NCBI GenBank assembly: GCA_028279405.1
Contig: JANQNU010000013.1
Location: forward strand, 1 to 64,000
Reading direction: 5' to 3'
Origin: Phycisphaerae bacterium
Lineage (GTDB): Bacteria > Planctomycetota > Phycisphaerae > UBA1845 > Fen-1342
DNA: 64,000 bases
In this document: one piece after another, positions 1 through 64,000 of the stretch
Layout: the number at the start of each line of letters is the position of its first letter
How positions within the stretch are numbered: the stretch's first letter is position 1
Program-made: the position numbers and the translations under genes
Notes under the pieces: generated by a model
Told to the model about the DNA's origin: nothing
Databases searched by the model: none
The model's input: the letters and a program-made list of their open reading frames with translations, nothing else

Positions 1-1
1 C

Positions 2-196
2 CAGGCCGGGACCACGAACCTGCTCGGCGGCTTCACGCTCGGCGATCCGACCGAGGGCTTCGTTCAGCTCGGCGGCGGCCAGGTCGACGTCGCGTTCAAC
101 GGCGGGCTCGTGCAGGTGATTCCTGCACCGACAGCGGCCGTGCTCGGCTTGATCGGTCTGGCAGCCGTCGTGACAACGCGCCGGCGCGCCATCTAG
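2..196 (+). CDS. 3' end of a secreted protein with a PEP-CTERM-like sorting tail (partial)
   Basis: An open frame runs from the window edge to TAG at 194-196, so only the last 64 residues are seen. The end has the three-part sorting signature: a Pro-containing motif (VIPAPTAA, in place of canonical VPEP), a hydrophobic helix (AVLGLIGLAAVV) and a terminal Arg cluster (TTRRRAI). In planctomycetes such tails mark exported proteins that are thought to be processed by an exosortase/archaeosortase-type enzyme. The body is Gly-rich and beta-like with no recognisable catalytic domain in the visible part. The N-terminus and function cannot be known from this window. Confidence 0.75.
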   Translation, partial: QAGTTNLLGGFTLGDPTEGFVQLGGGQVDVAFNGGLVQVIPAPTAAVLGLIGLAAVVTTRRRAI

Positions 197-220
197 ATCG
201 TGATGAATAGGAGACTTGTT

Positions 221-298
221 ATGTGGACCCGATACCGAGTGCCGATCGCTTGCGGGTTGACCGCGCTGCTCATGGTCATCCCCTGGGCGTTTGACTGA
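221..298 (+). CDS. 25-residue signal-peptide-like small ORF
   Basis: ATG at 221 is preceded by an AGGAG-type ribosome site (about 208-213). The frame encodes a basic start (MWTRYR), a hydrophobic stretch (IACGLTALLMVIPWAF) and then TGA. It looks like a signal peptide with nothing behind it. It could be the surviving 5' end of a decayed secreted-protein gene or a genuine membrane micropeptide. No continuation of coding was recognised in another frame after the stop. Confidence 0.35.
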   Translation: MWTRYRVPIACGLTALLMVIPWAFD

Positions 299-369
299 AC
301 CGAGCTACCTGATCGATCACTTCGCTTCCTCTCCCTCCGATCCGCCTCTTGGGTTGGCGGATGTCACTG

Positions 370-400
370 GGCGGTCCGCTTCGTCGGGGAGCGGGCCGCC
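370..400. terminator. Hairpin between converging genes
   Basis: An 11-base arm GGCGGTCCGCT (370-380) pairs with AGCGGGCCGCC (390-400) with one wobble and a 9-base loop. A smaller TCCGCC/GGCGGA hairpin lies at 341-361. There is no T tract. It lies downstream of the minus-strand TetR gene and the short plus-strand ORF, so a terminator role is plausible but weakly supported. Confidence 0.35.
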
Positions 401-405
401 TGCTC

Positions 406-702
406 CTATGGGCCGGGGCCAGTGTGGATTTCCCGAGTGCTTTCGTATGCGTTGTTGATTGTCAGTTGTCCGTATAAATCCGTTCCAGACAGAGGTCGGC
501 TGGAGAGAGTGAGTTCCGTCATGTGGCCGGGGCCACCAGCACCGGTGGAGAAGAAGATCAGGTTGAGGTGGCTCGTTGTCGCACTTGCTCCAGGTATGAC
601 GGCGGTTCCAGCCTGATCCGTGGACCCGGTCATCTGAACTGGGATGTGTGCCCCGTTGGTAATGAGGTATCCCGCGGCAGCGTATGACCTTGCCGGGCCC
701 AT
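406..702 (-). CDS. Possible small hypothetical protein downstream of the TetR gene
   Basis: This 98-residue frame begins 35 bases after the TetR stop, on the same strand. Its composition is protein-like (Thr/Ser/Gly-rich, few Arg or Cys; stretches such as HLNLIFFSTGAGGPGHM and TDLYGQLTINNAY), unlike the Arg/Pro-rich shadow frames nearby. No clear ribosome site precedes the ATG, and a longer overlapping frame (317-826) competes with it. It may be real, a fragment of a decayed secreted protein, or chance. The function is unknown. The remaining sequence between 299 and 737 shows only hairpins. Confidence 0.3.
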   Translation of the reverse strand: MGPARSYAAAGYLITNGAHIPVQMTGSTDQAGTAVIPGASATTSHLNLIFFSTGAGGPGHMTELTLSSRPLSGTDLYGQLTINNAYESTREIHTGPGP

Positions 703-737
703 GGCGGCTGTTGGGCTCCGCGTGCATGAAACACCGA

Positions 738-1388
738 CTACTCCTCCCCGCGATTCTCGAACACCGATGCATACCGCCGGACAGCGTCCAGCACGACTCG
801 CGCGACGATTTCGACGAGTTCGTCATTCTTCTCCGCCGACGGTAGCACGTTCGGTGCGATTACGTGCATGATCTGACGGTAACTCATCACGGTATCAACA
901 AGTGCGTAGAGCGTAACCACACCAAAGCCGATTGCGTTGACATCCTGCTGCTTGGACGCGCGCCCGACAACTTCGCACAACCACGCGTACTCGGGCGAAA
1001 ACTTGCGTTTGACGATTTCAAGAAACGCGGGCGTCGGATCCAGTATCTCACGCCCCACAAGTTGCGCTGGCCACGGCACCGCCTCCGCGGCGTAGTCCTC
1101 GAGCGCGAATCGTACTGCGAGACGTAGACCCTCTGCCGGCCTCGCCGAGCGGGCACGATCAGCGATCGCACGAGCCTCCGGCAGCGTCTCGCAAGCCAGT
1201 GAGAGCACGTCCTTGTAGAGCGCCTCCATCGTCCCGAAGTGGTACGGGATCGTGCTCAGGGAGACCCCGGCCCGGCTGGCGATCTGCCGGGCCGTGACAC
1301 CGTTGAAGCCGGACGTCGCAAACAGCTCTCCGGCGGCCTTGATAATCGCTGTTCTCGTTGAACTCGACCGTTCTCTTTCGCTCATCAT
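738..1388 (-). CDS. TetR/AcrR-family transcriptional regulator
   Basis: Predicted DNA-binding repressor of 216 residues, typical for TetR proteins. The N-terminal helix-turn-helix is clear at about residues 12-58 (AAGELFATSGFNGVTARQIA followed by RAGVSLSTIPYHF). The C-terminal two-thirds is a helical ligand/dimer domain resembling the AcrR/CerR type. It is divergent from the membrane-fusion/RND pump genes that start at 1530, and the shared intergenic region holds a strong dyad at 1410-1440. It is therefore probably a local, autoregulated repressor of that pump. Two adjacent ATGs (1388 and 1385) follow a GGAG site. The inducer is unknown. Confidence 0.9.
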   Translation of the reverse strand: MMSERERSSSTRTAIIKAAGELFATSGFNGVTARQIASRAGVSLSTIPYHFGTMEALYKDVLSLACETLPEARAIADRARSARPAEGLRLAVRFALEDYAAEAVPWPAQLVGREILDPTPAFLEIVKRKFSPEYAWLCEVVGRASKQQDVNAIGFGVVTLYALVDTVMSYRQIMHVIAPNVLPSAEKNDELVEIVARVVLDAVRRYASVFENRGEE

Positions 1389-1409
1389 ACAATCTCCGAC
1401 TTGATATCA

Positions 1410-1440
1410 GTACAAGTGTACGGTACATATGTACAGTTGT
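1410..1440. promoter_or_regulatory. Probable TetR operator (nested palindromes)
   Basis: The region holds a perfect 12-bp palindrome GTACATATGTAC (1423-1434), a near-palindrome GTACAAGTGTAC (1410-1421), and a larger inverted repeat ACAAGTGTAC (1412-1421) / GTACAGTTGT (1431-1440) that matches at 9 of 10 positions. It lies between the divergent TetR and pump genes, the usual site for a TetR operator controlling both promoters. Confidence 0.75.
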
Positions 1441-1529
1441 CGAGGAGGTCTTCATCGAGGGATCAGTTGACGATCGAGGCCCGTGACCTGCGAAGGGGCC
1501 GGCGCATGTGCACAGTCAAGGAGCAGGCA

Positions 1530-2852
1530 ATGAGCCGAACGTGGAAGGCCGCCTTGGGAATCGTTGGTGTCGTCGCGGTGCTCTGGCTGATTTCTGAATG
1601 GTCGTGGAGTCGCGCCGGCAAGAACAGCGAGGCGCTTGAGCCACCACCACAACGGCCGACACAGGTTCGGTGGGTCCGGGCCACCCGGGCAGATATCAAC
1701 GATTGGATCTACGGCGAAGGCGCGGCGCGGGCGGTGCGTCGCGTGCACCTCGCATTTGAAGTTGAAGAACGCGTTGTCGAGCTTGGGATCACGCCGGACG
1801 GCCACCAGCTAAGAGAGGGGATGGAAGTTGCCGGACCGCAGGATGGCAAGAAAGGCCAGCTCATCGCCCGTCTGGATGATGCGGATTTCTCCGAGGAACT
1901 GAGCATCGCGCGTTCGGCCAAGCTCAGTGCAGACCGCGACGTGGATGTCGCCCGCGCGATGCTCAAGCAGAGCGAAACCAGAGCTGCCCTCGAACAGACG
2001 CGACTTACGCGCATCAAGCGCCTGCACTCGCGGGGCAACGCTGCGGATGAAGAGTTTAATGAAGCGCGCGCGGAACTCGAACTGGCGCAGGCGGCCGTAG
2101 AATCGGCACGGGCCCAGGCGAGGGCGGCGGAAGCGTCCTCCGCATCAGCCGCCGACTCGGTGGCGCAGGCGGAGCGAAACTTCGAGCGCACGCGTCTGCA
2201 TGCTCCGTGGAGCGGGACCATCGGCCGCCTGAATGTACGTGTTGGCGATTACGCTACGGCTGGCGCGCTTGATAACTCCGACGACGATGCGATGGCCGCC
2301 ACCTTTCCGGTCACACTCGTCGACACATCTTCTTTTGAGGTGTCGGTCGAGGTGCCCGCATACCGGATGGCAGAACTGAGACCCGGCAACCAGGCGTATG
2401 TACAACGGCAGAATGCCTCGCCGTCGGATCCGACCACTCGTGATGAGGCGTGGCACGCGGCTGAAGTCGTTTCCGTAGCGCCAATCCTCTCCCCAAAGTC
2501 ACGAACCGTGCGCGTAAAGATCCAGACGCGGGGCGCTGATCTACAGCTACTCGACGGTGAGCTCCTCAGAACGAAGATCCTGCGCAGTCGCCGATCGGCG
2601 ACGGTTGTACCCGTCAACGCGATTGTACATCGTAACAACGAGGCATGGATTTTCGTGTGCGATCCGGGGAGCCTGGTCGTCGAGGCGCAGGTCGTGGAGA
2701 CCGGCGTTCGGGAGAACAGTCGGGTCGAAATTCGCGGCGGCCTGAGTTCGGGCGACATCGTCGTCACTGAGGGACGCCAGCGTCTCGTGGCGGGTGATGT
2801 CGTAAGGCTGCTTGATCCACCACTGGGCGGCGAGGGGGTCTCCGATGAGTGA
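1530..2852 (+). CDS. RND efflux periplasmic adaptor (membrane-fusion protein)
   Basis: The 440-residue adaptor should link an inner-membrane RND pump to an outer-membrane channel. Residues 1-20 form a membrane anchor (WKAALGIVGVVAVLWLISEW). About residues 55-110 are the first half of a lipoyl/barrel-sandwich region. About 115-220 form a long Ala/Glu/Arg-rich coiled-coil hairpin (RSAKLSADRDVDVARAMLKQ onward). Beta-barrel and membrane-proximal segments follow (FEVSVEVPAYRMAELRPG, GIVVTEGR-like end). The ATG at 1530 has AAGGAG at 1518-1523, so upstream in-frame starts are rejected. Its stop overlaps the pump gene by 8 bases, which indicates coupled translation. No outer-membrane channel gene is linked. 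Confidence 0.9.
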   Translation: MSRTWKAALGIVGVVAVLWLISEWSWSRAGKNSEALEPPPQRPTQVRWVRATRADINDWIYGEGAARAVRRVHLAFEVEERVVELGITPDGHQLREGMEVAGPQDGKKGQLIARLDDADFSEELSIARSAKLSADRDVDVARAMLKQSETRAALEQTRLTRIKRLHSRGNAADEEFNEARAELELAQAAVESARAQARAAEASSASAADSVAQAERNFERTRLHAPWSGTIGRLNVRVGDYATAGALDNSDDDAMAATFPVTLVDTSSFEVSVEVPAYRMAELRPGNQAYVQRQNASPSDPTTRDEAWHAAEVVSVAPILSPKSRTVRVKIQTRGADLQLLDGELLRTKILRSRRSATVVPVNAIVHRNNEAWIFVCDPGSLVVEAQVVETGVRENSRVEIRGGLSSGDIVVTEGRQRLVAGDVVRLLDPPLGGEGVSDE

Positions 2853-5800
2853 GTCTGCACGCGGCCCGGCGCACCGTATTCGTCACTTGCTTTTCGTGGA
2901 CCCTACACTGGGTACCCTGCTCTTATTGCTGCTGATCACGACGGGGTGGCTCGGCTATCACGAAATGATCAAGGAGGCGTTGCCGGACCTCCAGATCCCG
3001 ATGGCGGATATCAGCACATCCTGGCATGGCGCTCCGCCGACGGTGATGGAGAAGGAGGTCACGGACGAGATCGAGCGCGAGCTTCGCGACCTTGACCATC
3101 TAAAGAGATACTCCAGCGGATCGCTCTTCGGAAACTCGAGCATTCTTGTCGAGTTCGACGCGGACGCGCCATTGCAGGAGTCTCTCAGCAAACTGCGTGA
3201 GCGCGTGAGCAAGGCGGCGGGGGAAATTCCCAAGGGAGCCGAGAAACCCGTCGTCACCCAACAATCGATTCGGGCGATGCCGATCGCTACGCTGGTGCTC
3301 CATGGAAACACGTCAACTGAGGAACTCGACCGGGCCGCGAAACGACTGAGGAAGCGTCTGCTCCGAATCGCCGGCATCACCAAGGTCGACTTGGAGGGCA
3401 ATCAGGCGAGATATGCGCGGGTGCAACTGCTTCCCGAGCGTCTGCGTTCGTACGGCATCTCGCCGGCCGAGATCGCGGCCCTGATCGATGAGCACCGCGC
3501 GGACTTCCCGCTGGGAGTTTATGAAGGTCGCGAGCAACCGCTTGATTTGAAGAGCGAAAGCGCTATCTACAACATCGAACAACTGGCCGAGCTGCCCGTG
3601 AAACGAGCCGTTTCGGGTCGAATGATCCGGTTGCGAGACGTCGCCCGCGTCGAACTCGCCGTTTACCGCGCGGACACGGAAACCCTCTTCAGCCGCGACG
3701 GTAGTGCGTACGCAAAAGGGGTAGGGCTGTCGATCCAAAAGGGCCCCGGCAAGGACACCATCGACCTGGTGCGAAAAGCAGAGACTGAGGTGAAGCGGGC
3801 GATGGCGGAGAACGCCTGGCCTGCCGGACTGCACTACAGCCTTGTCTCGAACAACGCGGAGGTCATTGAGCAAGAGCTTGCGAAGACAATTACGAGCGGC
3901 TGGCAGTCGGTTGTGGTCGTCTTCCTGGTTCTGTTGTTCCTGCTCACGTGGCGCGAAGCGACGGTTGCGGCACTGTGCATCCCGATCACCTTTCTTGGCA
4001 GCATCGTCGCGCTCTGGTTGCTGGGTTACACCTTTAACGTCATGGTGATCATCGGAATGGTGCTTGCACTGGGTCTGCTTGTGGATGACTTCATCTTGAT
4101 GATGGAGGGCATGCACGACGGACTTCATAAACGCCGGCTCCCTTTCGCCGAGGCGGCGGTGCGCACGGTTCGCCAGTTCGCCGTTCCATCTCTTGCGGGC
4201 ACCGTCACGACCATCCTGGTCTTCGTTCCGCTTGCTAGCATCGGCGGTATCGACGGCAAGTTCATCCGGTCCATCCCCGTAACCGCCGCCGCCTGCCTGA
4301 TTGTCTCGTATCTGGTGTCGTTGGTGATCGCGATTCCGCTGTCGCGCTTCCTGACCGGCAAGCAGTTGACTACGGAAAAGACGTTGCTTGTCGACCGCAT
4401 CACGCACCGGCTCGAAGAATCGTTGATCAATTGGCTTCGCGAGCGGGTCACGGCCAATCGTCGATGTTCATTGAAGTGGTGCGGCATCGGATTTCTCGTG
4501 GTACTCGGCGGTTTCGTTCTCGCGTTGCAGTTGCCGATCGTTCTCTATCCATTGTCCGATGGGCGCAACATGGGTATCACGGTGGAGTTGCCGGTCGACT
4601 ACAAGCTAGAGGAATCGAGGAACATCGCTGAACGGATTGGCGCGCGACTGCGGCAGAAGTCATACCTGTCCTCAATATTACTGGTCGTCGGAGAGCGAGA
4701 CTTCGTGTACGAAGGCTCGGCCGAGGACCGCCTCTCGGTCAGCACCGCACCGAACATCATTGGATTCACACTGCTCTTCAAGCCAAAGAAGGAGCGTTCT
4801 CGAATTGCCTACCGGTACGCTCCGGAGCTCCGCGCGGAACTGGACGAACTGCTCGCGGACGTGCCGGGCTACCGCCTCTTGATCACGTCTGAGACAGGTG
4901 GCTCGACCAACGAGGATCCCATCCAGATCAACATTTTCGGCTCTGACATGGATGAACTGCAGCGGGTCTCACAGCAGGTCCAACAGCGGCTGAGGCAGGT
5001 TGCAGGCTTGAGTGATGTGCGCGACAACGTCGGACAGACGCGCACCGAAGCCACGGTCGTGCCCAACCGCGAGGTACTTGATCTGTACGGATTGACGGAG
5101 CAGGACTTCAATCAACAACTCACGCTCTATCTTGGCGATCACAAGATCGCCAAGCTCCGGACGAAGAGCATCGACGACGACCTGGATATTCGGGTGGAAA
5201 CGTATTGGCAAAGCAAGAAGGGAAGGCTCGGCGGTCCGGAACGCTGGGATGAGTGGCAGAGCATCAGCATCCGGACACCCGGCGGCGACTGGATTCCCGC
5301 GGCGCAGCTTGCGGATGTGCGCCTGAGCCAGGTTCCGCTAACCGTCTCCCACAAGAACGGACGGCGCAGCGTCACTGTTATGGCCAAGACGTTCACGTTG
5401 TCCATGAAGGAACTGCAGGCGCAGGTCGATCCTATTCTCGAAAGGCTAAGACGGAGTTGGCCCGGTGATTTCGAGTATCGCTGGGCTGGCGAAATCGAAC
5501 TGGCCGAAGAGACCTACGATGAGGCGGGTAAGGCGTTCGTACTTGCGGTGGTGGCGGTCTTTGCCGTGCTCGTCATGCAGTTCCGATCGTTCCTTCAGCC
5601 GGCCATAATCCTGTCCGCGGTGATCTTCGGTCTGGCCGGTGTGTTCTACGGATTCACGGTAGCGGCCTATCCACTGTCGTTCCCGGCGGTGATCGGCATG
5701 ATCGCGCTCGCCGGCATCAACGTGAACGACGGGATCGTCCTTGTCGATACGATGAACCGGCACCACCGCAGCGGAGTACCGCTCACAATGGCCGCGGCGC

Positions 5801-6027
5801 GGGGCGCCGCCGACCGTTTCCGTCCGATTGTGAGCACCACGCTTACGACGGTTCTGGGGCTGGTTCCGCTGGCGCTCGCCGACGAAGGATGGCGACCGCT
5901 GTGCGCCGCGATCATTTTCGGTGAGCTCCTGTCCACCGTTGCAGCGATGGTGGTAACCCCCGCGTTGTTCTGCCTGCTGACGAAGGAGCGGGCCCGACTC
6001 AGAACGGAAGGGCCGCCGCTCGGATGA
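2845..6027 (+). CDS. RND-family efflux pump permease (AcrB/HAE1-like)
   Basis: Proton-driven inner-membrane transporter of 1060 residues, normal length for the family. It has a membrane segment near residues 18-36, a first porter domain, then helices around residues 345-480 with the TM4 aspartate pair (GLLVDDFILMMEGM, about residues 411-424), a second porter domain and a second helical bundle (about 890-1040). In TM10 the segment AGINVNDGIVLVD has Val where AcrB-type pumps carry the proton-relay Lys (AKNAILI context), so the relay may differ. The start overlaps the adaptor stop, and the next in-frame upstream ATG has no ribosome site. Substrate not predictable; the divergent TetR gene suggests a toxic small molecule. 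Confidence 0.92.
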   Translation: MSESARGPAHRIRHLLFVDPTLGTLLLLLLITTGWLGYHEMIKEALPDLQIPMADISTSWHGAPPTVMEKEVTDEIERELRDLDHLKRYSSGSLFGNSSILVEFDADAPLQESLSKLRERVSKAAGEIPKGAEKPVVTQQSIRAMPIATLVLHGNTSTEELDRAAKRLRKRLLRIAGITKVDLEGNQARYARVQLLPERLRSYGISPAEIAALIDEHRADFPLGVYEGREQPLDLKSESAIYNIEQLAELPVKRAVSGRMIRLRDVARVELAVYRADTETLFSRDGSAYAKGVGLSIQKGPGKDTIDLVRKAETEVKRAMAENAWPAGLHYSLVSNNAEVIEQELAKTITSGWQSVVVVFLVLLFLLTWREATVAALCIPITFLGSIVALWLLGYTFNVMVIIGMVLALGLLVDDFILMMEGMHDGLHKRRLPFAEAAVRTVRQFAVPSLAGTVTTILVFVPLASIGGIDGKFIRSIPVTAAACLIVSYLVSLVIAIPLSRFLTGKQLTTEKTLLVDRITHRLEESLINWLRERVTANRRCSLKWCGIGFLVVLGGFVLALQLPIVLYPLSDGRNMGITVELPVDYKLEESRNIAERIGARLRQKSYLSSILLVVGERDFVYEGSAEDRLSVSTAPNIIGFTLLFKPKKERSRIAYRYAPELRAELDELLADVPGYRLLITSETGGSTNEDPIQINIFGSDMDELQRVSQQVQQRLRQVAGLSDVRDNVGQTRTEATVVPNREVLDLYGLTEQDFNQQLTLYLGDHKIAKLRTKSIDDDLDIRVETYWQSKKGRLGGPERWDEWQSISIRTPGGDWIPAAQLADVRLSQVPLTVSHKNGRRSVTVMAKTFTLSMKELQAQVDPILERLRRSWPGDFEYRWAGEIELAEETYDEAGKAFVLAVVAVFAVLVMQFRSFLQPAIILSAVIFGLAGVFYGFTVAAYPLSFPAVIGMIALAGINVNDGIVLVDTMNRHHRSGVPLTMAAARGAADRFRPIVSTTLTTVLGLVPLALADEGWRPLCAAIIFGELLSTVAAMVVTPALFCLLTKERARLRTEGPPLG

Positions 6028-6038
6028 GCGCGGCCCTT
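6008..6038. terminator. Strong hairpin at the end of the RND pump gene
   Basis: AAGGGCC (6008-6014) pairs with GGCCCTT (6032-6038), and CGCTC (6017-6021) with GAGCG (6026-6030), around a GGAT loop that contains the start of the pump stop codon. It lies between two converging genes and may end transcription from both sides. There is no long T tract. Confidence 0.6.
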
Positions 6039-6079
6039 GGTCGGGACGGGACTGCATTGCGTTGGTGGTTACGCCGCGG

Positions 6080-7849
6080 TTACTCGGCGACTAGCGCCTC
6101 GAGCCGCACGAGTCGTTTCGCCAGATCGGCGATCTCGGCGTTCTTCTCGGCACGTAGGTTGGCGATCTCGGTGTCTTTGCGATCGATCGTCCGGCTCAGG
6201 TCATTCACCGCGTTCACGAGAACCGGAACGAGGCCCTGATAATTGACGGATTTGATACCGACGGCGGACTCGGTGACCAGCTCGGGCAGTACGGCCTCAA
6301 CCTCCTGGGCGATCAGACCGTAGTGGCGTCGCGAATCGCGGCCCTGCCCCGGTTTCCAACCGTAGGTCTTGCCGTCGAGGCGCGCGACAAGTTCCAGGCC
6401 CTCCTCGATCGATCGGACGTTGTCCTTGAGGCGCGCATCGGAGTTGATGCTGATCTCGCCGGCGATGGTAACGTCGCCGTTGTTGGCTGCCGTGATTGCC
6501 GGGACGTAGGATCCGGTGGCGAAGGACGCGATGGTCAGGTCGCCACCGTCGGCGGCGCTGATCCGCCACTTGTCGTCGTCAGCGGCGCCGTCGTCGGCCC
6601 ACAGTTCAATGTCGGCGGAGGTGCTTGCGGCCGCGATGGCGTCGTAGCGTTGCGCCGTCACGCCGGTGAAGCGATAGGCCGGATTGCCCAGCTCGGTGAC
6701 CGCGTCGATATTCGGGTGCCAGCCGACGGTCGTGTCGTTTCCGATGACCACGGTGTCGGCCGCGTGACTGACGGCGCCGTAGCCGATCGTGACCGCGTCC
6801 TCGTGCGTGCTGTTTGCGGTGGCGCCGATCGTGATGGCCCGGGTGCCGCGCGACCATGCCCCGTACCCAATTCCGATTGCGTCATCCCGGCTCGCGACAG
6901 CTGCCGAGCCCACCATTACTGTTCGGCTTGTGTTGGCATTACCGGGAGCGCCAGCCGGGGCGGCGTTCGCATCCGCGCTGAAGCCGTCGAAGAGCTGCTG
7001 TTCCGTGCTGTTCCAGGGGCCGAAGTCGGCGAAGGCGCCGAGGGCGACATTGTCCGACCCGTCGCGATTAGCGGATCCTGCGGCGACGCCCAGATAGGTG
7101 TTGCGATTGGCGCCCGTGGTGGTTGCCGAGCGGTTGTTTTCCCATCCCGCGTGCATCCCCACGCAGGTGTTGTAGTCCGCGTGCTCGGTATTCCTCCCCG
7201 CTCGGCTACCGATCATGGTATTGAAGTGGCCCTCGCCGATGTCGTGGCCGGAGAAGTCGCCCATGCAAGTGTTGCGGACTCCCATGCTGATATCGTAGCC
7301 GGCCTCGTTTCCCACGACGGCGTTGCCGAACCCGGTCGTGCATGAACGCAAGGCGGCTGAACCGACCGCGGTGTTGTCGATTCCCGTGGTGGTGTTGAAA
7401 CCGGCGTCTTCACCGATGAACGTGTTGTCGGAGCCGGTCGTATTGAATTTCCCGGCTTCCTCGCCGACAAACGTGTTGTCGAGGCCGGAGGTGTTGTTTT
7501 GGCCGGCCTGGCTGCCGATGAAGACGTTGTCGGTTCCGCTGTTGAACGGTCCCGTCTCCGGGCCCACGAAGACATTGCGGATGCCGCTGATGCTCTCCGA
7601 AGCCGCCAGCCAGCCGATATAGACGTTGTTGAAGTCGTTATTGAGTAGCTTGCCGGCGTCTTTGCCGATCAGGACGTTCCTGCTCCCGGACGTGAGGCTC
7701 TGGCCGGCGTTCTCGCCGACCAGCGTATTGTTGTCGCCGAACGTGATCGAAGCGCCGGCGTTGGTTCCTACCGTCGTGTTTCCGTCCTGTCCGAACGCTG
7801 TCGAGGCCGCGCCGAGCATCAGCAGGGTAATGGTGATTCGCGTTTTCAT
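6080..7849 (-). CDS. Secreted beta-repeat protein with C-terminal S74 (endosialidase-chaperone) domain
   Basis: 589 residues. Residues 1-20 are a signal peptide (TRITITLLMLGAASTAFGQ). Residues 25-330 are about twenty YadA-head-like beta repeats (pattern N-T-x-V/I-G-x-x-A-G). About 469-550 match the Peptidase_S74 intramolecular chaperone, with SDARLKDN carrying the self-cleavage Ser and HYGLIAQE the partner His. A heptad coiled coil ends the chain (about 550-589). The family trimerises and cuts off its own C-terminus after folding, so a surface or extracellular trimeric fibre is likely. ATG at 7849 is chosen over 7864 because GGAG lies just upstream of it. It is followed on the same strand by no close gene. 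Confidence 0.8.
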   Translation of the reverse strand: MKTRITITLLMLGAASTAFGQDGNTTVGTNAGASITFGDNNTLVGENAGQSLTSGSRNVLIGKDAGKLLNNDFNNVYIGWLAASESISGIRNVFVGPETGPFNSGTDNVFIGSQAGQNNTSGLDNTFVGEEAGKFNTTGSDNTFIGEDAGFNTTTGIDNTAVGSAALRSCTTGFGNAVVGNEAGYDISMGVRNTCMGDFSGHDIGEGHFNTMIGSRAGRNTEHADYNTCVGMHAGWENNRSATTTGANRNTYLGVAAGSANRDGSDNVALGAFADFGPWNSTEQQLFDGFSADANAAPAGAPGNANTSRTVMVGSAAVASRDDAIGIGYGAWSRGTRAITIGATANSTHEDAVTIGYGAVSHAADTVVIGNDTTVGWHPNIDAVTELGNPAYRFTGVTAQRYDAIAAASTSADIELWADDGAADDDKWRISAADGGDLTIASFATGSYVPAITAANNGDVTIAGEISINSDARLKDNVRSIEEGLELVARLDGKTYGWKPGQGRDSRRHYGLIAQEVEAVLPELVTESAVGIKSVNYQGLVPVLVNAVNDLSRTIDRKDTEIANLRAEKNAEIADLAKRLVRLEALVAE

Positions 7850-7882
7850 GGGTATTGGCTCCATCTGGCTTTCGGTCCGGGC

Positions 7883-9385
7883 TTAGTTTCCGCAATCGTG
7901 CGACTTGAGACGTTCGATTTCCTTTTGCATCTCGATCATGTGCAGCGTCAGCTCCTCAACTTTGCGGAGCAGCACTGCATTCATCTCGCTGACATCGACG
8001 CCATTGGCGTGGATCTCCGCGGCCGACGGGACGTCGGGCAGGTGGCCGAAGGCTTCGATGTGACACTCGACCTGTTCGAGCGATTTCAGGTCATAGTCGT
8101 CGTCGAAGACGTAGTCCGGCCACGCGTTGTTGACGACTTTGAACGAGCCGTGCACGCGAAGGCCATGGCCGGTGGCGAGCGGCAGGTAGGTGATGTAGCC
8201 GTCGTTGAGATCGAAGAATCCGCCGTTGTTGCTGATCGCCAGGCCGCCGCCGGTGATGCCTGTGCCGTTGACGAACATTTGCACCTGGGCCTGCTCGCCG
8301 GCGAGTGCACCAGGGTAGGAGTCGACGGCCACGCCGCCTTGGCTGACATGCAGCGGGTAGCTCGGATTGGTGGTCCCGATGCCGACATTGCCGGCGTCGT
8401 AATGGATGTCGGAGCCGTTCTGGTTCCAGACACCGCCGGCCGTCGGCAGGTTGGTCAATCCGGAGCCGTCACCGACGAAGGCGCTAGCGGTGACGGTGCC
8501 GTTGACGTCCAACGGAGTCGCGGGATTGTCCTTGTTGATGCCGACATTGCCGCCGGCATGAATCAGAAACTGACCGTTGGCCGTCGATTGGACCGGAGCG
8601 CCGTCGGACCATACGAACGCGTTCGGATGCTGCGCGAGGGCGTTGCGACCCGCGGCGAAACTATGTTTGCCCATGGCGGCATTGTCCTCGCCGCCGGGGA
8701 CCGTCGCGAAGTCGGCGCCGACGACGTTGTCGAGGCCGCCGCCGATCGTCGCCGACGATCCGTTCGCCGTGTTGGAAAGGCCACCGGCGATGACCGCGTA
8801 GCCGCCGCTGTTGGCGTTCGCCCGTCCGCCGCCGACAGTCGCATACTCACCGTTGGCCAGGTTTTCCTGACCGCCGGCAATCGTGGTCCCGACCGTGTCC
8901 GCGGAGTGACCGACGCCGCCGCCGACGGTGTGCAGCCCACCCAGGACGTTGTTCACAGCGGGCTGATGAACGACGTTTTCGTTCTGGTCCACGATCAGGC
9001 CGCGTGTCTGGAGCGCATAGGGCGTCGCGGTCAGGGGTTGGCGCGGTGTCAGCGTCGCGAGCGGACCGCCGGTCGGGCTGGCGACGGCGATTTCGAGCCA
9101 ACGGGCGTCACCGTTGAAGGCCATGACGCCGAAATCGAGCCCCGCCGTGAACAAACCGTCAACGACCGGGAGGTTGCTGATCGTGTTCGTCGACCCGATT
9201 TGATTACCGCCGGCGGCGGCGTCCCAGAGGGCGAACTGGAAGTCCGCGCTGGGGTTGACGGGAGTGCCGTCGAGGATCAGCTGACCCTGGTAGGTCCATT
9301 CGCTGGTGAGGGCTGTTTGAGCCGACGCTGCGGTCGTCAGCAGGCAGATCGTGAGTACGCGTAACGGTCCACACCTGGTTTTCAT
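7883..9385 (-). CDS. Secreted surface protein with YadA-head-like repeats and C-terminal coiled coil
   Basis: 500 residues. A signal peptide (MKTRCGPLRVLTICLLTTAASA) is followed by the LTSEWTYQGQL module (residues 25-130) shared with the genes at 13194 and 15475. Next come Gly/Asn/Ala repeats (about 140-270; IAGGxxNxAxGxYATVGGG pattern), an LDVNGTVTASAFVGDGSGLT segment and a conserved tail FDDDYDLKSLEQVECHIEAF. A Met/Glu/Lys helix closes the chain. The tail resembles the non-cleaving ends of fibre proteins. AAGGGAGC precedes the ATG. It lies upstream of and on the same strand as the S74 protein (33 bases between), so the two are probably co-transcribed. Role inferred: extracellular or surface structure. 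Confidence 0.75.
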   Translation of the reverse strand: MKTRCGPLRVLTICLLTTAASAQTALTSEWTYQGQLILDGTPVNPSADFQFALWDAAAGGNQIGSTNTISNLPVVDGLFTAGLDFGVMAFNGDARWLEIAVASPTGGPLATLTPRQPLTATPYALQTRGLIVDQNENVVHQPAVNNVLGGLHTVGGGVGHSADTVGTTIAGGQENLANGEYATVGGGRANANSGGYAVIAGGLSNTANGSSATIGGGLDNVVGADFATVPGGEDNAAMGKHSFAAGRNALAQHPNAFVWSDGAPVQSTANGQFLIHAGGNVGINKDNPATPLDVNGTVTASAFVGDGSGLTNLPTAGGVWNQNGSDIHYDAGNVGIGTTNPSYPLHVSQGGVAVDSYPGALAGEQAQVQMFVNGTGITGGGLAISNNGGFFDLNDGYITYLPLATGHGLRVHGSFKVVNNAWPDYVFDDDYDLKSLEQVECHIEAFGHLPDVPSAAEIHANGVDVSEMNAVLLRKVEELTLHMIEMQKEIERLKSHDCGN

Positions 9386-9551
9386 GCCTTTGCTCCCTTG
9401 TCTCGGGTCTTTGTCGGGTGCGTCCGGACCCCATGGCCCGTCCGAACGGATGCGCAGTCCGTCGCCGATCGGCTCGCGTAAAGATCCAGAAATCTGCGAT
9501 TCTTGCGGGTATGATGGGGGCGACGTGCTTGTCGGAGTCCGGTGGGTTGTT

Positions 9552-10124
9552 GTGGATTTTGAGCGCAGTCAAACCGTAACGCAGTTGCTCAACGAGCTTT
9601 CCGGTGGTCGGGCGGCGGCGGCCGAAGAGCTCTTTCCGCTCGTCTACGACGACCTGCGCGATGTGGCGCGCGCATATTTCGTGCGCGAGAAACGCGAACA
9701 TACGCTGCAACCGACGGCGCTCGTCCACGAGGCCTACATGAAGTTGGTTGGCCGCGACAACCCACCCAAGAACCAGGCACACTTCCGGGCACTCGCCGCA
9801 CGGGCGATGCGAACGATCCTGATTGACCACGCGCGCCGCCGAGACGCGCTGCGTCGCGGGGGAGATCGGGAGCGTGTCGCTCTTTCGGCGGTCGCGACAC
9901 CCGGTATCGAGCGCGAGATCGACGTCCTGGCGTTGAACGAAGTCCTCGAACGTCTGGCAGGGCTGGACCGTCCATTGCATGACATCGTGGAGATGCGTTT
10001 CTTCGCCGGCCTGTCGGAGCTCGAGATTGCGGAGGTGCTCGAACTGTCGCGCACCACGGTGCAGAAGAAATGGCGGGCGGCAAAAGCCTGGTTGAGCAAA
10101 GAACTGCGGAACAGCGACTCGTGA
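9552..10124 (+). CDS. ECF-type RNA polymerase sigma factor (planctomycete Sig-70_X6-like)
   Basis: 190 residues with this start. Region 2 is at about residues 18-85 (LFPLVYDDLRDVARAYF, HTLQPTALVHEAYMKLVG) and region 4 at about 130-185 (IVEMRFFAGLSELEIAEVLE, then SRTTVQKKWRAAKAWL). The HTLQPTALVHEAY signature is typical of the sigma subfamily abundant in planctomycetes and encoded beside Ser/Thr kinases. GTG at 9552 gives the usual length; longer frames would overlap the divergent surface-protein gene, and GTG at 9525 is an alternative. Its stop overlaps the kinase start in a GTGA, so the two are translated as a pair. Confidence 0.85.
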   Translation: MDFERSQTVTQLLNELSGGRAAAAEELFPLVYDDLRDVARAYFVREKREHTLQPTALVHEAYMKLVGRDNPPKNQAHFRALAARAMRTILIDHARRRDALRRGGDRERVALSAVATPGIEREIDVLALNEVLERLAGLDRPLHDIVEMRFFAGLSELEIAEVLELSRTTVQKKWRAAKAWLSKELRNSDS

Positions 10125-12976
10125 CCCCCAAGCAGTTTCAACGGGCGATGGCACTCTTCGACGAGGCCCTGGCACAACCGGCCGCTGAGCGTCGTTCCTG
10201 GCTGGATCGTCGGGTCGCTGATGATCCGCTCGTTCGGGCGGAGGTCGAAGCGCTGCTGGCCGAAGAAGCGAACCCGCCATTCTCCGATGCACAACTTGAC
10301 GGCGGTGGCATGCGCATGTTGGAGTCGATGGCCATTCGTCATGCTCCTGAGCGCATCGGGCAGTATGAAGTCATCCGCGAAATTGACGAGGGCGGTATGG
10401 GCATCGTTTACGAAGCCCGGCAAGACCATCCTCAGCGACGGGTCGCGATCAAAGTCATGAGACCCGGCGTCACGTCGCGTGCATTGGTGCGTCGCTTCAC
10501 ATTGGAGGCACAAACGCTCGGGTTGCTGGATCATCCCGGCGTTGCCAACGTGTACGACGCCGGCGCGACTGACCATGACGGCGCTGTCAGCCCCTATATT
10601 GTCATGGAGTACATTGATGGCAAACGTCTGGATGTTCATGCCCGTGATCACAAGCTGACACGGGATGAGCGACTCGAGCTGGTGGCGCGGGTATGTGATG
10701 CGGTCCAGCACGCCCATCAGAAGGGTGTTGTTCACCGCGATCTCAAGCCGGCCAACGTCCTTGTTAAACAGGCGTCCCCTACGGGTGGCGGCAGTGTGTC
10801 GGACGGTCACGCGGCGCTGTCCGACCGGATCGGTCAGCCCAAGATTCTCGATTTCGGAATCGCGCGTGTCTTGGACGCCAAGGCCCACGTCACGTTGCAT
10901 ACGCAGACCGGCCAGATTCTGGGCACGCTGTCGTACATGAGCCCGGAGCAGGTCGCGGCGCGCTCCGATACGGATGCACGATGCGATGTTTACGCCCTGG
11001 GCGTGATTCTGTTTCAGTTGTTGACCGATCGACTGCCGATCGATGTCACTGGAATGAGCCTTGTGGAGGCCGCGCGGCTTATCGGCGAGGCAAATCCAAT
11101 CAGTGCCGGCACGCTGGACCGTGCGCTACGTGGCGACGTCGAGACGATCATCGCCAAGACGTTGGAGAAGGATCCTGATCGACGCTATCCGTCGGCGGCC
11201 GAGTTGGCCGCCGACCTGCGACGGTGTCTCTCCCACGAACCTGTGCTTGCGCGGCCGGCCACCACGTTCTACCGTCTCCGGAAGTTTGCCCGCCGAAACA
11301 AAGCGCTGGTCGGTGGACTGACCGCGACGTTTGCAGCGCTCGTCGTCGGTCTCACGGGAACCATCTATTTTCTGGCGGATGCGATCGAGCAGCGCAACGC
11401 CGTCGAGGCAACGAACGTCCGGCTTGAAGCGACCAACACAGAGTTAAGTGCTGTCATCAACTTCCAGTTCTACTTGCTGGCGGGACTAAGTTCTCGGGAC
11501 GTCGGCGTCAATCTGCGCAATAAGTTGCGCCAAGAGTTCGAACGCGGTCTCGAGAAAGGAAATGTTGAGGAGGCAGCGCGCGCTGAGGCGCTGCTGGACT
11601 TCGATCGAATGCTAGCCTTCGTAAACGCGACCAACCTGGCACGCGATCTGCTCGGCGAAGTGCTGGCGGCCCGCTCCCTGGAGGAGGTCGAACGAGAGCA
11701 TACCGACAACCCGACGACCGAGGGTCGTTTGCGGGCCGCGGTCGGCGCCATCTACCAGGGCCTTGGCATGAACCGCGAGGCGCTCGGGCAGATGCGGCGG
11801 GCCGCGGAGCTGGTCGAGCCCTTACTGGCGACGGAGGACCATGTCGGCCGGAACGTCTGGTTCGATCTCGCCAAACTTCAGAAAGCAACCGGTGACCACG
11901 CCGCGGCGGAAGTCACCTATCGCAGGCTGCTCGGTGTCTCCAGGCGTTTCTTGGGCGAGAGCAGTATCCGCGTATTCGATGCCCTGAACGGCATCGGACA
12001 ATCATTGCACCGGCAGCGCCGTTTCGATGAGGCCGTGGAGTTCCTCGAGGGCGCACTCGAGCATGCGCTGAAGTATCTGGGCCCCGAGGACAGTAAGACG
12101 ATGAGTGCCCGAAACAACCTCGCGATCTTGCAGTCGGATCGAGGCGAGGTAGACGCTGCGCTGGAACAGCTCAGAGCCGTGCTTGATGTGCGGCAACGCA
12201 CGCAGGGACGCGCGCATCAGGCGACGATTCTGGCGCTGAACAACATGCTGGGAACATTGTTCAAGAGTGGACGAATCGCCGAAGCTGAGACGTACGCGCT
12301 GCAAGCGGTCGAAGCCTACGCCGAAGCCAGAGGCGACGAGCACCCACGAACGCTTATGGCCAGGAACAACCTGGGGCGGATCGTCATCGACTTGGGCCGG
12401 CCGGCGGAGGCTGAAAAGATCTTTCGCGAAGCGTACAACGTCGCTACAGAGAATCTGTCGCCGACCAACGAAGTCCGTGACAAGTGCACGAGCAACCTCA
12501 TTGACGCACTATTGGCGTTACGGCGATCAAAAGAGGCGGCGGCGCTTTGCCATGAGCACCTCGGCATCCGACGTGCCTTTGATCCGCCACTGCCCGTACT
12601 CGTCGCGCAGACATTAGAGCAGCTCGGCCACGCATGTCTGCAGACGTCGCGCTTTGAAGCAGCCCGCGATGCGTGGCAGGAATGCGTCTCTTTGCGAGAG
12701 AAGGTCTCCTCCGACCATTGGCTCACGCATCGGGCGCGGAGCGAACTCGGTGAAGCGCTCACGGCGCTCGGGGAATTCGAGGCGGCGGAACAGCTATTGC
12801 TGGGGAGCGCCAAGGCGCTCGTTGCCAAGCGAGACATGTTGCCGCCGGTCGCCGGCGCCGGATGTGTGGAAGACGCACGGGCCCGGCTCGTCAGCCTCTA
12901 CGAAGTGTGGAACAAACCGACAGAGGCGGCAAGGTGGCGAGATCGCTCCGCGCCGGACGCAGTGCCCAGTCCATAA
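10121..12976 (+). CDS. Ser/Thr protein kinase with transmembrane helix and TPR sensor region
   Basis: 951 residues. Residues 80-375 are a Hanks-type kinase: glycine loop (IDEGGMGIVYEA, first Gly replaced by Asp), VAIK Lys at about 111, catalytic HRDLKPAN at 205-212, DFG at 244-246 and GTLSYMSPEQ activation segment. One membrane helix spans about 396-418. The C-terminal half (about 520-940) is a run of TPR helices that should be extracytoplasmic. The GTG start at 10121 overlaps the sigma stop (GTGA), so the kinase probably transmits a signal to the co-translated ECF sigma factor, a known planctomycete arrangement. The ligand is unknown. Confidence 0.88.
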   Translation: MTPKQFQRAMALFDEALAQPAAERRSWLDRRVADDPLVRAEVEALLAEEANPPFSDAQLDGGGMRMLESMAIRHAPERIGQYEVIREIDEGGMGIVYEARQDHPQRRVAIKVMRPGVTSRALVRRFTLEAQTLGLLDHPGVANVYDAGATDHDGAVSPYIVMEYIDGKRLDVHARDHKLTRDERLELVARVCDAVQHAHQKGVVHRDLKPANVLVKQASPTGGGSVSDGHAALSDRIGQPKILDFGIARVLDAKAHVTLHTQTGQILGTLSYMSPEQVAARSDTDARCDVYALGVILFQLLTDRLPIDVTGMSLVEAARLIGEANPISAGTLDRALRGDVETIIAKTLEKDPDRRYPSAAELAADLRRCLSHEPVLARPATTFYRLRKFARRNKALVGGLTATFAALVVGLTGTIYFLADAIEQRNAVEATNVRLEATNTELSAVINFQFYLLAGLSSRDVGVNLRNKLRQEFERGLEKGNVEEAARAEALLDFDRMLAFVNATNLARDLLGEVLAARSLEEVEREHTDNPTTEGRLRAAVGAIYQGLGMNREALGQMRRAAELVEPLLATEDHVGRNVWFDLAKLQKATGDHAAAEVTYRRLLGVSRRFLGESSIRVFDALNGIGQSLHRQRRFDEAVEFLEGALEHALKYLGPEDSKTMSARNNLAILQSDRGEVDAALEQLRAVLDVRQRTQGRAHQATILALNNMLGTLFKSGRIAEAETYALQAVEAYAEARGDEHPRTLMARNNLGRIVIDLGRPAEAEKIFREAYNVATENLSPTNEVRDKCTSNLIDALLALRRSKEAAALCHEHLGIRRAFDPPLPVLVAQTLEQLGHACLQTSRFEAARDAWQECVSLREKVSSDHWLTHRARSELGEALTALGEFEAAEQLLLGSAKALVAKRDMLPPVAGAGCVEDARARLVSLYEVWNKPTEAARWRDRSAPDAVPSP

Positions 12977-13016
12977 TGGCGCGCCGATCGGGCGTCAGAC
13001 CGCCAAGCGCCTTGCT

Positions 13017-13193
13017 GGGGCTGAATGCCATATCAGCTCTCCGTAGCGATGACGCGCAAGTCGGTACGGCTGAACAGCGCAACACCCCCAAAAAAATCGA
13101 CAACTTACGAGCTTCTCTGATGTGGCCTGCGCCTTCCCTCATAGATCGCACCGGTGCGAGGGCACCGGGACCACAAACACTGAGGAGCTATCC
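13017..13193 (+). promoter_or_regulatory. Duplicated leader of surface-protein gene, copy 1, with hairpin
   Basis: About 177 bases upstream of the gene at 13194 align with 15297-15474 upstream of its paralogue, including the blocks GACAAC-TGCGAGCTTCT-like and CCTGCGCCTTCCCTC. A perfect hairpin CCGGTGC-GAGG-GCACCGG sits at 13151-13168, followed 13 bases later by the GAGGAG ribosome site (13182-13187). Its conservation suggests a shared promoter and 5' UTR. Confidence 0.6.
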
Positions 13194-15239
13194 ATGCAAT
13201 TCACACGCGCAATTATGGGGTTCTGCGTTCTCGGCGCCATTTCGGCCACGTCGTCAGCACAAACCCCGCTGACCAGCGAATGGACCTACCAAGGCGCGCT
13301 GGACTTCGAAGGCACGCCCCTGAACGAGACCGTCGACCTTCAATTCACCCTGTGGGATGCTGACACGAGCGGCAATCAAGTCGGTACTACGTTGAGTGCC
13401 GGCGCGGTACCCGTTGTTGACGGTCGGTTCACGGTCGCGCTCGATTTTGGCACGAACGCCTTCAACGGCGACGCGCGCTGGCTCGAGATCGCCGTTGCCC
13501 GAACCGACGCGCCAATGGTCAGCCTGTCGCCGCGCCAGCCGCTGACAGTTGCGCCGTACGCGCTGCAGACCCGTGGCTTCGTGATGGATCAATTCGGAAG
13601 CGCTACTGTCGGGCCGTCTGAGGATAATCGCGCCACTGGATTGCATAGCACGGTGAGCGGCGGCGTCAACAACGAGGCAAGCGGCGGCGCCACAGTGTCT
13701 GGCGGTAGCGGGAATAGGGCGTTGGGCGCTTCAACCATCGCTGGTGGTAGCTCCAACACGATCACGGTCCTCGGGGGTAGGTCCACCATCTCCGGCGGTC
13801 GTAGCAATACCTCTTCCGGGGAATTCGGTGTCATCGGTGGTGGGGAAGGCAACTCGGTCACCGATCTCTTTGCACTGGTCGCCGGTGGGGAAGAGAACGT
13901 TGCCAGTAACCGCTATGCCGCGGTTGGCGGCGGGCGGAACAACACCGCTTCCGGCTTTGGTGCGGTCGTGCCGGGTGGAGAGAGCAACATCGCCGCCCAG
14001 AACTACACGTTCGCGGGCGGGCGCAATGCCCAGGCGAATCACGTCGGCAGTTTCGTTTGGGCGGCCGACAGCCTCAGTCCTTTTCAGTCCACCGACATTC
14101 GGCAGTTCCTGATCAGTGCGGAGAAAGGCGTGGGTATCAATACAAATGACCCGCAGTCCGAACTCGACGTCAACGGGACGGTAACGGCCACGACCTTCGT
14201 CGGTGACGGCTCCGGGCTGACGGACCTTCCAGCCCCCGCCACGTCGAATGTGCAGGTGATTTACGGGAACGGGCTTGAAGTGCGCGCGAGTCCTGCTCAG
14301 CTCGATCAGGAGAACCCGGCCGGCCCCAATGCTGTCGGTGGTCTCGTGACCTGGCAGAGCTTTACGGCGGGCGTTTCGGGAGAGTTGATTGCCGTCGAGG
14401 TCCAAAGAGTCGTCGGCGCGCCGGCCGGCGAGGCGGTCGTCAATCTGTACGCCGGTGAAGGCACCGGCGGCGCGCTGCTCGGTTCGTCGTCGATACCTCC
14501 GACGTCGACGCCGGACGACTGGCATCAGGCCCATTTTCCCGCGACCATTCCGGTCAGCTCGGGAAGCCAATACACCATTGAACTCGTGACAACCGTGAAC
14601 ACCCGGTGGAAACTCAGTTCCGCGAACCCGTACCCGGGCGGCCGCGGTAGCGACGATCCGAGCCGCGACTATGTCTTCAGGACTTATGTCGTGGATCCGC
14701 AAGCCGAATTCGCGACAGCATTCGTCGTCCACTCTAGTGGTCAGACCGGAATCGGGCGTCAGCCGACCACCAACACACTCGAAGTCGAAGGCAACGCTTC
14801 GAAGTCAACCGCCGGCGACTGGCTGGCGAACTCCGATCGGCGAATCAAGACCAATATCGAAACCGTCAGTGATGCGCTCGACACGCTCGATCGCGTGCGG
14901 CTGGTCAGCTTCGAGTACACCGACGACTACAAAGCCAATCACGCCGGCGTTGGCGGTGGGCGTTACCTGAACGTGATCGCGCAGGAGTTTGCCGAGATCT
15001 TCCCCGATCACGTCAAAGGCTCCGGCGAACGGCTGCCCGACGGCTCAGAGATCCTGCAAGTCGATACGTATCCGCTCACCATCTACTCCGCCGCGGCCAT
15101 CCAGGAACTACGCGCGGAAAAAGACGCCGAGATCGCTGCGCTGCAGCAGTCGAACGACCGTCTGGCTGCGTCCAACGCTGACCTCGCTCATCGGTTGGCG
15201 AAGTTGGAGACCATGATCCAGCAGATGGCTGCGAAGTAG
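13194..15239 (+). CDS. Secreted surface protein with head repeats and S74-like C-terminus
   Basis: 681 residues. Signal peptide 1-23 (MQFTRAIMGFCVLGAISA start), LTSEWTYQG module (about 25-130), a run of GG-x-x-N-x-A-S repeats (about 140-285), a beta-sandwich-like insert (about 350-510) and an S74-like C-terminus from about 547 (NSDRRIKTNI, VIAQEF) followed by a coiled coil. The S74 Ser-region is present, but the position of the partner His in HYGLIAQE is Tyr here (YLNVIAQE), so self-cleavage may be lost. The ATG has GAGGAG in front. It is paralogous to the next gene through about residue 325, then the two diverge. Probable extracellular fibre. Confidence 0.78.
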   Translation: MQFTRAIMGFCVLGAISATSSAQTPLTSEWTYQGALDFEGTPLNETVDLQFTLWDADTSGNQVGTTLSAGAVPVVDGRFTVALDFGTNAFNGDARWLEIAVARTDAPMVSLSPRQPLTVAPYALQTRGFVMDQFGSATVGPSEDNRATGLHSTVSGGVNNEASGGATVSGGSGNRALGASTIAGGSSNTITVLGGRSTISGGRSNTSSGEFGVIGGGEGNSVTDLFALVAGGEENVASNRYAAVGGGRNNTASGFGAVVPGGESNIAAQNYTFAGGRNAQANHVGSFVWAADSLSPFQSTDIRQFLISAEKGVGINTNDPQSELDVNGTVTATTFVGDGSGLTDLPAPATSNVQVIYGNGLEVRASPAQLDQENPAGPNAVGGLVTWQSFTAGVSGELIAVEVQRVVGAPAGEAVVNLYAGEGTGGALLGSSSIPPTSTPDDWHQAHFPATIPVSSGSQYTIELVTTVNTRWKLSSANPYPGGRGSDDPSRDYVFRTYVVDPQAEFATAFVVHSSGQTGIGRQPTTNTLEVEGNASKSTAGDWLANSDRRIKTNIETVSDALDTLDRVRLVSFEYTDDYKANHAGVGGGRYLNVIAQEFAEIFPDHVKGSGERLPDGSEILQVDTYPLTIYSAAAIQELRAEKDAEIAALQQSNDRLAASNADLAHRLAKLETMIQQMAAK

Positions 15240-15296
15240 GCGCGCTACGCCAACCATCACTCACGTAATCGCCGCCCCGGACGCGCATTGCCGTTC

Positions 15297-15474
15297 GGGG
15301 CTGCTGCCATATCGGCCCCCTCGTAACGTCGACGCGCGAGCCAGTATCGGTGAACGGGGCAGTACCCCAAAAATTCGCGACAACCTGCGAGCTTCTTCGA
15401 TGTCGCCTGCGCCTTCCCTCTTAGATCGCACCGGTGTGAGGACACCGGGATTCACAAATACTGAGGAGCCATCC
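15297..15474 (+). promoter_or_regulatory. Duplicated leader of surface-protein gene, copy 2, with hairpin
   Basis: Second copy of the leader at 13017-13193. The hairpin here is CCGGTGT-GAGG-ACACCGG (15431-15448). Relative to copy 1, one C:G pair is replaced by T:A with pairing kept, a compensatory change that supports an RNA structure. TGAGGAG precedes the ATG at 15475. Confidence 0.6.
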
Positions 15475-17274
15475 ATGCAATTCACACGCGCAATTATGGG
15501 GTTCTGCGTCCTGGGCCTCGTTTCGGCTACGTCGCTAGCCCAGACTCCGCTGACCAGCGAATGGGCCTACCAGGGCAGCTTGTCCTTCGATGGCATGCCC
15601 CTGAACGAGACCGTCGACCTTCAATTCACTCTGTGGGACGCCGACACGAGCGGAAATCAAATTGGCACGATGCTGGCCGCCGTTGCGGTACCCGTTGTTG
15701 ACGGGCGTTTTACGGTTCAGCTCGATTTTGGAGTCAACGCCTTCAACGGCGATGCGCGCTGGCTCGAGATTGCCGTCGCCCGCATCGACACATCATTCGT
15801 GAGTCTGTCGCCGCGCCAGCCGGTGACGGTGGTGCCATACGCGCTGCAGACCCGCGGCTTCGTGATGGATCAATTCGGAAACGCAATCGTCGGGCCGTTT
15901 GAGGGCAATCGCGCCACCGGATTGCGTAGCACGGTGAGCGGCGGCGATAACAACGAGGCAAGGAGCGGAGGCACCGTGTCCGGCGGTAGCGGGAACACGG
16001 CGTGGAGCTCTTCAGCGATCGGTGGTGGCAGCTCCAACAGTGCCGCGGCCTTGGCGGGTAACTCCGCAATCGCCGGCGGTAGGGGAAACACCTCTTCCGG
16101 GGCATTCGGCGTCATCGGTGGTGGAGAAGACAACTCGGTCTCCGATCGTTTCGCGCTGGTCGCAGGTGGAGAAGAGAACGTTGCCAGCAACCGATACGCT
16201 GTGGTCGGTGGCGGGCGGAACAACACCGCTTCCGGATTGGGTGCGGTCGTGCCGGGTGGCGAGAATAACGTCGCCTCCAGAGACTACACGTTCGCAGGCG
16301 GGCGCAACGCCCAGTCGAATCACGTCGGAACTTTCGTTTGGGCGGCGGACGGCGTCATTCCTTTCCAGTCCACCGAAATTCGGCAGTTCCTGATCAGTGC
16401 CGAGAAGGGCGTGGGTATCAATACAAACAACCCGCAGGGCGTCCTCGACGTGGTCGGCGAGCCGGGCAGTGAATTCTTCATCGGCCGCGATCTGGGCGAC
16501 AACCCGATCATCGGAACCGATAGCATCGGCAATCTGAACCTCCGCCCGCGCTGGAACGGCACCGGCAGCGTCGTCGTACGCAACGACGCTTCGAGCTCCG
16601 GCATCCGGATGTCGACGCACCTACCCGTGGTTGATGGCGGTCGACTTAACCATATTGAATCCATCGCCGAAGACGGCGTGAGCCCGTACCCGTTAACGCT
16701 GAACGCATTCGGCGGCGACGTGCGCCTCGCGCCCGGTGGACTCGGCAACGTCGGCATCGGAACCTATCTTCCCAGTGGTCCGTTGCAGGTCGGCGATCCT
16801 TCCGACGCTGCGGCGCTCAAGCTGGGCAGTAGCGGTCCGCACCATCTGGTGAGCAATCGCGATCTCGTTCTTAACGCGTTCGACCGGAACCAGGGAGCCG
16901 ACGGCGACGTTCTTCTGAGTGTGCGCAGCAACACGAACGCGTTCGACGAAACCACGTTTCAGGACTTGCTCACCGTCGCGGACAACGGACGACTTGGCGT
17001 TGGCGTATCGCAGCCCCAAGCACGGTTGCATGTCGGCGGAACCGCTGGTGTCGACGGCATCATGTTCCCCGACGGGACCGTGCAAACCACCGCGGCGAGC
17101 GGCGGGCGCAGCTATATCACGACCCGACGTACAGCTAATCCGAGCTTGTATCCAGATCCGTGGTGTCCGGATGGCTGGACCATCGAGGACTCCTGGACCT
17201 ACCGAATCTGGGGTGAAACTGTTACAGGAAGAACCCTTGTACGAGAGACGTTGTGCAGCTGTGATTGTCCCTAG
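15475..17274 (+). CDS. Paralogous secreted surface protein with Cys-rich tail
   Basis: 599 residues. The N-terminal half is nearly identical in plan to the preceding gene: the same signal peptide start (MQFTRAIMGFCVLG), LTSEWAYQG module and GG-N-x-A-S head-like repeats. After about residue 325 it switches to a different middle (FFIGRDLGDNPIIGTDSIGN region), an LHVGGTAGVDGIMFPDGTVQ segment and a short aromatic/Cys tail (DPWCPDGWTIEDSWTYRIW, ending CSCDCP). The S74 chaperone is absent. The pair thus keeps a common front and exchanges C-termini, as fibre proteins do. The function in the cell envelope or matrix is inferred. Confidence 0.75.
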   Translation: MQFTRAIMGFCVLGLVSATSLAQTPLTSEWAYQGSLSFDGMPLNETVDLQFTLWDADTSGNQIGTMLAAVAVPVVDGRFTVQLDFGVNAFNGDARWLEIAVARIDTSFVSLSPRQPVTVVPYALQTRGFVMDQFGNAIVGPFEGNRATGLRSTVSGGDNNEARSGGTVSGGSGNTAWSSSAIGGGSSNSAAALAGNSAIAGGRGNTSSGAFGVIGGGEDNSVSDRFALVAGGEENVASNRYAVVGGGRNNTASGLGAVVPGGENNVASRDYTFAGGRNAQSNHVGTFVWAADGVIPFQSTEIRQFLISAEKGVGINTNNPQGVLDVVGEPGSEFFIGRDLGDNPIIGTDSIGNLNLRPRWNGTGSVVVRNDASSSGIRMSTHLPVVDGGRLNHIESIAEDGVSPYPLTLNAFGGDVRLAPGGLGNVGIGTYLPSGPLQVGDPSDAAALKLGSSGPHHLVSNRDLVLNAFDRNQGADGDVLLSVRSNTNAFDETTFQDLLTVADNGRLGVGVSQPQARLHVGGTAGVDGIMFPDGTVQTTAASGGRSYITTRRTANPSLYPDPWCPDGWTIEDSWTYRIWGETVTGRTLVRETLCSCDCP

Positions 17275-17296
17275 AAGCTTGCTTGCACCAGCGACG

Positions 17297-17334
17297 GCCG
17301 ACATGCCAGCGTCCTTCGGGGTGCTGGCATCGGC
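17297..17334. terminator. Terminator hairpin between converging genes
   Basis: ATGCCAGC (17303-17310) pairs with GCTGGCAT (17323-17330), extended by GCCG (17297-17300) / CGGC (17331-17334) with a two-base bulge. It lies just after the 15475 gene and before the end of the opposing gene at 17398. Confidence 0.65.
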
Positions 17335-17397
17335 GTATACAACCACTGGCTCTCCCTGGGACGGGTCGAGCTGACCGAGGTCACGGGGTGCGTGGAT

Positions 17398-19155
17398 CTA
17401 TTGCCCGAAGATGGTCACTGCACCTGGCGCCGAGGTCGTCAAGGTCATGGGCCGGTCGATGAATACATCTTGCGTGTAGTTTCCTGGCGCGAGATAAATG
17501 GTCTGCGCCGAGAAGCAAGGCGGGGCGCCGATGCGATCCGCGGCCCGCTGGATCGACGCCGGGCCGAAGAAGGGACACGGTTGAGTTCCGAGTCCGCCGG
17601 GAACGATGCAGCTGGTGCCCGGCGTCACGTACATGTTTGCGGGACGGTCGACGAACCGCACGGAGGTGATCTCGTCATCGAACCCGTTGTCCGCAAGGTT
17701 GTCGATACGCATCGGTCGGCCGGTGCCGTCGAGCGTTAGCACGCCGCCGGTATAGTTCTCGTCGCGAAACAGCTGGCCGATCCTTCCGGGTGGAATGTTC
17801 CAGCGGACCGACTCGGCTTCGTCGGAGAAGCCGTTGAGGTCGAACGCATGGTCCTCATAGTCGCGCAGGTCGTACCATTCCTCGCGGGCGTAGTCCTGAA
17901 AATCGACGACGTGGCTCTGGCTGTTTCGGTCGTTCCAGCCGACCGTGTTCTCGTACAGTGTGATCCAGCCGTTACAACCGCAGTCCGCGGGCACGTTCAT
18001 GTCGCGCGTGCGGAATTCGCCCATGCGAATGGAGTCGCCTGGGCCGTTGCTGAGATGCTCGCAGACGTATAGCAGGAGCTGTCCACTCGGGCTGACGTAT
18101 ACACCGGCGCCGGCGTCCATATCACCGGTGGTCGGTTCCTTCATGCCAAGGTCCCGCGAGGCCCAAAGATCGAGGTCGAACGTGCGGCCGGTCTGGACGA
18201 CGCGCCAGAGCCGCGTGCGACCGATACCGATCTCCACGCTGTCGCTATCGGACATCGTGATAATGGCGAGCGTGCCGTCGACGTCGCGAACGAAGCCGAT
18301 GTATTGCCACGAGTCCTGGTCCCACGCGACGCGGTCCCCGATATCCGGGTCGTTGTCCTTCGTCCAGGTGAATACCGTCGCCGGATCGAGCGCGAACTGT
18401 TCGTCGAGCGTGGTGCCCACGGACTTGACGAAGCGGACGCCGTCGTCGTTCAGGAACGAGCCGCCGAGGGCGAACAGGTATCGGCCGTCCGCGGGGTCCC
18501 TGGTGACACCGACCGTTCCAATCTTGGTATTCATGTCGAGGTTCTTGATCAGCCGGGGTGCGAGGGGGTTGGCGACGTCGATCAGCAGCAACCCACCATC
18601 GGTTTTGTTGCCGGTCGTGAAATTGTGTTCGACGGGAACCACGAGCACGTCATCGATCAACTGGCAGCCGCCGGGATGCGACCAGCCAGGCCAGGTGTTG
18701 CCGAATCCGTCCTGCGTCGTGCCATCGAGCGGGATGCTGACCACGCCACGGTCAGCAGCCGCCGGCGGGGTGCTGTTAATGCGTGAATCGAGGGCGAGGC
18801 GGTTGGATCGCAGTCGTTCGCCATCGGAGTCGCGCGTTCCCATCCGTACAACGACGAGTTCTCCCGGAGTGTCGGGCACAAGCGGGCACGTGATGGTCGC
18901 GTTGCCGCTGCGTGTGATGAAGAAGTACGGCGTGCCCGCCGTCTCGGCGCGGACGATGCCCTGGTAATGCATGCACTGGAGCACCGATGGGACATCGATC
19001 GCAGCGCCGCGCTGAGCGCCGAGTGCTTCGGCCTTGGCGTTGAGCGTGATGAACTGGTCGTAGAGCGACAGGACGCGGCGCTCGTCCGCAATCGCATGGG
19101 GCGATGCGAATAGAACTGCAGTACTGGTCAGCAATACTTGAAAGCGCATGTTCAT
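17398..19155 (-). CDS. Secreted protein with beta-propeller-like body and beta/gamma-crystallin-like segment
   Basis: 585 residues, with a signal peptide (RFQVLLTSTAVLFASPHAIA). Residues about 130-370 have repeated strands typical of LVIVD-type propellers (GGLLLIDVANPLAPRLIKNL, DGRYLFALGGSFL). About 395-505 contain DITLYEN-like and FRDENYTGGVLTLDGTGRPM segments resembling a beta/gamma-crystallin Greek-key fold. The end (QTIYLAPGNYTQDVFIDRPM) looks like the first coil of a parallel beta-helix and stops abruptly, so a longer ancestor may have been shortened. AAAGGA precedes the ATG. No enzyme motif was recognised. It is convergent with the 15475 gene. Confidence 0.6.
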   Translation of the reverse strand: MNMRFQVLLTSTAVLFASPHAIADERRVLSLYDQFITLNAKAEALGAQRGAAIDVPSVLQCMHYQGIVRAETAGTPYFFITRSGNATITCPLVPDTPGELVVVRMGTRDSDGERLRSNRLALDSRINSTPPAAADRGVVSIPLDGTTQDGFGNTWPGWSHPGGCQLIDDVLVVPVEHNFTTGNKTDGGLLLIDVANPLAPRLIKNLDMNTKIGTVGVTRDPADGRYLFALGGSFLNDDGVRFVKSVGTTLDEQFALDPATVFTWTKDNDPDIGDRVAWDQDSWQYIGFVRDVDGTLAIITMSDSDSVEIGIGRTRLWRVVQTGRTFDLDLWASRDLGMKEPTTGDMDAGAGVYVSPSGQLLLYVCEHLSNGPGDSIRMGEFRTRDMNVPADCGCNGWITLYENTVGWNDRNSQSHVVDFQDYAREEWYDLRDYEDHAFDLNGFSDEAESVRWNIPPGRIGQLFRDENYTGGVLTLDGTGRPMRIDNLADNGFDDEITSVRFVDRPANMYVTPGTSCIVPGGLGTQPCPFFGPASIQRAADRIGAPPCFSAQTIYLAPGNYTQDVFIDRPMTLTTSAPGAVTIFGQ

Positions 19156-19885
19156 GAGCTGTTCCTTTGATTGGGTTCGACCGGGTTACTGGAGATTGAC
19201 CAGCACCAGGACCAGCCCCTTTCGCCAAGGACAAGTTTGTCGCAACTCGGCCGTTTCTGTCACGAGTCGTACGATTTCGAAAAAAGGCCAGCGCGGTTGA
19301 TGAGCGTGGGAGCGCTGCTCTAGGATGGTTTGGAGATGTGGAATCCGGATTGGGAGACCGCACCGAAGGACGCCCAGAGTTGCCGGGCAACTTGCGACGG
19401 TCCAGCGCGGACGACTTGAGTGGTGGCGCGCAACCTCGACCGAGCCTAGGGGGCGCGCCATCCCCCAGACGCGGCTCGAGCTGCGCTGTACATCCGCATT
19501 AGCCGACAGCCAACTGTGACCTAACGCTCGTAGCGCGCACGCCTTGACGCGGAATCCGCCAGTATTGACAACTGTCTCCGAGCCCGCCTTGCGGGAGGTG
19601 GCACGAAGGAACTATCGGACAAGTAGCACAACCCGAAGCTGATCAAACGAGGCTCGAAACCCCAGGAATGGGATACCGGTGCCGTTGAGCACTCTTCTGC
19701 TTTCCGCGACGACGGGACCGGGGGTGGCCTACTGCTGATAACGCAGTCGCAACAGCGACCGGCCAGCGTCCGATGCAGTGAGCATAGGCGGGGTCTGCCA
19801 ACCAGGCCGGGCTGTATCGCATCTCGGTCGGGCGAAAGGTAGTTTCACTTGCTTCCGGTGCGTTCGCCGAATAGGCTGGATTCCG
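19156..19885. other. Intergenic region without recognised genes
   Basis: About 730 bases between two divergent genes. Only short Arg/Pro-rich frames are present. A small CCCGC/GCGGG hairpin lies at 19583-19595. Promoters for the minus-strand secreted protein and the plus-strand metal operon are expected here, but none stands out. Confidence 0.5.
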
Positions 19886-20329
19886 ATGGCTGATTTCCGA
19901 GCGATAGTCTGGATGACGGGGCTGGCCCTGGCAGGGCTCGTGATTCCCTTCGGCGTCGTGCAGCCGCACGATGCACAATCGGACGAGCACAACCATCACG
20001 ACCATTACCATCATGCCCACGTTCACCATCACGATGGGCACACCCATTCCCACGAACATTCGCATTCGAGCCACGAAGAGCATCCCGCTGACAGCGACCC
20101 CAACCATCACGAATGGGCGGGCAGCGATGGCGAACCGGTCCCGGCCCTGCTGACCGTGTCCGTACGGGAAGGCCGACGTGCTGCGCAGCCGAACGATGCC
20201 GGCCGGGCGGTCGCATATGACCAGTTGGCGCCTGCATCGTGCGGCCCCGCGCCGCTGGACCGGCCACCGGCGGGAAGTACCGATCAGGATTCACTCCCTC
20301 ATCTCCGGACGATCGTGCTGTTGACCTGA
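19886..20329 (+). CDS. His-rich exported protein at the head of a metal efflux operon
   Basis: 147 residues. A hydrophobic N-terminus (FRAIVWMTGLALAGLVIPFG) is followed by a His/Asp/Glu-rich stretch at about 37-80 (HNHHDHYHHAHVHHHDGHTH and onward), then a low-complexity polar tail. His-rich segments of this kind bind Zn, Ni, Co or Cu, and position ahead of a CusCBA/CzcCBA-like set supports a periplasmic metal-binding or sensing role. The ATG at 19886 is chosen because the hydrophobic segment starts there; the frame extends upstream without protein-like sequence. No family was recognised beyond composition. Confidence 0.6.
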   Translation: MADFRAIVWMTGLALAGLVIPFGVVQPHDAQSDEHNHHDHYHHAHVHHHDGHTHSHEHSHSSHEEHPADSDPNHHEWAGSDGEPVPALLTVSVREGRRAAQPNDAGRAVAYDQLAPASCGPAPLDRPPAGSTDQDSLPHLRTIVLLT

Positions 20330-20438
20330 ACCGACGGGCCGCGCACCCGTTGCGCCGTTGCCTGGACGGCAGGTTAACCATCACCGATATCCGGAGAGCC
20401 GCGCTTTGCAGTCTATCCATCCCGTTTCCCCGCTACAC

Positions 20439-22016
20439 GTGGGGCCGTCATACGCCGCGCTAGCGCTCCGAGGTCGTCGGCGCGCTACTCGGCCGCCTCG
20501 TGAACGCACGTTGATCGTCACGACCCTCCTTGCTGCATCGACGGTGAGCGGCTGCGCTTCACTCGATCCGCGGGCGGATGTTGCCCGGTCAGCAAACGCC
20601 GTCGAGCAAGCGGTCGGGGTCCCCGCCGAGCTGATGTTCAGCGATCCGGAGGTCGCTGCCGAGACCACGCGCGCCCTGCTGGCCGATGGACTGTCAGCGG
20701 CAGACGCGACGAAGGTTGCGCTCCTCAACAGTCCTCTGGTTCGGTCGGCGATGCTCGCAGTCGGCGTGTCGCGTGCGGACTTCGTGCAATCCACGTTGTT
20801 TTCGAATCCCACACTGTTCCTGTCGCTCCGGTTTCCCGACGGCGGCGGGCGTCCGAATGTCGAATTCAATCTCGCGCAAAGCATCGCGGAACTCTGGATC
20901 GTTCCGGCGCGGAGCGAGGCGGCTCGGCGCGACCTCGAGCGGACCGTGCTGGATTCGGCGCGGGTTGTGTCCGCTGTCGTGCTCGACGTTCGCCGAGCCT
21001 ACGTACGCGCGGTACTCGCGGAGGAAGCGGCGACGGTCGCGCAGGTGGGCGAGGACAACGCGCATCGATTCGTAATGGTCGCCGAGCTACGCCGAAAGGC
21101 CGGGACTGGTTCTGACGTTGATTTCAATCTCGCGCGCGCCCAACACCTCCAGGCCCGCGCCACACACCGGCTCGCCCGGGCCACGGTGATCGAAGCCAAG
21201 GCGGACTTGTGCCGACTGTTGGGGCTGGGTGATGACCCGCATACGCTGACGCTCATCGAGCCGATTGTCGCACCGGATGACTGGCCGGCGTCCGCCAACA
21301 GGTTGCTGGCGATCGCGCGCCAAGCCCGGCTCGATCTGCGAACCATGGACGAGACCATCGCGGCTGCCGAAGCACGCGCCCGGCTCGAGCGTGTCCGGTT
21401 TCTGCGTTCACTGGACCTGGGGTTCGCGTTCGAGCTCCTGGAGCGACGGAGCCGGGGCGACCGCAACTTGCTCGCCGAGACGTTCTTTGATTCGCTGCAA
21501 TCGGGAGCGCTGACGGCGCCGAATCTGGCGCCGCGATCATCGGTTGCGACGGACACGATTACCGGTCCGACCCTCTCAGCGGAGCTTCCATTGTGGGACC
21601 GGAATCAGGCGCAGATTGCGAAGGCCGACCGTCTGTTGAAACAGCTGCGACAGCACCGCGACGCGCTGCTCGTCGACCTTGCCCAGGACATTCACGCCAA
21701 TCTCGCCCGTGCCACGGCAGCGATCGAGAACGCGCGGCTCTATCGCGACGAACTGGTCCCGACCGCAGAAAAGAACGTGACACTCGCGCAGAAGGCGTAC
21801 CGTCTGGGGAGCACACCATTCTTGTCCCTGCTGGAAGCGCAGCGGGCTTATCTCTCGATCCGAACGGGACAGATTCAGGCGCTGCGCGCTGCGGCGTTCG
21901 CACAAATCGAATTGGAGCGCGCCACCGGTCGACCGGCGGCGACGCTGCGGGCGGATCAGCCCGACGACCCGGGCGATGGGCCAGCTTCGTCGCCCGCGAT
22001 GGAGATTGCACAATGA
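20439..22016 (+). CDS. TolC/CusC-like outer-membrane efflux lipoprotein
   Basis: About 525 residues. A lipoprotein signal (IVTTLLAASTVSGC) is followed by two outer-membrane-efflux repeats (about 70-270 and 290-490) rich in long Ala/Arg/Glu helices. Typical ends are present (AQKAYRLGSTPFLSLLEAQR, then YLSIRTGQIQAL). It should form the outer-membrane exit duct for the CusB/CusA pair. The start is uncertain: GTG 20439, TTG 20358 and TTG 20511 are in frame, none with a clear ribosome site; 20439 leaves a plausible basic n-region. Its stop overlaps the next ATG (ATGA), so translation is coupled. Confidence 0.85.
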   Translation: MGPSYAALALRGRRRATRPPRERTLIVTTLLAASTVSGCASLDPRADVARSANAVEQAVGVPAELMFSDPEVAAETTRALLADGLSAADATKVALLNSPLVRSAMLAVGVSRADFVQSTLFSNPTLFLSLRFPDGGGRPNVEFNLAQSIAELWIVPARSEAARRDLERTVLDSARVVSAVVLDVRRAYVRAVLAEEAATVAQVGEDNAHRFVMVAELRRKAGTGSDVDFNLARAQHLQARATHRLARATVIEAKADLCRLLGLGDDPHTLTLIEPIVAPDDWPASANRLLAIARQARLDLRTMDETIAAAEARARLERVRFLRSLDLGFAFELLERRSRGDRNLLAETFFDSLQSGALTAPNLAPRSSVATDTITGPTLSAELPLWDRNQAQIAKADRLLKQLRQHRDALLVDLAQDIHANLARATAAIENARLYRDELVPTAEKNVTLAQKAYRLGSTPFLSLLEAQRAYLSIRTGQIQALRAAAFAQIELERATGRPAATLRADQPDDPGDGPASSPAMEIAQ

Positions 22017-23431
22017 CGCGCAACCTGACGCTATACCTATGCGGCCTGACTTTCCTGGCGATCGCGTGCCGTAATGAACAGGACTCCGCCGAGGAACCGG
22101 CCTCCGGCACCACGGTTCCGGCGCCGAGCAATCGCGTCGCGATTCCGCCTACCGTGCGGAACAATCTCGGTATCACGTTCGCGAAAGTCGAAGTGCGCGA
22201 GGTAGCTCGGACGATCCGTGTTCCCGGCTGTTTCGAGCTATCGCCGGACGCGCGGCGTGAACACCGAACGATGGCGAGCGGGCGAGTCGAGCTACACGTC
22301 GCGCAGTTTGCGCAGGTCGAGCCGGGACAATTGTTGTATACGCTGGAATCGCCGGACTGGCGCAAGTTGCAACAAGAGATCAACGAAACGACGCACGCGC
22401 TGCAAAAAGCCGAGGCCAATAGCGAGGCAATGGGGCCGCTGCTGGCGGCGCATGCGAAGCACCATGCGGAGTTGGAGCATGCGGTCGCAGTCTGGACGCG
22501 GCGAGTCGAACAGTTGGACGCCGGCAATACGTCGGGCGTGGTGACGGCCGACGATCTGGCGCGCGCTCGCGGCACACTGGCGACGGCCCGCGCGACGTTC
22601 GCGGAGACACTGGAGAAGGACGTGGAGTTGCAGTTGCGCGAGACCCGGGCCGCGACAGAGCGGGACGCTCAGCGGGCGCGACTGGAATTGCTACTGAACA
22701 ACGCGGGTTCAATGTTGTCGCTACCGGTCGAGCAGTTGACGGAGCCGGACCCCGCGTCGCCTGAAGGCCACCCCCGCTGGCGCGAGATTCGGCGAATCAA
22801 CGTCCGGTCCGTTGCGCCCGGCGTTGTCGAAACGCTTGATGTCACGAACGGTACCTGGGCGGACGCCGGCAGTCTGGTGATGACGACCGTGCAGCCGGAA
22901 CGCATTCGGTTCTGTGCAATGGGCCTGCAAGCCGACTTACCGCGACTTACGAATGATCCCACGGCACGGATTGCGCCGCCGCGCTCGCGCGGTTTGGGGA
23001 TCAACGACGGGGTCGCTGCCGACCTGCGGATCGGTCTGGATGCGCACCCCGACAACCGCACGATCACGCTGTTCGCGGAACCTGACGCGCTGCGTCCGTG
23101 GATGCGGCCCGGTGTGTCGGCGTTTCTCGAAGTCGAAGTGGAGACGACCGAAGGTAAGGCGATTGCGATTCCGCGGTCTGCCGTCGTCAAGGACGGCATC
23201 ACGCACGTCTTCTTTCGACGAGACCCAAAGGACGCGAATCAGGCGATTCGAATCGAGGCGGACATGGGCGCCGATGACGGCCGCTGGGTCGTTATTCAGA
23301 GCGGCTTGATGCGCGGCGACGAAGTCGTCCTGGACGGCGCGTACGAACTAAGGCTGGCGACTGCTCAAGGCGGGACCGTACAGAAAGGCGGACACTTTCA
23401 TGCCGATGGCTCGTTCCACGGCGAACACTAG
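22013..23431 (+). CDS. CusB/CzcB-like periplasmic adaptor of heavy-metal RND efflux
   Basis: 472 residues. A lipoprotein-like N-terminus (LTLYLCGLTFLAIAC) is followed by barrel-sandwich halves around a helical hairpin (about 120-230; HALQKAEANSEAMGPLL, ATARATFAETLEKDVELQL). The beta-barrel and membrane-proximal domains follow (GVSAFLEVEVETTEGKAIAI, VVIQSGLMRGDEVVLDGAYE). The final residues are His-rich (KGGHFHADGSFHGEH), as in metal-handling adaptors. ATGA overlap with the TolC-like gene and a 15-base gap to the pump gene place it in one operon. It should join the inner-membrane CusA-like pump to the outer-membrane duct and may pass metal to it. Confidence 0.88.
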   Translation: MTRNLTLYLCGLTFLAIACRNEQDSAEEPASGTTVPAPSNRVAIPPTVRNNLGITFAKVEVREVARTIRVPGCFELSPDARREHRTMASGRVELHVAQFAQVEPGQLLYTLESPDWRKLQQEINETTHALQKAEANSEAMGPLLAAHAKHHAELEHAVAVWTRRVEQLDAGNTSGVVTADDLARARGTLATARATFAETLEKDVELQLRETRAATERDAQRARLELLLNNAGSMLSLPVEQLTEPDPASPEGHPRWREIRRINVRSVAPGVVETLDVTNGTWADAGSLVMTTVQPERIRFCAMGLQADLPRLTNDPTARIAPPRSRGLGINDGVAADLRIGLDAHPDNRTITLFAEPDALRPWMRPGVSAFLEVEVETTEGKAIAIPRSAVVKDGITHVFFRRDPKDANQAIRIEADMGADDGRWVVIQSGLMRGDEVVLDGAYELRLATAQGGTVQKGGHFHADGSFHGEH

Positions 23432-23446
23432 GTAGGGAGGCGGTAA

Positions 23447-26400
23447 ATGCTGCAACGACTGATCCGCTTCTCGATCGACCACGTGCTGCTGGTCCTGGCG
23501 CTAGCGGTGATTCTGCTGATCTTTGCCGCCTATCGCCTGCCGCGGACGCCGGTGGACGTGTTTCCAGAGCTGAACGCGCCCACAGTCGTTGTGATGGCCG
23601 AAGCGCCCGGCCTCGCCGCCGACGAGGTCGAGCAGTACGTGAGCTTCCGGATCGAAACCGCATTCAACGGAATCCCCGGCGTGCGTCGCGTGCGCTCGTC
23701 GAGCGCGATTGGTCTGTCCATCGCGTATGTCGAATTCGAATGGGGCACAGACATCTATCGCGCGCGGCAACTCGTTTCCGAACGGCTCGACGCGGTCCGG
23801 GAAGATCTGCCGCCGGATGCACACGCGGCGATGACGCCGATTACGTCAATCACTGGCGAAATCATGTTGTTGGCCGTCTCGTCGCCCGGCGGTGCGGTGA
23901 GCGACCTGGATCTTCGGGCCTACTCGGAATTTGACCTGCGAAACAAGCTGCTCGCGATCCCGGGCATCGCACAGGTCTCCGTCATTGGCGGCGAACTGCC
24001 GGAATACCAAGTGCTTGTGGAGCAGGAAAAGCTCCGGCTGTTCGATCTGACGATCGCAGACGTGGTGGTCGCGGCCCGTGAGGCGCACAGCACGCTGAGC
24101 GCAGGCTACCTGTCGGACGTTGATTCGCTGGAGCTGCCCATTCGCCAGAGCGGTAGGGTCCGCAGCGTCTCCGACATCGCGGGAACGGTTATCAGGTACC
24201 ACGATGCGGCCCCCGTCACGATCGAGCAGGTCGCCGACGTGCGCCTCGGACCGGCGCTGAAACGCGGCACTGGCGCGGACGGTGGAAGGCCGGCGGTTGT
24301 ACTGACCGTTCAGAAGGCGCCCGGCACCAATACGCTCGTCATCACCGACCGCGTCGATGCGATGCTGGACGCGCTGGAGCCCAGCCTGCCCGCGGGAATC
24401 CGAATCAATCGCGAGGTGTTCCGACAAGCGAACTTCATCCAGCACTCGGTGGACAATGTCGTCCACGCACTGCGCGACGCCGGAATCATCGTGACGGTCA
24501 TCCTGATTCTGTTCCTGCTCAACGTCCGCACGACGATCATCACGCTGACCGCGATTCCACTTTCCCTTGCGGTGGGCCTGCTGACGCTCAACGGGTTGGG
24601 CATGACGATCAACGTGATGACGCTGGGCGGGTTCGCGATCGCGGTCGGTAGCCTCGTGGACGACGCGATCATCGACGTGGAGAACGTCTTTCGCCGACTC
24701 CGACTCAACGCGGCCCGACCCGAGCCGCAGCGCGCGTCCAAGCTCCAGGTGATCTTCGACGCAAGCAACGAAATCCGGCCCGCGATGGTCTTCGCCACGA
24801 TCATCATCGCGCTCGTGTTCATGCCGCTCTTGTTCCTGGAAGGCATCGAGGGGCGCTTCTTCCGTCCGCTCGGGATCGCGTTCGTGATCTCGATCCTTGC
24901 GTCGCTTGCCGTCGCACTCACCGTAACGCCGGCACTATGCCGATGTCTATTGCACACGCGACCTACGGGATCAGAGATGCACGACGGCTGGCTCGTCCGC
25001 GGACTGAAGGCGGCGTATGAGCCGACGCTCCGCCTCGCGCTGCGCTGGCGCCGGCTCGTACTTGGCGGGGCGGGCGTGGCAACAGTCCTGGCCCTATGGC
25101 TCGCATCGACGTTCGGCACGTCGTTCCTGCCGGAGTTCAACGAGGGCACGTTTACGGTCGGACTGTTCGCGCCGCCAGGAACATCGCTCCGCGCGAGCGA
25201 CCGCATGGCCGGCGCGATCGAGCGGCAGCTACTCCAGATCGAAGGGGTCAACAGCGTCACTCGCCGAACGGGCCGGGCCGAGCGCGACGAACACGCCGAG
25301 CCGGTGAGCAACTCCGAGATCGAAGTGACGGTCATGTCGGGACATCGGAAAGAGGATGTCCGCGCGCGGATCACGAAGGTGCTGGAGCAGGTGCCGGGTA
25401 TCACGACGAACGTCGGTCAACCCATCGAGCATCGGTTAAGCCACATCCTGTCCGGCACTCCCGCGGCCATCGCCATCAGTGTCTACGGCAACGATCTCGA
25501 CACGCTGCGAACGATCGCGAAGGAAATCGAGTCCGTGCTCAAACCGTTGCCGGGAGCGCGCGACGTGGCGGCCAATCGCGAAGTAATGATCCAGTCGTTG
25601 CCGGTCGAATATCGCCCGCAAGCGTTGGCAGCGTACGGTCTGACGCCGGCATCGGCCGCCCGGCAGGTGCGCAACGCGATCTTCGGCGTCGAGGTCGTCG
25701 AGGTAAACGAAGGGATTCGTCGATACGCGCTGACGGTCCGACTCGCCCGGCATGAGCGCGACAGCATCGACGACCTTCGGGAGCTGCTGCTTCGTGGTCG
25801 CGGCGGCGCATTGGTACGACTTGAAGAGGTCGCCGACATCGGCCCCGAGATGGCGTCGAACCTGATCGCGCGCGAGAACGCTCAGCGCAAGGCAGTCGTT
25901 TCGCTGAATGTCGCCGAGGGGGCCAACCTCGGCCACCTCGTGCGGCAGGTGACCGAACGTGTCGATCCGATCGTGCAGCGCCACGGCTACACGGTGAGGT
26001 ACGGCGGCCAGTTCGAGGCCCAACAGTCCGCCAGCCGAACAATCTGGGTGTTCAGCGGGATCGTTGTCGTCATCATGCTCATTCTGCTGCACATCGCGAT
26101 CGGTAACGCGCGCGTGGCGGTCCTCGTGATGATCAATCTCCCGCTCGCCCTGATCGGCGGCATCGTGGCCATCTACCTCACCGAATCCCCGTCCCTTTTC
26201 GGTAACACGCTGGCCCTGATCGGGGCGGGCGGAACGTACACGGCCCCCGTCATTTCGATCGCCAGCCTCGTCGGCTTCATCACGCTGTTCGGGATCGCGG
26301 TGCGCAATGGCATCCTGCTCGTGAATCACTATCAACATCTCGTCGAACACGAGGGAGCGAGCGCATACGACGCGATCGTCCGCGGCTCGCAGGAACGGCT

Positions 26401-26650
26401 CGTGCCGATTCTGATGACGGCGCTGACCGCGGCGCTCGCGCTAATTCCGATCGTGCTCAAGGGTGACGAGCCCGGCAACGAGATACTGGCGCCGCTCTCG
26501 GTGGTCATCCTGGGCGGCCTGCTTTCGTCCACGTTCCTGAACCTGGTGGTCGTCCCCGCCGGCTACGCGGCGATCCATCGCGTGGCAACGGGTAACGAGC
26601 GGTCGGCGACATTCGGCTCCATGACCAAAACGAGTGTCCCAGGCTTGTAG
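23447..26650 (+). CDS. CusA/CzcA-like heavy-metal efflux RND permease
   Basis: 1067 residues, full length for the HME-RND family. The N-terminus FSIDHVLLVLALAVILLIFA and PVDVFPELNAPTVVVMAEAPG are typical of CusA/CzcA proteins. TM4 carries VDDAIIDVENVFRRLR (about residues 404-419) with the proton-relay acidic residues. Large periplasmic porter loops and a second helix bundle (GFITLFGIAVRNGILLVNHY) follow. It is a proton antiporter that exports transition-metal ions from the periplasm or cytoplasm. The ribosome site AGGGAGG is strong. Metal specificity cannot be settled from the sequence: the TM4 pattern fits an uncharacterised subclass better than canonical CusA. Confidence 0.92.
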   Translation: MLQRLIRFSIDHVLLVLALAVILLIFAAYRLPRTPVDVFPELNAPTVVVMAEAPGLAADEVEQYVSFRIETAFNGIPGVRRVRSSSAIGLSIAYVEFEWGTDIYRARQLVSERLDAVREDLPPDAHAAMTPITSITGEIMLLAVSSPGGAVSDLDLRAYSEFDLRNKLLAIPGIAQVSVIGGELPEYQVLVEQEKLRLFDLTIADVVVAAREAHSTLSAGYLSDVDSLELPIRQSGRVRSVSDIAGTVIRYHDAAPVTIEQVADVRLGPALKRGTGADGGRPAVVLTVQKAPGTNTLVITDRVDAMLDALEPSLPAGIRINREVFRQANFIQHSVDNVVHALRDAGIIVTVILILFLLNVRTTIITLTAIPLSLAVGLLTLNGLGMTINVMTLGGFAIAVGSLVDDAIIDVENVFRRLRLNAARPEPQRASKLQVIFDASNEIRPAMVFATIIIALVFMPLLFLEGIEGRFFRPLGIAFVISILASLAVALTVTPALCRCLLHTRPTGSEMHDGWLVRGLKAAYEPTLRLALRWRRLVLGGAGVATVLALWLASTFGTSFLPEFNEGTFTVGLFAPPGTSLRASDRMAGAIERQLLQIEGVNSVTRRTGRAERDEHAEPVSNSEIEVTVMSGHRKEDVRARITKVLEQVPGITTNVGQPIEHRLSHILSGTPAAIAISVYGNDLDTLRTIAKEIESVLKPLPGARDVAANREVMIQSLPVEYRPQALAAYGLTPASAARQVRNAIFGVEVVEVNEGIRRYALTVRLARHERDSIDDLRELLLRGRGGALVRLEEVADIGPEMASNLIARENAQRKAVVSLNVAEGANLGHLVRQVTERVDPIVQRHGYTVRYGGQFEAQQSASRTIWVFSGIVVVIMLILLHIAIGNARVAVLVMINLPLALIGGIVAIYLTESPSLFGNTLALIGAGGTYTAPVISIASLVGFITLFGIAVRNGILLVNHYQHLVEHEGASAYDAIVRGSQERLVPILMTALTAALALIPIVLKGDEPGNEILAPLSVVILGGLLSSTFLNLVVVPAGYAAIHRVATGNERSATFGSMTKTSVPGL

Positions 26651-26662
26651 AAGGAGTTCCTC

Positions 26663-27187
26663 ATGCAACGGCTTTTTCTAGTGTCCACGGTTCTGATCGG
26701 CTTTGCGTTCGCTACCGGTTGCGGCCGCAACACAAAGGACAACTCGTCCGCCGAGTCCGGTAAATCAGCCGCCGACGGAAGGGCCCATACCCACCGTGAC
26801 GGATCGACGCATGACCATCACGCCGGCCGCGCCGACAAACATGACGATGAGCACGCACACGATGAAGTGTCGCTGGGATCGGTCAAGATCGGCGACATGG
26901 TGGTCGAACTGGCCCAGGGACATGGGGCGGTAAAGGCCGGCGCAGAGGGGCACCTCGTGGTGAAGCTGCCGTACAATGACAAGGGCGCCACGATCGTCCG
27001 CGCCTGGCTCGGGACGCAGGACCGCGCGATGTCGCTCGTCGGCAAGGCCGAGTATGCACCCGAACATGATGACTACGACGTTCAGGCGATGGCGCCCGAC
27101 CCGCTGCCTGCGAACGTACAATGGTGGATCGAGATCGAAAAACCTGACGGCACAAAGCTCGTCGGCTCCGCCGATCCTCTGAGGTGA
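26663..27187 (+). CDS. His-rich lipoprotein at the end of the metal efflux operon
   Basis: 174 residues, with a lipoprotein signal (RLFLVSTVLIGFAFATGC). Residues 38-70 are His/Asp-rich (AHTHRDGSTHDHHAGRADKH). A compact beta domain follows (about 72-174; VVELAQGHGAVKAGAEGHLV, YDVQAMAPDPLPANVQWWIE) resembling small immunoglobulin-like metal-operon proteins. AAGGAG lies at 26651-26656, 12 bases after the pump stop. It is probably a periplasmic metal scavenger or chaperone that works with the CusCBA-like complex. The operon thus has metal-binding His clusters in its first, third and last products. Confidence 0.75.
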   Translation: MQRLFLVSTVLIGFAFATGCGRNTKDNSSAESGKSAADGRAHTHRDGSTHDHHAGRADKHDDEHAHDEVSLGSVKIGDMVVELAQGHGAVKAGAEGHLVVKLPYNDKGATIVRAWLGTQDRAMSLVGKAEYAPEHDDYDVQAMAPDPLPANVQWWIEIEKPDGTKLVGSADPLR

Positions 27188-27188
27188 C

Positions 27189-27204
27189 GCGGGGCCTTCC
27201 CCGC
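27189..27204 (+). terminator. GC hairpin after the metal operon
   Basis: GCGGGG (27189-27194), loop CCTT, CCCCGC (27199-27204), one base after the last stop codon. No U tract follows, so the strength is uncertain. Confidence 0.5.
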
Positions 27205-27269
27205 GGCTTCCGCGCATGCGGGCGGCGGGATTGGATCGAGCAGACGTCACCCACGCTAATGATGTAGAT

Positions 27270-27342
27270 GAGGCGCAGCAAAAAGTGCAGCAGTCCACAG
27301 CCGTCAGGGAGGTTCGGGCAATGATAGGGAATTCGGAGTGGA
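27270..27342 (+). pseudogene. Relic of an integrase gene 3' end
   Basis: These 73 bases align without gaps to 60176-60248 inside the intact integrase gene, with about 61 of 73 matches (shared core GCAGCAGTCCACAGCCGTCA). No open integrase frame surrounds them. It is a scar of an earlier element of the same family, 33 kb from the intact copy and just past the end of the metal operon. Confidence 0.7.
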
Positions 27343-27372
27343 CCGCATTAGGCGATCGCTTCGGGTCAGCAC

Positions 27373-27951
27373 CTACGTCATTCGCAAGGACGAGTGTTTT
27401 CGCAAGTGTTTAAGGGCCCTGCATATTCGTGCTTTCACGACGTGCTCGGGCAAGTCAAGGATTTGGGTGATCTCGTTCCGCGCAAAGCCGGCATAATAGC
27501 GAAGAAACAACGGAACCCGGATGTCGATCGACAGGTTGAAAACCAGATCGTATAGCCGTTCGTGCACTTCCTTGCGAACGAGTCGAGAGAGGACCGATGT
27601 CCGCTGAGATTCTATCGTCTGCTCCTGGGCGCAGCGGATCACTGCTTTTGCCTGGCGCGAGCGACTTCGGAGGACGTTGAGGCAGTGGTTTCGAGCGCAC
27701 CGGTACAACCACGCTCGCTCGACGATGGGCCTATTGTTTTCCTGAAGCAACAGTTTGTGAAATACGTCTTGGGTTGCGTCAAGCGCAAGCTCAATGTCCG
27801 GCAGGTGCACAAAGCAATACTGTTGGATTTCGTGACCGTATCGAATCTGAAGCGCTTCGACGTGTTGCTTCCAATCTTTCGTCCAATTCACCGCGCGCGT
27901 CAATGAAAAGTCTCCCAATGTGTCCGTCTGATTTGTCTGTGTATGCACCAT
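27373..27951 (-). CDS. ECF-type RNA polymerase sigma factor
   Basis: 192 residues from the ATG. Region 2 is at about residues 35-100 (IRYGHEIQQYCFVHLPDIEL, ALDATQDVFHKLL, ERAWLYRCARNHCLNVLRSR) and region 4 at about 130-185 (VPLFLRYYAGFARNEITQIL, VVKARICRALKHLRKH). The first 160 bases overlap, in another frame, the 3' end of the upstream kinase gene. A TTG at 27903 with GGGAG in front would give a shorter protein and a smaller overlap and is a credible alternative start. Together with the kinase that bears an anti-sigma-like zinc motif, it forms a probable signalling pair. Confidence 0.8.
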   Translation of the reverse strand: MVHTQTNQTDTLGDFSLTRAVNWTKDWKQHVEALQIRYGHEIQQYCFVHLPDIELALDATQDVFHKLLLQENNRPIVERAWLYRCARNHCLNVLRSRSRQAKAVIRCAQEQTIESQRTSVLSRLVRKEVHERLYDLVFNLSIDIRVPLFLRYYAGFARNEITQILDLPEHVVKARICRALKHLRKHSSLRMT

Positions 27952-30829
27952 GGTTTCGGCGCCAATTCTCGAACTCCGCTCCCGGCGTCATGGCTTGGCC
28001 ACTAACGAATTGCTCCCGACGGGCATTCGTTGGTACGCAGGTTTCAAGCATCGCAATGCGTTCCCGCGTCAACTTGATGTACCGATGAGATTTCTCCAGC
28101 GTTTCACACAGCAAGCGATGAGCGTCTTCGAGTATCTGTCGGCTTTCGCTGCACGCCCCTTCTTGCAGAAGTAGCTCACCAAACGCAGAGCGAGCTTCTG
28201 CGATAAGAAAATGTCGCTTCGGATAGAATGCAACGCGGATTGCTAAGGCGCGTTCGATATGCTGTCTTGCCTCAACGAGTTCGCCTAGTCGCGTCAAACT
28301 CATCCCCAGGATCAAACAGGATTCTGCCACGTCTGCGTGGTCTGGCCCGTACATACTCTCTCGGATTGCCAAAGCATGACGTGCCAGCTGCTCGGATTCG
28401 ACGTGGTCGCCCATGAGGAACATGAGTCTTGATAAGTTGTTTGCGACGCGGGCAGTTTTGTTGTGACCTTGGCCGTATGCGCGCACACGGTTTTCATAGG
28501 ACTTTCGAAGCAGCGTCTCTGCTTCGGCGAATTCTCCTTTGTCTCGAAGTACGACTCCGAGCGTAATTGTCGAGGAGATGCACTCGTCGGAGTCCGGACC
28601 GTACTCCCGGGTGATCTTTCGCAATGCATCGCGAAATACGCGCTCGGCCTCGTTGTAGTCGCCACGAATCCAAGCCAGGCCGGCCAGCTTTGAGGCAAAA
28701 TGGTCCTTTCGATTGTATTGATCGGGTATACCACGACCTAGCATCACGGCGCGTTCCGCCAAGTGTTGAGCACCGACAAGATCGTTGCTCTTAACCGCAA
28801 TGCTGCAGAGCTGGGCATATTGATGTGCCAGCAACGGGTTGGACATGCCGACCAAGGCATGACTCGCCGATATCGCCTCATGAAGATGGGTCTCTGCTAT
28901 GTCGGGCTCTCCCACCCAATGCGCGTACCTAGCGAGCGCCGTCAATGTCCGAGCCAAGTCCGGAAGCTCATCTGATATCCGGTGAAGCAGGACGGATCGT
29001 TCCATCGCCAGCAGAGCGTCACGATACCGACCGATATGCTCGTATCCATAGGCAAGGCTCTCATAAGCGCGAGCGATCTTCGATGCGTCACAAAGGCTGG
29101 CTCGCAATCGGTCTATCGCATCTTCGGCGATTCGGATTCCTTGCTCGACCTGGTCGGTGGCGATAAGCGCTGCCCCATAGCTGGCCTCTGCGCGGGCAAG
29201 CGTGCAATCGTCGCCATTCGGGGTGCGACGATAGCACGAGATGGCCTCCAGGAAATGGGGAACAGATTCAGTGTAACAGCCGCTATCGAGATAGTACGAG
29301 CCCAGATCAAAGTGCCCGTCGCCGATCAGCAACGCATCATATGGATCGTGGGCCAATCGTAACTCAAGAGACTTCTTGAAGTGCAGCTCGGCCGAATCAC
29401 GTCCACTCCGGTAGAGGATGCTTTGGCCAATCGCTGCGTGAAGGCTGGCTGCAACGGCTGGAAACTCCTTCAGCTGGCGATCAACCGTTGATGCGATTTC
29501 GTCAGAAAGAGCGTCATGCGTAAGACGACCAGGCTTGTATCCAAGCGGCTGCGCAAGATCAAAAGTCCGCGACAATGTTTCGCACAATCTCTGTGATTTC
29601 TGCAACTCAGTCTTGTATCGCCTTGATTCGGCGACGGCGTTGTCTCGCGCCTCACCAAGAAGTTGAAGTCGAGTACTGGCCAGCTCCGTGGCGCGTCGGG
29701 CGCGAATAAACAGTGAAGTGCTCACGATTGAGCTGGTTAGCAGGACTGCAAACACGAGGCCCGCAATTGTGAAGGCGAGACAATTTCTGCGGATGGCTTT
29801 TCCCGCTCGATAGAAATGGCCCCGGGATCGAGCGTGAATGGGGCGATGAGTAAGGTAGCGAATCAAGTCATCCCGAAGGTGCGCTGCCGAAGCGTATCGT
29901 TGTTGAGGATCGACCTGCATCGCCGTTTCGATGATCGTGTTCAAGTCCCGTCCGATTGTCTGGTCCAGGTACATCGGGCGCGCATAGTCGCCACGGTAAA
30001 CTGCATCCAGTGTCTCCTTCTGAGAGTTGGAGACCTGAAACGGCAATTGCCCGAGCAGCAGTTCGTACAGCATGACGCCCAACGAATAAACATCGCTCTG
30101 AGCCGTGGGACGTTCGCTTCCGTGTTTCAAGCGCTCAGGGCTTATGTAGGGAAGCGTTCCCGTCCAACACGCCGGCGCCACCGCCGTGTGCTCATCGGTG
30201 TTGCGTGCGTCGGTGAATCTCGCCAGCCCGAAGTCGAGAACGCGGGCAGCCGGTTCGGCGGTGACGAGGACATTGGAAGGCTTGATGTCGCGATGGAGTA
30301 CGCCTCGATCGTGGGCGTGTGCGATTGCGTCGCAGATACTAGCGAATAGCCGAAGCAAATCAGGTCTTGACGAGTTGCCGAATCGAGCGAATCTGTCGAT
30401 CGGAACTCCCTCGATTAACTCCATCACGAGAAAACGGCGGCCCTGTTCCGTTTGGCTGCTTTCGTAGACGCGGGCGATATTGGGATGGCTTAGCCGGCCG
30501 AGCGCCCTGACCTCGCGTTCAAAATACTGTGCGAATCGGCGCTGACCCTCAAACGCATCCCACATGACCTTGACAGCGACATGACGCTCGGTTCCCGGTT
30601 GAACAGCGCGATAGACGATTCCCATTCCCCCTTGGCCGATGATGCCGGTCAGCTTGTAGGGCCCAATGGACTCCGGAATCAACGCTTCTTGCTTGAGCGC
30701 CTCGGTCTGCTGGCGCAGCAGCTTCGCATGTCGACGGCATTGATGGCAACCGACGACATGTTCGTCGAGCTCTGGCGCCGACCGGTCTACCCAACTCCAC
30801 AGCTGCTCGAATCTGATATCACAACTCAC
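27791..30829 (-). CDS. Ser/Thr kinase with N-terminal anti-sigma-like zinc motif and TPR region
   Basis: 1012 residues. Residues 21-31 contain H-x3-C-x2-C (ELDEHVVGCHQCRRH), the zinc-binding anti-sigma signature. Residues 57-330 are a kinase: IIGQGGMGIVYRA, VAVKVM, LHRDIKPSNVLV, VLDFGLARF and GTLPYISPER are all intact. A membrane helix (about 355-377) and TPR helices (about 450-900) follow. The GTG start lies after AGGTAAGCAGG. The last 50 or so residues (from about GAYTDKSDGHIG) read through the start of the ECF sigma gene in another frame and are probably not family sequence, so the stop may have shifted. Likely a sensor that controls the overlapping sigma factor. Confidence 0.85.
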   Translation of the reverse strand: MSCDIRFEQLWSWVDRSAPELDEHVVGCHQCRRHAKLLRQQTEALKQEALIPESIGPYKLTGIIGQGGMGIVYRAVQPGTERHVAVKVMWDAFEGQRRFAQYFEREVRALGRLSHPNIARVYESSQTEQGRRFLVMELIEGVPIDRFARFGNSSRPDLLRLFASICDAIAHAHDRGVLHRDIKPSNVLVTAEPAARVLDFGLARFTDARNTDEHTAVAPACWTGTLPYISPERLKHGSERPTAQSDVYSLGVMLYELLLGQLPFQVSNSQKETLDAVYRGDYARPMYLDQTIGRDLNTIIETAMQVDPQQRYASAAHLRDDLIRYLTHRPIHARSRGHFYRAGKAIRRNCLAFTIAGLVFAVLLTSSIVSTSLFIRARRATELASTRLQLLGEARDNAVAESRRYKTELQKSQRLCETLSRTFDLAQPLGYKPGRLTHDALSDEIASTVDRQLKEFPAVAASLHAAIGQSILYRSGRDSAELHFKKSLELRLAHDPYDALLIGDGHFDLGSYYLDSGCYTESVPHFLEAISCYRRTPNGDDCTLARAEASYGAALIATDQVEQGIRIAEDAIDRLRASLCDASKIARAYESLAYGYEHIGRYRDALLAMERSVLLHRISDELPDLARTLTALARYAHWVGEPDIAETHLHEAISASHALVGMSNPLLAHQYAQLCSIAVKSNDLVGAQHLAERAVMLGRGIPDQYNRKDHFASKLAGLAWIRGDYNEAERVFRDALRKITREYGPDSDECISSTITLGVVLRDKGEFAEAETLLRKSYENRVRAYGQGHNKTARVANNLSRLMFLMGDHVESEQLARHALAIRESMYGPDHADVAESCLILGMSLTRLGELVEARQHIERALAIRVAFYPKRHFLIAEARSAFGELLLQEGACSESRQILEDAHRLLCETLEKSHRYIKLTRERIAMLETCVPTNARREQFVSGQAMTPGAEFENWRRNHGAYTDKSDGHIGRLFIDARGELDERLEATRRSASDSIRSRNPTVLLCAPAGH

Positions 30830-31184
30830 GCCTGCTTACCTCGGCGAACGCCCGATCCAATCTGAATGACACGGCGTGACGTGTTTGGGCACGAAATGAT
30901 CGCTGTAATCCCGCTCCAAGCAGATTTCTTCACTTTCTGAACGCCACTGAAGTCCGGCCGGTGTCCTAAGAGTGATTGCGTATTGCGGATACGTTCCGCT
31001 TGCACAGTCTTGATTGTAGTGGTCGTCGTAGCGGCGCTTCAAGACTGCTCCGGTCACGGTACTACGTTTCGTGCAAGCAAGACTTAGCTGCGAGTGAATC
31101 GAGGCGCAATCGGTGCGCGCGGAAAACCAAGTGATCAGAATTTGGCGTTACGGAGATTGGGGACATCAGCTAGGGAGATCCAAG
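30830..31184. other. Divergent intergenic region
   Basis: About 355 bases between the minus-strand kinase and the plus-strand secreted protein. Promoters for both are expected. No clear dyad, hairpin or gene was found. Confidence 0.4.
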
Positions 31185-32087
31185 ATGTACAAGATTCAGA
31201 AGAGGGCCGCGGGAAAAACAGTGGGCGTCGGTATTGCTGCACTACTCGTCATAGCGACAGCAATCGGGGCAAATCGTAGTTCGCCGAGCGAGCATGAACT
31301 GAAATGGGCGCAGCCGGGAGCGTTCGATTTCTACGTACGAGCCTATATGTCGAGGTGGATGGGCGTCTCGGATGTCGAGGCATCGGGGTCCCCAGAGCCG
31401 ATCGAATTGCTCATTCCGGCCGTAGGGGCAACCAATGCGACGGATGTGTTTGATCTGATTTGGCCAATGTTGCCGGAGCCCTGGACGCGCTACCGCGTCG
31501 TGCTTTTGGGATCAGAAGTTCCTCATCAGCACGTGCTCGAGTTTTCAGGCGAGCTTATTGGATCACTTCGGATCGTCAAATTCACTGCTCGACTCGTCAT
31601 GATGGATGAAGGACGATCGGCAGCAATTGCCGCGTCCCACGGCTTTGAGTCTAGCACGGTGGGAGTGCTCTTGGTCACCCCAGCCATAGCTAGTGATGAC
31701 GCTGAGCTGGACGGGTTTGTGACGAGCGTTATCTTTCAACGCACAACTGCAACGAGTAGTCCCACTGATCTCGTCCTGGCCGGAATCACGGAGTTGCGGT
31801 ACGCGACATGTCGGATCGAGGAGGCGACGATTAGCATGTTCGGCACAATCTGCGATGAGCCCCTGGCCTCGACTTTTAACGATCAGTGCAACCTCCGTTG
31901 CCTGAACCGGGGGGGGGCTACGTGGAACGAGGGAGTCCTTAATGGCACGCGCCCGACGACCGAGTTCGCCAATACCATTACCGCGCAGATTCAGCAATGT
32001 CAGAGCAGCTGCCCAGCTCCGGGCGTTTTTGGGGTACTCAGCTTCGGGGAGGTCGCGAATTGGCCGTACGAACACTGGGAGTTCTGA
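31185..32087 (+). CDS. Secreted or membrane-anchored protein of unknown function
   Basis: 300 residues. The N-terminus is a basic stretch plus one hydrophobic segment (GVGIAALLVIATAIGA, about 14-29), either a signal peptide or an anchor. The rest is a mixed alpha/beta chain with an internal Cys set near the end (CRIEEATISM, CDEPL, CNLRCLNRGG, QQCQSSCPAP), suggesting disulfides outside the cytoplasm. No family was recognised. ATG at 31185 has AGGGAG at 31172-31177. It is divergent from the kinase/sigma pair, so it may be a target of that pathway, but this is only positional. Confidence 0.6.
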   Translation: MYKIQKRAAGKTVGVGIAALLVIATAIGANRSSPSEHELKWAQPGAFDFYVRAYMSRWMGVSDVEASGSPEPIELLIPAVGATNATDVFDLIWPMLPEPWTRYRVVLLGSEVPHQHVLEFSGELIGSLRIVKFTARLVMMDEGRSAAIAASHGFESSTVGVLLVTPAIASDDAELDGFVTSVIFQRTTATSSPTDLVLAGITELRYATCRIEEATISMFGTICDEPLASTFNDQCNLRCLNRGGATWNEGVLNGTRPTTEFANTITAQIQQCQSSCPAPGVFGVLSFGEVANWPYEHWEF

Positions 32088-32124
32088 GAACGCGAAACGC
32101 CGGGTCATCCGGGGAGATCGCAGC

Positions 32125-32154
32125 GAGCGCCGCCGCCTATCAGCGGTGGCGCTC
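32125..32154. terminator. Strong bidirectional terminator hairpin
   Basis: A 12-bp stem GAGCGCCGCCGC (32125-32136) / GCGGTGGCGCTC (32143-32154), with one G-T wobble and a 6-base loop, between the converging genes that end at 32087 and 32268. Confidence 0.65.
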
Positions 32155-32267
32155 ACAGTTCGGCGTGGCAGTCCATCTCAGGAGGGGATGGTGCCGTGCC
32201 TGACCGCACGCTAGGCTGGGTCACAGAGATCGCTCACGCGATCCTGCCCGGGAGCGTCTCCTTCAGT

Positions 32268-32963
32268 TCAGGTATGTCGTCGCTGGGTGCGTTTCGGCTG
32301 CTTAATGCGCTTGGCTAGGATTTTGCTTGCCGCTTCCAGAGAAAGCGACAGCTTCGGCTTGCGACCGACCTGAAGAGAAATCAGTTGCGCCTCGGGTTGG
32401 ATCTCGACAACGGTAAAACGTGCTTCGGGGCGCAACGAGTGTCGCTCAACGAACTCGAGGAACTTCGAGCCTTGATTCGTGATGCGCACGATCACGCCCT
32501 GGTCTGTCTCGTTCAGCATGCTCAGGGGAACGCCGTCCAGCGAGGGGACGTGCCCATTCGCGTCAGGGATCGGGTCACCATGCGGATCGACCTGCGGGTG
32601 GCCAAGAAACGCGTCCAGCCGATCGAGCACCTTGGCTGACATGGCGTGTTCGAGCCGTTCAGCCTCCTCGTGCACCTCGGACCACTTTAGATTCAGCGTC
32701 TCGACGAGAAACACCTCGATCAGCCGATGCCGCCGCAGGACATCGAGCGCGAGCTTCTTCCCCGTTTCGGTCAAGCGCACACCGCTGTACCGCTCGCCTT
32801 CGATCAAGCGGCTCTTCTTCAACTTGGAGAGCATGCCCGCCACGCTGCCCTTGGTGATACCGAGTACGGACGCGATCCCCGCGACGCTGGCTTCGCCAGC
32901 GGGCGAATCGCGTTCCATGGCGTAGATCGCCTTCACGTAGTCCTCTACGGCAGCCGAGGGCAT
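32268..32963 (-). CDS. DtxR/MntR-family metal-dependent transcriptional regulator
   Basis: 231 residues. Winged helix at about 3-60 (VEDYVKAIYAMERDSPAGEA, GIASVLGITKGSVAGMLSKL), dimer/metal domain at about 62-135 (LRRHRLIEVFLVETLNLKWS, HEEAERLEHAMSAKVLDRLD, where family metal ligands His/Glu cluster), and a C-terminal SH3/FeoA-like domain to about residue 215. Such proteins repress metal uptake genes when loaded with Mn or Fe. No transporter is adjacent. A dyad at 33000-33017, in its own upstream region, suggests autoregulation, and the operon starting at 33154 lies across that region. Confidence 0.9.
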   Translation of the reverse strand: MPSAAVEDYVKAIYAMERDSPAGEASVAGIASVLGITKGSVAGMLSKLKKSRLIEGERYSGVRLTETGKKLALDVLRRHRLIEVFLVETLNLKWSEVHEEAERLEHAMSAKVLDRLDAFLGHPQVDPHGDPIPDANGHVPSLDGVPLSMLNETDQGVIVRITNQGSKFLEFVERHSLRPEARFTVVEIQPEAQLISLQVGRKPKLSLSLEAASKILAKRIKQPKRTQRRHT

Positions 32964-32999
32964 GCCGACAGCCTACCCGTATCGCGGGCAAGACAAAAG

Positions 33000-33017
33000 A
33001 GTTTGACAAGCCAAACT
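33000..33017. promoter_or_regulatory. Candidate DtxR/MntR box
   Basis: AGTTTGACAAGCCAAACT is an 18-bp inverted repeat (14 of 18 symmetric, perfect AGTTTG/CAAACT arms). It lies 36 bases upstream of the regulator start and about 135 bases upstream of the secretion operon. Confidence 0.6.
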
Positions 33018-33153
33018 TGATTGGGTACTTTCGCCATAGTCGACATTAGGCGTGCCTGACTCGGGTGGTGCGGTTCGCTTGGGAGCCCGCGTGCAGCGGG
33101 CGGCTGACCGGCGCGCGTCTGGCGTCCTGCCCTGTCGCTCGAAAGGATCAACC

Positions 33154-33939
33154 ATGAACCTCGCAAATCGGACACGGCGAAAGATCCTGGCCCGGCGCCG
33201 CGGTCTGACGCTGATCGAATTGGTCGTCGTTCTGACCGTGCTCACAGCGCTCGGGGGAATCCTGGTACCGGTCGTGGGTAACATGATTGCCCGCACTCAC
33301 TTCGCGAAATGCTCGGTGACGATCCCCGACATTACCCGCCAAATGACGCGGTCGTTCGCGTCGGATTTGCGCTACCCGGACCAGTGGGACTCGTTGATTA
33401 ACGACGCCGGTGGTTTGTTTGACAAGACGCCTGGTGGTAACGCGGGCGGAAATCTCGAAGCCATCACACTGACGCAGGATCAGGTGAACGGACTCGCGGC
33501 GCTCGGCATTACGTCCGTGGTCGACCTCGATCCGACGATCGACGGGGACGCAACCTGGGATGTGGCTCCGCTGGGTAAGCCGCCGCGGGCACTTGCCGCC
33601 GACGGCGAGGTGGCAGCAATGGTCAATGCAGGTGATTCGGTCGTCAGCCTGAACCTGAAACGCCATCTGATCGACCCGACGACGCGGTACATCGTATTCG
33701 GCATCGGAAACAACTGCACCGCTGTCGGCCCGACCGGACTGTTTGTCGAATCTCCCACACACTTCGGCGGAGAAGACGCGATGAATCCGCGTGATGTATA
33801 CCAGCGCTACGCGGCGATCTTCTCCGTCAACGGGGCCGGCGACGTCAACTTCGAGTGCGCCGCGTCGATCCATCCCGACGGGCTGGACGGCGCCGAAGCA
33901 CACGTTCGTGGTTACTACGACGAGACCGCCGAGGGCTAG
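33154..33939 (+). CDS. Type II secretion/type IV pilin-like prepilin (GspG-like)
   Basis: 261 residues. The basic leader RRKILARRRG is followed by the prepilin cleavage motif G|LTLIE and a hydrophobic helix (LTLIELVVVLTVLTALGGIL), so processing by a prepilin peptidase is expected. The globular part holds a Gly/Asp-rich domain without recognised motifs. The ATG has AAAGGA in front. First gene of the secretion operon; a pseudopilin subunit that forms the periplasmic piston or pilus. No prepilin peptidase gene is in the window. Confidence 0.82.
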   Translation: MNLANRTRRKILARRRGLTLIELVVVLTVLTALGGILVPVVGNMIARTHFAKCSVTIPDITRQMTRSFASDLRYPDQWDSLINDAGGLFDKTPGGNAGGNLEAITLTQDQVNGLAALGITSVVDLDPTIDGDATWDVAPLGKPPRALAADGEVAAMVNAGDSVVSLNLKRHLIDPTTRYIVFGIGNNCTAVGPTGLFVESPTHFGGEDAMNPRDVYQRYAAIFSVNGAGDVNFECAASIHPDGLDGAEAHVRGYYDETAEG

Positions 33940-34009
33940 CTTCCGAGGACGGAGCCGTTGGGGGGGACGGCATCCGTCCATCGCAGGCCTGTTTCGTTGG
34001 AGCGACTGG

Positions 34010-35008
34010 ATGTCACGCACGGGCTCGGGTCACGCAGCTTTCGCGTACGCCAATGCTTGGGCGGGTCGCGCGCGCGGGCTTACGCTGCTGGAACTGTTGA
34101 TCGTGCTCGTGATTATCACAGTGCTCGGAACAGTCGTAATCACCAACTCCGCCACACTGGCCGACCAGGCGCGCGTCGAGCAGACGACGCGAACACTGGA
34201 TGCGCTGCGGGCAGCGATCATTGGCCGGCCCGTTGGCCCCGGTGAGGATCCGACTTCCGTTGGCGCCGGATTCATCGCCGACATCGGCCGCCTGCCAAAG
34301 GTTGTCCAAATAGACGTTGACGGCGAAACACTGCTCGTGCCCGAGGAACTCTGGTCACGGGTCGCCGATAGCGTGACACTTCCCGCCTACGGCCTCGACC
34401 TCGACGGCGCGGACGGTGACACCACGCTCAAGATGGGCGCCGGCTGGCGTGGTCCATACGTCTTGCTTCCGTCCGGAGGACGGGTCCTGCGCGACGGTTG
34501 GCGGCGGCTGTTTTGGCTTGCGCAACCGGACGGCCTGCCCGTGACGGCAGCGGACCAGCCAATCGGCAGGTTCCGCACATCGGATCAACTTACTCTCTTG
34601 CCAGACAGCGGCGAGCTCGAATTGGTGCTGCGCGACGAATCGCTCGCAACGCCGATCGACCTGACGCGCGGCGCTGTCGTTGTCCCGCTTGGCGATTTGT
34701 CGAGCTTGCCGGGCGATGAGATGGCTGTGGTGCGACTCTTCGGCCCGATCAACGGTGAGCCGGGAGTGCTCGATCAGTGGCCGACCCCGGGTGGCTCCAA
34801 GCCGGCGACGCCGCCCACTGCGATTGAGTTCGAGGAAGTACCCATCGGCCCGAGGTACCTGCGTATGTATCGGTGGACTGGTTCAACCGCGCCGACGTTG
34901 TCCGTAGATATGGGAACGGATGCCGCGGTCGCGGCCCGCGGAATACCGCGTCGTCTGACTGTGCTGACTGGCGGCGTCGAACTTCCCACTCCGCTGGAAC
35001 TGCCGTAG
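34010..35008 (+). CDS. Second pseudopilin of the secretion operon
   Basis: 332 residues. The prepilin motif is ARG|LTLLE with helix LTLLELLIVLVIITVLGTVV at about 25-45, after a longer than usual leader. The globular part includes WRGPYVLLPSGGRVLRDGW, like the major-pseudopilin GspG fold (GPYL...DPWG pattern), with an extra C-terminal beta region. GGAG at 33998-34001 supports the ATG. It lies 70 bases after the first pseudopilin and runs to within 11 bases of the next gene. Confidence 0.82.
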   Translation: MSRTGSGHAAFAYANAWAGRARGLTLLELLIVLVIITVLGTVVITNSATLADQARVEQTTRTLDALRAAIIGRPVGPGEDPTSVGAGFIADIGRLPKVVQIDVDGETLLVPEELWSRVADSVTLPAYGLDLDGADGDTTLKMGAGWRGPYVLLPSGGRVLRDGWRRLFWLAQPDGLPVTAADQPIGRFRTSDQLTLLPDSGELELVLRDESLATPIDLTRGAVVVPLGDLSSLPGDEMAVVRLFGPINGEPGVLDQWPTPGGSKPATPPTAIEFEEVPIGPRYLRMYRWTGSTAPTLSVDMGTDAAVAARGIPRRLTVLTGGVELPTPLELP

Positions 35009-35019
35009 GAGTGCTGCGG

Positions 35020-36450
35020 ATGGCACGACCACATCTGACGATCATCGCGAGTATGGGCGGGCGCGCCTACGGAGCTAACCTCTCGCGGTCCGGCGGCCTG
35101 CAAGTAACATCCTGCGGCGTGGCCGGATCCCCGGTTGAAGCCTGCAGCGCAGTGCTGAAAGAGAGCGCCGACATTGCCCGCGAGGTCTGGGTCATCAGTG
35201 ACTCCATTTGGTTCGGCGAGGTTGAGCTACAGGGCTCGGCTGTGGTGGGACTCAGCGACACGGAGCTCGCTGAAGCCGCCGGTTACGAAGCAGAAGGCAG
35301 CGGTGGCCTGTCGCCGCTGGACGCCATCACCGCGGTCAGACGGGTGCGCGTGCCGGAGGCCGACGATCGTTTCCTCACGGCCCAAGTGCCCCATTTCGAA
35401 CTCGTGGAAATCGGCAAGCTGCTCAAGCGCTACCGGGCGCGACTCGCGGGGATGTTGCATCCGGCTGGCGCTCCGTTCCCCATCAACTCCACGAGCGACG
35501 GTGACGATTGGGCTCGGCTGGAGTTTTGGGCCGAAGAAATCGTGCTGGTGCGGCGAAGTTCCGGACAACTTGATGTTCATGCGACCGGCGTGCTGCCGGG
35601 CAGGAACTGTCAGACCATGCTGCAGAACGTCTTGCGGCAGGTTCATACCGAACAGCATCGCGAATGTCTGACGGCAGCCGGGGTTGATGCCGGCAACGCC
35701 CGCTGGCCAAACGTCGCGCCGGTGGAACGGCCGAGGTGGCACGACGTTGCCGAGGACACGCCTCCCGTTCCGGAAGCGGAATCATCCGGTCTTGATCTGA
35801 ACGATGATGCCGACGTCGAACGGTTGCTGCACGCCTGGTTGCAGGCGCTGGCCGCCGGGGCGGTCGTAACGCCGGTGCTGAAAAAACCCAAGGGCCCGCC
35901 GTCGCGGATCCCGCAGCTCCTCGTTGGAGCCGTGTCCACGCTCGCCGTTGTTGGACTCTTGTACTGGCAGCATGACATCCGACAGCACGAACTTGGCCAA
36001 CTAAGGGAACGTGCGGCGGAAGCCCAACAGGCGCAGACGGATATCCGGTTGTTAAAGGGCCACGTCAAGGCCGAGAAAAGCAAGGCCGTCGAAGTCTCGA
36101 AAGCGCTCAACGATGTAGAGAATGCGCTGGCTGCAAAGCGGCGGAAAACCGGTCGTGTGAAACCCCAGATCGACATGCGCCCAAAGGTAGCGGCGATGCT
36201 ATCCGGACTAAGCGCGGTCAACGACGAAGTGGTGATTCGATCGATCACGCCAAACAGTCCGTCGCACCGTGTGCGCGGCATTGCGACGAACCCTGGAGCC
36301 ATAACACGCATGACGCAGAGGCTCAGTGCCCGGTTGTCGCGGCACTGGCTGGTCGCGCCGGCCGAGTTAACTCCGATTTCTTCCGAGGAGGGGGTGGCGT
36401 GGGAGTTCGCGATCCTACTCGAACCGCGATTGACGGAGACGTCGCCATGA
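35020..36450 (+). CDS. PilM/GspL-like assembly protein with PilN-like C-terminal half
   Basis: 476 residues. Residues about 5-290 look like the actin-like PilM/GspL cytoplasmic domain (HLTIIASMGGRAYGANLSRS, DARLEFWAEEIVLVRR-like strands). One membrane helix lies at about 303-322 (IPQLLVGAVSTLAVVGLLYW). Then a coiled coil (RAAEAQQAQTDIRLLKGHVK) and a ferredoxin-like PilN/GspL periplasmic part (AAMLSGLSAVNDEVVIRSIT) follow. It would tie the cytoplasmic ATPase to the envelope platform. Whether to call it GspL or a PilM-PilN fusion is open because sequence similarity in this family is low. It ends in an ATGA overlap with the next gene. Confidence 0.7.
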   Translation: MARPHLTIIASMGGRAYGANLSRSGGLQVTSCGVAGSPVEACSAVLKESADIAREVWVISDSIWFGEVELQGSAVVGLSDTELAEAAGYEAEGSGGLSPLDAITAVRRVRVPEADDRFLTAQVPHFELVEIGKLLKRYRARLAGMLHPAGAPFPINSTSDGDDWARLEFWAEEIVLVRRSSGQLDVHATGVLPGRNCQTMLQNVLRQVHTEQHRECLTAAGVDAGNARWPNVAPVERPRWHDVAEDTPPVPEAESSGLDLNDDADVERLLHAWLQALAAGAVVTPVLKKPKGPPSRIPQLLVGAVSTLAVVGLLYWQHDIRQHELGQLRERAAEAQQAQTDIRLLKGHVKAEKSKAVEVSKALNDVENALAAKRRKTGRVKPQIDMRPKVAAMLSGLSAVNDEVVIRSITPNSPSHRVRGIATNPGAITRMTQRLSARLSRHWLVAPAELTPISSEEGVAWEFAILLEPRLTETSP

Positions 36451-37019
36451 CCGGACGGAAGCTGTCTGTACGCGAAACGTGGCTGCTCGCGATCCTGCCG
36501 GCGAGCGTGATCCTGGTGGTCAGCTTCCTGCTACCCAACGGTAAGAGAGAAGTCGCGCGCCTGCAATCGCAGATTCGATCAGCACCAAATGACGCGCAAT
36601 ACACCACGCAGTTTCGAGAGCTGACGACGCAACTCAATGATGCACGCCAACACCACGAGCAGTTGCAGCACCGGCGTGCAGCCGCGGACGCCGAGTTGGC
36701 TCGCCTGGACAGCCCAGCTCGGCTACGCCTATCCCGCCCGCTGGCGGATTGTTTTCGCGCGTTGAGCGACCGGATGGCGAAGACCGGCGTCGTGATCGTC
36801 GCGACTGAGCTGGCGACGCCGGAGAAGCATGGAGACGAATCCCTCCGACGCTGGGAGTTGACGCTGGCGGGATCCTGGCAGCAGGTCAGCAGGGCGCTGG
36901 CTGACGATACGCTGGCACCGGACGGGCTGGTGGTTGCGTCGTTGAAGATGCACGACGTCAGCCTCCGGTCGCAGATCCGCCGCTGGACCCTGATCGTTGC
37001 AGAAAGCGAGCCCGCATGA
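36447..37019 (+). CDS. GspM/PilO-like inner-membrane platform protein
   Basis: 190 residues. A membrane helix at about 13-31 (TWLLAILPASVILVVSFLLP) is followed by a coiled coil (about 35-85) and a small ferredoxin-like domain (SDRMAKTGVVIVATELATPE, WELTLAGSWQQVSRALAD). This layout is that of GspM/PilO, partners of GspL/PilN. It overlaps both neighbours by four bases, so it belongs to the same coupled series. Assignment rests on architecture and position. Confidence 0.7.
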   Translation: MTGRKLSVRETWLLAILPASVILVVSFLLPNGKREVARLQSQIRSAPNDAQYTTQFRELTTQLNDARQHHEQLQHRRAAADAELARLDSPARLRLSRPLADCFRALSDRMAKTGVVIVATELATPEKHGDESLRRWELTLAGSWQQVSRALADDTLAPDGLVVASLKMHDVSLRSQIRRWTLIVAESEPA

Positions 37020-38236
37020 GCCACGATAACACCACAAGATCAGCCCCACGAGGAACTGAGGAGGCCGCGCACAAGCGTTTGGAAGATCTGCTGCGCCTTT
37101 GCGTCGCGCGCGACGCGAGCGATCTACACCTGGTGCAGGATGAGCGTCCCTATCTCCGCGTGCATGGCCCGTTGCAGCCGCTGGATGGCGAGGCGATTCT
37201 CGATAGACAGGAGATGGCGGCTATCGGGCACTTCCTGGCCCCGCGCTTTGAGCACGTGGCTGAGGGGCATGGTACGAACGGGAGCGTCGACGGCTCGTTC
37301 TCAGCGAATGACGGGACACGGTTTCGCTTCAATATCTACCGCCGCAGCGGTGGGTTGGCGATCGCTCTGCGTCGGCTGGAAGAGCGTTTCCGCGGTCTTG
37401 CAGAGTTGGGCCTGCCCGAGTCACTCTACCGGCTATGCGATTTGCCGAGCGGACTGGTGGTGGTCAGCGGTGCCACGGGGGCGGGTAAGAGCACGACGCT
37501 GGCGACGCTCATCGACCGTATCAATCGGAATCATCCCTGTCACATCATCACGATCGAAGATCCGATCGAGTATGTACATTCATCCGCCCAAGCACTCGTA
37601 AATCAGCGTCAGGTTGGCACCGACGCCGGCAGCTTCAACGAAGCTCTTGTGGCGAGTCTTCGGCAGGACCCCGACGTGGTACTGGTCGGCGAGATTCGCG
37701 ACCTCGACACAATTCGAACGGCAATCACCGCTGCCGAAACAGGCCATTTGGTCTTCACCACCGTGCATGCGGGTGACTGCGTGAGCACGATCGAGCGGCT
37801 CGTTGGCGTTTTTCCGGGAAACGAGCAGGACTCGATTCGACAGCAACTGGCGCTGGTGCTGCGCTGCGTCGTAAACCAGCGCCTGTTGGTGGCGGACGGC
37901 GCAACCACGCATACGGCGGAAGCGACTGCGCAGCGGCAGCGCGTCGTCGCCAGCGAGGTGATGTTCGTGACGTCGGCGGTGGCGAACCTGATCGTCACCG
38001 GCAGGGGTAGCCAGATGTACAGTGCCATCGAGGCCGGCGGGAACGTGGGTATGCAAACGTATGAACAGGATTTCGCGCGTCTGTGGTTTGAAGGGAAGAT
38101 CTCGGAGCGCACAGCGACCACGGCCGCGAAACGCGCCGATCTGGTTCGCGATCGTCATTTGCAGTTGCAGCGCAAAAGCGGCCGTCCGGTCGCGGTTGCT
38201 GGCAGACCGGCATCGGCGAGTGGGGGCCGATCATGA
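37016..38236 (+). CDS. PilT-like twitching/retraction ATPase
   Basis: 406 residues. The secretion ATPase core is complete: Walker A GATGAGKS (about residues 157-164), Asp box around HIITIEDPIEYVH, Walker B VVLVGEIRD and His box ETGHLVFTTVHA. The start DLLRLCVARDASDLHLVQDE is the classic PilT N-terminus. PilT proteins power pilus retraction. Its presence in the same overlapping operon as a GspE/PilB ATPase argues that this machine makes dynamic, retractable filaments rather than only exporting proteins. The C-terminal 40 residues are low-complexity basic. Confidence 0.88.
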   Translation: MSHDNTTRSAPRGTEEAAHKRLEDLLRLCVARDASDLHLVQDERPYLRVHGPLQPLDGEAILDRQEMAAIGHFLAPRFEHVAEGHGTNGSVDGSFSANDGTRFRFNIYRRSGGLAIALRRLEERFRGLAELGLPESLYRLCDLPSGLVVVSGATGAGKSTTLATLIDRINRNHPCHIITIEDPIEYVHSSAQALVNQRQVGTDAGSFNEALVASLRQDPDVVLVGEIRDLDTIRTAITAAETGHLVFTTVHAGDCVSTIERLVGVFPGNEQDSIRQQLALVLRCVVNQRLLVADGATTHTAEATAQRQRVVASEVMFVTSAVANLIVTGRGSQMYSAIEAGGNVGMQTYEQDFARLWFEGKISERTATTAAKRADLVRDRHLQLQRKSGRPVAVAGRPASASGGRS

Positions 38237-40059
38237 GCCAGGTAAACTTGCGCGATTCCGCCGCGTCGACCGAGACAGCGGATCGCCGCGCGTCTGCCCG
38301 GCGCCGCGCGAGCGCGTTGGTTCATTTGTTGATTGACGGTTCCGGTCGGTTGGATGGAAAGCTGCTTGACGTATCGCAGTATGGCGCCCGCATCCAGCTC
38401 GCGGATGGCGTCGACGATTTGAGGGAACGGCAGCCCATCACGGTTGAATACCCGGATGACGACACGATCAGACGTGCCGGCGTCGTCGCCTGGGTTTCCC
38501 CACAGGCGCCGGTCTCCGTCGGGATCCAGCTGACGGACAACGGTTCAGTCGCGCTCGAGCCGGTCGACCTCGACGAGGTGACGATTGACGCCGGACTCGC
38601 ACTCCGTTTGGCGGGCGACCGTGCGAATCGCTGGCAGGTGCTGCCATTCGCTGGGGGGACGGACACGGTATGCGTGGCCGCCGTCGCGGTTCCCGCTCCC
38701 CGTGTGCTGAGTGGTCTGCAACGGTTGTACCGCGCCAACATTGAGGTGCATCTTACGACCAACGATGCGCTTCGCCGGGCGCTGTCCCGGATATACAGTG
38801 GCAACTACGGATCGCGCGCGGATGGCAGCGTTTCCATGGATCGGGGCGCGTCCATTGACCACGGCGGCTCGATCGACATGGACTCGATCGGCGCGGCTGA
38901 CGAAGACGCCGTTACGCTCTGCGAACAACTCCTTGCGACTGCGACGCTGCACAATGCAAGTGACCTGCACATCGATACGTTTGAGGATGGCGTTCGTGTT
39001 CGGTTGCGGGTCAACGGACAGCTGGAGGATTTTCGCTGGGTCGACGCCGAGCGCGGTCTCACGTTGATCAGCCGGATCAAGGTCCTGTCCGGACTCGACA
39101 TCGCCGAGCGTCGCGCGCCGCAGGATGGCCGGATGCGCTATGAGCATGGCGATGTCAAAATCGACATTCGCGTCGCTTCGTTGCCGGCAAAGAAGGGCGA
39201 GCGGCTGACGCTCCGCCTTCTCGCGCGCGACACGGACCGGTTGACACTTCCCCGTTTGGGGATGTCGGCGCACCATCTGGAGCTGTTCAACGCCGCGATT
39301 CGCAAACCGCACGGCATGGTGCTGCTTACCGGGCCCACCGGTAGCGGAAAGTCCACGACGCTCTATGCGGCGATTCGACAACTGCTCGCCGAGGCACCGC
39401 TCAACGTGATCACGATCGAGGATCCCGTCGAATACCAGATTGACGGCATCACCCAGGTCGAGATTGATCAGGCGGAGAAAGTCACCTTTGCGAGCGCGCT
39501 GCGCAGTGCCTTGCGACATGATCCGGACGTCATCATGGTCGGCGAAATTCGAGACCCTGAAACGGCGAGCATCGCGGTGAAAGCGGCACTGACGGGACAC
39601 TTGGTCTTCAGCACCCTGCACACGAATACAGCGGTCGGCGCGGTCACGCGTCTGCGCGATATGGGTGTGCCGCTGTACCTGGTCGCCGCGACGTTGCGCC
39701 TGGCAGTCGCTCAACGGCTGGTGCGCCGACTCTGCCGCCATTGCGCAAAGGCGCAGCAATGTCCCGGAACGCTGGCGGCTGCCCTTGGCCGCCCGGAGCT
39801 GGAAGGGCAGTTGATCAATGAACCCGTCGGCTGCCTCTACTGCGGCCAGCGGGGTTACAGCGGACGGCTGGCACTCTTCGAGGCAGCGCCCAACGATGCC
39901 GCGTTCGCGAAACTCATCTCAGTCGGCGCTGCAGACGAGGAAATGACCGCGTTGATGAATGACAACGGACTACCCACCATTACCGATGATGCGACCGACA
40001 AGCTGCGGAGTGGAGCAACGAGCGCCGCCGAGCTGCTCCGCAACGTCATGGTGGTCTAA
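38233..40059 (+). CDS. GspE/PilB-type assembly ATPase with N-terminal PilZ-like domain
   Basis: 608 residues. Residues 18-100 look like a PilZ domain, with an Arg cluster (RRASARRRAS), DVSQYGARIQL (D-x-S-x-x-G, 46-51) and AGVVAWVSPQAPVSVGIQL. About 105-185 fit the GspE N-terminal domain. From about 225 comes the ATPase: Walker A GPTGSGKS (about 367-374), ITIEDPVEYQ, Walker B VIMVGEIRD, His box TGHLVFSTLHTN and a four-Cys zinc site (CRHC ... CLYC, about 500-540). It drives pilus or pseudopilus polymerisation. A fused PilZ suggests direct c-di-GMP control, by inference from the motif. ATGA overlap with the PilT-like gene. Confidence 0.88.
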   Translation: MSQVNLRDSAASTETADRRASARRRASALVHLLIDGSGRLDGKLLDVSQYGARIQLADGVDDLRERQPITVEYPDDDTIRRAGVVAWVSPQAPVSVGIQLTDNGSVALEPVDLDEVTIDAGLALRLAGDRANRWQVLPFAGGTDTVCVAAVAVPAPRVLSGLQRLYRANIEVHLTTNDALRRALSRIYSGNYGSRADGSVSMDRGASIDHGGSIDMDSIGAADEDAVTLCEQLLATATLHNASDLHIDTFEDGVRVRLRVNGQLEDFRWVDAERGLTLISRIKVLSGLDIAERRAPQDGRMRYEHGDVKIDIRVASLPAKKGERLTLRLLARDTDRLTLPRLGMSAHHLELFNAAIRKPHGMVLLTGPTGSGKSTTLYAAIRQLLAEAPLNVITIEDPVEYQIDGITQVEIDQAEKVTFASALRSALRHDPDVIMVGEIRDPETASIAVKAALTGHLVFSTLHTNTAVGAVTRLRDMGVPLYLVAATLRLAVAQRLVRRLCRHCAKAQQCPGTLAAALGRPELEGQLINEPVGCLYCGQRGYSGRLALFEAAPNDAAFAKLISVGAADEEMTALMNDNGLPTITDDATDKLRSGATSAAELLRNVMVV

Positions 40060-40084
40060 ACGGCTCAAGGAGATCGGTAACCAG

Positions 40085-41299
40085 ATGGCCGCCTTCGCCT
40101 ACACCATCCGCGATTCTTCCGGACGGTCGAGCAGTGGCACGCTTGCAGCCGACAACGCCGCCGAGGCGTCGGCGACGCTACGCGGGCAAGGGGCGATTCT
40201 GCTCCGCTTGCGCCCGGTGCCCGAAAGACGCAACACCGCGCCCACGCGTAGGACGCCGTGGAGCGCTCTTCGGTGCCAGCCGAAGTCGGCCCCGGTCGAG
40301 GTCTCGCTCAAACAGATCGCCGTCATGCTCCGTAGCGGATTGACGTTGCTGGAGACGCTGCGAACGGTTTCCGAACAGTCCACATCGGGCCGCATGCGCC
40401 GCACGTGGGACGAGGTCGCAAGCGCGGTGCGCGGCGGAGCGACCCTGACAAGCGCGATGATGTCACTCAACCGATTTGACCGCATCGTCACCGAGCTCGT
40501 GCAGGTCGGCGAGCAAACCGGGCAGCTCGATGTTGTCCTGGATCGGGCCGCTGATGCGCTCGAACGGCGTCGACTGCTGAAGGCGCAGATGGTTTCCGCG
40601 CTGCTGTATCCGACAATCGTTCTGCTAGCGGCGGTCGGAGTAACGGTCTTCATCCTCACGTACGCTATTCCACGATTGACGGTGTACCTGAAGGCGCTCG
40701 GTCGCCCTCTTCCCGCGATGACCCAGATCCTCGTGGACGTCAGCGACTTCCTCTTGACGCAATGGCCGGTACTGCTTGGCCCGACTGTGCTCGGGATCGT
40801 GCTGTTCAGCGTGGCCTACTCCGCTCCCATCGGTCGACTTGCAGTCGATACCGTCCTGCTGCGGATCCCGCTCATGGGCTACATCTTGCGGACGGGGGCC
40901 ACGGCGGCGCTGAGCCGATCGTTGTCGTTGCTGCTCGCGAGTGGCGTCAGCATCGTTGAGGCCCTCCGCACCTGCCAGGAGTTGCACGCCAACCGGCGTC
41001 TGGCCCTGATTCTGGCGCGCAGCCGAGAGCGCGTGATGGCCGGCGATCCGATCGCCCCAACGGTCAAGTTGCCCGGCGGCTTCATGCCGATGCTGGCCAG
41101 TATGGTGGACGCGGGCGAACGCTCCGGACAGCTGGACCGGACCCTGCTGGAATGCGCGGTCTACCACGAGCAGCGCCTGGAAGCCCTTATTCGCGTCCTT
41201 TCAAGTGTCATCGAGATCATCGTCGTCGTGACAGTCGGCGGCATCGTCGGTTACGTCTACGTTGCATTCATGCTCGCGCTATACGGAGCTGCACTTTGA
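40085..41299 (+). CDS. GspF/PilC-like inner-membrane platform protein
   Basis: 404 residues with the two-repeat GspF layout. Repeat 1 at about 78-200 (QIAVMLRSGLTLLETLRTVS, ALLYPTIVLLAAVGVTVFIL) and repeat 2 at about 280-400 (SLSLLLASGVSIVEALRTCQ, IEIIVVVTVGGIVGYVYVAF) each have a helical domain and membrane helices. It anchors the assembly ATPase and moves pseudopilins from the membrane. AAGGAG lies 13 bases before the ATG, rather far. Its stop overlaps the secretin TTG start. Confidence 0.88.
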   Translation: MAAFAYTIRDSSGRSSSGTLAADNAAEASATLRGQGAILLRLRPVPERRNTAPTRRTPWSALRCQPKSAPVEVSLKQIAVMLRSGLTLLETLRTVSEQSTSGRMRRTWDEVASAVRGGATLTSAMMSLNRFDRIVTELVQVGEQTGQLDVVLDRAADALERRRLLKAQMVSALLYPTIVLLAAVGVTVFILTYAIPRLTVYLKALGRPLPAMTQILVDVSDFLLTQWPVLLGPTVLGIVLFSVAYSAPIGRLAVDTVLLRIPLMGYILRTGATAALSRSLSLLLASGVSIVEALRTCQELHANRRLALILARSRERVMAGDPIAPTVKLPGGFMPMLASMVDAGERSGQLDRTLLECAVYHEQRLEALIRVLSSVIEIIVVVTVGGIVGYVYVAFMLALYGAAL

Positions 41300-43296
41300 T
41301 TCGTTTCTGTTTGAACGATCACGGATACCTGCTGTTGCTGCTGCTCGCGGCTTCGACTCAGGCGCAAACCCCGTCCGATGACACTAAGCGCGATCCGACA
41401 GTGCCGCCCGAGGCGCTGCGGGAATTCGTGTCGAGCGCGGACCGATCCACCAGTCCCGCACAAGGCGTCGCGATCGTTACGATGGGCGCGGGTGGCCGTT
41501 TCAGCGAGGTGCGATTTGTAGATGTCTCGCTCGCACGGGCCGCGGCTGAGTTGGGCGTCGCTGCCAACGCCAATGTTGTGGTAAGTCGAGCAGTCGCGGA
41601 TCAGCGCCTCACGCTGACGCTGCGGAACATCGACCTTCAGGGAGTGCTGGACGCGATCGCTGTCTCTCAGGGGCTCGTGAGCCGGCGCGACAGCTCCAGC
41701 GGCGTCAACGTCCTCGCGAGCCCCGAGGAATTCCAGCGCGACGTCTCTGCCTTCCGCACCGAGCGAACCGCGGTATTCACGCTCCTGTATCCGAACGCGA
41801 CCGACGTCGTCAGGGCCATTGGCGATGTGTTCGGCGAACGTGTCGTTGTGACAGACGGTGCCAACCAGCAGTTCGACCAGAATTTCATCGAGCTCCAGGA
41901 TCGCTTGCGGCGGTTCGATCTCATCGAGAGCCGCAGTCGCGGCCTGACGGGCTCCATCGGTGGTACACAGATCAACAACCAGGGCTTCTTCGGCCAGGGG
42001 TTCGGTCGCGGTGCGTTCAATCAAGGTTTGCGTGGCAACCAGGGCTTCAACAACCGGCGCATTGCTCGTCCACGCAGCTTGCGCGAGCAAGACCAACTGA
42101 ATCTGACGCCCGAGGAAGCGCGCGAACTAGCCGCATCCGAAGACATCGGCGTGGAGGGTACCGCCGCGGGTGAACGCGTCCGCCGCAGTGCCCTGACATA
42201 CGTTACGGCGATTCCGCGCCTCAACCGCATCATCGTGCGTTCGGCGGACCCGCAGACGCTCGCCGACATCAGAGCGCTCATCCAGCGACTCGATGTCCCC
42301 ACACCACTGGTATTGCTCGAGGTCCGCGTGTTGCGTATCGATTTGAGCGACGGGCTCGATCTGGGCCTGAGCGTGACGTTCCAGGCCGGCGAAGGGGCCG
42401 GCGCCTTTTCGTCGGGCGAGCTTGCAGCGCCACCCGCCGGGTCAGTGCTCCCTGGAGGAACCGGGTTCAGCGCCACGGCGGGGCTGCTACAGATCGTTTC
42501 GAGCAACGTGCAAGCCCGCCTCGAACTGCTCCAGTCCAAGGGCCGCGTCACCGCTCTTGCGACGCCCGTATTATTGACGGCGAACAATGAAGTCAGCCGC
42601 ATCTTTTCAGGTGAGCAAGTGCCGATCGTGATCGGCTTTACCGAACCGCAGGTCATTACGGGCGGTGTCGGCGCGCAGACAACACTTCCGGCTACGCCAG
42701 TGACTGAGCTGCGCGATGTCGGTACGGACCTCCTGATCACAGCGAACATCAACGCGGATCGAACGGTGACCCTGCGACTCCTGCAGGAGACCAGCTCGGT
42801 GAATCCGGCCGGCGCCACGATTGTCGTTCCGGTCACAACTGGAGTCGCCGGCACAGCCTTCGCCAATCAATCCGTGGATACGGTGCTCAGTCAATCCGCC
42901 AGCGGCACGATCGTTGCGCAGGACGGGCAACTGCTCGCTTTCGGCGGCCTGATCGAGGAATCGGAATCAGATGTACGTGAGCAAGTTCCGATCCTCGGTG
43001 ATCTGCCACTGGTCGGGTTCCTATTCCGTCGCCAGAGCACCGAGATCAGCCGCAGTGAATTGGTCATCCTGATTCGCCCCTACGTGATCAGCACCCCGAC
43101 CGACGGCGATCGCATCAGCCGCGACCTGCTGGACGCCATCAGCGATCACCCGTACCGCCCGCGCGGAGCCGGTCCGCCCGATGGCGAAGTCGATGACCTC
43201 GGCGTGTTCCGAGACAGGCAGCCGACATTCGATCGATCGCTATTCGATGCGTTACGCCCATACAGCATACCTCCGTCAAACAAGGAGTCGGAGTGA
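41296..43296 (+). CDS. Secretin (GspD/PilQ-like outer-membrane channel)
   Basis: 666 residues from a TTG start that overlaps the upstream TGA (TTGA), with a signal peptide (YLLLLLLAASTQAQ). N-domains cover about 60-340 with a Gly/Asn/Gln-rich linker (INNQGFFGQGFGRGAFNQGL, about 230-255). The secretin domain runs from about 360 to 605, with VPVTELRDVGTDLLITANI-like and LAFGGLIEESESDVREQVPI followed by LGDLPLVGFLFRR signatures. It forms the outer-membrane pore for the pseudopilus. The tail after 605 is unique. It overlaps the following GTG as well (GTGA). Confidence 0.9.
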   Translation: MIRFCLNDHGYLLLLLLAASTQAQTPSDDTKRDPTVPPEALREFVSSADRSTSPAQGVAIVTMGAGGRFSEVRFVDVSLARAAAELGVAANANVVVSRAVADQRLTLTLRNIDLQGVLDAIAVSQGLVSRRDSSSGVNVLASPEEFQRDVSAFRTERTAVFTLLYPNATDVVRAIGDVFGERVVVTDGANQQFDQNFIELQDRLRRFDLIESRSRGLTGSIGGTQINNQGFFGQGFGRGAFNQGLRGNQGFNNRRIARPRSLREQDQLNLTPEEARELAASEDIGVEGTAAGERVRRSALTYVTAIPRLNRIIVRSADPQTLADIRALIQRLDVPTPLVLLEVRVLRIDLSDGLDLGLSVTFQAGEGAGAFSSGELAAPPAGSVLPGGTGFSATAGLLQIVSSNVQARLELLQSKGRVTALATPVLLTANNEVSRIFSGEQVPIVIGFTEPQVITGGVGAQTTLPATPVTELRDVGTDLLITANINADRTVTLRLLQETSSVNPAGATIVVPVTTGVAGTAFANQSVDTVLSQSASGTIVAQDGQLLAFGGLIEESESDVREQVPILGDLPLVGFLFRRQSTEISRSELVILIRPYVISTPTDGDRISRDLLDAISDHPYRPRGAGPPDGEVDDLGVFRDRQPTFDRSLFDALRPYSIPPSNKESE

Positions 43297-44687
43297 TCTC
43301 GGGTAGCTACAGAGGTACGCCACACAACGATCTCGTGGTAGCAACCTTCGCAATGCTGATCATTGGAGGCTGCGCCGCTCCGACAAAGCGCGACCCGGCG
43401 TCCGCCCGATTCGACGGCGCCGGCAGCCAGTTGTTGCGCGTTGACTCCGGATCGGTGATGCTCGGGAGCACGACCACCGGGGCCATGTCGCCTGACGTGC
43501 TGCTCGCGAGGGTCCGCAAGCACCTCGCATCACAGAACGAGCTCGGCGCCGCAAACATCGTGGAGACCTATCCTGATGTCGCCGAAGCGTTGCTGCTCGC
43601 TGATAGCATTCACGACCGACCCGAAACCCGATTCGTCGCGCGCTGTCGTGATCGGCTGGCGGCACCGATCGCCGGCGGTTGGCACGCATTGCTGGATCAC
43701 CGGCTCGGGCACCCCGATCACTATCACCCTTATGTCGCGCAGCGTGCTGCATGGTGGCGGGCGTATCGTGCGGGCGAGTTTGAGACGGCACTGGGCCTGC
43801 CACTCGAGCCGCCGGCTTCGGCACCGGCACCGTGGTTCGCGGTGGAGGCCTACACGCTGCGCGCCACGGCTGCCTTGACGTCCGGACATCCTGATCAAGC
43901 CGAGCGGCTGTTTCGCAGTGCCGCGGATTCGGCGACGGCCTTCGACAACACGATTCGGGGCCGCAATCAGTTCTTTGCCGCACTCGCTTGCAAGGTCGGT
44001 GGCCGGTTATCGGCGGCACTGCAACTCCGTGGCGAGGCGATGCAGTCTGTTTCGCCCGGGCAGTGTACCGACCCTTTGGTGGTGCGGCTGCTGCTCGAGA
44101 TCACGCCGTCCCGCGCGCATGACGACCGCTGGCCGCATCGCCGGCTGCTCTTTCGCTTGGGGGAGCTGGAATACGCCCGCGGCGCGCCGCAGGCGGCCCT
44201 CTTGAGCTGGAAAAGGGCTGAGGCGAAGCTGGGGCCCGAACCTGCGGACGCACGGCTGCGGCTTGCCCAGGCCGACGCTCTACTCGCTTTGCAGCAGATC
44301 GAACCAGCCACTGCGCTCTTGCTAAGTCTTGATCGAACACCGCTACGCCCCGAAGCGCTGGCCAAGCTCGGGATGCTGTATCTGCGGCAGGGCCGTGTCG
44401 AGACGGGGCTGAGTTTCATGGAACAGGCGGTGGCTGACACGTCGCCGGCTTCACACGCGCATATCCACGCTGACTACGCACTGGCGATGCTTGCGGCAGG
44501 CGATGAAGAGACAGCGCTGGAGCATCTCCACGCGGCCCGGTCTGCTTTCGATCGCCACGGCGACCGCGCGGGAGTCGCTACGACCTTGGAAAACGAGCTT
44601 CGCTTTCTGCTTGCCAGGAACGACCGCGCGCGGGCGCTGAAACTCCAACGGATGTTGGCACGCGTACACCGACTTGAGACTCCGTAG
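43293..44687 (+). CDS. TPR-containing lipoprotein of the secretion operon
   Basis: 464 residues. The N-terminus has a lipobox (ATFAMLIIGGC). The remainder is mainly alpha-helical with TPR-like pairs (ATAALTSGHPDQAERLFRSA, LGELEYARGAPQAALLSWKR, LGMLYLRQGRVETGLSFMEQ). GTG start overlapping the secretin stop. By analogy with PilF/PilW pilotins, TPR lipoproteins help secretins reach or assemble in the outer membrane; here that role is inferred from position and architecture. It has no recognised enzymatic motif. Confidence 0.7.
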   Translation: MISGSYRGTPHNDLVVATFAMLIIGGCAAPTKRDPASARFDGAGSQLLRVDSGSVMLGSTTTGAMSPDVLLARVRKHLASQNELGAANIVETYPDVAEALLLADSIHDRPETRFVARCRDRLAAPIAGGWHALLDHRLGHPDHYHPYVAQRAAWWRAYRAGEFETALGLPLEPPASAPAPWFAVEAYTLRATAALTSGHPDQAERLFRSAADSATAFDNTIRGRNQFFAALACKVGGRLSAALQLRGEAMQSVSPGQCTDPLVVRLLLEITPSRAHDDRWPHRRLLFRLGELEYARGAPQAALLSWKRAEAKLGPEPADARLRLAQADALLALQQIEPATALLLSLDRTPLRPEALAKLGMLYLRQGRVETGLSFMEQAVADTSPASHAHIHADYALAMLAAGDEETALEHLHAARSAFDRHGDRAGVATTLENELRFLLARNDRARALKLQRMLARVHRLETP

Positions 44688-44770
44688 GCAGCGAGGGTGG
44701 CCAGAGACCGTCACATAGCGACCAACTGATCATCGTAGGTGAGTTTTGCCGAACCGGATGTGAGGAAGAA

Positions 44771-44983
44771 ATGAACTGGAAGAGCAAGACCGCCGCGATG
44801 CTAATCGCAGCAGCGACGTTGTCCACGCAGACCGGCTGCGATTTTAACATCGAGGATTTTCGCCTCCTGCGTATCCGGGAGTTCACCGACGGGCCATGGC
44901 TACGCATCGAGGATGTCAACGGCGAAACCCAGATCCAATTCTTCGGAATCGAGATCGTCCGAGACCGAACTGCGGATGAATGA
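44771..44983 (+). CDS. Small lipoprotein
   Basis: 70 residues. A lipoprotein signal (KSKTAAMLIAAATLSTQTGC, Cys about residue 23) is followed by a short polar, beta-like domain (FRLLRIREFTDGPWLRIEDV). GAGGAAG precedes the ATG. It is the last gene of the secretion region, 83 bases after the TPR lipoprotein. Family not recognised. Confidence 0.6.
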   Translation: MNWKSKTAAMLIAAATLSTQTGCDFNIEDFRLLRIREFTDGPWLRIEDVNGETQIQFFGIEIVRDRTADE

Positions 44984-46103
44984 ATGCCTCGCCTTGCGGT
45001 TGATTCGACATTTTCGGTCAGTGCCAGCTGACGCTGTGCGCACTCTTCGCCGTTTGACAGTCTGCCTAGATAAACACCTTCGATCCGAAAGTGTACCCGT
45101 CTATGCGGCAGGGGGGGCGCACAGGCGCAGCGGAAGGACGTCCGAGTTCGCAAGCGCTGTTTCTGCAAGCGCTTGCGATCTTGCGCGGCTGAGTGCGATA
45201 ACCGGCAGGGGGGCTGAATGGGCGATACTGGACTCGAACAACCGCGTAAAACCAAGCGAAAAAGCGCCAATCACCACCCTAGGCGCAGCAAAAAGCGCAG
45301 CAGATTCGCCGGATGACAACTCGGGCAGCGAACCGAACAGCAACGGCGCTGATGACGATGACGAGCCGCCAGCGACAGTCGCGAATGGCGTCCAAGCGAC
45401 GACCGGCGCTCAGCAGGTGGTGGACCGCGCCAAGGTGGGGAATGGTGTCGCGCCGACGAGCACCCCGACAACGCCCCACGGCCGGCCCGAAGTGGTCCCT
45501 CGTGAGTGGTTCTCGAAATCTGCCGACGGGCACAACGGATCGGCTGCCTTCGGGGGACGATCATCCTCCATACCGCGCAGCCCGGGTTCCGGCGCCCTGG
45601 CTGACACTCTGGCAATGTTGTCGCGACTCCCATTGACCGACTACGAACGCACTGCGGCCGTTCGTGCGATCCTGTGCGCCCCTCCAGCTCCAACACCCCA
45701 CCAGGATGATCCTTGTTGGCCCAACGGCCCGGACGCTCCGGCTCCTGGCGATTCCCCCGACTACGCCTGCGGCGAAGGGGACGAACTGATCGATGCCGCT
45801 CACGATTTAGATCGCCCACTCGCCGCTCGACGCGTCCGCCGACCACCGGGATGGGGCAAGAAGCGCCCGCCGAAGAAGGACGAACCACCGACACCCCCAA
45901 CCATCCGGTTCCCGCCACCCGGCGACCCACCATACGGCGACGCGCTCCGCGTCATCCTGGCGTGGTTGAGTACATCCACCCAACGCTCGATCAAAGGGAT
46001 GGCCGACCGCATCCGTTCACTGAAGCGCACGGACCGCTTCCCCGCATGGTTCCTGGCCCATGTCGAGCATGTCGCACGTGAAGGAGACGAACCCGATGAA
46101 TAG
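44976..46103 (+). CDS. Chimeric ORF spanning the left att repeat
   Basis: The frame overlaps the small lipoprotein stop and runs through the 45-bp repeat. Residues about 68-90 (LARLSAITGRGAEWAILDSN) match the end of the integrase at 58907 (LVAITGRGDEWAILDSNQ), so this part is the tail of an older integrase. The stop that should follow is lost, and the frame continues into a Pro/Thr/Asp-rich region and a C-terminal segment with basic helices (GMADRIRSLKRTDRFPAWFL). The downstream half may be a genuine element protein with an internal start. Function unknown. Confidence 0.4.
   Translation: MNECLALRLIRHFRSVPADAVRTLRRLTVCLDKHLRSESVPVYAAGGAHRRSGRTSEFASAVSASACDLARLSAITGRGAEWAILDSNNRVKPSEKAPITTLGAAKSAADSPDDNSGSEPNSNGADDDDEPPATVANGVQATTGAQQVVDRAKVGNGVAPTSTPTTPHGRPEVVPREWFSKSADGHNGSAAFGGRSSSIPRSPGSGALADTLAMLSRLPLTDYERTAAVRAILCAPPAPTPHQDDPCWPNGPDAPAPGDSPDYACGEGDELIDAAHDLDRPLAARRVRRPPGWGKKRPPKKDEPPTPPTIRFPPPGDPPYGDALRVILAWLSTSTQRSIKGMADRIRSLKRTDRFPAWFLAHVEHVAREGDEPDE
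45148..45178. repeat. Perfect inverted repeat next to the left att repeat
   Basis: TCGCAAGCGCT (45148-45158) and AGCGCTTGCGA (45168-45178) form an 11-bp perfect stem with a 9-base loop, 16 bases left of the att repeat. It may be a terminator or a recombinase arm-type site. Confidence 0.5.
45195..45239. repeat. Left copy of the 45-bp att-like direct repeat
   Basis: Matches 60299-60343 at 44 of 45 bases (C at 45214 versus A at 60318). The last 21 bases equal the 3' end of the tRNA-Val gene in antisense; the first 24 equal the end of the integrase gene. Confidence 0.8.
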
Positions 46104-46263
46104 GAAGCTCCAAGCCGACCATATGAGCACACCGCGGAGCCAACGGCCGCGACGCGAAGATCCCGACCGGGTTGCGACACCGCCTAGGCTGCCCCATCAG
46201 TATCGGTCCACCTGTCGACCAAATTCGACCGTGGGGTACCCTTTTTGGCGATACCAGCGTTAG
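46096..46263 (+). CDS. Small basic protein, translationally coupled to the preceding ORF
   Basis: 55 residues. ATG at 46096 sits inside the stop of the preceding ORF (ATGAATAG), with a clean AAGGAG at 46081-46086. The product is Arg/Pro-rich and ends in a hydrophobic-aromatic patch (GYPFWRYQR). No family was recognised. The strong ribosome site and coupling argue that it is translated. Confidence 0.4.
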   Translation: MNRKLQADHMSTPRSQRPRREDPDRVATPPRLPHQYRSTCRPNSTVGYPFWRYQR

Positions 46264-46361
46264 GGGGCATAGACAACGCCGAAATCGTCGCAGGTGTTTT
46301 CGCGTCAGAATGGCAGCGAATATGTGCTCGCGATCGGCCAAGAATCCGCGTGGAGTCAAGC

Positions 46362-46958
46362 CTAGGCAGCCGTCGTATTCTCGAGCAGTCGCATGGCTTG
46401 GTCTGCCATCTGGCGAAGCACCGTCGTGCCCGTCGCTCCGCGTGCCATGACACGTATTCCGATGAATATACCAAGGAGTCCGGACGCAACGGCCGCGGAG
46501 TCCAGGTCTTTCGAGAACTCGCCGCGGATCTTGCCGAACTCGATCTGCTTCTCGAAGAACTTGCGGAAGTCCTCGAGCGCGGACCTGACGAGCAACTGCA
46601 CTTCCTCGTCATGTGCCTGTATCCCGAGCGCCGTGTTCACAAGAAAGCACCCGCGCTTGTTGAGGTCTTGCGACGACTGCTCGACAACGGCATCGAACGT
46701 CATCTGCAGGGAAGCGCGCGGTTCTCCGATCGCTTCGAGCGAACTCAGTGTTCGCTGACGCTGCTCGGTGTCATAGCGGAGCAGGGAGCGGATGAAGATC
46801 TTCCGCTTATCGCCGATCGCGTTGTAGAGGCTCTGGCGCTGGACGCCGGTTGCCTCGATCAGATCTGTCAGCGACGTGCCGTCGAAGCCCTTCTGCCAGA
46901 AGACCTCCATTGCGCGATCGAGCGTCTCATCGATTTCGAAGTTTTTCTTCCAAGGCAT
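46362..46958 (-). CDS. TetR-family repressor of the cargo operon
   Basis: 198 residues. N-terminal helix-turn-helix at about 10-57 (LDRAMEVFWQKGFDGTSLTD, LIEATGVQRQSLYNAI). The ligand domain contains GCFLVNTALG and LLGIFIGIRVMARG, similar to TetR proteins that control short-chain dehydrogenase or reductive-stress genes. It is divergent from the operon that begins at 47230, and matching TTGAC/GTCAA-type half-sites lie near both starts (46992-47006 and 47144-47159). Likely inducer: a reactive or halogenated substrate of the operon, by inference only. Confidence 0.9.
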   Translation of the reverse strand: MPWKKNFEIDETLDRAMEVFWQKGFDGTSLTDLIEATGVQRQSLYNAIGDKRKIFIRSLLRYDTEQRQRTLSSLEAIGEPRASLQMTFDAVVEQSSQDLNKRGCFLVNTALGIQAHDEEVQLLVRSALEDFRKFFEKQIEFGKIRGEFSKDLDSAAVASGLLGIFIGIRVMARGATGTTVLRQMADQAMRLLENTTAA

Positions 46959-46991
46959 GTGCTACCTCTCGTCGGCATCTCACGGCAATTA

Positions 46992-47006
46992 TTGACTAAC
47001 CGATCA
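46992..47006. promoter_or_regulatory. Second TetR half-site region
   Basis: TTGACTAACCGATCA is an imperfect dyad resembling the 47144 site. It is 34 bases upstream of the TetR gene and could mediate autoregulation. Confidence 0.45.
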
Positions 47007-47143
47007 TAACATGTTGTCGAGATCGAGTCAAAAATCACCCGCTGGGAAAAAGATTTTGAGATCAAAAAACGTCGCCGAAACCACCAAAATGCCGTTTTTC
47101 GCCCCCGATGGCATCTTTGGGGAGAAAGAGTGAGACATTTGTA

Positions 47144-47171
47144 TTGACCAAGTAGTCAAAACAGATAGACT
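47144..47171 (+). promoter_or_regulatory. Promoter with overlapping TetR operator for the cargo operon
   Basis: TTGACC (47144-47149) and TAGACT (47166-47171), separated by 16 bases, look like a sigma-70-type promoter. The sequence TTGACCAAGTAGTCAA (47144-47159) is a dyad covering the -35 box and spacer, well placed for repression. The first gene begins at 47230. Confidence 0.6.
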
Positions 47172-47229
47172 TTGTTTGTTGTGATTGTACCGTTCAGTCG
47201 CACATAAGGCCACGAACCAGGAGACTGCC

Positions 47230-47799
47230 ATGACCACGTTCGATCTTCACACCGCCGAGACCGCCCCCGAAGCCAAGGAACTCATCGAAGGCGCTCAGAA
47301 AGCCTACGGATTCCTGCCGAACCTCCTCGCCACCATGGCCGAGGCTCCGGCTCTTCTCGAGGGCTACATGACCCTCGCAACCATCTTCGACAAGACCAGC
47401 CTGTCGCCGACCGAGCGCCAGATCATCCTGATGGTCAACAACCGGCTCAACGGCTGCACCTACTGCATGTCGGCCCACACCGCAATCTCCAAGGCCCAAC
47501 GCGTGCCGGACGACGTCATCGAGGCGCTCCGCGACGGCACCGAGCTTGCGGATCCGAAGCTGGAGGCACTGCGTGTCTTTGCTGTTCGGATCAACGAAAG
47601 CCGCGGCTGGGTGGAGCAGAGCGATATCGACGTGTTGCTGGCCGCTGGCTACACGCAGCGCACGGTCTTCGAGGTCATCCTTGGTACCGCCTTGAAGGTG
47701 ATGTCTAACTACACCAACCACATTGCGCGCACTCCGCTCGATAAGGCGTTTTCAGCGGTTGAGTGGAGCCCGGCCGAACTCGCCGAGTCGACGCGCTAA
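47230..47799 (+). CDS. AhpD-like carboxymuconolactone decarboxylase-family protein
   Basis: 189 residues. The AhpD/CMD motif is present: ERQIILMVNNRLNGCTYCMSAH (E-x-n-C-x-x-C-x-x-x-H, Cys near residues 77 and 80). Such all-helical proteins act as peroxidases or disulfide reductants with alkyl hydroperoxide systems. GGAG precedes ATG 47230. First gene of the TetR-controlled operon, followed after 54 bases by the dehalogenase. It may supply thiol-based protection against reactive products. The exact reaction is not known. Confidence 0.85.
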   Translation: MTTFDLHTAETAPEAKELIEGAQKAYGFLPNLLATMAEAPALLEGYMTLATIFDKTSLSPTERQIILMVNNRLNGCTYCMSAHTAISKAQRVPDDVIEALRDGTELADPKLEALRVFAVRINESRGWVEQSDIDVLLAAGYTQRTVFEVILGTALKVMSNYTNHIARTPLDKAFSAVEWSPAELAESTR

Positions 47800-47853
47800 G
47801 CAAGCGTACGAGGAACTGATCACTGCAGCAGAACATTACGGAAGGAGACCATC

Positions 47854-48882
47854 GTGAACCAGTCTTCCACAATCGTCATCACCGCCTTGGCCCTGGCCGC
47901 GGCATCAAGCTTCGCTCCCGTTGCAGCCCAAACGGGCTCGACAGCGGACCAAACCAAGCCCGGGGTTCAGCAGCACAAGGTGCCCCCGCTCAACGTATCG
48001 CCAGTCATGCCGTACCAACACAAATACGTGGAGATCCTCGGGTCCACGATGGCCTACGTCGAAGCGGGCAAAGGCGATCCAATCCTTTTCCTTCACGGCC
48101 AGCCGACGTCGTCGTACCTCTGGCGAAACATCATGCCCGCTCTCGAGGGCCAGGGCCGTGTGATCGCTCCCGACAACATCGGTTTCGGGAAATCTGACCA
48201 ACCGGATCTCGACTACACGTTCGCCGATCACTACCGGTACATCGAAGCGTTCATTGAGAGGATGGAGCTCAAGAACGTGACCCTCGTCGTTCACGACTGG
48301 GGCTCCGGTTTGGGCCTGCACTATGCGCGGCTCAACTCCAAGAACGTCAAGGGCATCGTCACAATGGAGGCCATCATCGCGCCGCTGATCCCTGCTCGAA
48401 GCTACGACTCGATGCCTACGGACATCGGCAACTTCTTCCGCACCGTGCGAGATCCCGACAACGGCGAGCGGCTGCTCATCGACGAGAACTATTTCGTTGA
48501 GGGTGTACTGCCTGGCTTCATCTCGCGTCCGCTCGACAAGGCAGCGCACGATGTCTACCGCGAACCGTTCCCGAGCAGGAAATCGCGCAAGCAGGTGAAC
48601 CAGTGGCCCAATGAGATGCCGATCGGGAAAGTTCCGCTCGCGACTCACAACATCGTGACGGCGTACAACGAATGGCTTACCACGACCGATACACCGTGGC
48701 TTTTCTTGTACGCGAACCCGGGCGCTTTGAATACGCCGGAGGCAGCTGACTACTGGACGGCCCGGGCGAATAACATCGAAACGGTCTACATCGGCGCCGG
48801 CTTGCATTACGTGCAAGAGGATCAGCCGTATGCCATCGGACGGGCGATCTCTGACTGGTATCGCAGACTTGAGGCGAAGTGA
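47854..48882 (+). CDS. Haloalkane dehalogenase-like alpha/beta hydrolase with signal peptide
   Basis: 342 residues. A signal-peptide-like front (IVITALALAAASSFAPVAAQ) precedes a domain with HLD-II features: oxyanion loop HGQPTSSYLWR, nucleophile Asp148 in VVHDWGSGLG, Glu172 in TMEAI and catalytic His318 in GAGLHYVQED; Trp149 is the halide-binding Trp. The second halide ligand, Asn in DhaA/LinB (HGNPTSS), is Gln83 here. The family hydrolyses carbon-halogen bonds to alcohols. Export would place it in the periplasm, unusual for this family. AAGGAG precedes the GTG start. The substrate is unknown and a non-dehalogenase hydrolase activity is possible. Confidence 0.85.
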   Translation: MNQSSTIVITALALAAASSFAPVAAQTGSTADQTKPGVQQHKVPPLNVSPVMPYQHKYVEILGSTMAYVEAGKGDPILFLHGQPTSSYLWRNIMPALEGQGRVIAPDNIGFGKSDQPDLDYTFADHYRYIEAFIERMELKNVTLVVHDWGSGLGLHYARLNSKNVKGIVTMEAIIAPLIPARSYDSMPTDIGNFFRTVRDPDNGERLLIDENYFVEGVLPGFISRPLDKAAHDVYREPFPSRKSRKQVNQWPNEMPIGKVPLATHNIVTAYNEWLTTTDTPWLFLYANPGALNTPEAADYWTARANNIETVYIGAGLHYVQEDQPYAIGRAISDWYRRLEAK

Positions 48883-48956
48883 CTGTGGACTCAGGTGCTC
48901 GGCCCGCTTGGTACGCCATCCGTGCCTTGTATCAGCGAAGACACTGGAGCATTGAA

Positions 48957-50450
48957 ATGAACGCGAAGCTTATCACGCTGCTTGCCGGACTATTGACTGC
49001 GTCACCTTCCGCCACGCAAGCCGGTACTCGGCCTGAAGTCACCGTGATCGCCGAACTCGAGCACCCGCCCGGAAATCCGGCGGTTGGGATTGATAGTGAG
49101 GTCTATCTGTCCTTGCACCCTTTCGGAGCACCGAAATACAAGGTTGTCCGTCTCGATGAGAATGGTGTGTTGTCCCCATTCCCGAGCGAAGCCATATCTG
49201 CGGGGTTCCTGAACGTCATCGGCGTCACGGTTTCGGAAGATGGCATCGTCTGGATCCTCGATATGGGTGGCCCGGGTCAGAGTCCCAAGCTGCTTGGGTG
49301 GTCTCCTGCAGCAAACCGCCTCGAAGCCGTTCATTACATCCCCGATGAAGCGGTCGGCGCTAACCCTTTTCTCCAGGATCTCGCTGTCGATTCCAAAGGC
49401 CGGCGCGCGTACCTCGCAGACATGAGCCGAGGAGACCTTGTTGGTGTATCAGAGCCGGCAATCGTTGTTATCGACTTGGACACCGGCCAGACGCGACGAG
49501 TGCTCAACGGGCATGACATGTTTCAGCCCGAGCCTGATGCGATCCAACGCGCCGATGGGGAGCCAATGGTCTACACCAGAAGCGATGGCTCGTCCGAACG
49601 CTTCGCATTGGGCCTGAACCCGATCGGGATCGATGAACGGGGAGCGTTCGTTTACTTCTCGACGATCGCTCCGGGCTCGGTGTACCGCGTCCCTACCACC
49701 GTCCTCGGCGATTTCGAATCGAGCGACGAAGATATCGTAGCAGCCACTGAGAGCGTTGGTATGAAGAAGACGTCCGATGGATTGGTGGTCGCCGGATCAT
49801 CTGTCTATCTCACGAATGTCGAGGACGGCTCGATCGACGTTCTCGAAAATGGGTCGCGCCGTACACTCGTGACGGATGAGCGTTTTCGCTGGCCAGATGG
49901 CTTGGCGTTCACTCCTGACGGCGCGCTCGTCGCCACGATCAGCCAACTGCACAGGACGCCCGCGTTCAACGACGGGGTCGCGAGTGAACGTCCCCCGTAC
50001 CTCGTCGTGCGTATCGATGGCGTTTCGAATCAAAGGAGTTCTGTCCCAGCGACTCGTACTGTCGGAGCAATACCTCCAAGGCAATACGGTTCTGTCAGCG
50101 TCACTGATGCCGTAAGCGATCTCCCGAACACGAGCGACAAGCCGCTTGAACATGTTCATCTCGTCAACAACGGCGCGGTCGGAATCAGGGTATTCAGAAT
50201 CTACTCCCCGGTTCGGCGTCATCAGCACCGGTACTCGGACACCTATCTCCACATTCTGTCCGGACGGGCCGTCTTCGCAATCGAGGACAATGAGCCCTTC
50301 GCTGCAGGAGCCGGCGATCTATTGTTCTGGCAGCAAGGTACAGACCATCAAGTCATCCGAGTGATCGAAGGTCCGCTGGTGGTGTACGCCGTGGACACAC
50401 CAACCCGCCGTTTGGACGACGTGCACTTCGCGTCGCCTAGCAAAGACTGA
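48957..50450 (+). CDS. Exported MRJP/yellow-like propeller protein fused to a cupin
   Basis: 497 residues. Signal peptide about 1-22 (KLITLLAGLLTASPSATQA). Residues about 28-370 resemble the major-royal-jelly/yellow family six-bladed propeller (FLQDLAVDSKGRRAYLADMS, ALGLNPIGIDERGAFVYFST, WPDGLAFTPDGALVATISQL). Residues about 405-480 are a cupin with metal-type His pattern (RRHQHRYSDTYLHILSG, GDLLFWQQGTDHQVI). Fusion of these two domains is uncommon. ATG 48957 has GGAG eight bases ahead. It is the third gene of the operon. Possible roles are sugar-lactone-type hydrolysis or ligand binding; not determinable here. Confidence 0.75.
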   Translation: MNAKLITLLAGLLTASPSATQAGTRPEVTVIAELEHPPGNPAVGIDSEVYLSLHPFGAPKYKVVRLDENGVLSPFPSEAISAGFLNVIGVTVSEDGIVWILDMGGPGQSPKLLGWSPAANRLEAVHYIPDEAVGANPFLQDLAVDSKGRRAYLADMSRGDLVGVSEPAIVVIDLDTGQTRRVLNGHDMFQPEPDAIQRADGEPMVYTRSDGSSERFALGLNPIGIDERGAFVYFSTIAPGSVYRVPTTVLGDFESSDEDIVAATESVGMKKTSDGLVVAGSSVYLTNVEDGSIDVLENGSRRTLVTDERFRWPDGLAFTPDGALVATISQLHRTPAFNDGVASERPPYLVVRIDGVSNQRSSVPATRTVGAIPPRQYGSVSVTDAVSDLPNTSDKPLEHVHLVNNGAVGIRVFRIYSPVRRHQHRYSDTYLHILSGRAVFAIEDNEPFAAGAGDLLFWQQGTDHQVIRVIEGPLVVYAVDTPTRRLDDVHFASPSKD

Positions 50451-50462
50451 AAGGAATACATC

Positions 50463-51008
50463 ATGCTAGTTGATACCCCGATCTGTGACTTTGGCTGGAA
50501 AGCCCCGGACTTCACCCTTAAGGACCCGTCCGGTCGCTCCTTCACGATGAGTGATCACATGGGCAAGAACGGGTTGGTCATCGCTTTCATCTGTAACCAC
50601 TGCCCATATGTGCAGGCGATCGCGAACCGTCTCGCAAGCGACGCGGCAACGCTCAAGGCCGAGGGCATCGAAACCGTTGCGGTGATGTCGAACGACTATC
50701 GCTACGTGGCGGAAGATGCCCCACCGATGATGGCCCGCTTCGCGGAGCAGCACGGCTTTCCGTTCCCGTACGTGATTGATGAAGACCAGTCGGTGGGCAA
50801 AGCCTACGGGGCCGTCTGCACGCCGGACTTCTTCGGCTTGAACAATAAGGGTGAGTTGCAGTACCGCGGACGACTCGACAGCGCCGGCATGAAGGACCCG
50901 TCGAACCGTGTCGCCGAGCTCATCAACGCCATGCGTTTGGTGGCTGAGACCGGCCGAGGACCCGACGATCAGATCCCGAGCATGGGTTGCTCCATCAAGT
51001 GGCGTTGA
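50463..51008 (+). CDS. Thioredoxin-fold (AhpC/TSA-like) redox protein
   Basis: 181 residues. The start GWKAPDFTLKDPSGRSFTMS is that of AhpC/TSA-type proteins. The redox motif is FICNHCPYVQAIANRL (Cys pair at about 43 and 46, C-x-x-C). DEDQSVGKAYGAVCTPDFFG is the cis-Pro/active region common in this subfamily. Probably a cytoplasmic thiol oxidoreductase or peroxidase. It begins 12 bases after the MRJP-cupin gene, so is co-transcribed; with the AhpD-like first gene it gives the operon two redox members. Confidence 0.85.
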   Translation: MLVDTPICDFGWKAPDFTLKDPSGRSFTMSDHMGKNGLVIAFICNHCPYVQAIANRLASDAATLKAEGIETVAVMSNDYRYVAEDAPPMMARFAEQHGFPFPYVIDEDQSVGKAYGAVCTPDFFGLNNKGELQYRGRLDSAGMKDPSNRVAELINAMRLVAETGRGPDDQIPSMGCSIKWR

Positions 51009-51069
51009 TTCGCAGCTGTCAATAACCGCGCCGCACGAGGCACGAGACCACATACCAAGGAGAACCACA

Positions 51070-51813
51070 ATGAGCGTTGAAATCAATCAAGCGATCGCGC
51101 TGGTCACGGGCGCAAACCGTGGAATCGGAAAAGCAATCACAGAAGGGCTGTTGGAAGCTGGTGCGGTGAAGGTCTACGCGGCAGTGCGGAACCGCGACTC
51201 CGTCGGCAGCATGATCGAGAAGTACGGCGACCGGATCGTTCCGATCGAATACGACTTGACGAGGCCCGAAACTGCTGCCGCCGCTGCGAAAGTGGCGACG
51301 GATGTGAATCTGGTCGTCTCCAACGCCGGTGTCGTGAACGTTTCCGATCCGCTGGCCGCGGATGCGATCTCTAGCTTGCAGTTTCAGATGGAACGCAACG
51401 TCTATGCGTTGATACACTTGGCGCAAGCGTTCGGCCCGGTTCTCAAGGCCAACGGCGGCGGCGCACTCGCCCAGATGAACTCATTGGCGTCGCTGAAGAA
51501 CTTCACGCCATTCACGACATACAGCGCGTCAAAGGCGGCGGCATACTCCGTCACACAGGGACTCCGCGAAGCGTGGGCCGAACAGGGCACACACGTCATC
51601 AGCATCATCGCCGGACCGTTGAAGACCGACATGTCGGACTCCGCCGGTATGGGTGAAGGCGCTCCGCCGCCGTCCTTGGTCGCCGACGCATTGATCGGCG
51701 CATTGAAGTCTGGCGACTTCATCGTCTATCCCGATGAGATGGCTCAGCAGGCCGGAGCGGTGTACGCCAGCTTTGCCGACAACGTGATCAACCCGAAAGA
51801 GCCAGAAGCGTAG
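51070..51813 (+). CDS. Short-chain dehydrogenase/reductase (SDR)
   Basis: 247 residues, classical SDR size. NAD(P) motif TGANRGIG (about 12-19), NNAG equivalent VSNAGV, catalytic Ser in MNSLASL, and Y-x-x-x-K in YSASKAA (about 157-161). AAGGAG at 51058-51063 fixes the ATG at 51070. It oxidises an alcohol or reduces a carbonyl; in this operon it could act on the alcohol made by the dehalogenase, by inference from gene order. Confidence 0.9.
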   Translation: MSVEINQAIALVTGANRGIGKAITEGLLEAGAVKVYAAVRNRDSVGSMIEKYGDRIVPIEYDLTRPETAAAAAKVATDVNLVVSNAGVVNVSDPLAADAISSLQFQMERNVYALIHLAQAFGPVLKANGGGALAQMNSLASLKNFTPFTTYSASKAAAYSVTQGLREAWAEQGTHVISIIAGPLKTDMSDSAGMGEGAPPPSLVADALIGALKSGDFIVYPDEMAQQAGAVYASFADNVINPKEPEA

Positions 51814-51859
51814 TTGCTCGGCGTGCCACTCCCGGGACTCCAACTGAAGTGAGCTCGAT

Positions 51860-52663
51860 ATGGCTGAGAGAATCGAAGCACTGCTGGTCACGAAGGGGCA
51901 CGCGTTCGAACGCGAACCCTTCTTCGATATGATCGACGCGCTGCGGCGCGACAGTCATGGTGGCGGAGAGACGATCCACTGGACCCACGTTGAACACCCG
52001 GCTGCACAGGTGGTGCTCCACCCAGACCGTGGGGCGATGTTCGACGCGATCGTCTTTTACGACATGCCCGGTGTGCGTTTCACTCGAGGGGATCCGCCAT
52101 TCGAGACCTATGACCCGAGCGAAGCGTTCAAGGAGGCTTTTCTGTCACTTGTCAAACGCGGCAAGGGGCTGGTCTTCCTGCACCATGCTATTGCCGGGTG
52201 GCCCACCTGGCCGGAATACGCCAAGATCATCGGCGGCCGATTTCACTTCTTGCCCGGTGAACTCAACGGACGGCAGTTTCCCGGGTCGGGCTACCGGTTT
52301 CGGGTCACACAAGAAGTCAACGTAGCTGATCCGTCGCACCCGATCGTTGAGGGGCTTGGTGAGCGCTTCACATTCAAGGATGAGGCCTACATGTTTCCGG
52401 CTCTCGAAGAAGAGGTAAGACCACTGCTCGAAAGTGACTTCGATTTCTCACCGAAGAACTTCAGATATGGCGGCGTCGGATTTGAGTCCCATCCGAACGG
52501 AACTTCTCTTCTTGGCTGGACAAAGCGCTACGGTAACTCGCCAATCGTGTATCTGCAGCCCGGGCACGAGCGAGTCGCATACGAAGATCCGCGATTCAGG
52601 AAGATCGTACGCAACGCGATAATCTGGGCGACCCACGAAGCCCGACGCTACCTGGACCATTAA
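51860..52663 (+). CDS. ThuA-like domain protein
   Basis: 267 residues matching the ThuA-like class I amidotransferase-fold family across its length (EALLVTKGHAFEREPFFDMI, FDAIVFYDMPG, KGLVFLHHAIAGWPTWPEYA, IVYLQPGHERVAYEDPRFRK). ThuA proteins are linked to trehalose or other sugar use, but their reaction is unclear. Last gene of the cargo operon, 46 bases after the SDR. No signal peptide. Confidence 0.85.
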   Translation: MAERIEALLVTKGHAFEREPFFDMIDALRRDSHGGGETIHWTHVEHPAAQVVLHPDRGAMFDAIVFYDMPGVRFTRGDPPFETYDPSEAFKEAFLSLVKRGKGLVFLHHAIAGWPTWPEYAKIIGGRFHFLPGELNGRQFPGSGYRFRVTQEVNVADPSHPIVEGLGERFTFKDEAYMFPALEEEVRPLLESDFDFSPKNFRYGGVGFESHPNGTSLLGWTKRYGNSPIVYLQPGHERVAYEDPRFRKIVRNAIIWATHEARRYLDH

Positions 52664-53034
52664 AGCCATTGGCGGACGTAGTCCGGCGCACCGCACGGGT
52701 CCTTCCTGAGTAAATCCAGGTGTGCGGGCGGCAGCACGCCGGAAAATCGATAAGAACGTCGATTGAAAACAGCACTACTATGGCAATGTCCGTGAGCGTG
52801 CGGCGGGCGCCGTGGCGAGACTGGTCATCGTTCGGCGGAGCGTGTCGTCCTGGGGCGGTATGCATCGGAGTGGCAATCCGGGAGGTACTGGGGACCGCCT
52901 AGTAGGGGCGCGGCATTACAGGTTCGGATTTCCCACCAGATCTAGTTATAGTAGAATCCCTTGCGATACTCGCGCGCGCGGTTGGGCTAGGATTCTGGAA
53001 TTCGTCGTCTTAAGCGGACGGATGGAGAATCGCG
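52664..53034. other. Gap between the cargo operon and phage-like genes
   Basis: About 370 bases with no convincing gene, repeat or terminator. The segment GTTATAGTAGAAT near 52945 is A/T-rich and may hold a promoter for the 53035 gene. Confidence 0.4.
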
Positions 53035-53361
53035 ATGCCGTACGTCACCAAACTCGAGTTGTGTCAGTTCTTGGGCCGGTCGTCCGAATGGGTCCAGTAC
53101 ATCAAGAACAAGGGACTCCTCGACGGGATTTCCCATTACGAAGACGGTCGCCTGATGGTCGATTCGCATCAACTCACGGACCGACTGGTTAGGTACTACA
53201 CGCGGCTTCGGGACTCGCCGGCGATGCGCGCGGCGCGACTCAAACGCATCCAGATCCAAGACGAGCTACTCGAACTCAAGCTCGAACGCCTGAGGAATGG
53301 CGAGGGGCGGACCTACCCGGTCTACCGACAATCGCGCAGCTTCCTGCGCCGCCGCTCGTAG
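53035..53361 (+). CDS. Small DNA-binding protein (phage Nu1/terminase-small-like)
   Basis: 108 residues. N-terminal helix-turn-helix (LELCQFLGRSSEWVQYIKNK, about 7-27) followed by a long charged helix (RAARLKRIQIQDELLELKLE) resembling small terminase/Nu1-type proteins, which bind phage DNA ends. GGAGAATCGCG precedes the ATG. It stands alone, without large terminase or capsid genes, so packaging is unlikely; it may be a relic or a regulator of the element. Confidence 0.5.
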   Translation: MPYVTKLELCQFLGRSSEWVQYIKNKGLLDGISHYEDGRLMVDSHQLTDRLVRYYTRLRDSPAMRAARLKRIQIQDELLELKLERLRNGEGRTYPVYRQSRSFLRRRS

Positions 53362-53454
53362 GCTCCTGATGGCCTTCCGAACGGGAAACGAGCATCACCG
53401 ATCGGTGAGCGTCGATCACAGATGCAGCCCAGGCGAGCCCCAGACACACCGTCC

Positions 53455-53694
53455 TCACTTCTTCGGCGGCTTACCGTGCGCCCGCCAGTTCTTGTCATAT
53501 CGCCCGACTGACCAGACCTTGCCCGATTCATTGTCCAGGACGAACGCACATGAACTGCTGTCGCCAGCCGCCGCAATCTGGTAGCGCGGTTGCCGGGAAT
53601 CGGCACGACCGTTCGCCTGGGTCACTCCGAATGCCGCGGACAGCACAACACCGACACAGGTTCCAAGTCCGATCCACTTCGCTCGGCCGTTCAT
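53455..53694 (-). CDS. Small secreted protein
   Basis: 79 residues. Signal peptide (AKWIGLGTCVGVVLSAAFG) then a compact domain (YQIAAAGDSSSCAFVLDNES, GKVWSVGRYDKNW) reminiscent of short bacterial proteins that carry a single repeat of a beta-propeller-like blade. GGGAGG precedes the ATG. It is on the opposite strand to its neighbours. Function unknown. Confidence 0.6.
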   Translation of the reverse strand: MNGRAKWIGLGTCVGVVLSAAFGVTQANGRADSRQPRYQIAAAGDSSSCAFVLDNESGKVWSVGRYDKNWRAHGKPPKK

Positions 53695-53948
53695 CTGATC
53701 CTCCCTTCGATTGAGTGTTCATGCTCTCTCCACCCCGGGGCCTTCAGCTACGAACATCATACCCTAATCGGCACCGTCGCTTGCCGCCGGAAGGACCGCG
53801 CGGATTAACGTTGCGTCGCCGATAGACACGCGAGATACTACTGTGGCATTCGTGGTCAGTCGGAGTTGGGCCGGCTATTGCTTGTCGCGCTCGATCCCGT
53901 GCCTTGGCCGGCGCGGTGCCGCGCGATCCTGCAGAAAGGCAGGCACCT

Positions 53949-54632
53949 ATGGCGCGATCTCCACACGGTACGTGGATCTGGCCACCACGGCCGTCTTCAA
54001 GTGGGTACGGCAACTTTCTGTACGATGGCGAGGAACAACTCCAACCCGGTGGCCTGCACGGAGAACCGCACTACTTGGTGATTCGGAATCGAAGACGGCG
54101 CCATTATGATCGCCCTCCGCCGCCGAAAACGATCAAACAACGCTTTGGGTCGACCGCGTACTACGTCCCGACCAAGGACGATTACTCGACGATGGCGCGC
54201 TTTTGCCCAGAAGGCGCGCCCGGGAATGTGTCATGGATGCAGGTTCAGCGGGCGCTGTTCGGCGCCGGCCACACCTTAGGTGACTTGAAGCCTCTTACAG
54301 CGCCGTTGTGGGTCGACTTGGTCGCCAAGCTCGATCACTCATCAACGCACGATACACCGGACGCAGAGGTCAAAATGACCGAACGGGCGAGGAAAGCGTT
54401 CAGCCTCTTCCAGCATGCCGAGCGGCAGATTCTGGAAGCCACCAACAGGCAGCCCACCGATGCGGAAGTGCATCAGTACCTTTGGAAGCGTGGTGAAACT
54501 CAACTCTCTTGCGCCACTTTCACGCGTTACGTTAGGTACGCACGTCGTGTGCTGCGCCTGCAAAGACGCACTTCGCGGGCCAACCGTGCGCTGGAGGGTC
54601 GTAGCATCGTCGAACACGAACAGATCGAGTAG
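53949..54632 (+). CDS. Hypothetical element protein, possible sigma/HTH-like C-terminus
   Basis: 227 residues from ATG 53949, chosen for the AAAGGCAGG ahead. The first half is Arg/Tyr/Pro-rich with no recognised domain (YYVPTKDDYSTMARFCPEGA). The second half is helical (RARKAFSLFQHAERQILEAT, PTDAEVHQYLWKRGETQLSC, ATFTRYVRYARRVLRL) with a pattern like a DNA-binding winged or recognition helix. It lies upstream of the AlpA-like gene in the presumed element core. Function unknown. Confidence 0.5.
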   Translation: MARSPHGTWIWPPRPSSSGYGNFLYDGEEQLQPGGLHGEPHYLVIRNRRRRHYDRPPPPKTIKQRFGSTAYYVPTKDDYSTMARFCPEGAPGNVSWMQVQRALFGAGHTLGDLKPLTAPLWVDLVAKLDHSSTHDTPDAEVKMTERARKAFSLFQHAERQILEATNRQPTDAEVHQYLWKRGETQLSCATFTRYVRYARRVLRLQRRTSRANRALEGRSIVEHEQIE

Positions 54633-54818
54633 TACTGGCGAGCGCGGACGAAATCGGATGTTCCGCGCACTTTTTTCCCCCCTTGAAACCGCGTTCTCGA
54701 CGCACCAGAGCACATCCGCGCGGACGTCCGCGCATCCGGTTTGTGGTTCATAGCAGGCGTGCAGAGTCCGACGGAGTGATCCGCGGGCACGTCTGAACCA
54801 ACAAGCTGGAGTTCACGG

Positions 54819-55049
54819 ATGAACCCGAACGAACCCACCCATGGGGCGCAACCCGCTCTACTCGACGTCCAAGCTGTTGCGGCGCTACTGGGATGCTCGA
54901 CCCGCACGATCTACCGACTCACCGATGCTGACAGGATGCCGCGGCCTGTTCGACTCGGCACACTCGTCCGCTGGAATCGCGATGAGCTGCTCAACTGGAT
55001 CGCAAGCGGATGTACGCCACGGGAAAGCAGTAATGGGGGTGTGTCGTGA
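54819..55049 (+). CDS. AlpA/excisionase-like helix-turn-helix protein
   Basis: 76 residues. The MerR/AlpA-type HTH fills the middle (LLDVQAVAALLGCSTRTIYR, then LTDADRMPRPVRLGTLVRWN). In this family, that pattern (HTH, then W-x-R/K wing) marks excisionases and element regulators. GGAG is nine bases ahead of the ATG. It sits at the start of a replication/integration module, so it probably controls excision or the module promoter. Confidence 0.8.
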   Translation: MNPNEPTHGAQPALLDVQAVAALLGCSTRTIYRLTDADRMPRPVRLGTLVRWNRDELLNWIASGCTPRESSNGGVS

Positions 55050-55163
55050 TGGATTCCTACCGTAGGAATCACCGCGAACTTCCGATCGGCACGCGCTTGT
55101 CGACCGCCGCTGGTATGCACGCCGCGGATTCGCCGCATAGTGACCGCTTCGAGAGAGCCGCCA

Positions 55164-56003
55164 ATGGCCGGTAGCTGGATCCTCATGCGCTCCGCGCTGC
55201 CAGACGATCTGCGGGTCCACGCGCTCTCTGAGCTGACCGAGCTGCCCCCGGACGCCGTCGTGGGCAAGCTGCTGCGCTTCTGGGCGTGGGCCAACGAGAA
55301 CACGCGCGACGGCGTCCTGCGGCGGGCGACCGACAAATTGGTCGACGATCAGGTCGGACATCCGGGCTTTGCGAGTGCGCTGCGAACCGTGGAATGGCTC
55401 GACGATGACGGCGATGGCTCGTTGCTGATCCCGGATTTCGACGTGTACAACTCGAAGTCGGCTAAGAATCGCGCCCGACACACACGGATTGTCGGCGAGC
55501 AGCGCACCAACCAACGACGAGGCAGCACGGACGATCAAGTCAGCCAAGCCGCGCGCACGACACGTGCGCCCGAGTGCGCACAACCTGTGCGCGCCGATTG
55601 CGCACCCAAAGAAAGAAATAAAGAAAGAGAGAAAGAAACAAAGAAAGACGAAGATAGGGCTTCCGCCCGTCCGCCGCTGCTGCCGCGAATCTCCTGGAAT
55701 CCAGACGACGGCTGGTCGGGAATCACGACCGAACACCGCACGCAATGGTCGCGGCTCTATCCACTCGTCCCCATCGACCGGTTCCTGGCAACGATGGACG
55801 GCTGGTGCCGCGACAACCCGAACAAACGGCCCCGGACGAAGTTCAACGCTGCATTGACCCGCTGGCTCGGTCGCGAGCAAGCGCAACTCGAAATGAACGC
55901 AAAGGATGGATCCAATGACGACGCGAAAGGAACATCGCGAACCCGCGGACACCGCGGCATCGACGAAAGCATCCCGATCCGGCGCCGAATCGGCGAGCCT
56001 TGA
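55164..56003 (+). CDS. Phage-type replication initiation/organiser-like protein
   Basis: 279 residues. N-terminal region about 5-90 (LPDDLRVHALSELTELPPDA, VGKLLRFWAWANENTRDGVL) resembles the N-domain of phage replisome-organiser proteins. A charged Lys/Glu linker (KERNKEREKETKKDEDR) leads to a C-terminal helical domain (HRTQWSRLYPLVPIDRFLAT, RPRTKFNAALTRWLGREQAQ) like DnaB/DnaD-loading modules. The ATG at 55164 is preferred over GTG 55140. The end overlaps the DnaC-like ATPase start, so the two are probably partners in loading helicase on element DNA. Confidence 0.6.
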   Translation: MAGSWILMRSALPDDLRVHALSELTELPPDAVVGKLLRFWAWANENTRDGVLRRATDKLVDDQVGHPGFASALRTVEWLDDDGDGSLLIPDFDVYNSKSAKNRARHTRIVGEQRTNQRRGSTDDQVSQAARTTRAPECAQPVRADCAPKERNKEREKETKKDEDRASARPPLLPRISWNPDDGWSGITTEHRTQWSRLYPLVPIDRFLATMDGWCRDNPNKRPRTKFNAALTRWLGREQAQLEMNAKDGSNDDAKGTSRTRGHRGIDESIPIRRRIGEP

Positions 56004-56676
56004 GTCTCGGGCGATGGTCGCACGCGCCTTATCGAGCGGCGAGTCATACAAGTGCAAACGCTGCAACGAGCAGGTCTATGGCGCTCCCGGCGACCATTCT
56101 CTGTGCGCGGACTGTGAGGACACGTGGAGAGCCACCCAACGGCGATTCGAGGCGGCGCACCTACCCCGGCTGCACTCCGGTCGTTCGAGCTGGGACACCC
56201 TTCTAGCAAACCCGCCATACACGCCGATGGACGCCTACCGTGCCGCGGTCCGCGAGTTTGCGGCCAGTCAACACGCCTTCGTGGCAATCATCGGCCGACG
56301 CGGTACCGGCAAGACGCAGATCGCAACAACGGCAATCTCCGAACGCATCCGCAAGGGCCGCTGGGGACGCTACACGACCGCAATCAACCTGATGGGCGAC
56401 TTCATTAATCGCCCGACCGAAGACAACGCGTGGCGGGCCGAATGGAGTTCTTATCCGTACCTCGTGATCGACGAGCTGCATCAGACGCTCCGGACCGAGG
56501 CGCAGCGCACCCAATTCGAATCGCTGATGGATGAACGATACATGGCAACGCGCGTGACCGTGCTGATCGCAAACGAGGACCTCAAGGGCTTTCAAGAGCT
56601 GGTCGGCCCATCCGTTTGTCGGCGAATCGACGAGGCGGGCGCAATCCTGGAATGTAACTGGACGCCGATACGGTGA
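55915..56676 (+). CDS. DnaC/IstB-like ATP-binding helicase-loader protein with zinc finger
   Basis: 253 residues from ATG 55915. A four-Cys zinc finger (YKCKRCNEQVYG, HSLCADC) precedes an AAA+ ATPase: Walker A GRRGTGKTQIA and Walker B YLVIDELHQ, then a sensor region (VTVLIANEDLKGFQELVGPS). This is the layout of DnaC-like loaders encoded by phages and integrative elements. It overlaps the replication protein by about 90 bases and lies 115 bases upstream of the truncated integrase. Confidence 0.75.
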   Translation: MTTRKEHREPADTAASTKASRSGAESASLESRAMVARALSSGESYKCKRCNEQVYGAPGDHSLCADCEDTWRATQRRFEAAHLPRLHSGRSSWDTLLANPPYTPMDAYRAAVREFAASQHAFVAIIGRRGTGKTQIATTAISERIRKGRWGRYTTAINLMGDFINRPTEDNAWRAEWSSYPYLVIDELHQTLRTEAQRTQFESLMDERYMATRVTVLIANEDLKGFQELVGPSVCRRIDEAGAILECNWTPIR

Positions 56677-56791
56677 GGCACGATCAAGTGCGAAACGCCT
56701 CAAACCACTGACGGCTCGACGAAACGAGCGACTTTCTAATGGGCTCAGCACCCGAGTCGGGGTATCCTTCCACGAGAACGGAGGGCAATTC

Positions 56792-57280
56792 ATGGCATCG
56801 CTAGTCACCTACGGGTCGGGGCTTCGGCGGATTGATTTCAATCTGGAGCGGAACGGTCGGCGACGGTCGATTCGGCTCGGACGCGTGAATGCCAAGGCGG
56901 CACAGAGCATCAAAGCGCGCGTCGAAGCGATCATCGCCGACAAGCTCGCCAATCGACCGCACGATCAGGAGACCGCTACCTGGCTCGGTCAACTCGACGA
57001 GGCGATGCGCGCCAAGCTTCGGTCCGCCGGACTCGTGTCAGGCACCGGACGCTCCGATGCCACCCTTGGCAACTTTCTACGCCGATACTTCAACGGGCTT
57101 GCGGTCAAGGACTCGACGCGGGCCGCATACGGGCACACTCGCCGAAACCTCGAAGAGTTCTTCGGGCGACACCAACCACTCCGCACGATCGCGCCCGCGG
57201 ACGCCAACGAGTGGCGTGTCTGGCTGGTGGACGATCAACGACTTTCAAAAGCCACCGTCGGCCGGCGTGTCGGCTGCGCC
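56792..57280 (+). pseudogene. Truncated tyrosine integrase (N-terminal part only)
   Basis: From ATG 56792 (GGAGGG ahead) to about 57280 the product is nearly identical to residues 1-163 of the integrase at 58907, ending at KATVGRRVGCA. The frame then runs into antisense fba sequence and stops at 57385. The catalytic domain (R, H-x-x-R, Y) is missing, so it cannot recombine DNA. The break point is the 3' end of the fba gene on the other strand, which marks a deletion or recombination junction. Confidence 0.85.
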
Positions 57281-58365
57281 GCGCGCTGTCCGAGCGTGTT
57301 GATGTTCTGCAGGTCCTCGAATGCCGCGACCAGGCGCGCTTTGAAGGACTCCTCGCCCTTGCGCAGCCAATTGCGCGGATCGTAGTAGCCTTTGTTCGGC
57401 TGGTCGGGCCCCTCGGGGTTGCCGAGTTGGGAGTCCAGGTACGCCTGCTTTTCCTGATAGAACAGCCGTACACCGTCCCACAGCGCCCATTGCAGGTCTG
57501 TGTCAATGTTGAACTTGACGACCCCGTAGGAGATCGCTTCACGGATTTCCTCCAGCGTGGAGCCGGATCCGCCGTGAAACACGAAGCAGATCGGATTCTC
57601 TCCGGTCCCGAACTTCTTTTGCACATAGACCTGCGAATCGCGCAGAATCTTGGGTTGCAGCGAGACATTGCCCGGCTTGTATACGCCGTGGACGTTTCCG
57701 AACGAGGCTGCGATCGTGAAACAATCGCTCACCTTGATCAACTCCCCATAGGCGTACGCCACATCCTCGGGCCGTGTATAGAGGTGGGCCGGATCGACGT
57801 TCGAGTGATCAACCCCATCTTCCTCGCCGCCGGTTACGCCCAGCTCAAACTCCAGCGTCATGCCGAGCCTGCTGGTGCGCTCCAGGTAGCGCTTCACCGT
57901 TTCAATGTTCTCCTGCAAAGCGTCCGTCGACAGATCCACCATGTGCGAACTGAACAGGGGCCGCCCGTGCACCCGGTAGAACTCCTCGCCGAAGTCGAGC
58001 AGGCCGTCCAGCCAGGGCAGGAGCTTCCGCGCGCAGTGATCTGTGTGCAGGATCACCCGGGCCCCATACGCCGCCGCCAAGCGATGCACGTGCTCGGCGC
58101 CGGCGATCGCGCCCGCGATCGCCGCTTGTTGGCCGGCGTTGTCCAACCCCTTGCCAGCGAAGAACGCCGCCCCGCCATTTGAGAACTGAAGGAAGACGGG
58201 CGAGTTGACTTCCCGTGCCGTCTCCAACACGGCGTTCACCGTGTTCGATCCCGTGCAGTTGACCGCCGGCAGCGCGAACGAGCGCTGCTTGGCCAGGGTC
58301 AAAAGAGCCCGTACGTCATCGCCGACGAGCACGCCGGGCGGAAACCGGTTGGCTGTGTTGGTCAT
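57235..58365 (-). CDS. fbaA: Class II fructose-1,6-bisphosphate aldolase, C-terminus altered by integrase sequence
   Basis: 376 residues. Class IIA aldolase with zinc/catalytic residues in HTDHCARKLLPW (Asp-x-His), FGNVHGVYKPG and FVFHGGSGSTLEE; GVDHSNVDPAHLYTRPEDVA is typical. It splits fructose-1,6-bisphosphate into dihydroxyacetone phosphate and glyceraldehyde 3-phosphate. The family normally ends near FEDLQNINTL. Here an extra 18 residues or so (from GQRAAQPTRRPTVAF) are encoded antisense to the truncated integrase. The core is intact, so activity is plausible. A housekeeping gene inside an element zone is unexpected. Confidence 0.92.
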   Translation of the reverse strand: MTNTANRFPPGVLVGDDVRALLTLAKQRSFALPAVNCTGSNTVNAVLETAREVNSPVFLQFSNGGAAFFAGKGLDNAGQQAAIAGAIAGAEHVHRLAAAYGARVILHTDHCARKLLPWLDGLLDFGEEFYRVHGRPLFSSHMVDLSTDALQENIETVKRYLERTSRLGMTLEFELGVTGGEEDGVDHSNVDPAHLYTRPEDVAYAYGELIKVSDCFTIAASFGNVHGVYKPGNVSLQPKILRDSQVYVQKKFGTGENPICFVFHGGSGSTLEEIREAISYGVVKFNIDTDLQWALWDGVRLFYQEKQAYLDSQLGNPEGPDQPNKGYYDPRNWLRKGEESFKARLVAAFEDLQNINTLGQRAAQPTRRPTVAFESR

Positions 58366-58906
58366 AGTGCGTCTCCTCTGAATGGGCCCAATGGGATCCT
58401 AGCCCCGGTAGACACCGCCAAGCAAGTCCAAGTCCCGCCGTCCTGCTCGTGTGGCGCCGTGGCATCGATTCCGAAGCGGCCAGTGGAGTTGAACGGCGGT
58501 TGCAGCGCCGCGAGGTCCGTGCCGTAACGCGCGAAAGCCGACCGCATCAAGTGGCGAACGGCGCAGCGTGCAAAGGCAAGACTCGACGCGAGCTCATCGC
58601 GGGTCGGCGAACACTGGGTATGGGCGCTGCCCACATGCAGTGAGGACGCGCCAACGGGGTCTACGTCAGGGGCAGACGACGACTGCCAGGAGCGTCAAGA
58701 ATGCCAAGAGCGCCAACAGCGCCAAACTCCGGAGCTTGGCATCCTTGGCGGCCTTGGCGGGGATGAGCCTCGACGCGAGAAAGACGGTCCGGCAGGCACC
58801 GGCACATCAGAGGCTACAGAAATTGGCGCGGATCGTCCCACGAACACGGACGACACGATATCCTAGAAACTTCAATCGCGCACAACGCGCACACAAGGGG
58901 CAGTTC
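58366..58906. other. Gene-free stretch between fba and the intact integrase
   Basis: About 540 bases with no convincing gene. It contains a periodic GCCAA palindrome (58701-58760, separate entry). Promoters for the divergent fba and integrase genes should be here, but none is clear. Confidence 0.5.
58701..58760. repeat. Periodic GCCAA inverted repeat
   Basis: Three GCCAA units at about 10-base spacing (58703, 58712, 58721) face three TTGGC units (58736 onward). The halves meet at CTCC/GGAG (58727-58734). 21 of 30 positions pair. Probably an interspersed palindromic element or a terminator-like structure. Confidence 0.5.
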
Positions 58907-60349
58907 ATGGCTTCGCTTGTCACCTACGGGACGGGGCTTCGGCGGATTGACTTCAATCTGGAACGGAACGGTCGACGACGGTCGATCCGGCTCGGACGGG
59001 TGAACGCCAAGGCGGCACAGAGCATCAAAGCTCGCGTTGAGGCGATCATCGCCGACAAGCTCGCCAATCGACCGCACGATCAGGAGACCGCTACCTGGCT
59101 CGGCCAACTCGACGAGGCGCTGCGCGCGAAGCTCCGATCGGTCGGCCTCGTGTCAGGCGCAGGGCGCTCCGATGCCACGCTTGGCAACTTCCTACGTCGA
59201 TACTTCAACGGACTCGCCGTTAAAGACTCGACGCGGACCGCGTACGGTCACACTCGCCGAAACCTCGAAGAGTTCTTCGGGCAGCGACGACTACTCCGCA
59301 CGATTGCCCCCGCGGACGCCGACGAGTGGCGTGTTTGGCTGGTAGACGATCAACAACTCTCGAAAGCCACCGTCGGTCGGCGCGTCGGCTGCGCCCGCTC
59401 CATCTGGCGAACCGCGATTCGCTGGAAGCTCGCCGCCGAAAATCCGTTCGATGGCGTCAAAGGCGGGCAGCAGGCCAACGATGAGCGAAAGCAGTTCATT
59501 CCGCCCGAGACCGCTGAACGGCTACTCGAAGCCGCTCCGGATGCGGAATGGCGCGCGATCATCGCACTCTCGCGTTACGGCGGGCTGCGGACACCAAGCG
59601 AACCGTTCGCATTGCGGTGGTCAGACATTGACTGGGATCGAGGAACGGTCCGCGTCACTTGCCCGAAGCAGGCGCATAACGAACGGTACGCATCGCGACA
59701 GATTCCGCTATTCCCCGAGCTACGCTGCGTGTTGCTCGACCTTTTCGAGCAGGCGCCGGACGGCAGCGAGTACGTGATCGATCGACTGCGGCAAGGAGCG
59801 TCGAACCTGCGAACCCACTTCGAGCGGATTATCCGACGTGCCGGACTGGAGCCGTGGCCTCGGCTTTTCCACAACCTGCGTGCCAGCCGACAGAGCGAGC
59901 TGATGGAAGACTTTGCGCTCCCGACGGTCTGCGAATGGCTCGGCAACTCGCCGGTGATCGCGGCCCGGCACTACGTCACGAGCATTGATCTCGATTCGGA
60001 CCTTCGGCGGGCGGCGGGAATGGATCGAGTGGGCGCCACAGCGAGCGATAACGGTATGTCTCACCAAAACGGCTTCCCAATTCAGGACGCTCATAACACT
60101 GGCGGACTAGCCGCCAGTGCCATCCAACCGAATAGAAGCGCCCACACTTCCAACCAGGCGCAGCAACCTTCGCGCGAGGCGCAGCAAAATGCGCAGCAGT
60201 CCACAGCCGTCAGGGGTGTTCAGGCGTTGACGGGAGATTCGGCGTGGAGCGCGCAAGTCGATGGTGTGTCAGAAGTTGACGACGTTCGGCAATTGGTGGC
60301 GATAACCGGCAGGGGGGATGAATGGGCGATACTGGACTCGAACCAGTGA
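58907..60349 (+). CDS. Tyrosine recombinase/integrase, intact
   Basis: 480 residues. N-terminal arm-binding and core-binding regions (about 1-185) share near identity with the truncated copy. The catalytic domain (about 195-370) has the Arg in YGGLRTPSE (about 223-230), H-x-x-R in FHNLRASRQSEL (about 320-324), LGNSPVIAARHY and nucleophile Tyr (about 355). A Gln/Ala-rich linker follows (QAQQPSREAQQNAQQS). The final EWAILDSNQ lies antisense in the tRNA-Val gene. ATG 58907 has AAGGGG ahead; the longer frame upstream is not protein-like. It should integrate its element at the tRNA. Confidence 0.9.
   Translation: MASLVTYGTGLRRIDFNLERNGRRRSIRLGRVNAKAAQSIKARVEAIIADKLANRPHDQETATWLGQLDEALRAKLRSVGLVSGAGRSDATLGNFLRRYFNGLAVKDSTRTAYGHTRRNLEEFFGQRRLLRTIAPADADEWRVWLVDDQQLSKATVGRRVGCARSIWRTAIRWKLAAENPFDGVKGGQQANDERKQFIPPETAERLLEAAPDAEWRAIIALSRYGGLRTPSEPFALRWSDIDWDRGTVRVTCPKQAHNERYASRQIPLFPELRCVLLDLFEQAPDGSEYVIDRLRQGASNLRTHFERIIRRAGLEPWPRLFHNLRASRQSELMEDFALPTVCEWLGNSPVIAARHYVTSIDLDSDLRRAAGMDRVGATASDNGMSHQNGFPIQDAHNTGGLAASAIQPNRSAHTSNQAQQPSREAQQNAQQSTAVRGVQALTGDSAWSAQVDGVSEVDDVRQLVAITGRGDEWAILDSNQ
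60299..60343. repeat. Right copy of the 45-bp att-like direct repeat
   Basis: Covers the end of the integrase coding region and the first 21 bases (3' end) of the minus-strand tRNA-Val gene. Partner of 45195-45239. Confidence 0.8.
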
Positions 60350-60396
60350 CCTCGTGGATGTCGACCACGCGCTCTAGCCAACTGAGCTAATCGCCC
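60323..60396 (-). tRNA. tRNA-Val (anticodon GAC)
   Basis: 74 bases, folding on the minus strand as a full cloverleaf: acceptor GGGCGAT/ATCGCCC, D stem GCTC/GAGC, anticodon stem CGTGG/CCACG around loop TCGACAT (anticodon GAC), T stem ACTGG/CCAGT with TTCGAGT loop, discriminator A. CCA is not encoded. Position 33 is C rather than the nearly universal U. Its 3' end is the integrase target, and the integrase stop codon lies inside it in antisense. Confidence 0.9.
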
Positions 60397-60610
60397 GTTT
60401 TTTCCAGCTCTGAACGCGACACGCAGATCATGTCGGTGGAGCGAGCCGATAATGCTCGGCAAAAATATCCGGTCTGTCAAGAGGCTCCTTGCTTCCCGAC
60501 TTACCCATTTTGAATAGTTGATGGTGAGCGACTGCATACTGGACGCAGGAAGCGCTTATCAGAACCGCGCCGCTCGCTGGGTGAAGGAAGTTTGTCTGGA
60601 GGCTGTAACC

Positions 60611-62470
60611 GTGACGCAACAAAACGCCGAGCGTCCTATCCCGACGCTCCCAAAAAACGCAATTCAGGTCCGGTTAGAGGCGGTCGGTCTGGAAGAAACC
60701 GCCCCGCACAGGATCGCCAAGCCGGTGACGGTTATCGGCAGTCGACGAGACTGTGACTACACTCTCGTTCACCCAGACGTTTCGCGGGTGCATTGCACGA
60801 TCGTGCACACCGGCGCAGCCGTCTTTGTGTGCGACCTGCGCAGTCGTTGTGGTACGTACGTCAACAACACGTTTGCGAACGTCACGGAGCTGATCCCCAA
60901 GGTCAAGCTGCGCGTCGGGCCAATTCCGATCAACGTGCACTTCGAAACGTCGGATTCGCTCGTCAGTTCCTGGCGCGCAGCGCAGGCTGAGCGCCAGTTG
61001 ACGCTGGGCGGGACCCTCGGGACGCACGTGTTACAATCGACCGCGGCAGTGATCGGACGTCGCCAGACCTGCGACGTCGTGGTCGATACGCCGGAAACGT
61101 CGCTGGCGCATACGTTGATCTTCTTCCTGCAGGGTGCACCCGTACTTTTCGATCTCGGCAGTCGCTCGGGCACGTACCTGAACGGGAGTCGGATCGACTT
61201 TTCATGGCTCCTCGATGGCGACGAGCTCAACATCGGTGGCGTCACGATGAGCGTCGCCTGGAAGGGGCCCGTGGGGTTCGACCCGAATGCCGCGAGTGCG
61301 CCCGCGTCCTCTGAACCAAAACCCGCCAAACAACCCGCGGCACGACCGTCGGGGCAGCCCCGTGCGAGCGCGCCGCCGGCTACGACGCCGCGATCTGCGA
61401 ACTCTCGCGCGAGCGTGCCGTCCGCTGAGGCCCAGGCTGCCGAGTCGGTCCCGGCGTCCCGACCAGCGGCTCCTGCGCGCCCCGTCCCCAAAGTGGCCGC
61501 AACGTCCGCGCCGGTGCCCCCGGCCACCCCGTCGGCACCCCCAAAGACCGCTGACGCCGCCCAAACCGCGTCCAATTCCGGCAAACCAAAGCCCACCGCG
61601 GAGCCTGTCGCGCCGCCAACGAAATCCGCTGCCGGTGAGCCAGCCACCGCCGCTGGGACGACCCCGTCCAACAAGACCAAGGCGGCGGCCACGGAGACGA
61701 AATCCGCGCTGCAATCGCTCAAAGAGAGGCTTTTCGGGCCACGAACCGCGAACTCCGAGCCGGCAATGGTGTCGACCGATGCCGCCACCAATGAACGTCC
61801 GCGCGAGGACTCGCGCGAGGCCGAGATCCGGCGCCGTGAAGAGCAGGTCAGCAGCCGACTAGAGGCCATCCAGCGTCAGGAGGCGCAATGGAAGCGGATC
61901 GCTGACGAGCTGAATACGCGCTCACAGACGTTGCTACAGCACGAACAAGCGTTGGAGGCCGCCCGTGTTGAGCTACAGGCGCTCGAGAACGAGTTGAAAA
62001 CGCGCGCCGCGCGCCTCGAAAGAGCGGAGGCCAAGACCACGACCGAAACCAATGAGTACTGGCGGTTGCGCGAGATTCTTGACTCGGATCGCAGCGAGTT
62101 CGACGAGCGACTCAGCGCCTACGAGGAGAAGTTAGGCGAGCTGGGGCAGCGGGAGGCCCGAGTTGCTGCGCGCGAGGACGAGCTGAATTTGCGCGAGGCG
62201 GGCATTGCCGAGCGCGAAGCCGCCCAAGCGTCAGCCGCCGAACAACTTGACGCGCTGCGTGACTCCATACTCCAGGCGATCGGCGTAGTAAACAGCGATC
62301 TCTCGAAAGCGTTCCCGGAGGGCTTCGTCGGGCCCCAGCCGCGGAAACCCCTTGAGCTTGCCGCAGGCGCCAAGCTGGACGAACTGCGGAAGCTGGCTCC
62401 CGTCGATCTTGCTACCAGTCGCAGTAATCCAGGCATGAATGTGCGCGGCCAACAGATTCCGGTCCAGTGA
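60611..62470 (+). CDS. Double FHA-domain protein with proline-rich linker and coiled coil
   Basis: 619 residues from GTG with GGAGG ahead. FHA1 at about 15-105 keeps the phosphothreonine-binding signature (IGSRRDCDYTL, SRVHCTI, RCGTYVNN). FHA2 at about 130-215 keeps GRR and SGTYLNG but has SLAH in place of S-R-x-H, so its binding site may be weak. About 220-385 is Pro/Ala/Lys-rich and unstructured. About 395-560 is a Glu/Arg/Gln coiled coil (RRREEQVSSRLEAIQRQEAQ). Likely a scaffold reading Thr-phosphorylation from kinases such as those in this window. No membrane helix. Confidence 0.85.
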   Translation: MTQQNAERPIPTLPKNAIQVRLEAVGLEETAPHRIAKPVTVIGSRRDCDYTLVHPDVSRVHCTIVHTGAAVFVCDLRSRCGTYVNNTFANVTELIPKVKLRVGPIPINVHFETSDSLVSSWRAAQAERQLTLGGTLGTHVLQSTAAVIGRRQTCDVVVDTPETSLAHTLIFFLQGAPVLFDLGSRSGTYLNGSRIDFSWLLDGDELNIGGVTMSVAWKGPVGFDPNAASAPASSEPKPAKQPAARPSGQPRASAPPATTPRSANSRASVPSAEAQAAESVPASRPAAPARPVPKVAATSAPVPPATPSAPPKTADAAQTASNSGKPKPTAEPVAPPTKSAAGEPATAAGTTPSNKTKAAATETKSALQSLKERLFGPRTANSEPAMVSTDAATNERPREDSREAEIRRREEQVSSRLEAIQRQEAQWKRIADELNTRSQTLLQHEQALEAARVELQALENELKTRAARLERAEAKTTTETNEYWRLREILDSDRSEFDERLSAYEEKLGELGQREARVAAREDELNLREAGIAEREAAQASAAEQLDALRDSILQAIGVVNSDLSKAFPEGFVGPQPRKPLELAAGAKLDELRKLAPVDLATSRSNPGMNVRGQQIPVQ

Positions 62471-62480
62471 TCGGGCTCGG

Positions 62481-62804
62481 TCAGTCGCTCAACCCGGACT
62501 TGGCGGCCTGGACCAGATCGCTGAGTTGTTGCACCCAGGTGTCGAACTGACCGTCACTCTGGTTGCGGAACGCGTTCTCCATCTCGGCGCCGATGCTGCT
62601 GATATCGGGGTATCCGTACGAACCGCCGGCACCCTTCAGCCGATGCGCCAACATCGCGAGTTGCTCCCAATCCGTGGCGGCGTGGGCTTGTCGAAGTTCC
62701 TTGAGACGTTCGTCGAGACTGTCAACAAATTCCTCGACGATGTCGCGCATGTCCTCGTCTTCTTCGATCAGCTGCGAGATCAGTTTTTCCGGTATGGCGC
62801 CCAT
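62481..62804 (-). CDS. Hpt (histidine phosphotransfer) domain protein
   Basis: 107 residues, a stand-alone Hpt four-helix bundle. The phosphoacceptor His is in LAHRLKGAGGSYGYPDISSI (His near residue 54). GAGGAG lies ahead of the ATG. Such proteins relay phosphate between a hybrid histidine kinase and a response regulator; neither is in the window. Convergent with the FHA gene (10 bases between) and divergent from glmS. Confidence 0.9.
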   Translation of the reverse strand: MGAIPEKLISQLIEEDEDMRDIVEEFVDSLDERLKELRQAHAATDWEQLAMLAHRLKGAGGSYGYPDISSIGAEMENAFRNQSDGQFDTWVQQLSDLVQAAKSGLSD

Positions 62805-62838
62805 GCGAACTCCTCGAATACAGGTCCGATATTGCTTG

Positions 62839-62870
62839 GCACGCCGCGGGGTTTCGATTTCGCGGCGTGC
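62839..62870. promoter_or_regulatory. Strong hairpin upstream of glmS
   Basis: Perfect 10-bp stem GCACGCCGCG (62839-62848) / CGCGGCGTGC (62861-62870) with a 12-base loop, in the divergent region between the Hpt and glmS genes. Possible leader structure or attenuator for glmS. Confidence 0.5.
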
Positions 62871-62886
62871 GGTGATGTTTCATCGG

Positions 62887-62910
62887 CGGCTCGGGCGGAT
62901 GCCTGAGCCG
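62887..62910. promoter_or_regulatory. Second hairpin upstream of glmS
   Basis: CGGCTCGGGC (62887-62896) / GCCTGAGCCG (62901-62910), 10 bp with one G-T wobble and a GGAT loop, 16 bases after the first hairpin. Together they could be a structured 5' UTR. Confidence 0.5.
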
Positions 62911-63073
62911 ATAGGAAGAAAATGGCCCCGGTGCAGGCGAGAGGCTCCCCGTCGGGGTCTGATAAGGCTAGGATTGTGAGGATTATCGCGGCGGCATCCT
63001 GAACCCGGCGCGTTCGTCCAGCGTACGGGACAACAACGTCGGACCCCGTCGACAACTCGAGGAGATCATTTCA

Positions 63074-64000
63074 TGTGTGGAATCGTCGCGTACATCGGCC
63101 AGCAGGAGGCAACCCCGATCCTGACCGAAGGGTTGAAGCGCCTCGAGTATCGGGGGTATGACTCGGCCGGCCTGGCAGTCATCCGTGACGGAAAGCTCAC
63201 GATCCGACGGGCTGTAGGGCGAATCTCCGCACTGGAGGAGCGTCTCGACAACGAGGTTCAGCAGGCTCAGGTCGGCATCGCTCACACCCGCTGGGCCACC
63301 CACGGCGCCCCCACCGAGGACAACGCGCATCCGCATCGCGACGCCACCGGCAAGCTTGCGCTCGTCCACAACGGGATCATCGAAAACTACCGCGTGCTGA
63401 GCCAGTACTTGAAGACGCAGGGTATCGAGCTGGAGACAGACACCGATACGGAAGTGCTCGCGAAACTCGTGGGTCACCTGTACGAGGGAAGTCTCGAGGA
63501 CGCTGTTCGCGAGGCGCTGCGCGAGGTCCGGGGAACATTCGGCATCGCCGCCGTGCATACGGACGAACCGGGGGTGATCGTGGCCGCACGGCGCGGCAGC
63601 CCGTTGATCGTCGGCGTCGGCCAGGACGAGTTCATCATTGCCTCCGACGCGGCCGCAATCATCCAGCACACCTCGCAAGTAATCTACCTTTCGGACAACG
63701 AGATCGCCGTCGTCGGCGATGGCGGCTTCCGCAGCACGACGCTCGAAGCGGCCCCCGTTTCGAAGGAGGTCGAGGAGATCGAATGGACGCTGGAGCAGCT
63801 CGAGTTGGGCGGCCACCAGCACTTCATGATCAAGGAGATTTGCGAGCAGCCGGAGTCGATCCGGAACGCGATGCGCGGGCGACTGGACCTCGACGCGAGC
63901 CGCATCGTGCTCGGCGGGCTGGCCAACGTGACGCGCGAGCTGACGCGCACCAAGCGGATCATCCTGACTGCGTGCGGGACCGCCTGGCACGCCGGCATGA
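63074..64000 (+). CDS. glmS: Glutamine--fructose-6-phosphate aminotransferase, 5' part
   Basis: The first 309 residues are seen; the gene runs off the window. The N-terminal glutaminase begins with the nucleophile Cys (MCGIVAYIG) and has HTRWATHGAPT and HNGIIENYRVL. The sugar isomerase (SIS) domain begins near IILTACGTAWHAG at the window end. It makes glucosamine 6-phosphate from fructose 6-phosphate and glutamine, the first step towards UDP-GlcNAc for cell-wall and envelope polymers. ATG 63074 has GAGGAG ahead. Two hairpins upstream may regulate it; no glmS-ribozyme core was recognised. Confidence 0.97.

Follow-up and report, generated by a model that had tools for sequence, protein, structure and literature searches.

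The window, the whole stretch of 64,000 nucleotides analysed here, carries a six-gene operon on the forward strand (47230-52663), faced by a divergent tetR gene (Table 1). An earlier note, made from the letters alone, had placed AhpD-like, haloalkane-dehalogenase-like (HLD), MRJP-cupin, AhpC/TSA-like, SDR and ThuA-like genes here; Pfam and NCBIfam agree on all six families at these places, and the close spacing that it described is borne out by intergenic gaps of 12-74 bp. Terminator-like matches in the operon all fall within coding sequence, and shuffled sequence gives more of them, leaving no credible internal terminator. The AhpC/TSA label holds at the level of the family (PF00578), whereas the nearest relatives are thioredoxin-like thiol-disulfide proteins and the protein carries a CNHC motif. 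The proposed export of the dehalogenase also stands, with one addition. In the window, as in most relatives, the HLD has a hydrophobic N-terminus that closes with AxA ahead of the mature domain, and a signal-peptide-like N-terminus is likewise seen on the MRJP-cupin protein, so that export seems likely for two products (HLD and propeller-cupin), the other four looking cytoplasmic. All signal peptides were called by eye, with no dedicated predictor, and the n-region of the window HLD has no basic residue.

Table 1. Features of the operon, its control region and the surrounding island (window positions)
Feature	Position	Strand	Evidence and remarks
Left 45-bp direct repeat (attL)	45195-45239	+	98% identical to 60299-60343, one mismatch
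tetR, CifR-like TetR repressor, divergent from operon	46362-46958	-	PF00440 and PF16925
Weak operator copy, tetR promoter side	46989-47010		10.3 bits (11.9 in first scan), second-best site of 64 kb
Main operator GTATTGACCAAGTAGTCAAAAC	47141-47162		Leave-out PWM 22.6 bits; covers predicted -35 (47144-47149)
Predicted sigma-70-like promoter TTGACC-16-TAGACT	47144-47171	+	Consensus scan, 9/12 matches, no more than shuffles
AhpD/CMD-family thiol enzyme	47230-47799	+	PF02627 E 7e-9; CTYC-x3-H
HLD, exported (by eye), HLD-II-like	47854-48882	+	NF002938; D148/W149/E172/H318/Gln83
MRJP/SGL-type beta-propeller fused to cupin, exported (by eye)	48957-50450	+	PF03022 E 2e-9; PF07883 Cupin_2 E 5e-8
Thioredoxin-like TSA protein, CNHC motif	50463-51008	+	PF00578 AhpC-TSA E 1e-19
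SDR	51070-51813	+	PF00106 adh_short E 8e-30; NF006120 342 bits, above cut-off
ThuA-family protein	51860-52663	+	PF06283 E 4e-25
Integrase second copy, truncated	56771-57283		
Tyrosine integrase	58568-60349	+	PF00589 Phage_integrase E 3.6e-10; abuts tRNA
Right 45-bp direct repeat (attR)	60299-60343	+	Overlaps tRNA-Val 3' end
tRNA-Val(GAC), integration site	60323-60396	-	ARAGORN

The folds of the operon proteins are already fixed by solved relatives. The AhpD-like protein, whose CTYC-x3-H motif is conserved among relatives, matches 6e8l (E 3e-38) and, distantly, the debrominase Bmp8 (6ohi, E 4e-7), and is nearer to plain AhpD. The propeller-cupin protein matches 2qe8 (E 1e-46), the TSA protein, with an invariant CNHC motif, matches 2ywi (E 3e-34) and 2cvb (E 5e-31), and the S-Y-K residues of the SDR are conserved. 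Homologues of single operon genes are also found alone elsewhere.

The operon had been suspected to be carried in an element, and it does lie inside a 15.1-kb island. The two direct repeats are 15,104 bp apart and share a 36-bp core (0 expected in shuffles); one of them lies at the 3' end of an intact tRNA-Val and the integrase sits at that end, as in tRNA-targeted islands. In other genera of the family tRNA-Val stands beside an FHA gene without this island, with differing flanks, and in another genus a 48% identical integrase relative lies beside the same tRNA-Val; the site therefore looks like an integration hotspot. A precise empty site was not found among the other genera of the family. 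In one genome (G007) the FHA gene adjoins a homologue of window positions 38101-40059, with no secretin or TPR homologues between them.

The control region holds a 22-bp operator with a GTTTTGACCGATCGGTCAAAAC-like consensus, modelled without the window. The TetR dyad that had been read over the -35 region emerges again from this model, built on the other loci only: the window operator scores 22.6 bits versus 10.3 bits for the next best site in 64 kb. A first version of the matrix, with one mis-trimmed site among its training sites, gave the window operator 23.6, and 1000 first-order Markov simulations of the intergenic region reached 18.3 at most; for the final model the mis-trimmed site was removed, scoring left out one locus at a time and the window operator stood outside the training set. 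The predicted tetR promoter (47031-47003) overlaps the weak operator copy. The tetR-side operator of the window is degenerate.

In nine other loci (L022-L030) dyads of the form GTTT(T/A)(G/T)ACCGATCGGT(C/A)(A/T)AAAC precede both the operon and tetR, and the operator sites, at 16-31 bits, are the top-scoring ones in every locus when that locus is left out of the model. Six of nine whole genomes searched with the pattern had matches, every match falling at the operon locus when coordinates were compared; because the pattern was derived from these same sites, the informative part is the absence of other matches. The strict pattern has no match in the window's own genome, where the operator is divergent. 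Operators also precede the SDR gene in L023, L025 and L029 and the ThuA gene in L026, where these genes are detached, which ties them to the regulon.

The solved structures nearest to the operon TetR are 2i10 and CifR, the nearest named one being CifR (6nsn, E 7e-16). Cys104 of the window protein aligns with CifR Cys107, and this cysteine is invariant in all ten operon regulators. Another CifR structure, 6nsm, has Ser at the Cys107 position. CifR represses an exported epoxide hydrolase, an alpha/beta-hydrolase, and releases DNA when epoxides are present (PMC8244358). The window shares with CifR-Cif a divergent CifR-like TetR with the equivalent cysteine and an exported alpha/beta-hydrolase under that repressor, the export being predicted by eye and the operator by model. 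Its hydrolase, by model, closest structures and residues, is an HLD; a Cif-type epoxide hydrolase is ruled out by the HLD model and the residues. The operon is therefore not CifR-Cif itself, though it appears CifR-Cif-like in its working.

The window HLD matches the curated haloalkane dehalogenase model NF002938 at 362 bits (cut-off 241), and its closest structures are AncHLD5 and, second best, DmxA. It keeps the nucleophile D148, the halide-binding W149, E172 and H318, so that the Asp-His-Glu triad and the Trp are intact. The second halide-stabilising residue is Gln83 and not the Asn of HLD-II; this position is Gln in all operon HLDs, Glu in Psychromonas and Asn in nearly all other HLD-II relatives scanned. 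Since DmxA, an accepted HLD-II, also has Gln, the window HLD is best classed as a variant of the HLD-II pentad and not as a standard member of HLD-II. DmxA, with its Gln40, accepts 26 of 30 halogenated substrates and prefers brominated ones, at low overall activity (PMC6920932). In its structure the Gln makes no contact with the halide site (PMC6920932), which makes a halide less certain as substrate of the window HLD. In the tree DmxA falls in a clade separate from the operon HLDs, and the change from Asn to Gln may thus have arisen more than once.

A question arises, does the Gln83 hydrolase still act on halides? It might instead hydrolyse an epoxide, lactone or ester, the operon being a general stress set against reactive electrophiles or quinones. 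The loss of the halide-stabilising Asn across the clade, the sensing of epoxides by CifR relatives (PMC8244358) and the OYE and ABM genes that lie beside relatives would all fit such a role. Yet the nucleophile, halide-binding Trp, Glu and His are all kept, DmxA with its Gln is a working dehalogenase (PMC6920932) and haloacid dehalogenases are co-located in relatives, and we consider a hydrolase that has given up halides unlikely.

A scan of 84,980 species genomes revealed HLDs at 60-75% identity to the window HLD, in loci assigned to Leptolyngbyaceae, Chromatiales, Hyphomicrobiales, Pirellulales, Pseudomonadales, Rhizobiaceae, Leisingera, another alphaproteobacterium and Flavobacteriales. The gene set occurs in at least ten distantly related bacteria. 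Besides the window it stands in nine loci whose assigned phyla are Cyanobacteriota, Planctomycetota and Pseudomonadota, most partner proteins being 60-80% identical across these three phyla, and Bacteroidota have a diverged version that lacks this TetR. Among the ten operator-bearing loci (the window and L022-L030), TetR and HLD are present in all ten, TSA in nine, AhpD in seven, SDR in six and ThuA in four; propeller and/or cupin occur in three of the ten, the propeller alone in L028 and the cupin alone in L029. AhpD, SDR, ThuA and propeller-cupin, missing from some relatives, may thus be optional. Most loci are MAG contigs, some of them short, so that absences and single taxonomic labels carry some risk; L023 and L025, closely similar and from one sample, were binned to different phyla. 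L028 belongs to a named strain, Leisingera sp. SS27. The 16S of the window's host matches the EUB338-II probe signature exactly, which fits Planctomycetota.

Rather than standing apart in relatives with unshared regulation, the outcome on which the earlier note would have given up its operon, TetR, HLD and most partners stay side by side in nine further loci that have the same operator. Synteny and operator speak against a chance grouping of the genes. The thought that common stress genes were gathered by chance in an island, with TetR controlling its neighbour alone, draws on the single AhpD, TSA and SDR homologues that occur alone on plasmids and on the varying gene content; against repeated co-occurrence in three assigned phyla, at 60-80% identity for most partners, an operator common to the loci and its presence before SDR and ThuA genes that are detached, it is very improbable. 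In a tree of 92 HLDs the operon HLDs form one clade (100/100) that is at odds with taxonomy, so that the set has spread horizontally. Among 40 relatives in the family and order no close HLD relative was found, matches there being 23-47% identical over partial lengths; in 392 genomes of the phylum one other close HLD (50%) was seen, neighboured by a 37% TetR alone. This scarcity rules out a native operon of the host lineage. No relative was found in IMG/VR, leaving viral carriage unsupported. Nor was the same operon found on plasmids: the best plasmid HLD, 50% identical, from Nostoc, lies in a biosynthetic-type cluster that is not this operon.

Neighbouring genes in relatives point further to dehalogenation. 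A HAD type II dehalogenase adjoins the HLD in four of them (L024, L026, L028 and L029; all above the curated cut-off), which supports this reading and, as far as gene content can tell, the earlier proposal of a module that breaks down or detoxifies a halogenated or otherwise reactive compound. GSTs are present in L022 and L028, an NEM-reductase-like OYE adjoins the HLD in L031, and in the Psychromonas locus (L032) three HLDs and an AlkD-like DNA-alkylation repair gene lie within 10 kb. On Klebsiella and other enterobacterial plasmids (NZ_CP092394) a divergent TetR faces HAD type II and a CMD that is 47% identical to the window AhpD, which is another, separate instance of a CMD beside a dehalogenase. 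The window's genome has no HAD type II above the cut-off, and the full halo-acid route is therefore missing here.

Could the operon serve growth on one specific organohalide? The linB-linC-linD and 1,2-dichloroethane routes consist of an HLD, a dehydrogenase, a further dehalogenase and carbon for growth, and the pairing of HLD and SDR, with GST in two relatives and HAD type II in four, echoes them. The operon, however, has no transporter, no aldehyde dehydrogenase and no gene for entry into central pathways, the window's genome has no HAD type II above the cut-off, and the redox partners and electrophile-type regulator suit detoxification better; a growth pathway is in our view improbable.

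We favour, as the probable reading, a horizontally spread, self-regulated operon that senses and detoxifies reactive, probably halogenated organics, CifR-Cif-like, with a dehalogenase as its exported hydrolase. Read from the DNA alone, its components are a CifR-like TetR, a predicted 22-bp operator that precedes the operon and, in a weak form here, tetR, a clustering that is conserved, an HLD that looks exported and keeps its triad and halide-binding Trp, and a tRNA-Val island; a role in detoxification rather than growth is what we infer from them. Without inducer, TetR would sit on the operator and block the -35 region. An alkylating or electrophilic compound would react with, or bind near, Cys104 and release TetR, the exported HLD would cut the carbon-halogen bond in the periplasm, yielding an alcohol, and the SDR would oxidise alcohols that enter the cell; in relatives with HAD type II that enzyme could then take a halogen off the haloacid so formed. 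As a thiol pair, the AhpD-like and CNHC proteins may repair or reduce products that have been oxidised or alkylated, and the propeller-cupin and ThuA proteins, perhaps optional, may process further products. The genes would have been acquired with the island as accessory detoxification cargo. A more daring version is doubtful: a periplasmic Gln-type HLD tuned to a natural brominated compound, with the AhpD-like and CNHC proteins performing a thiol-based reductive second dehalogenation related to Bmp8, in a two-compartment system with a cysteine electrophile sensor that spread between phyla.

HLDs are widespread, yet for most of them little is known about the substrates they meet in nature or about how they are regulated. 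One HLD clade now has a repressor of its own with a defined operator, recurring partners and a mobile carrier, which makes substrate, inducer and role directly testable, and CifR-type electrophile sensing is linked to dehalogenation. A catalytic residue is also changed throughout the clade, in a way that had been described as unique to DmxA.

We found no published description of the gene cluster in the open-access literature; four known systems resemble parts of it. The plasmid TetR/HAD type II/CMD set (NZ_CP092394) likewise has a divergent TetR of the same broad family, a dehalogenase and a CMD, yet its dehalogenase is HAD and not HLD, its TetR is ~28% identical and its operator-like dyads are different. 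The lindane pathway linB-linC-linD also has an HLD followed by an SDR, with GST in some relatives of the window operon; LinB is ~42% identical to the window HLD, and the comparison covers LinB alone. DmxA of Marinobacter sp. ELB17 (PDB 5mxp) is, like the window enzyme, an HLD-II with Gln at the halide-stabilising Asn position, but it belongs to another clade of the tree, and the motif differs (HGQPTW rather than HGQPTS). Finally, CifR-cif (morB-MFS-cif of Pseudomonas aeruginosa and cif-like loci of Acinetobacter and Burkholderia) resembles the window in its divergent TetR, which belongs to the same subfamily and has the corresponding Cys, and in its exported alpha/beta-hydrolase, and an OYE adjoins the HLD of the relative L031 as morB adjoins cif; unlike Cif, the window hydrolase is an HLD with dehalogenase motifs, and the partners are AhpD, a CNHC thioredoxin-like protein, SDR, ThuA and, in four relatives, HAD type II.

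Reading frames cross both attachment repeats of the tRNA-Val island that carries the operon, and therefore the peptide ITGRG-EWAILDSN, coded by the tRNA-end repeat, is common to the integrase and to the ORF at the left repeat. Two integrase copies, one truncated and the other intact, flank a class II fructose-bisphosphate aldolase gene of which no second copy was found in the genome, so that the sole copy found sits in the island. The remainder of the island consists of short ORFs without Pfam matches and includes an IstB/DnaC-like ATPase, which suggests a replication-type module.

Coordinates of island features and related loci
Feature	Location	Position (strand)	Match
Attachment repeats	window	45195-45239; 60299-60343	
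ORF sharing the peptide	window	44913-46103	
Island remainder	window	52700-56700	
IstB/DnaC-like ATPase	window	55906-56676	E 4.5e-6
Aldolase	window	57235-58365 (-)	PF01116, E 2e-75
AhpD-like start	L026	~8829-8900	MTESTFHTES
Flavobacteriales version	L031	7769-12542	
Plasmid gene set	L147	4498-6552	

At L026, an operator-bearing relative, the AhpD gene is missing from the haloalkane dehalogenase (HLD) locus; a short start similar to the AhpD N-terminus precedes HLD, suggesting that the gene was deleted. The Flavobacteriales version (OYE, HLD, AhpD, TSA, ThuA and ABM) contains neither the operon's TetR nor its operator and is probably under another regulator. Both are likewise absent from Psychromonas L032, to which L054 is near-identical and where a stretch of 10 kb holds three HLD genes together with an AlkD-like gene for repair of alkylated DNA. 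Plasmids of Klebsiella, E. coli and Salmonella carry a type II haloacid dehalogenase with a CMD relative; in the Klebsiella record a divergent TetR stands opposite this pair, with TTGAGTGATCACTCAA-like dyads in between.
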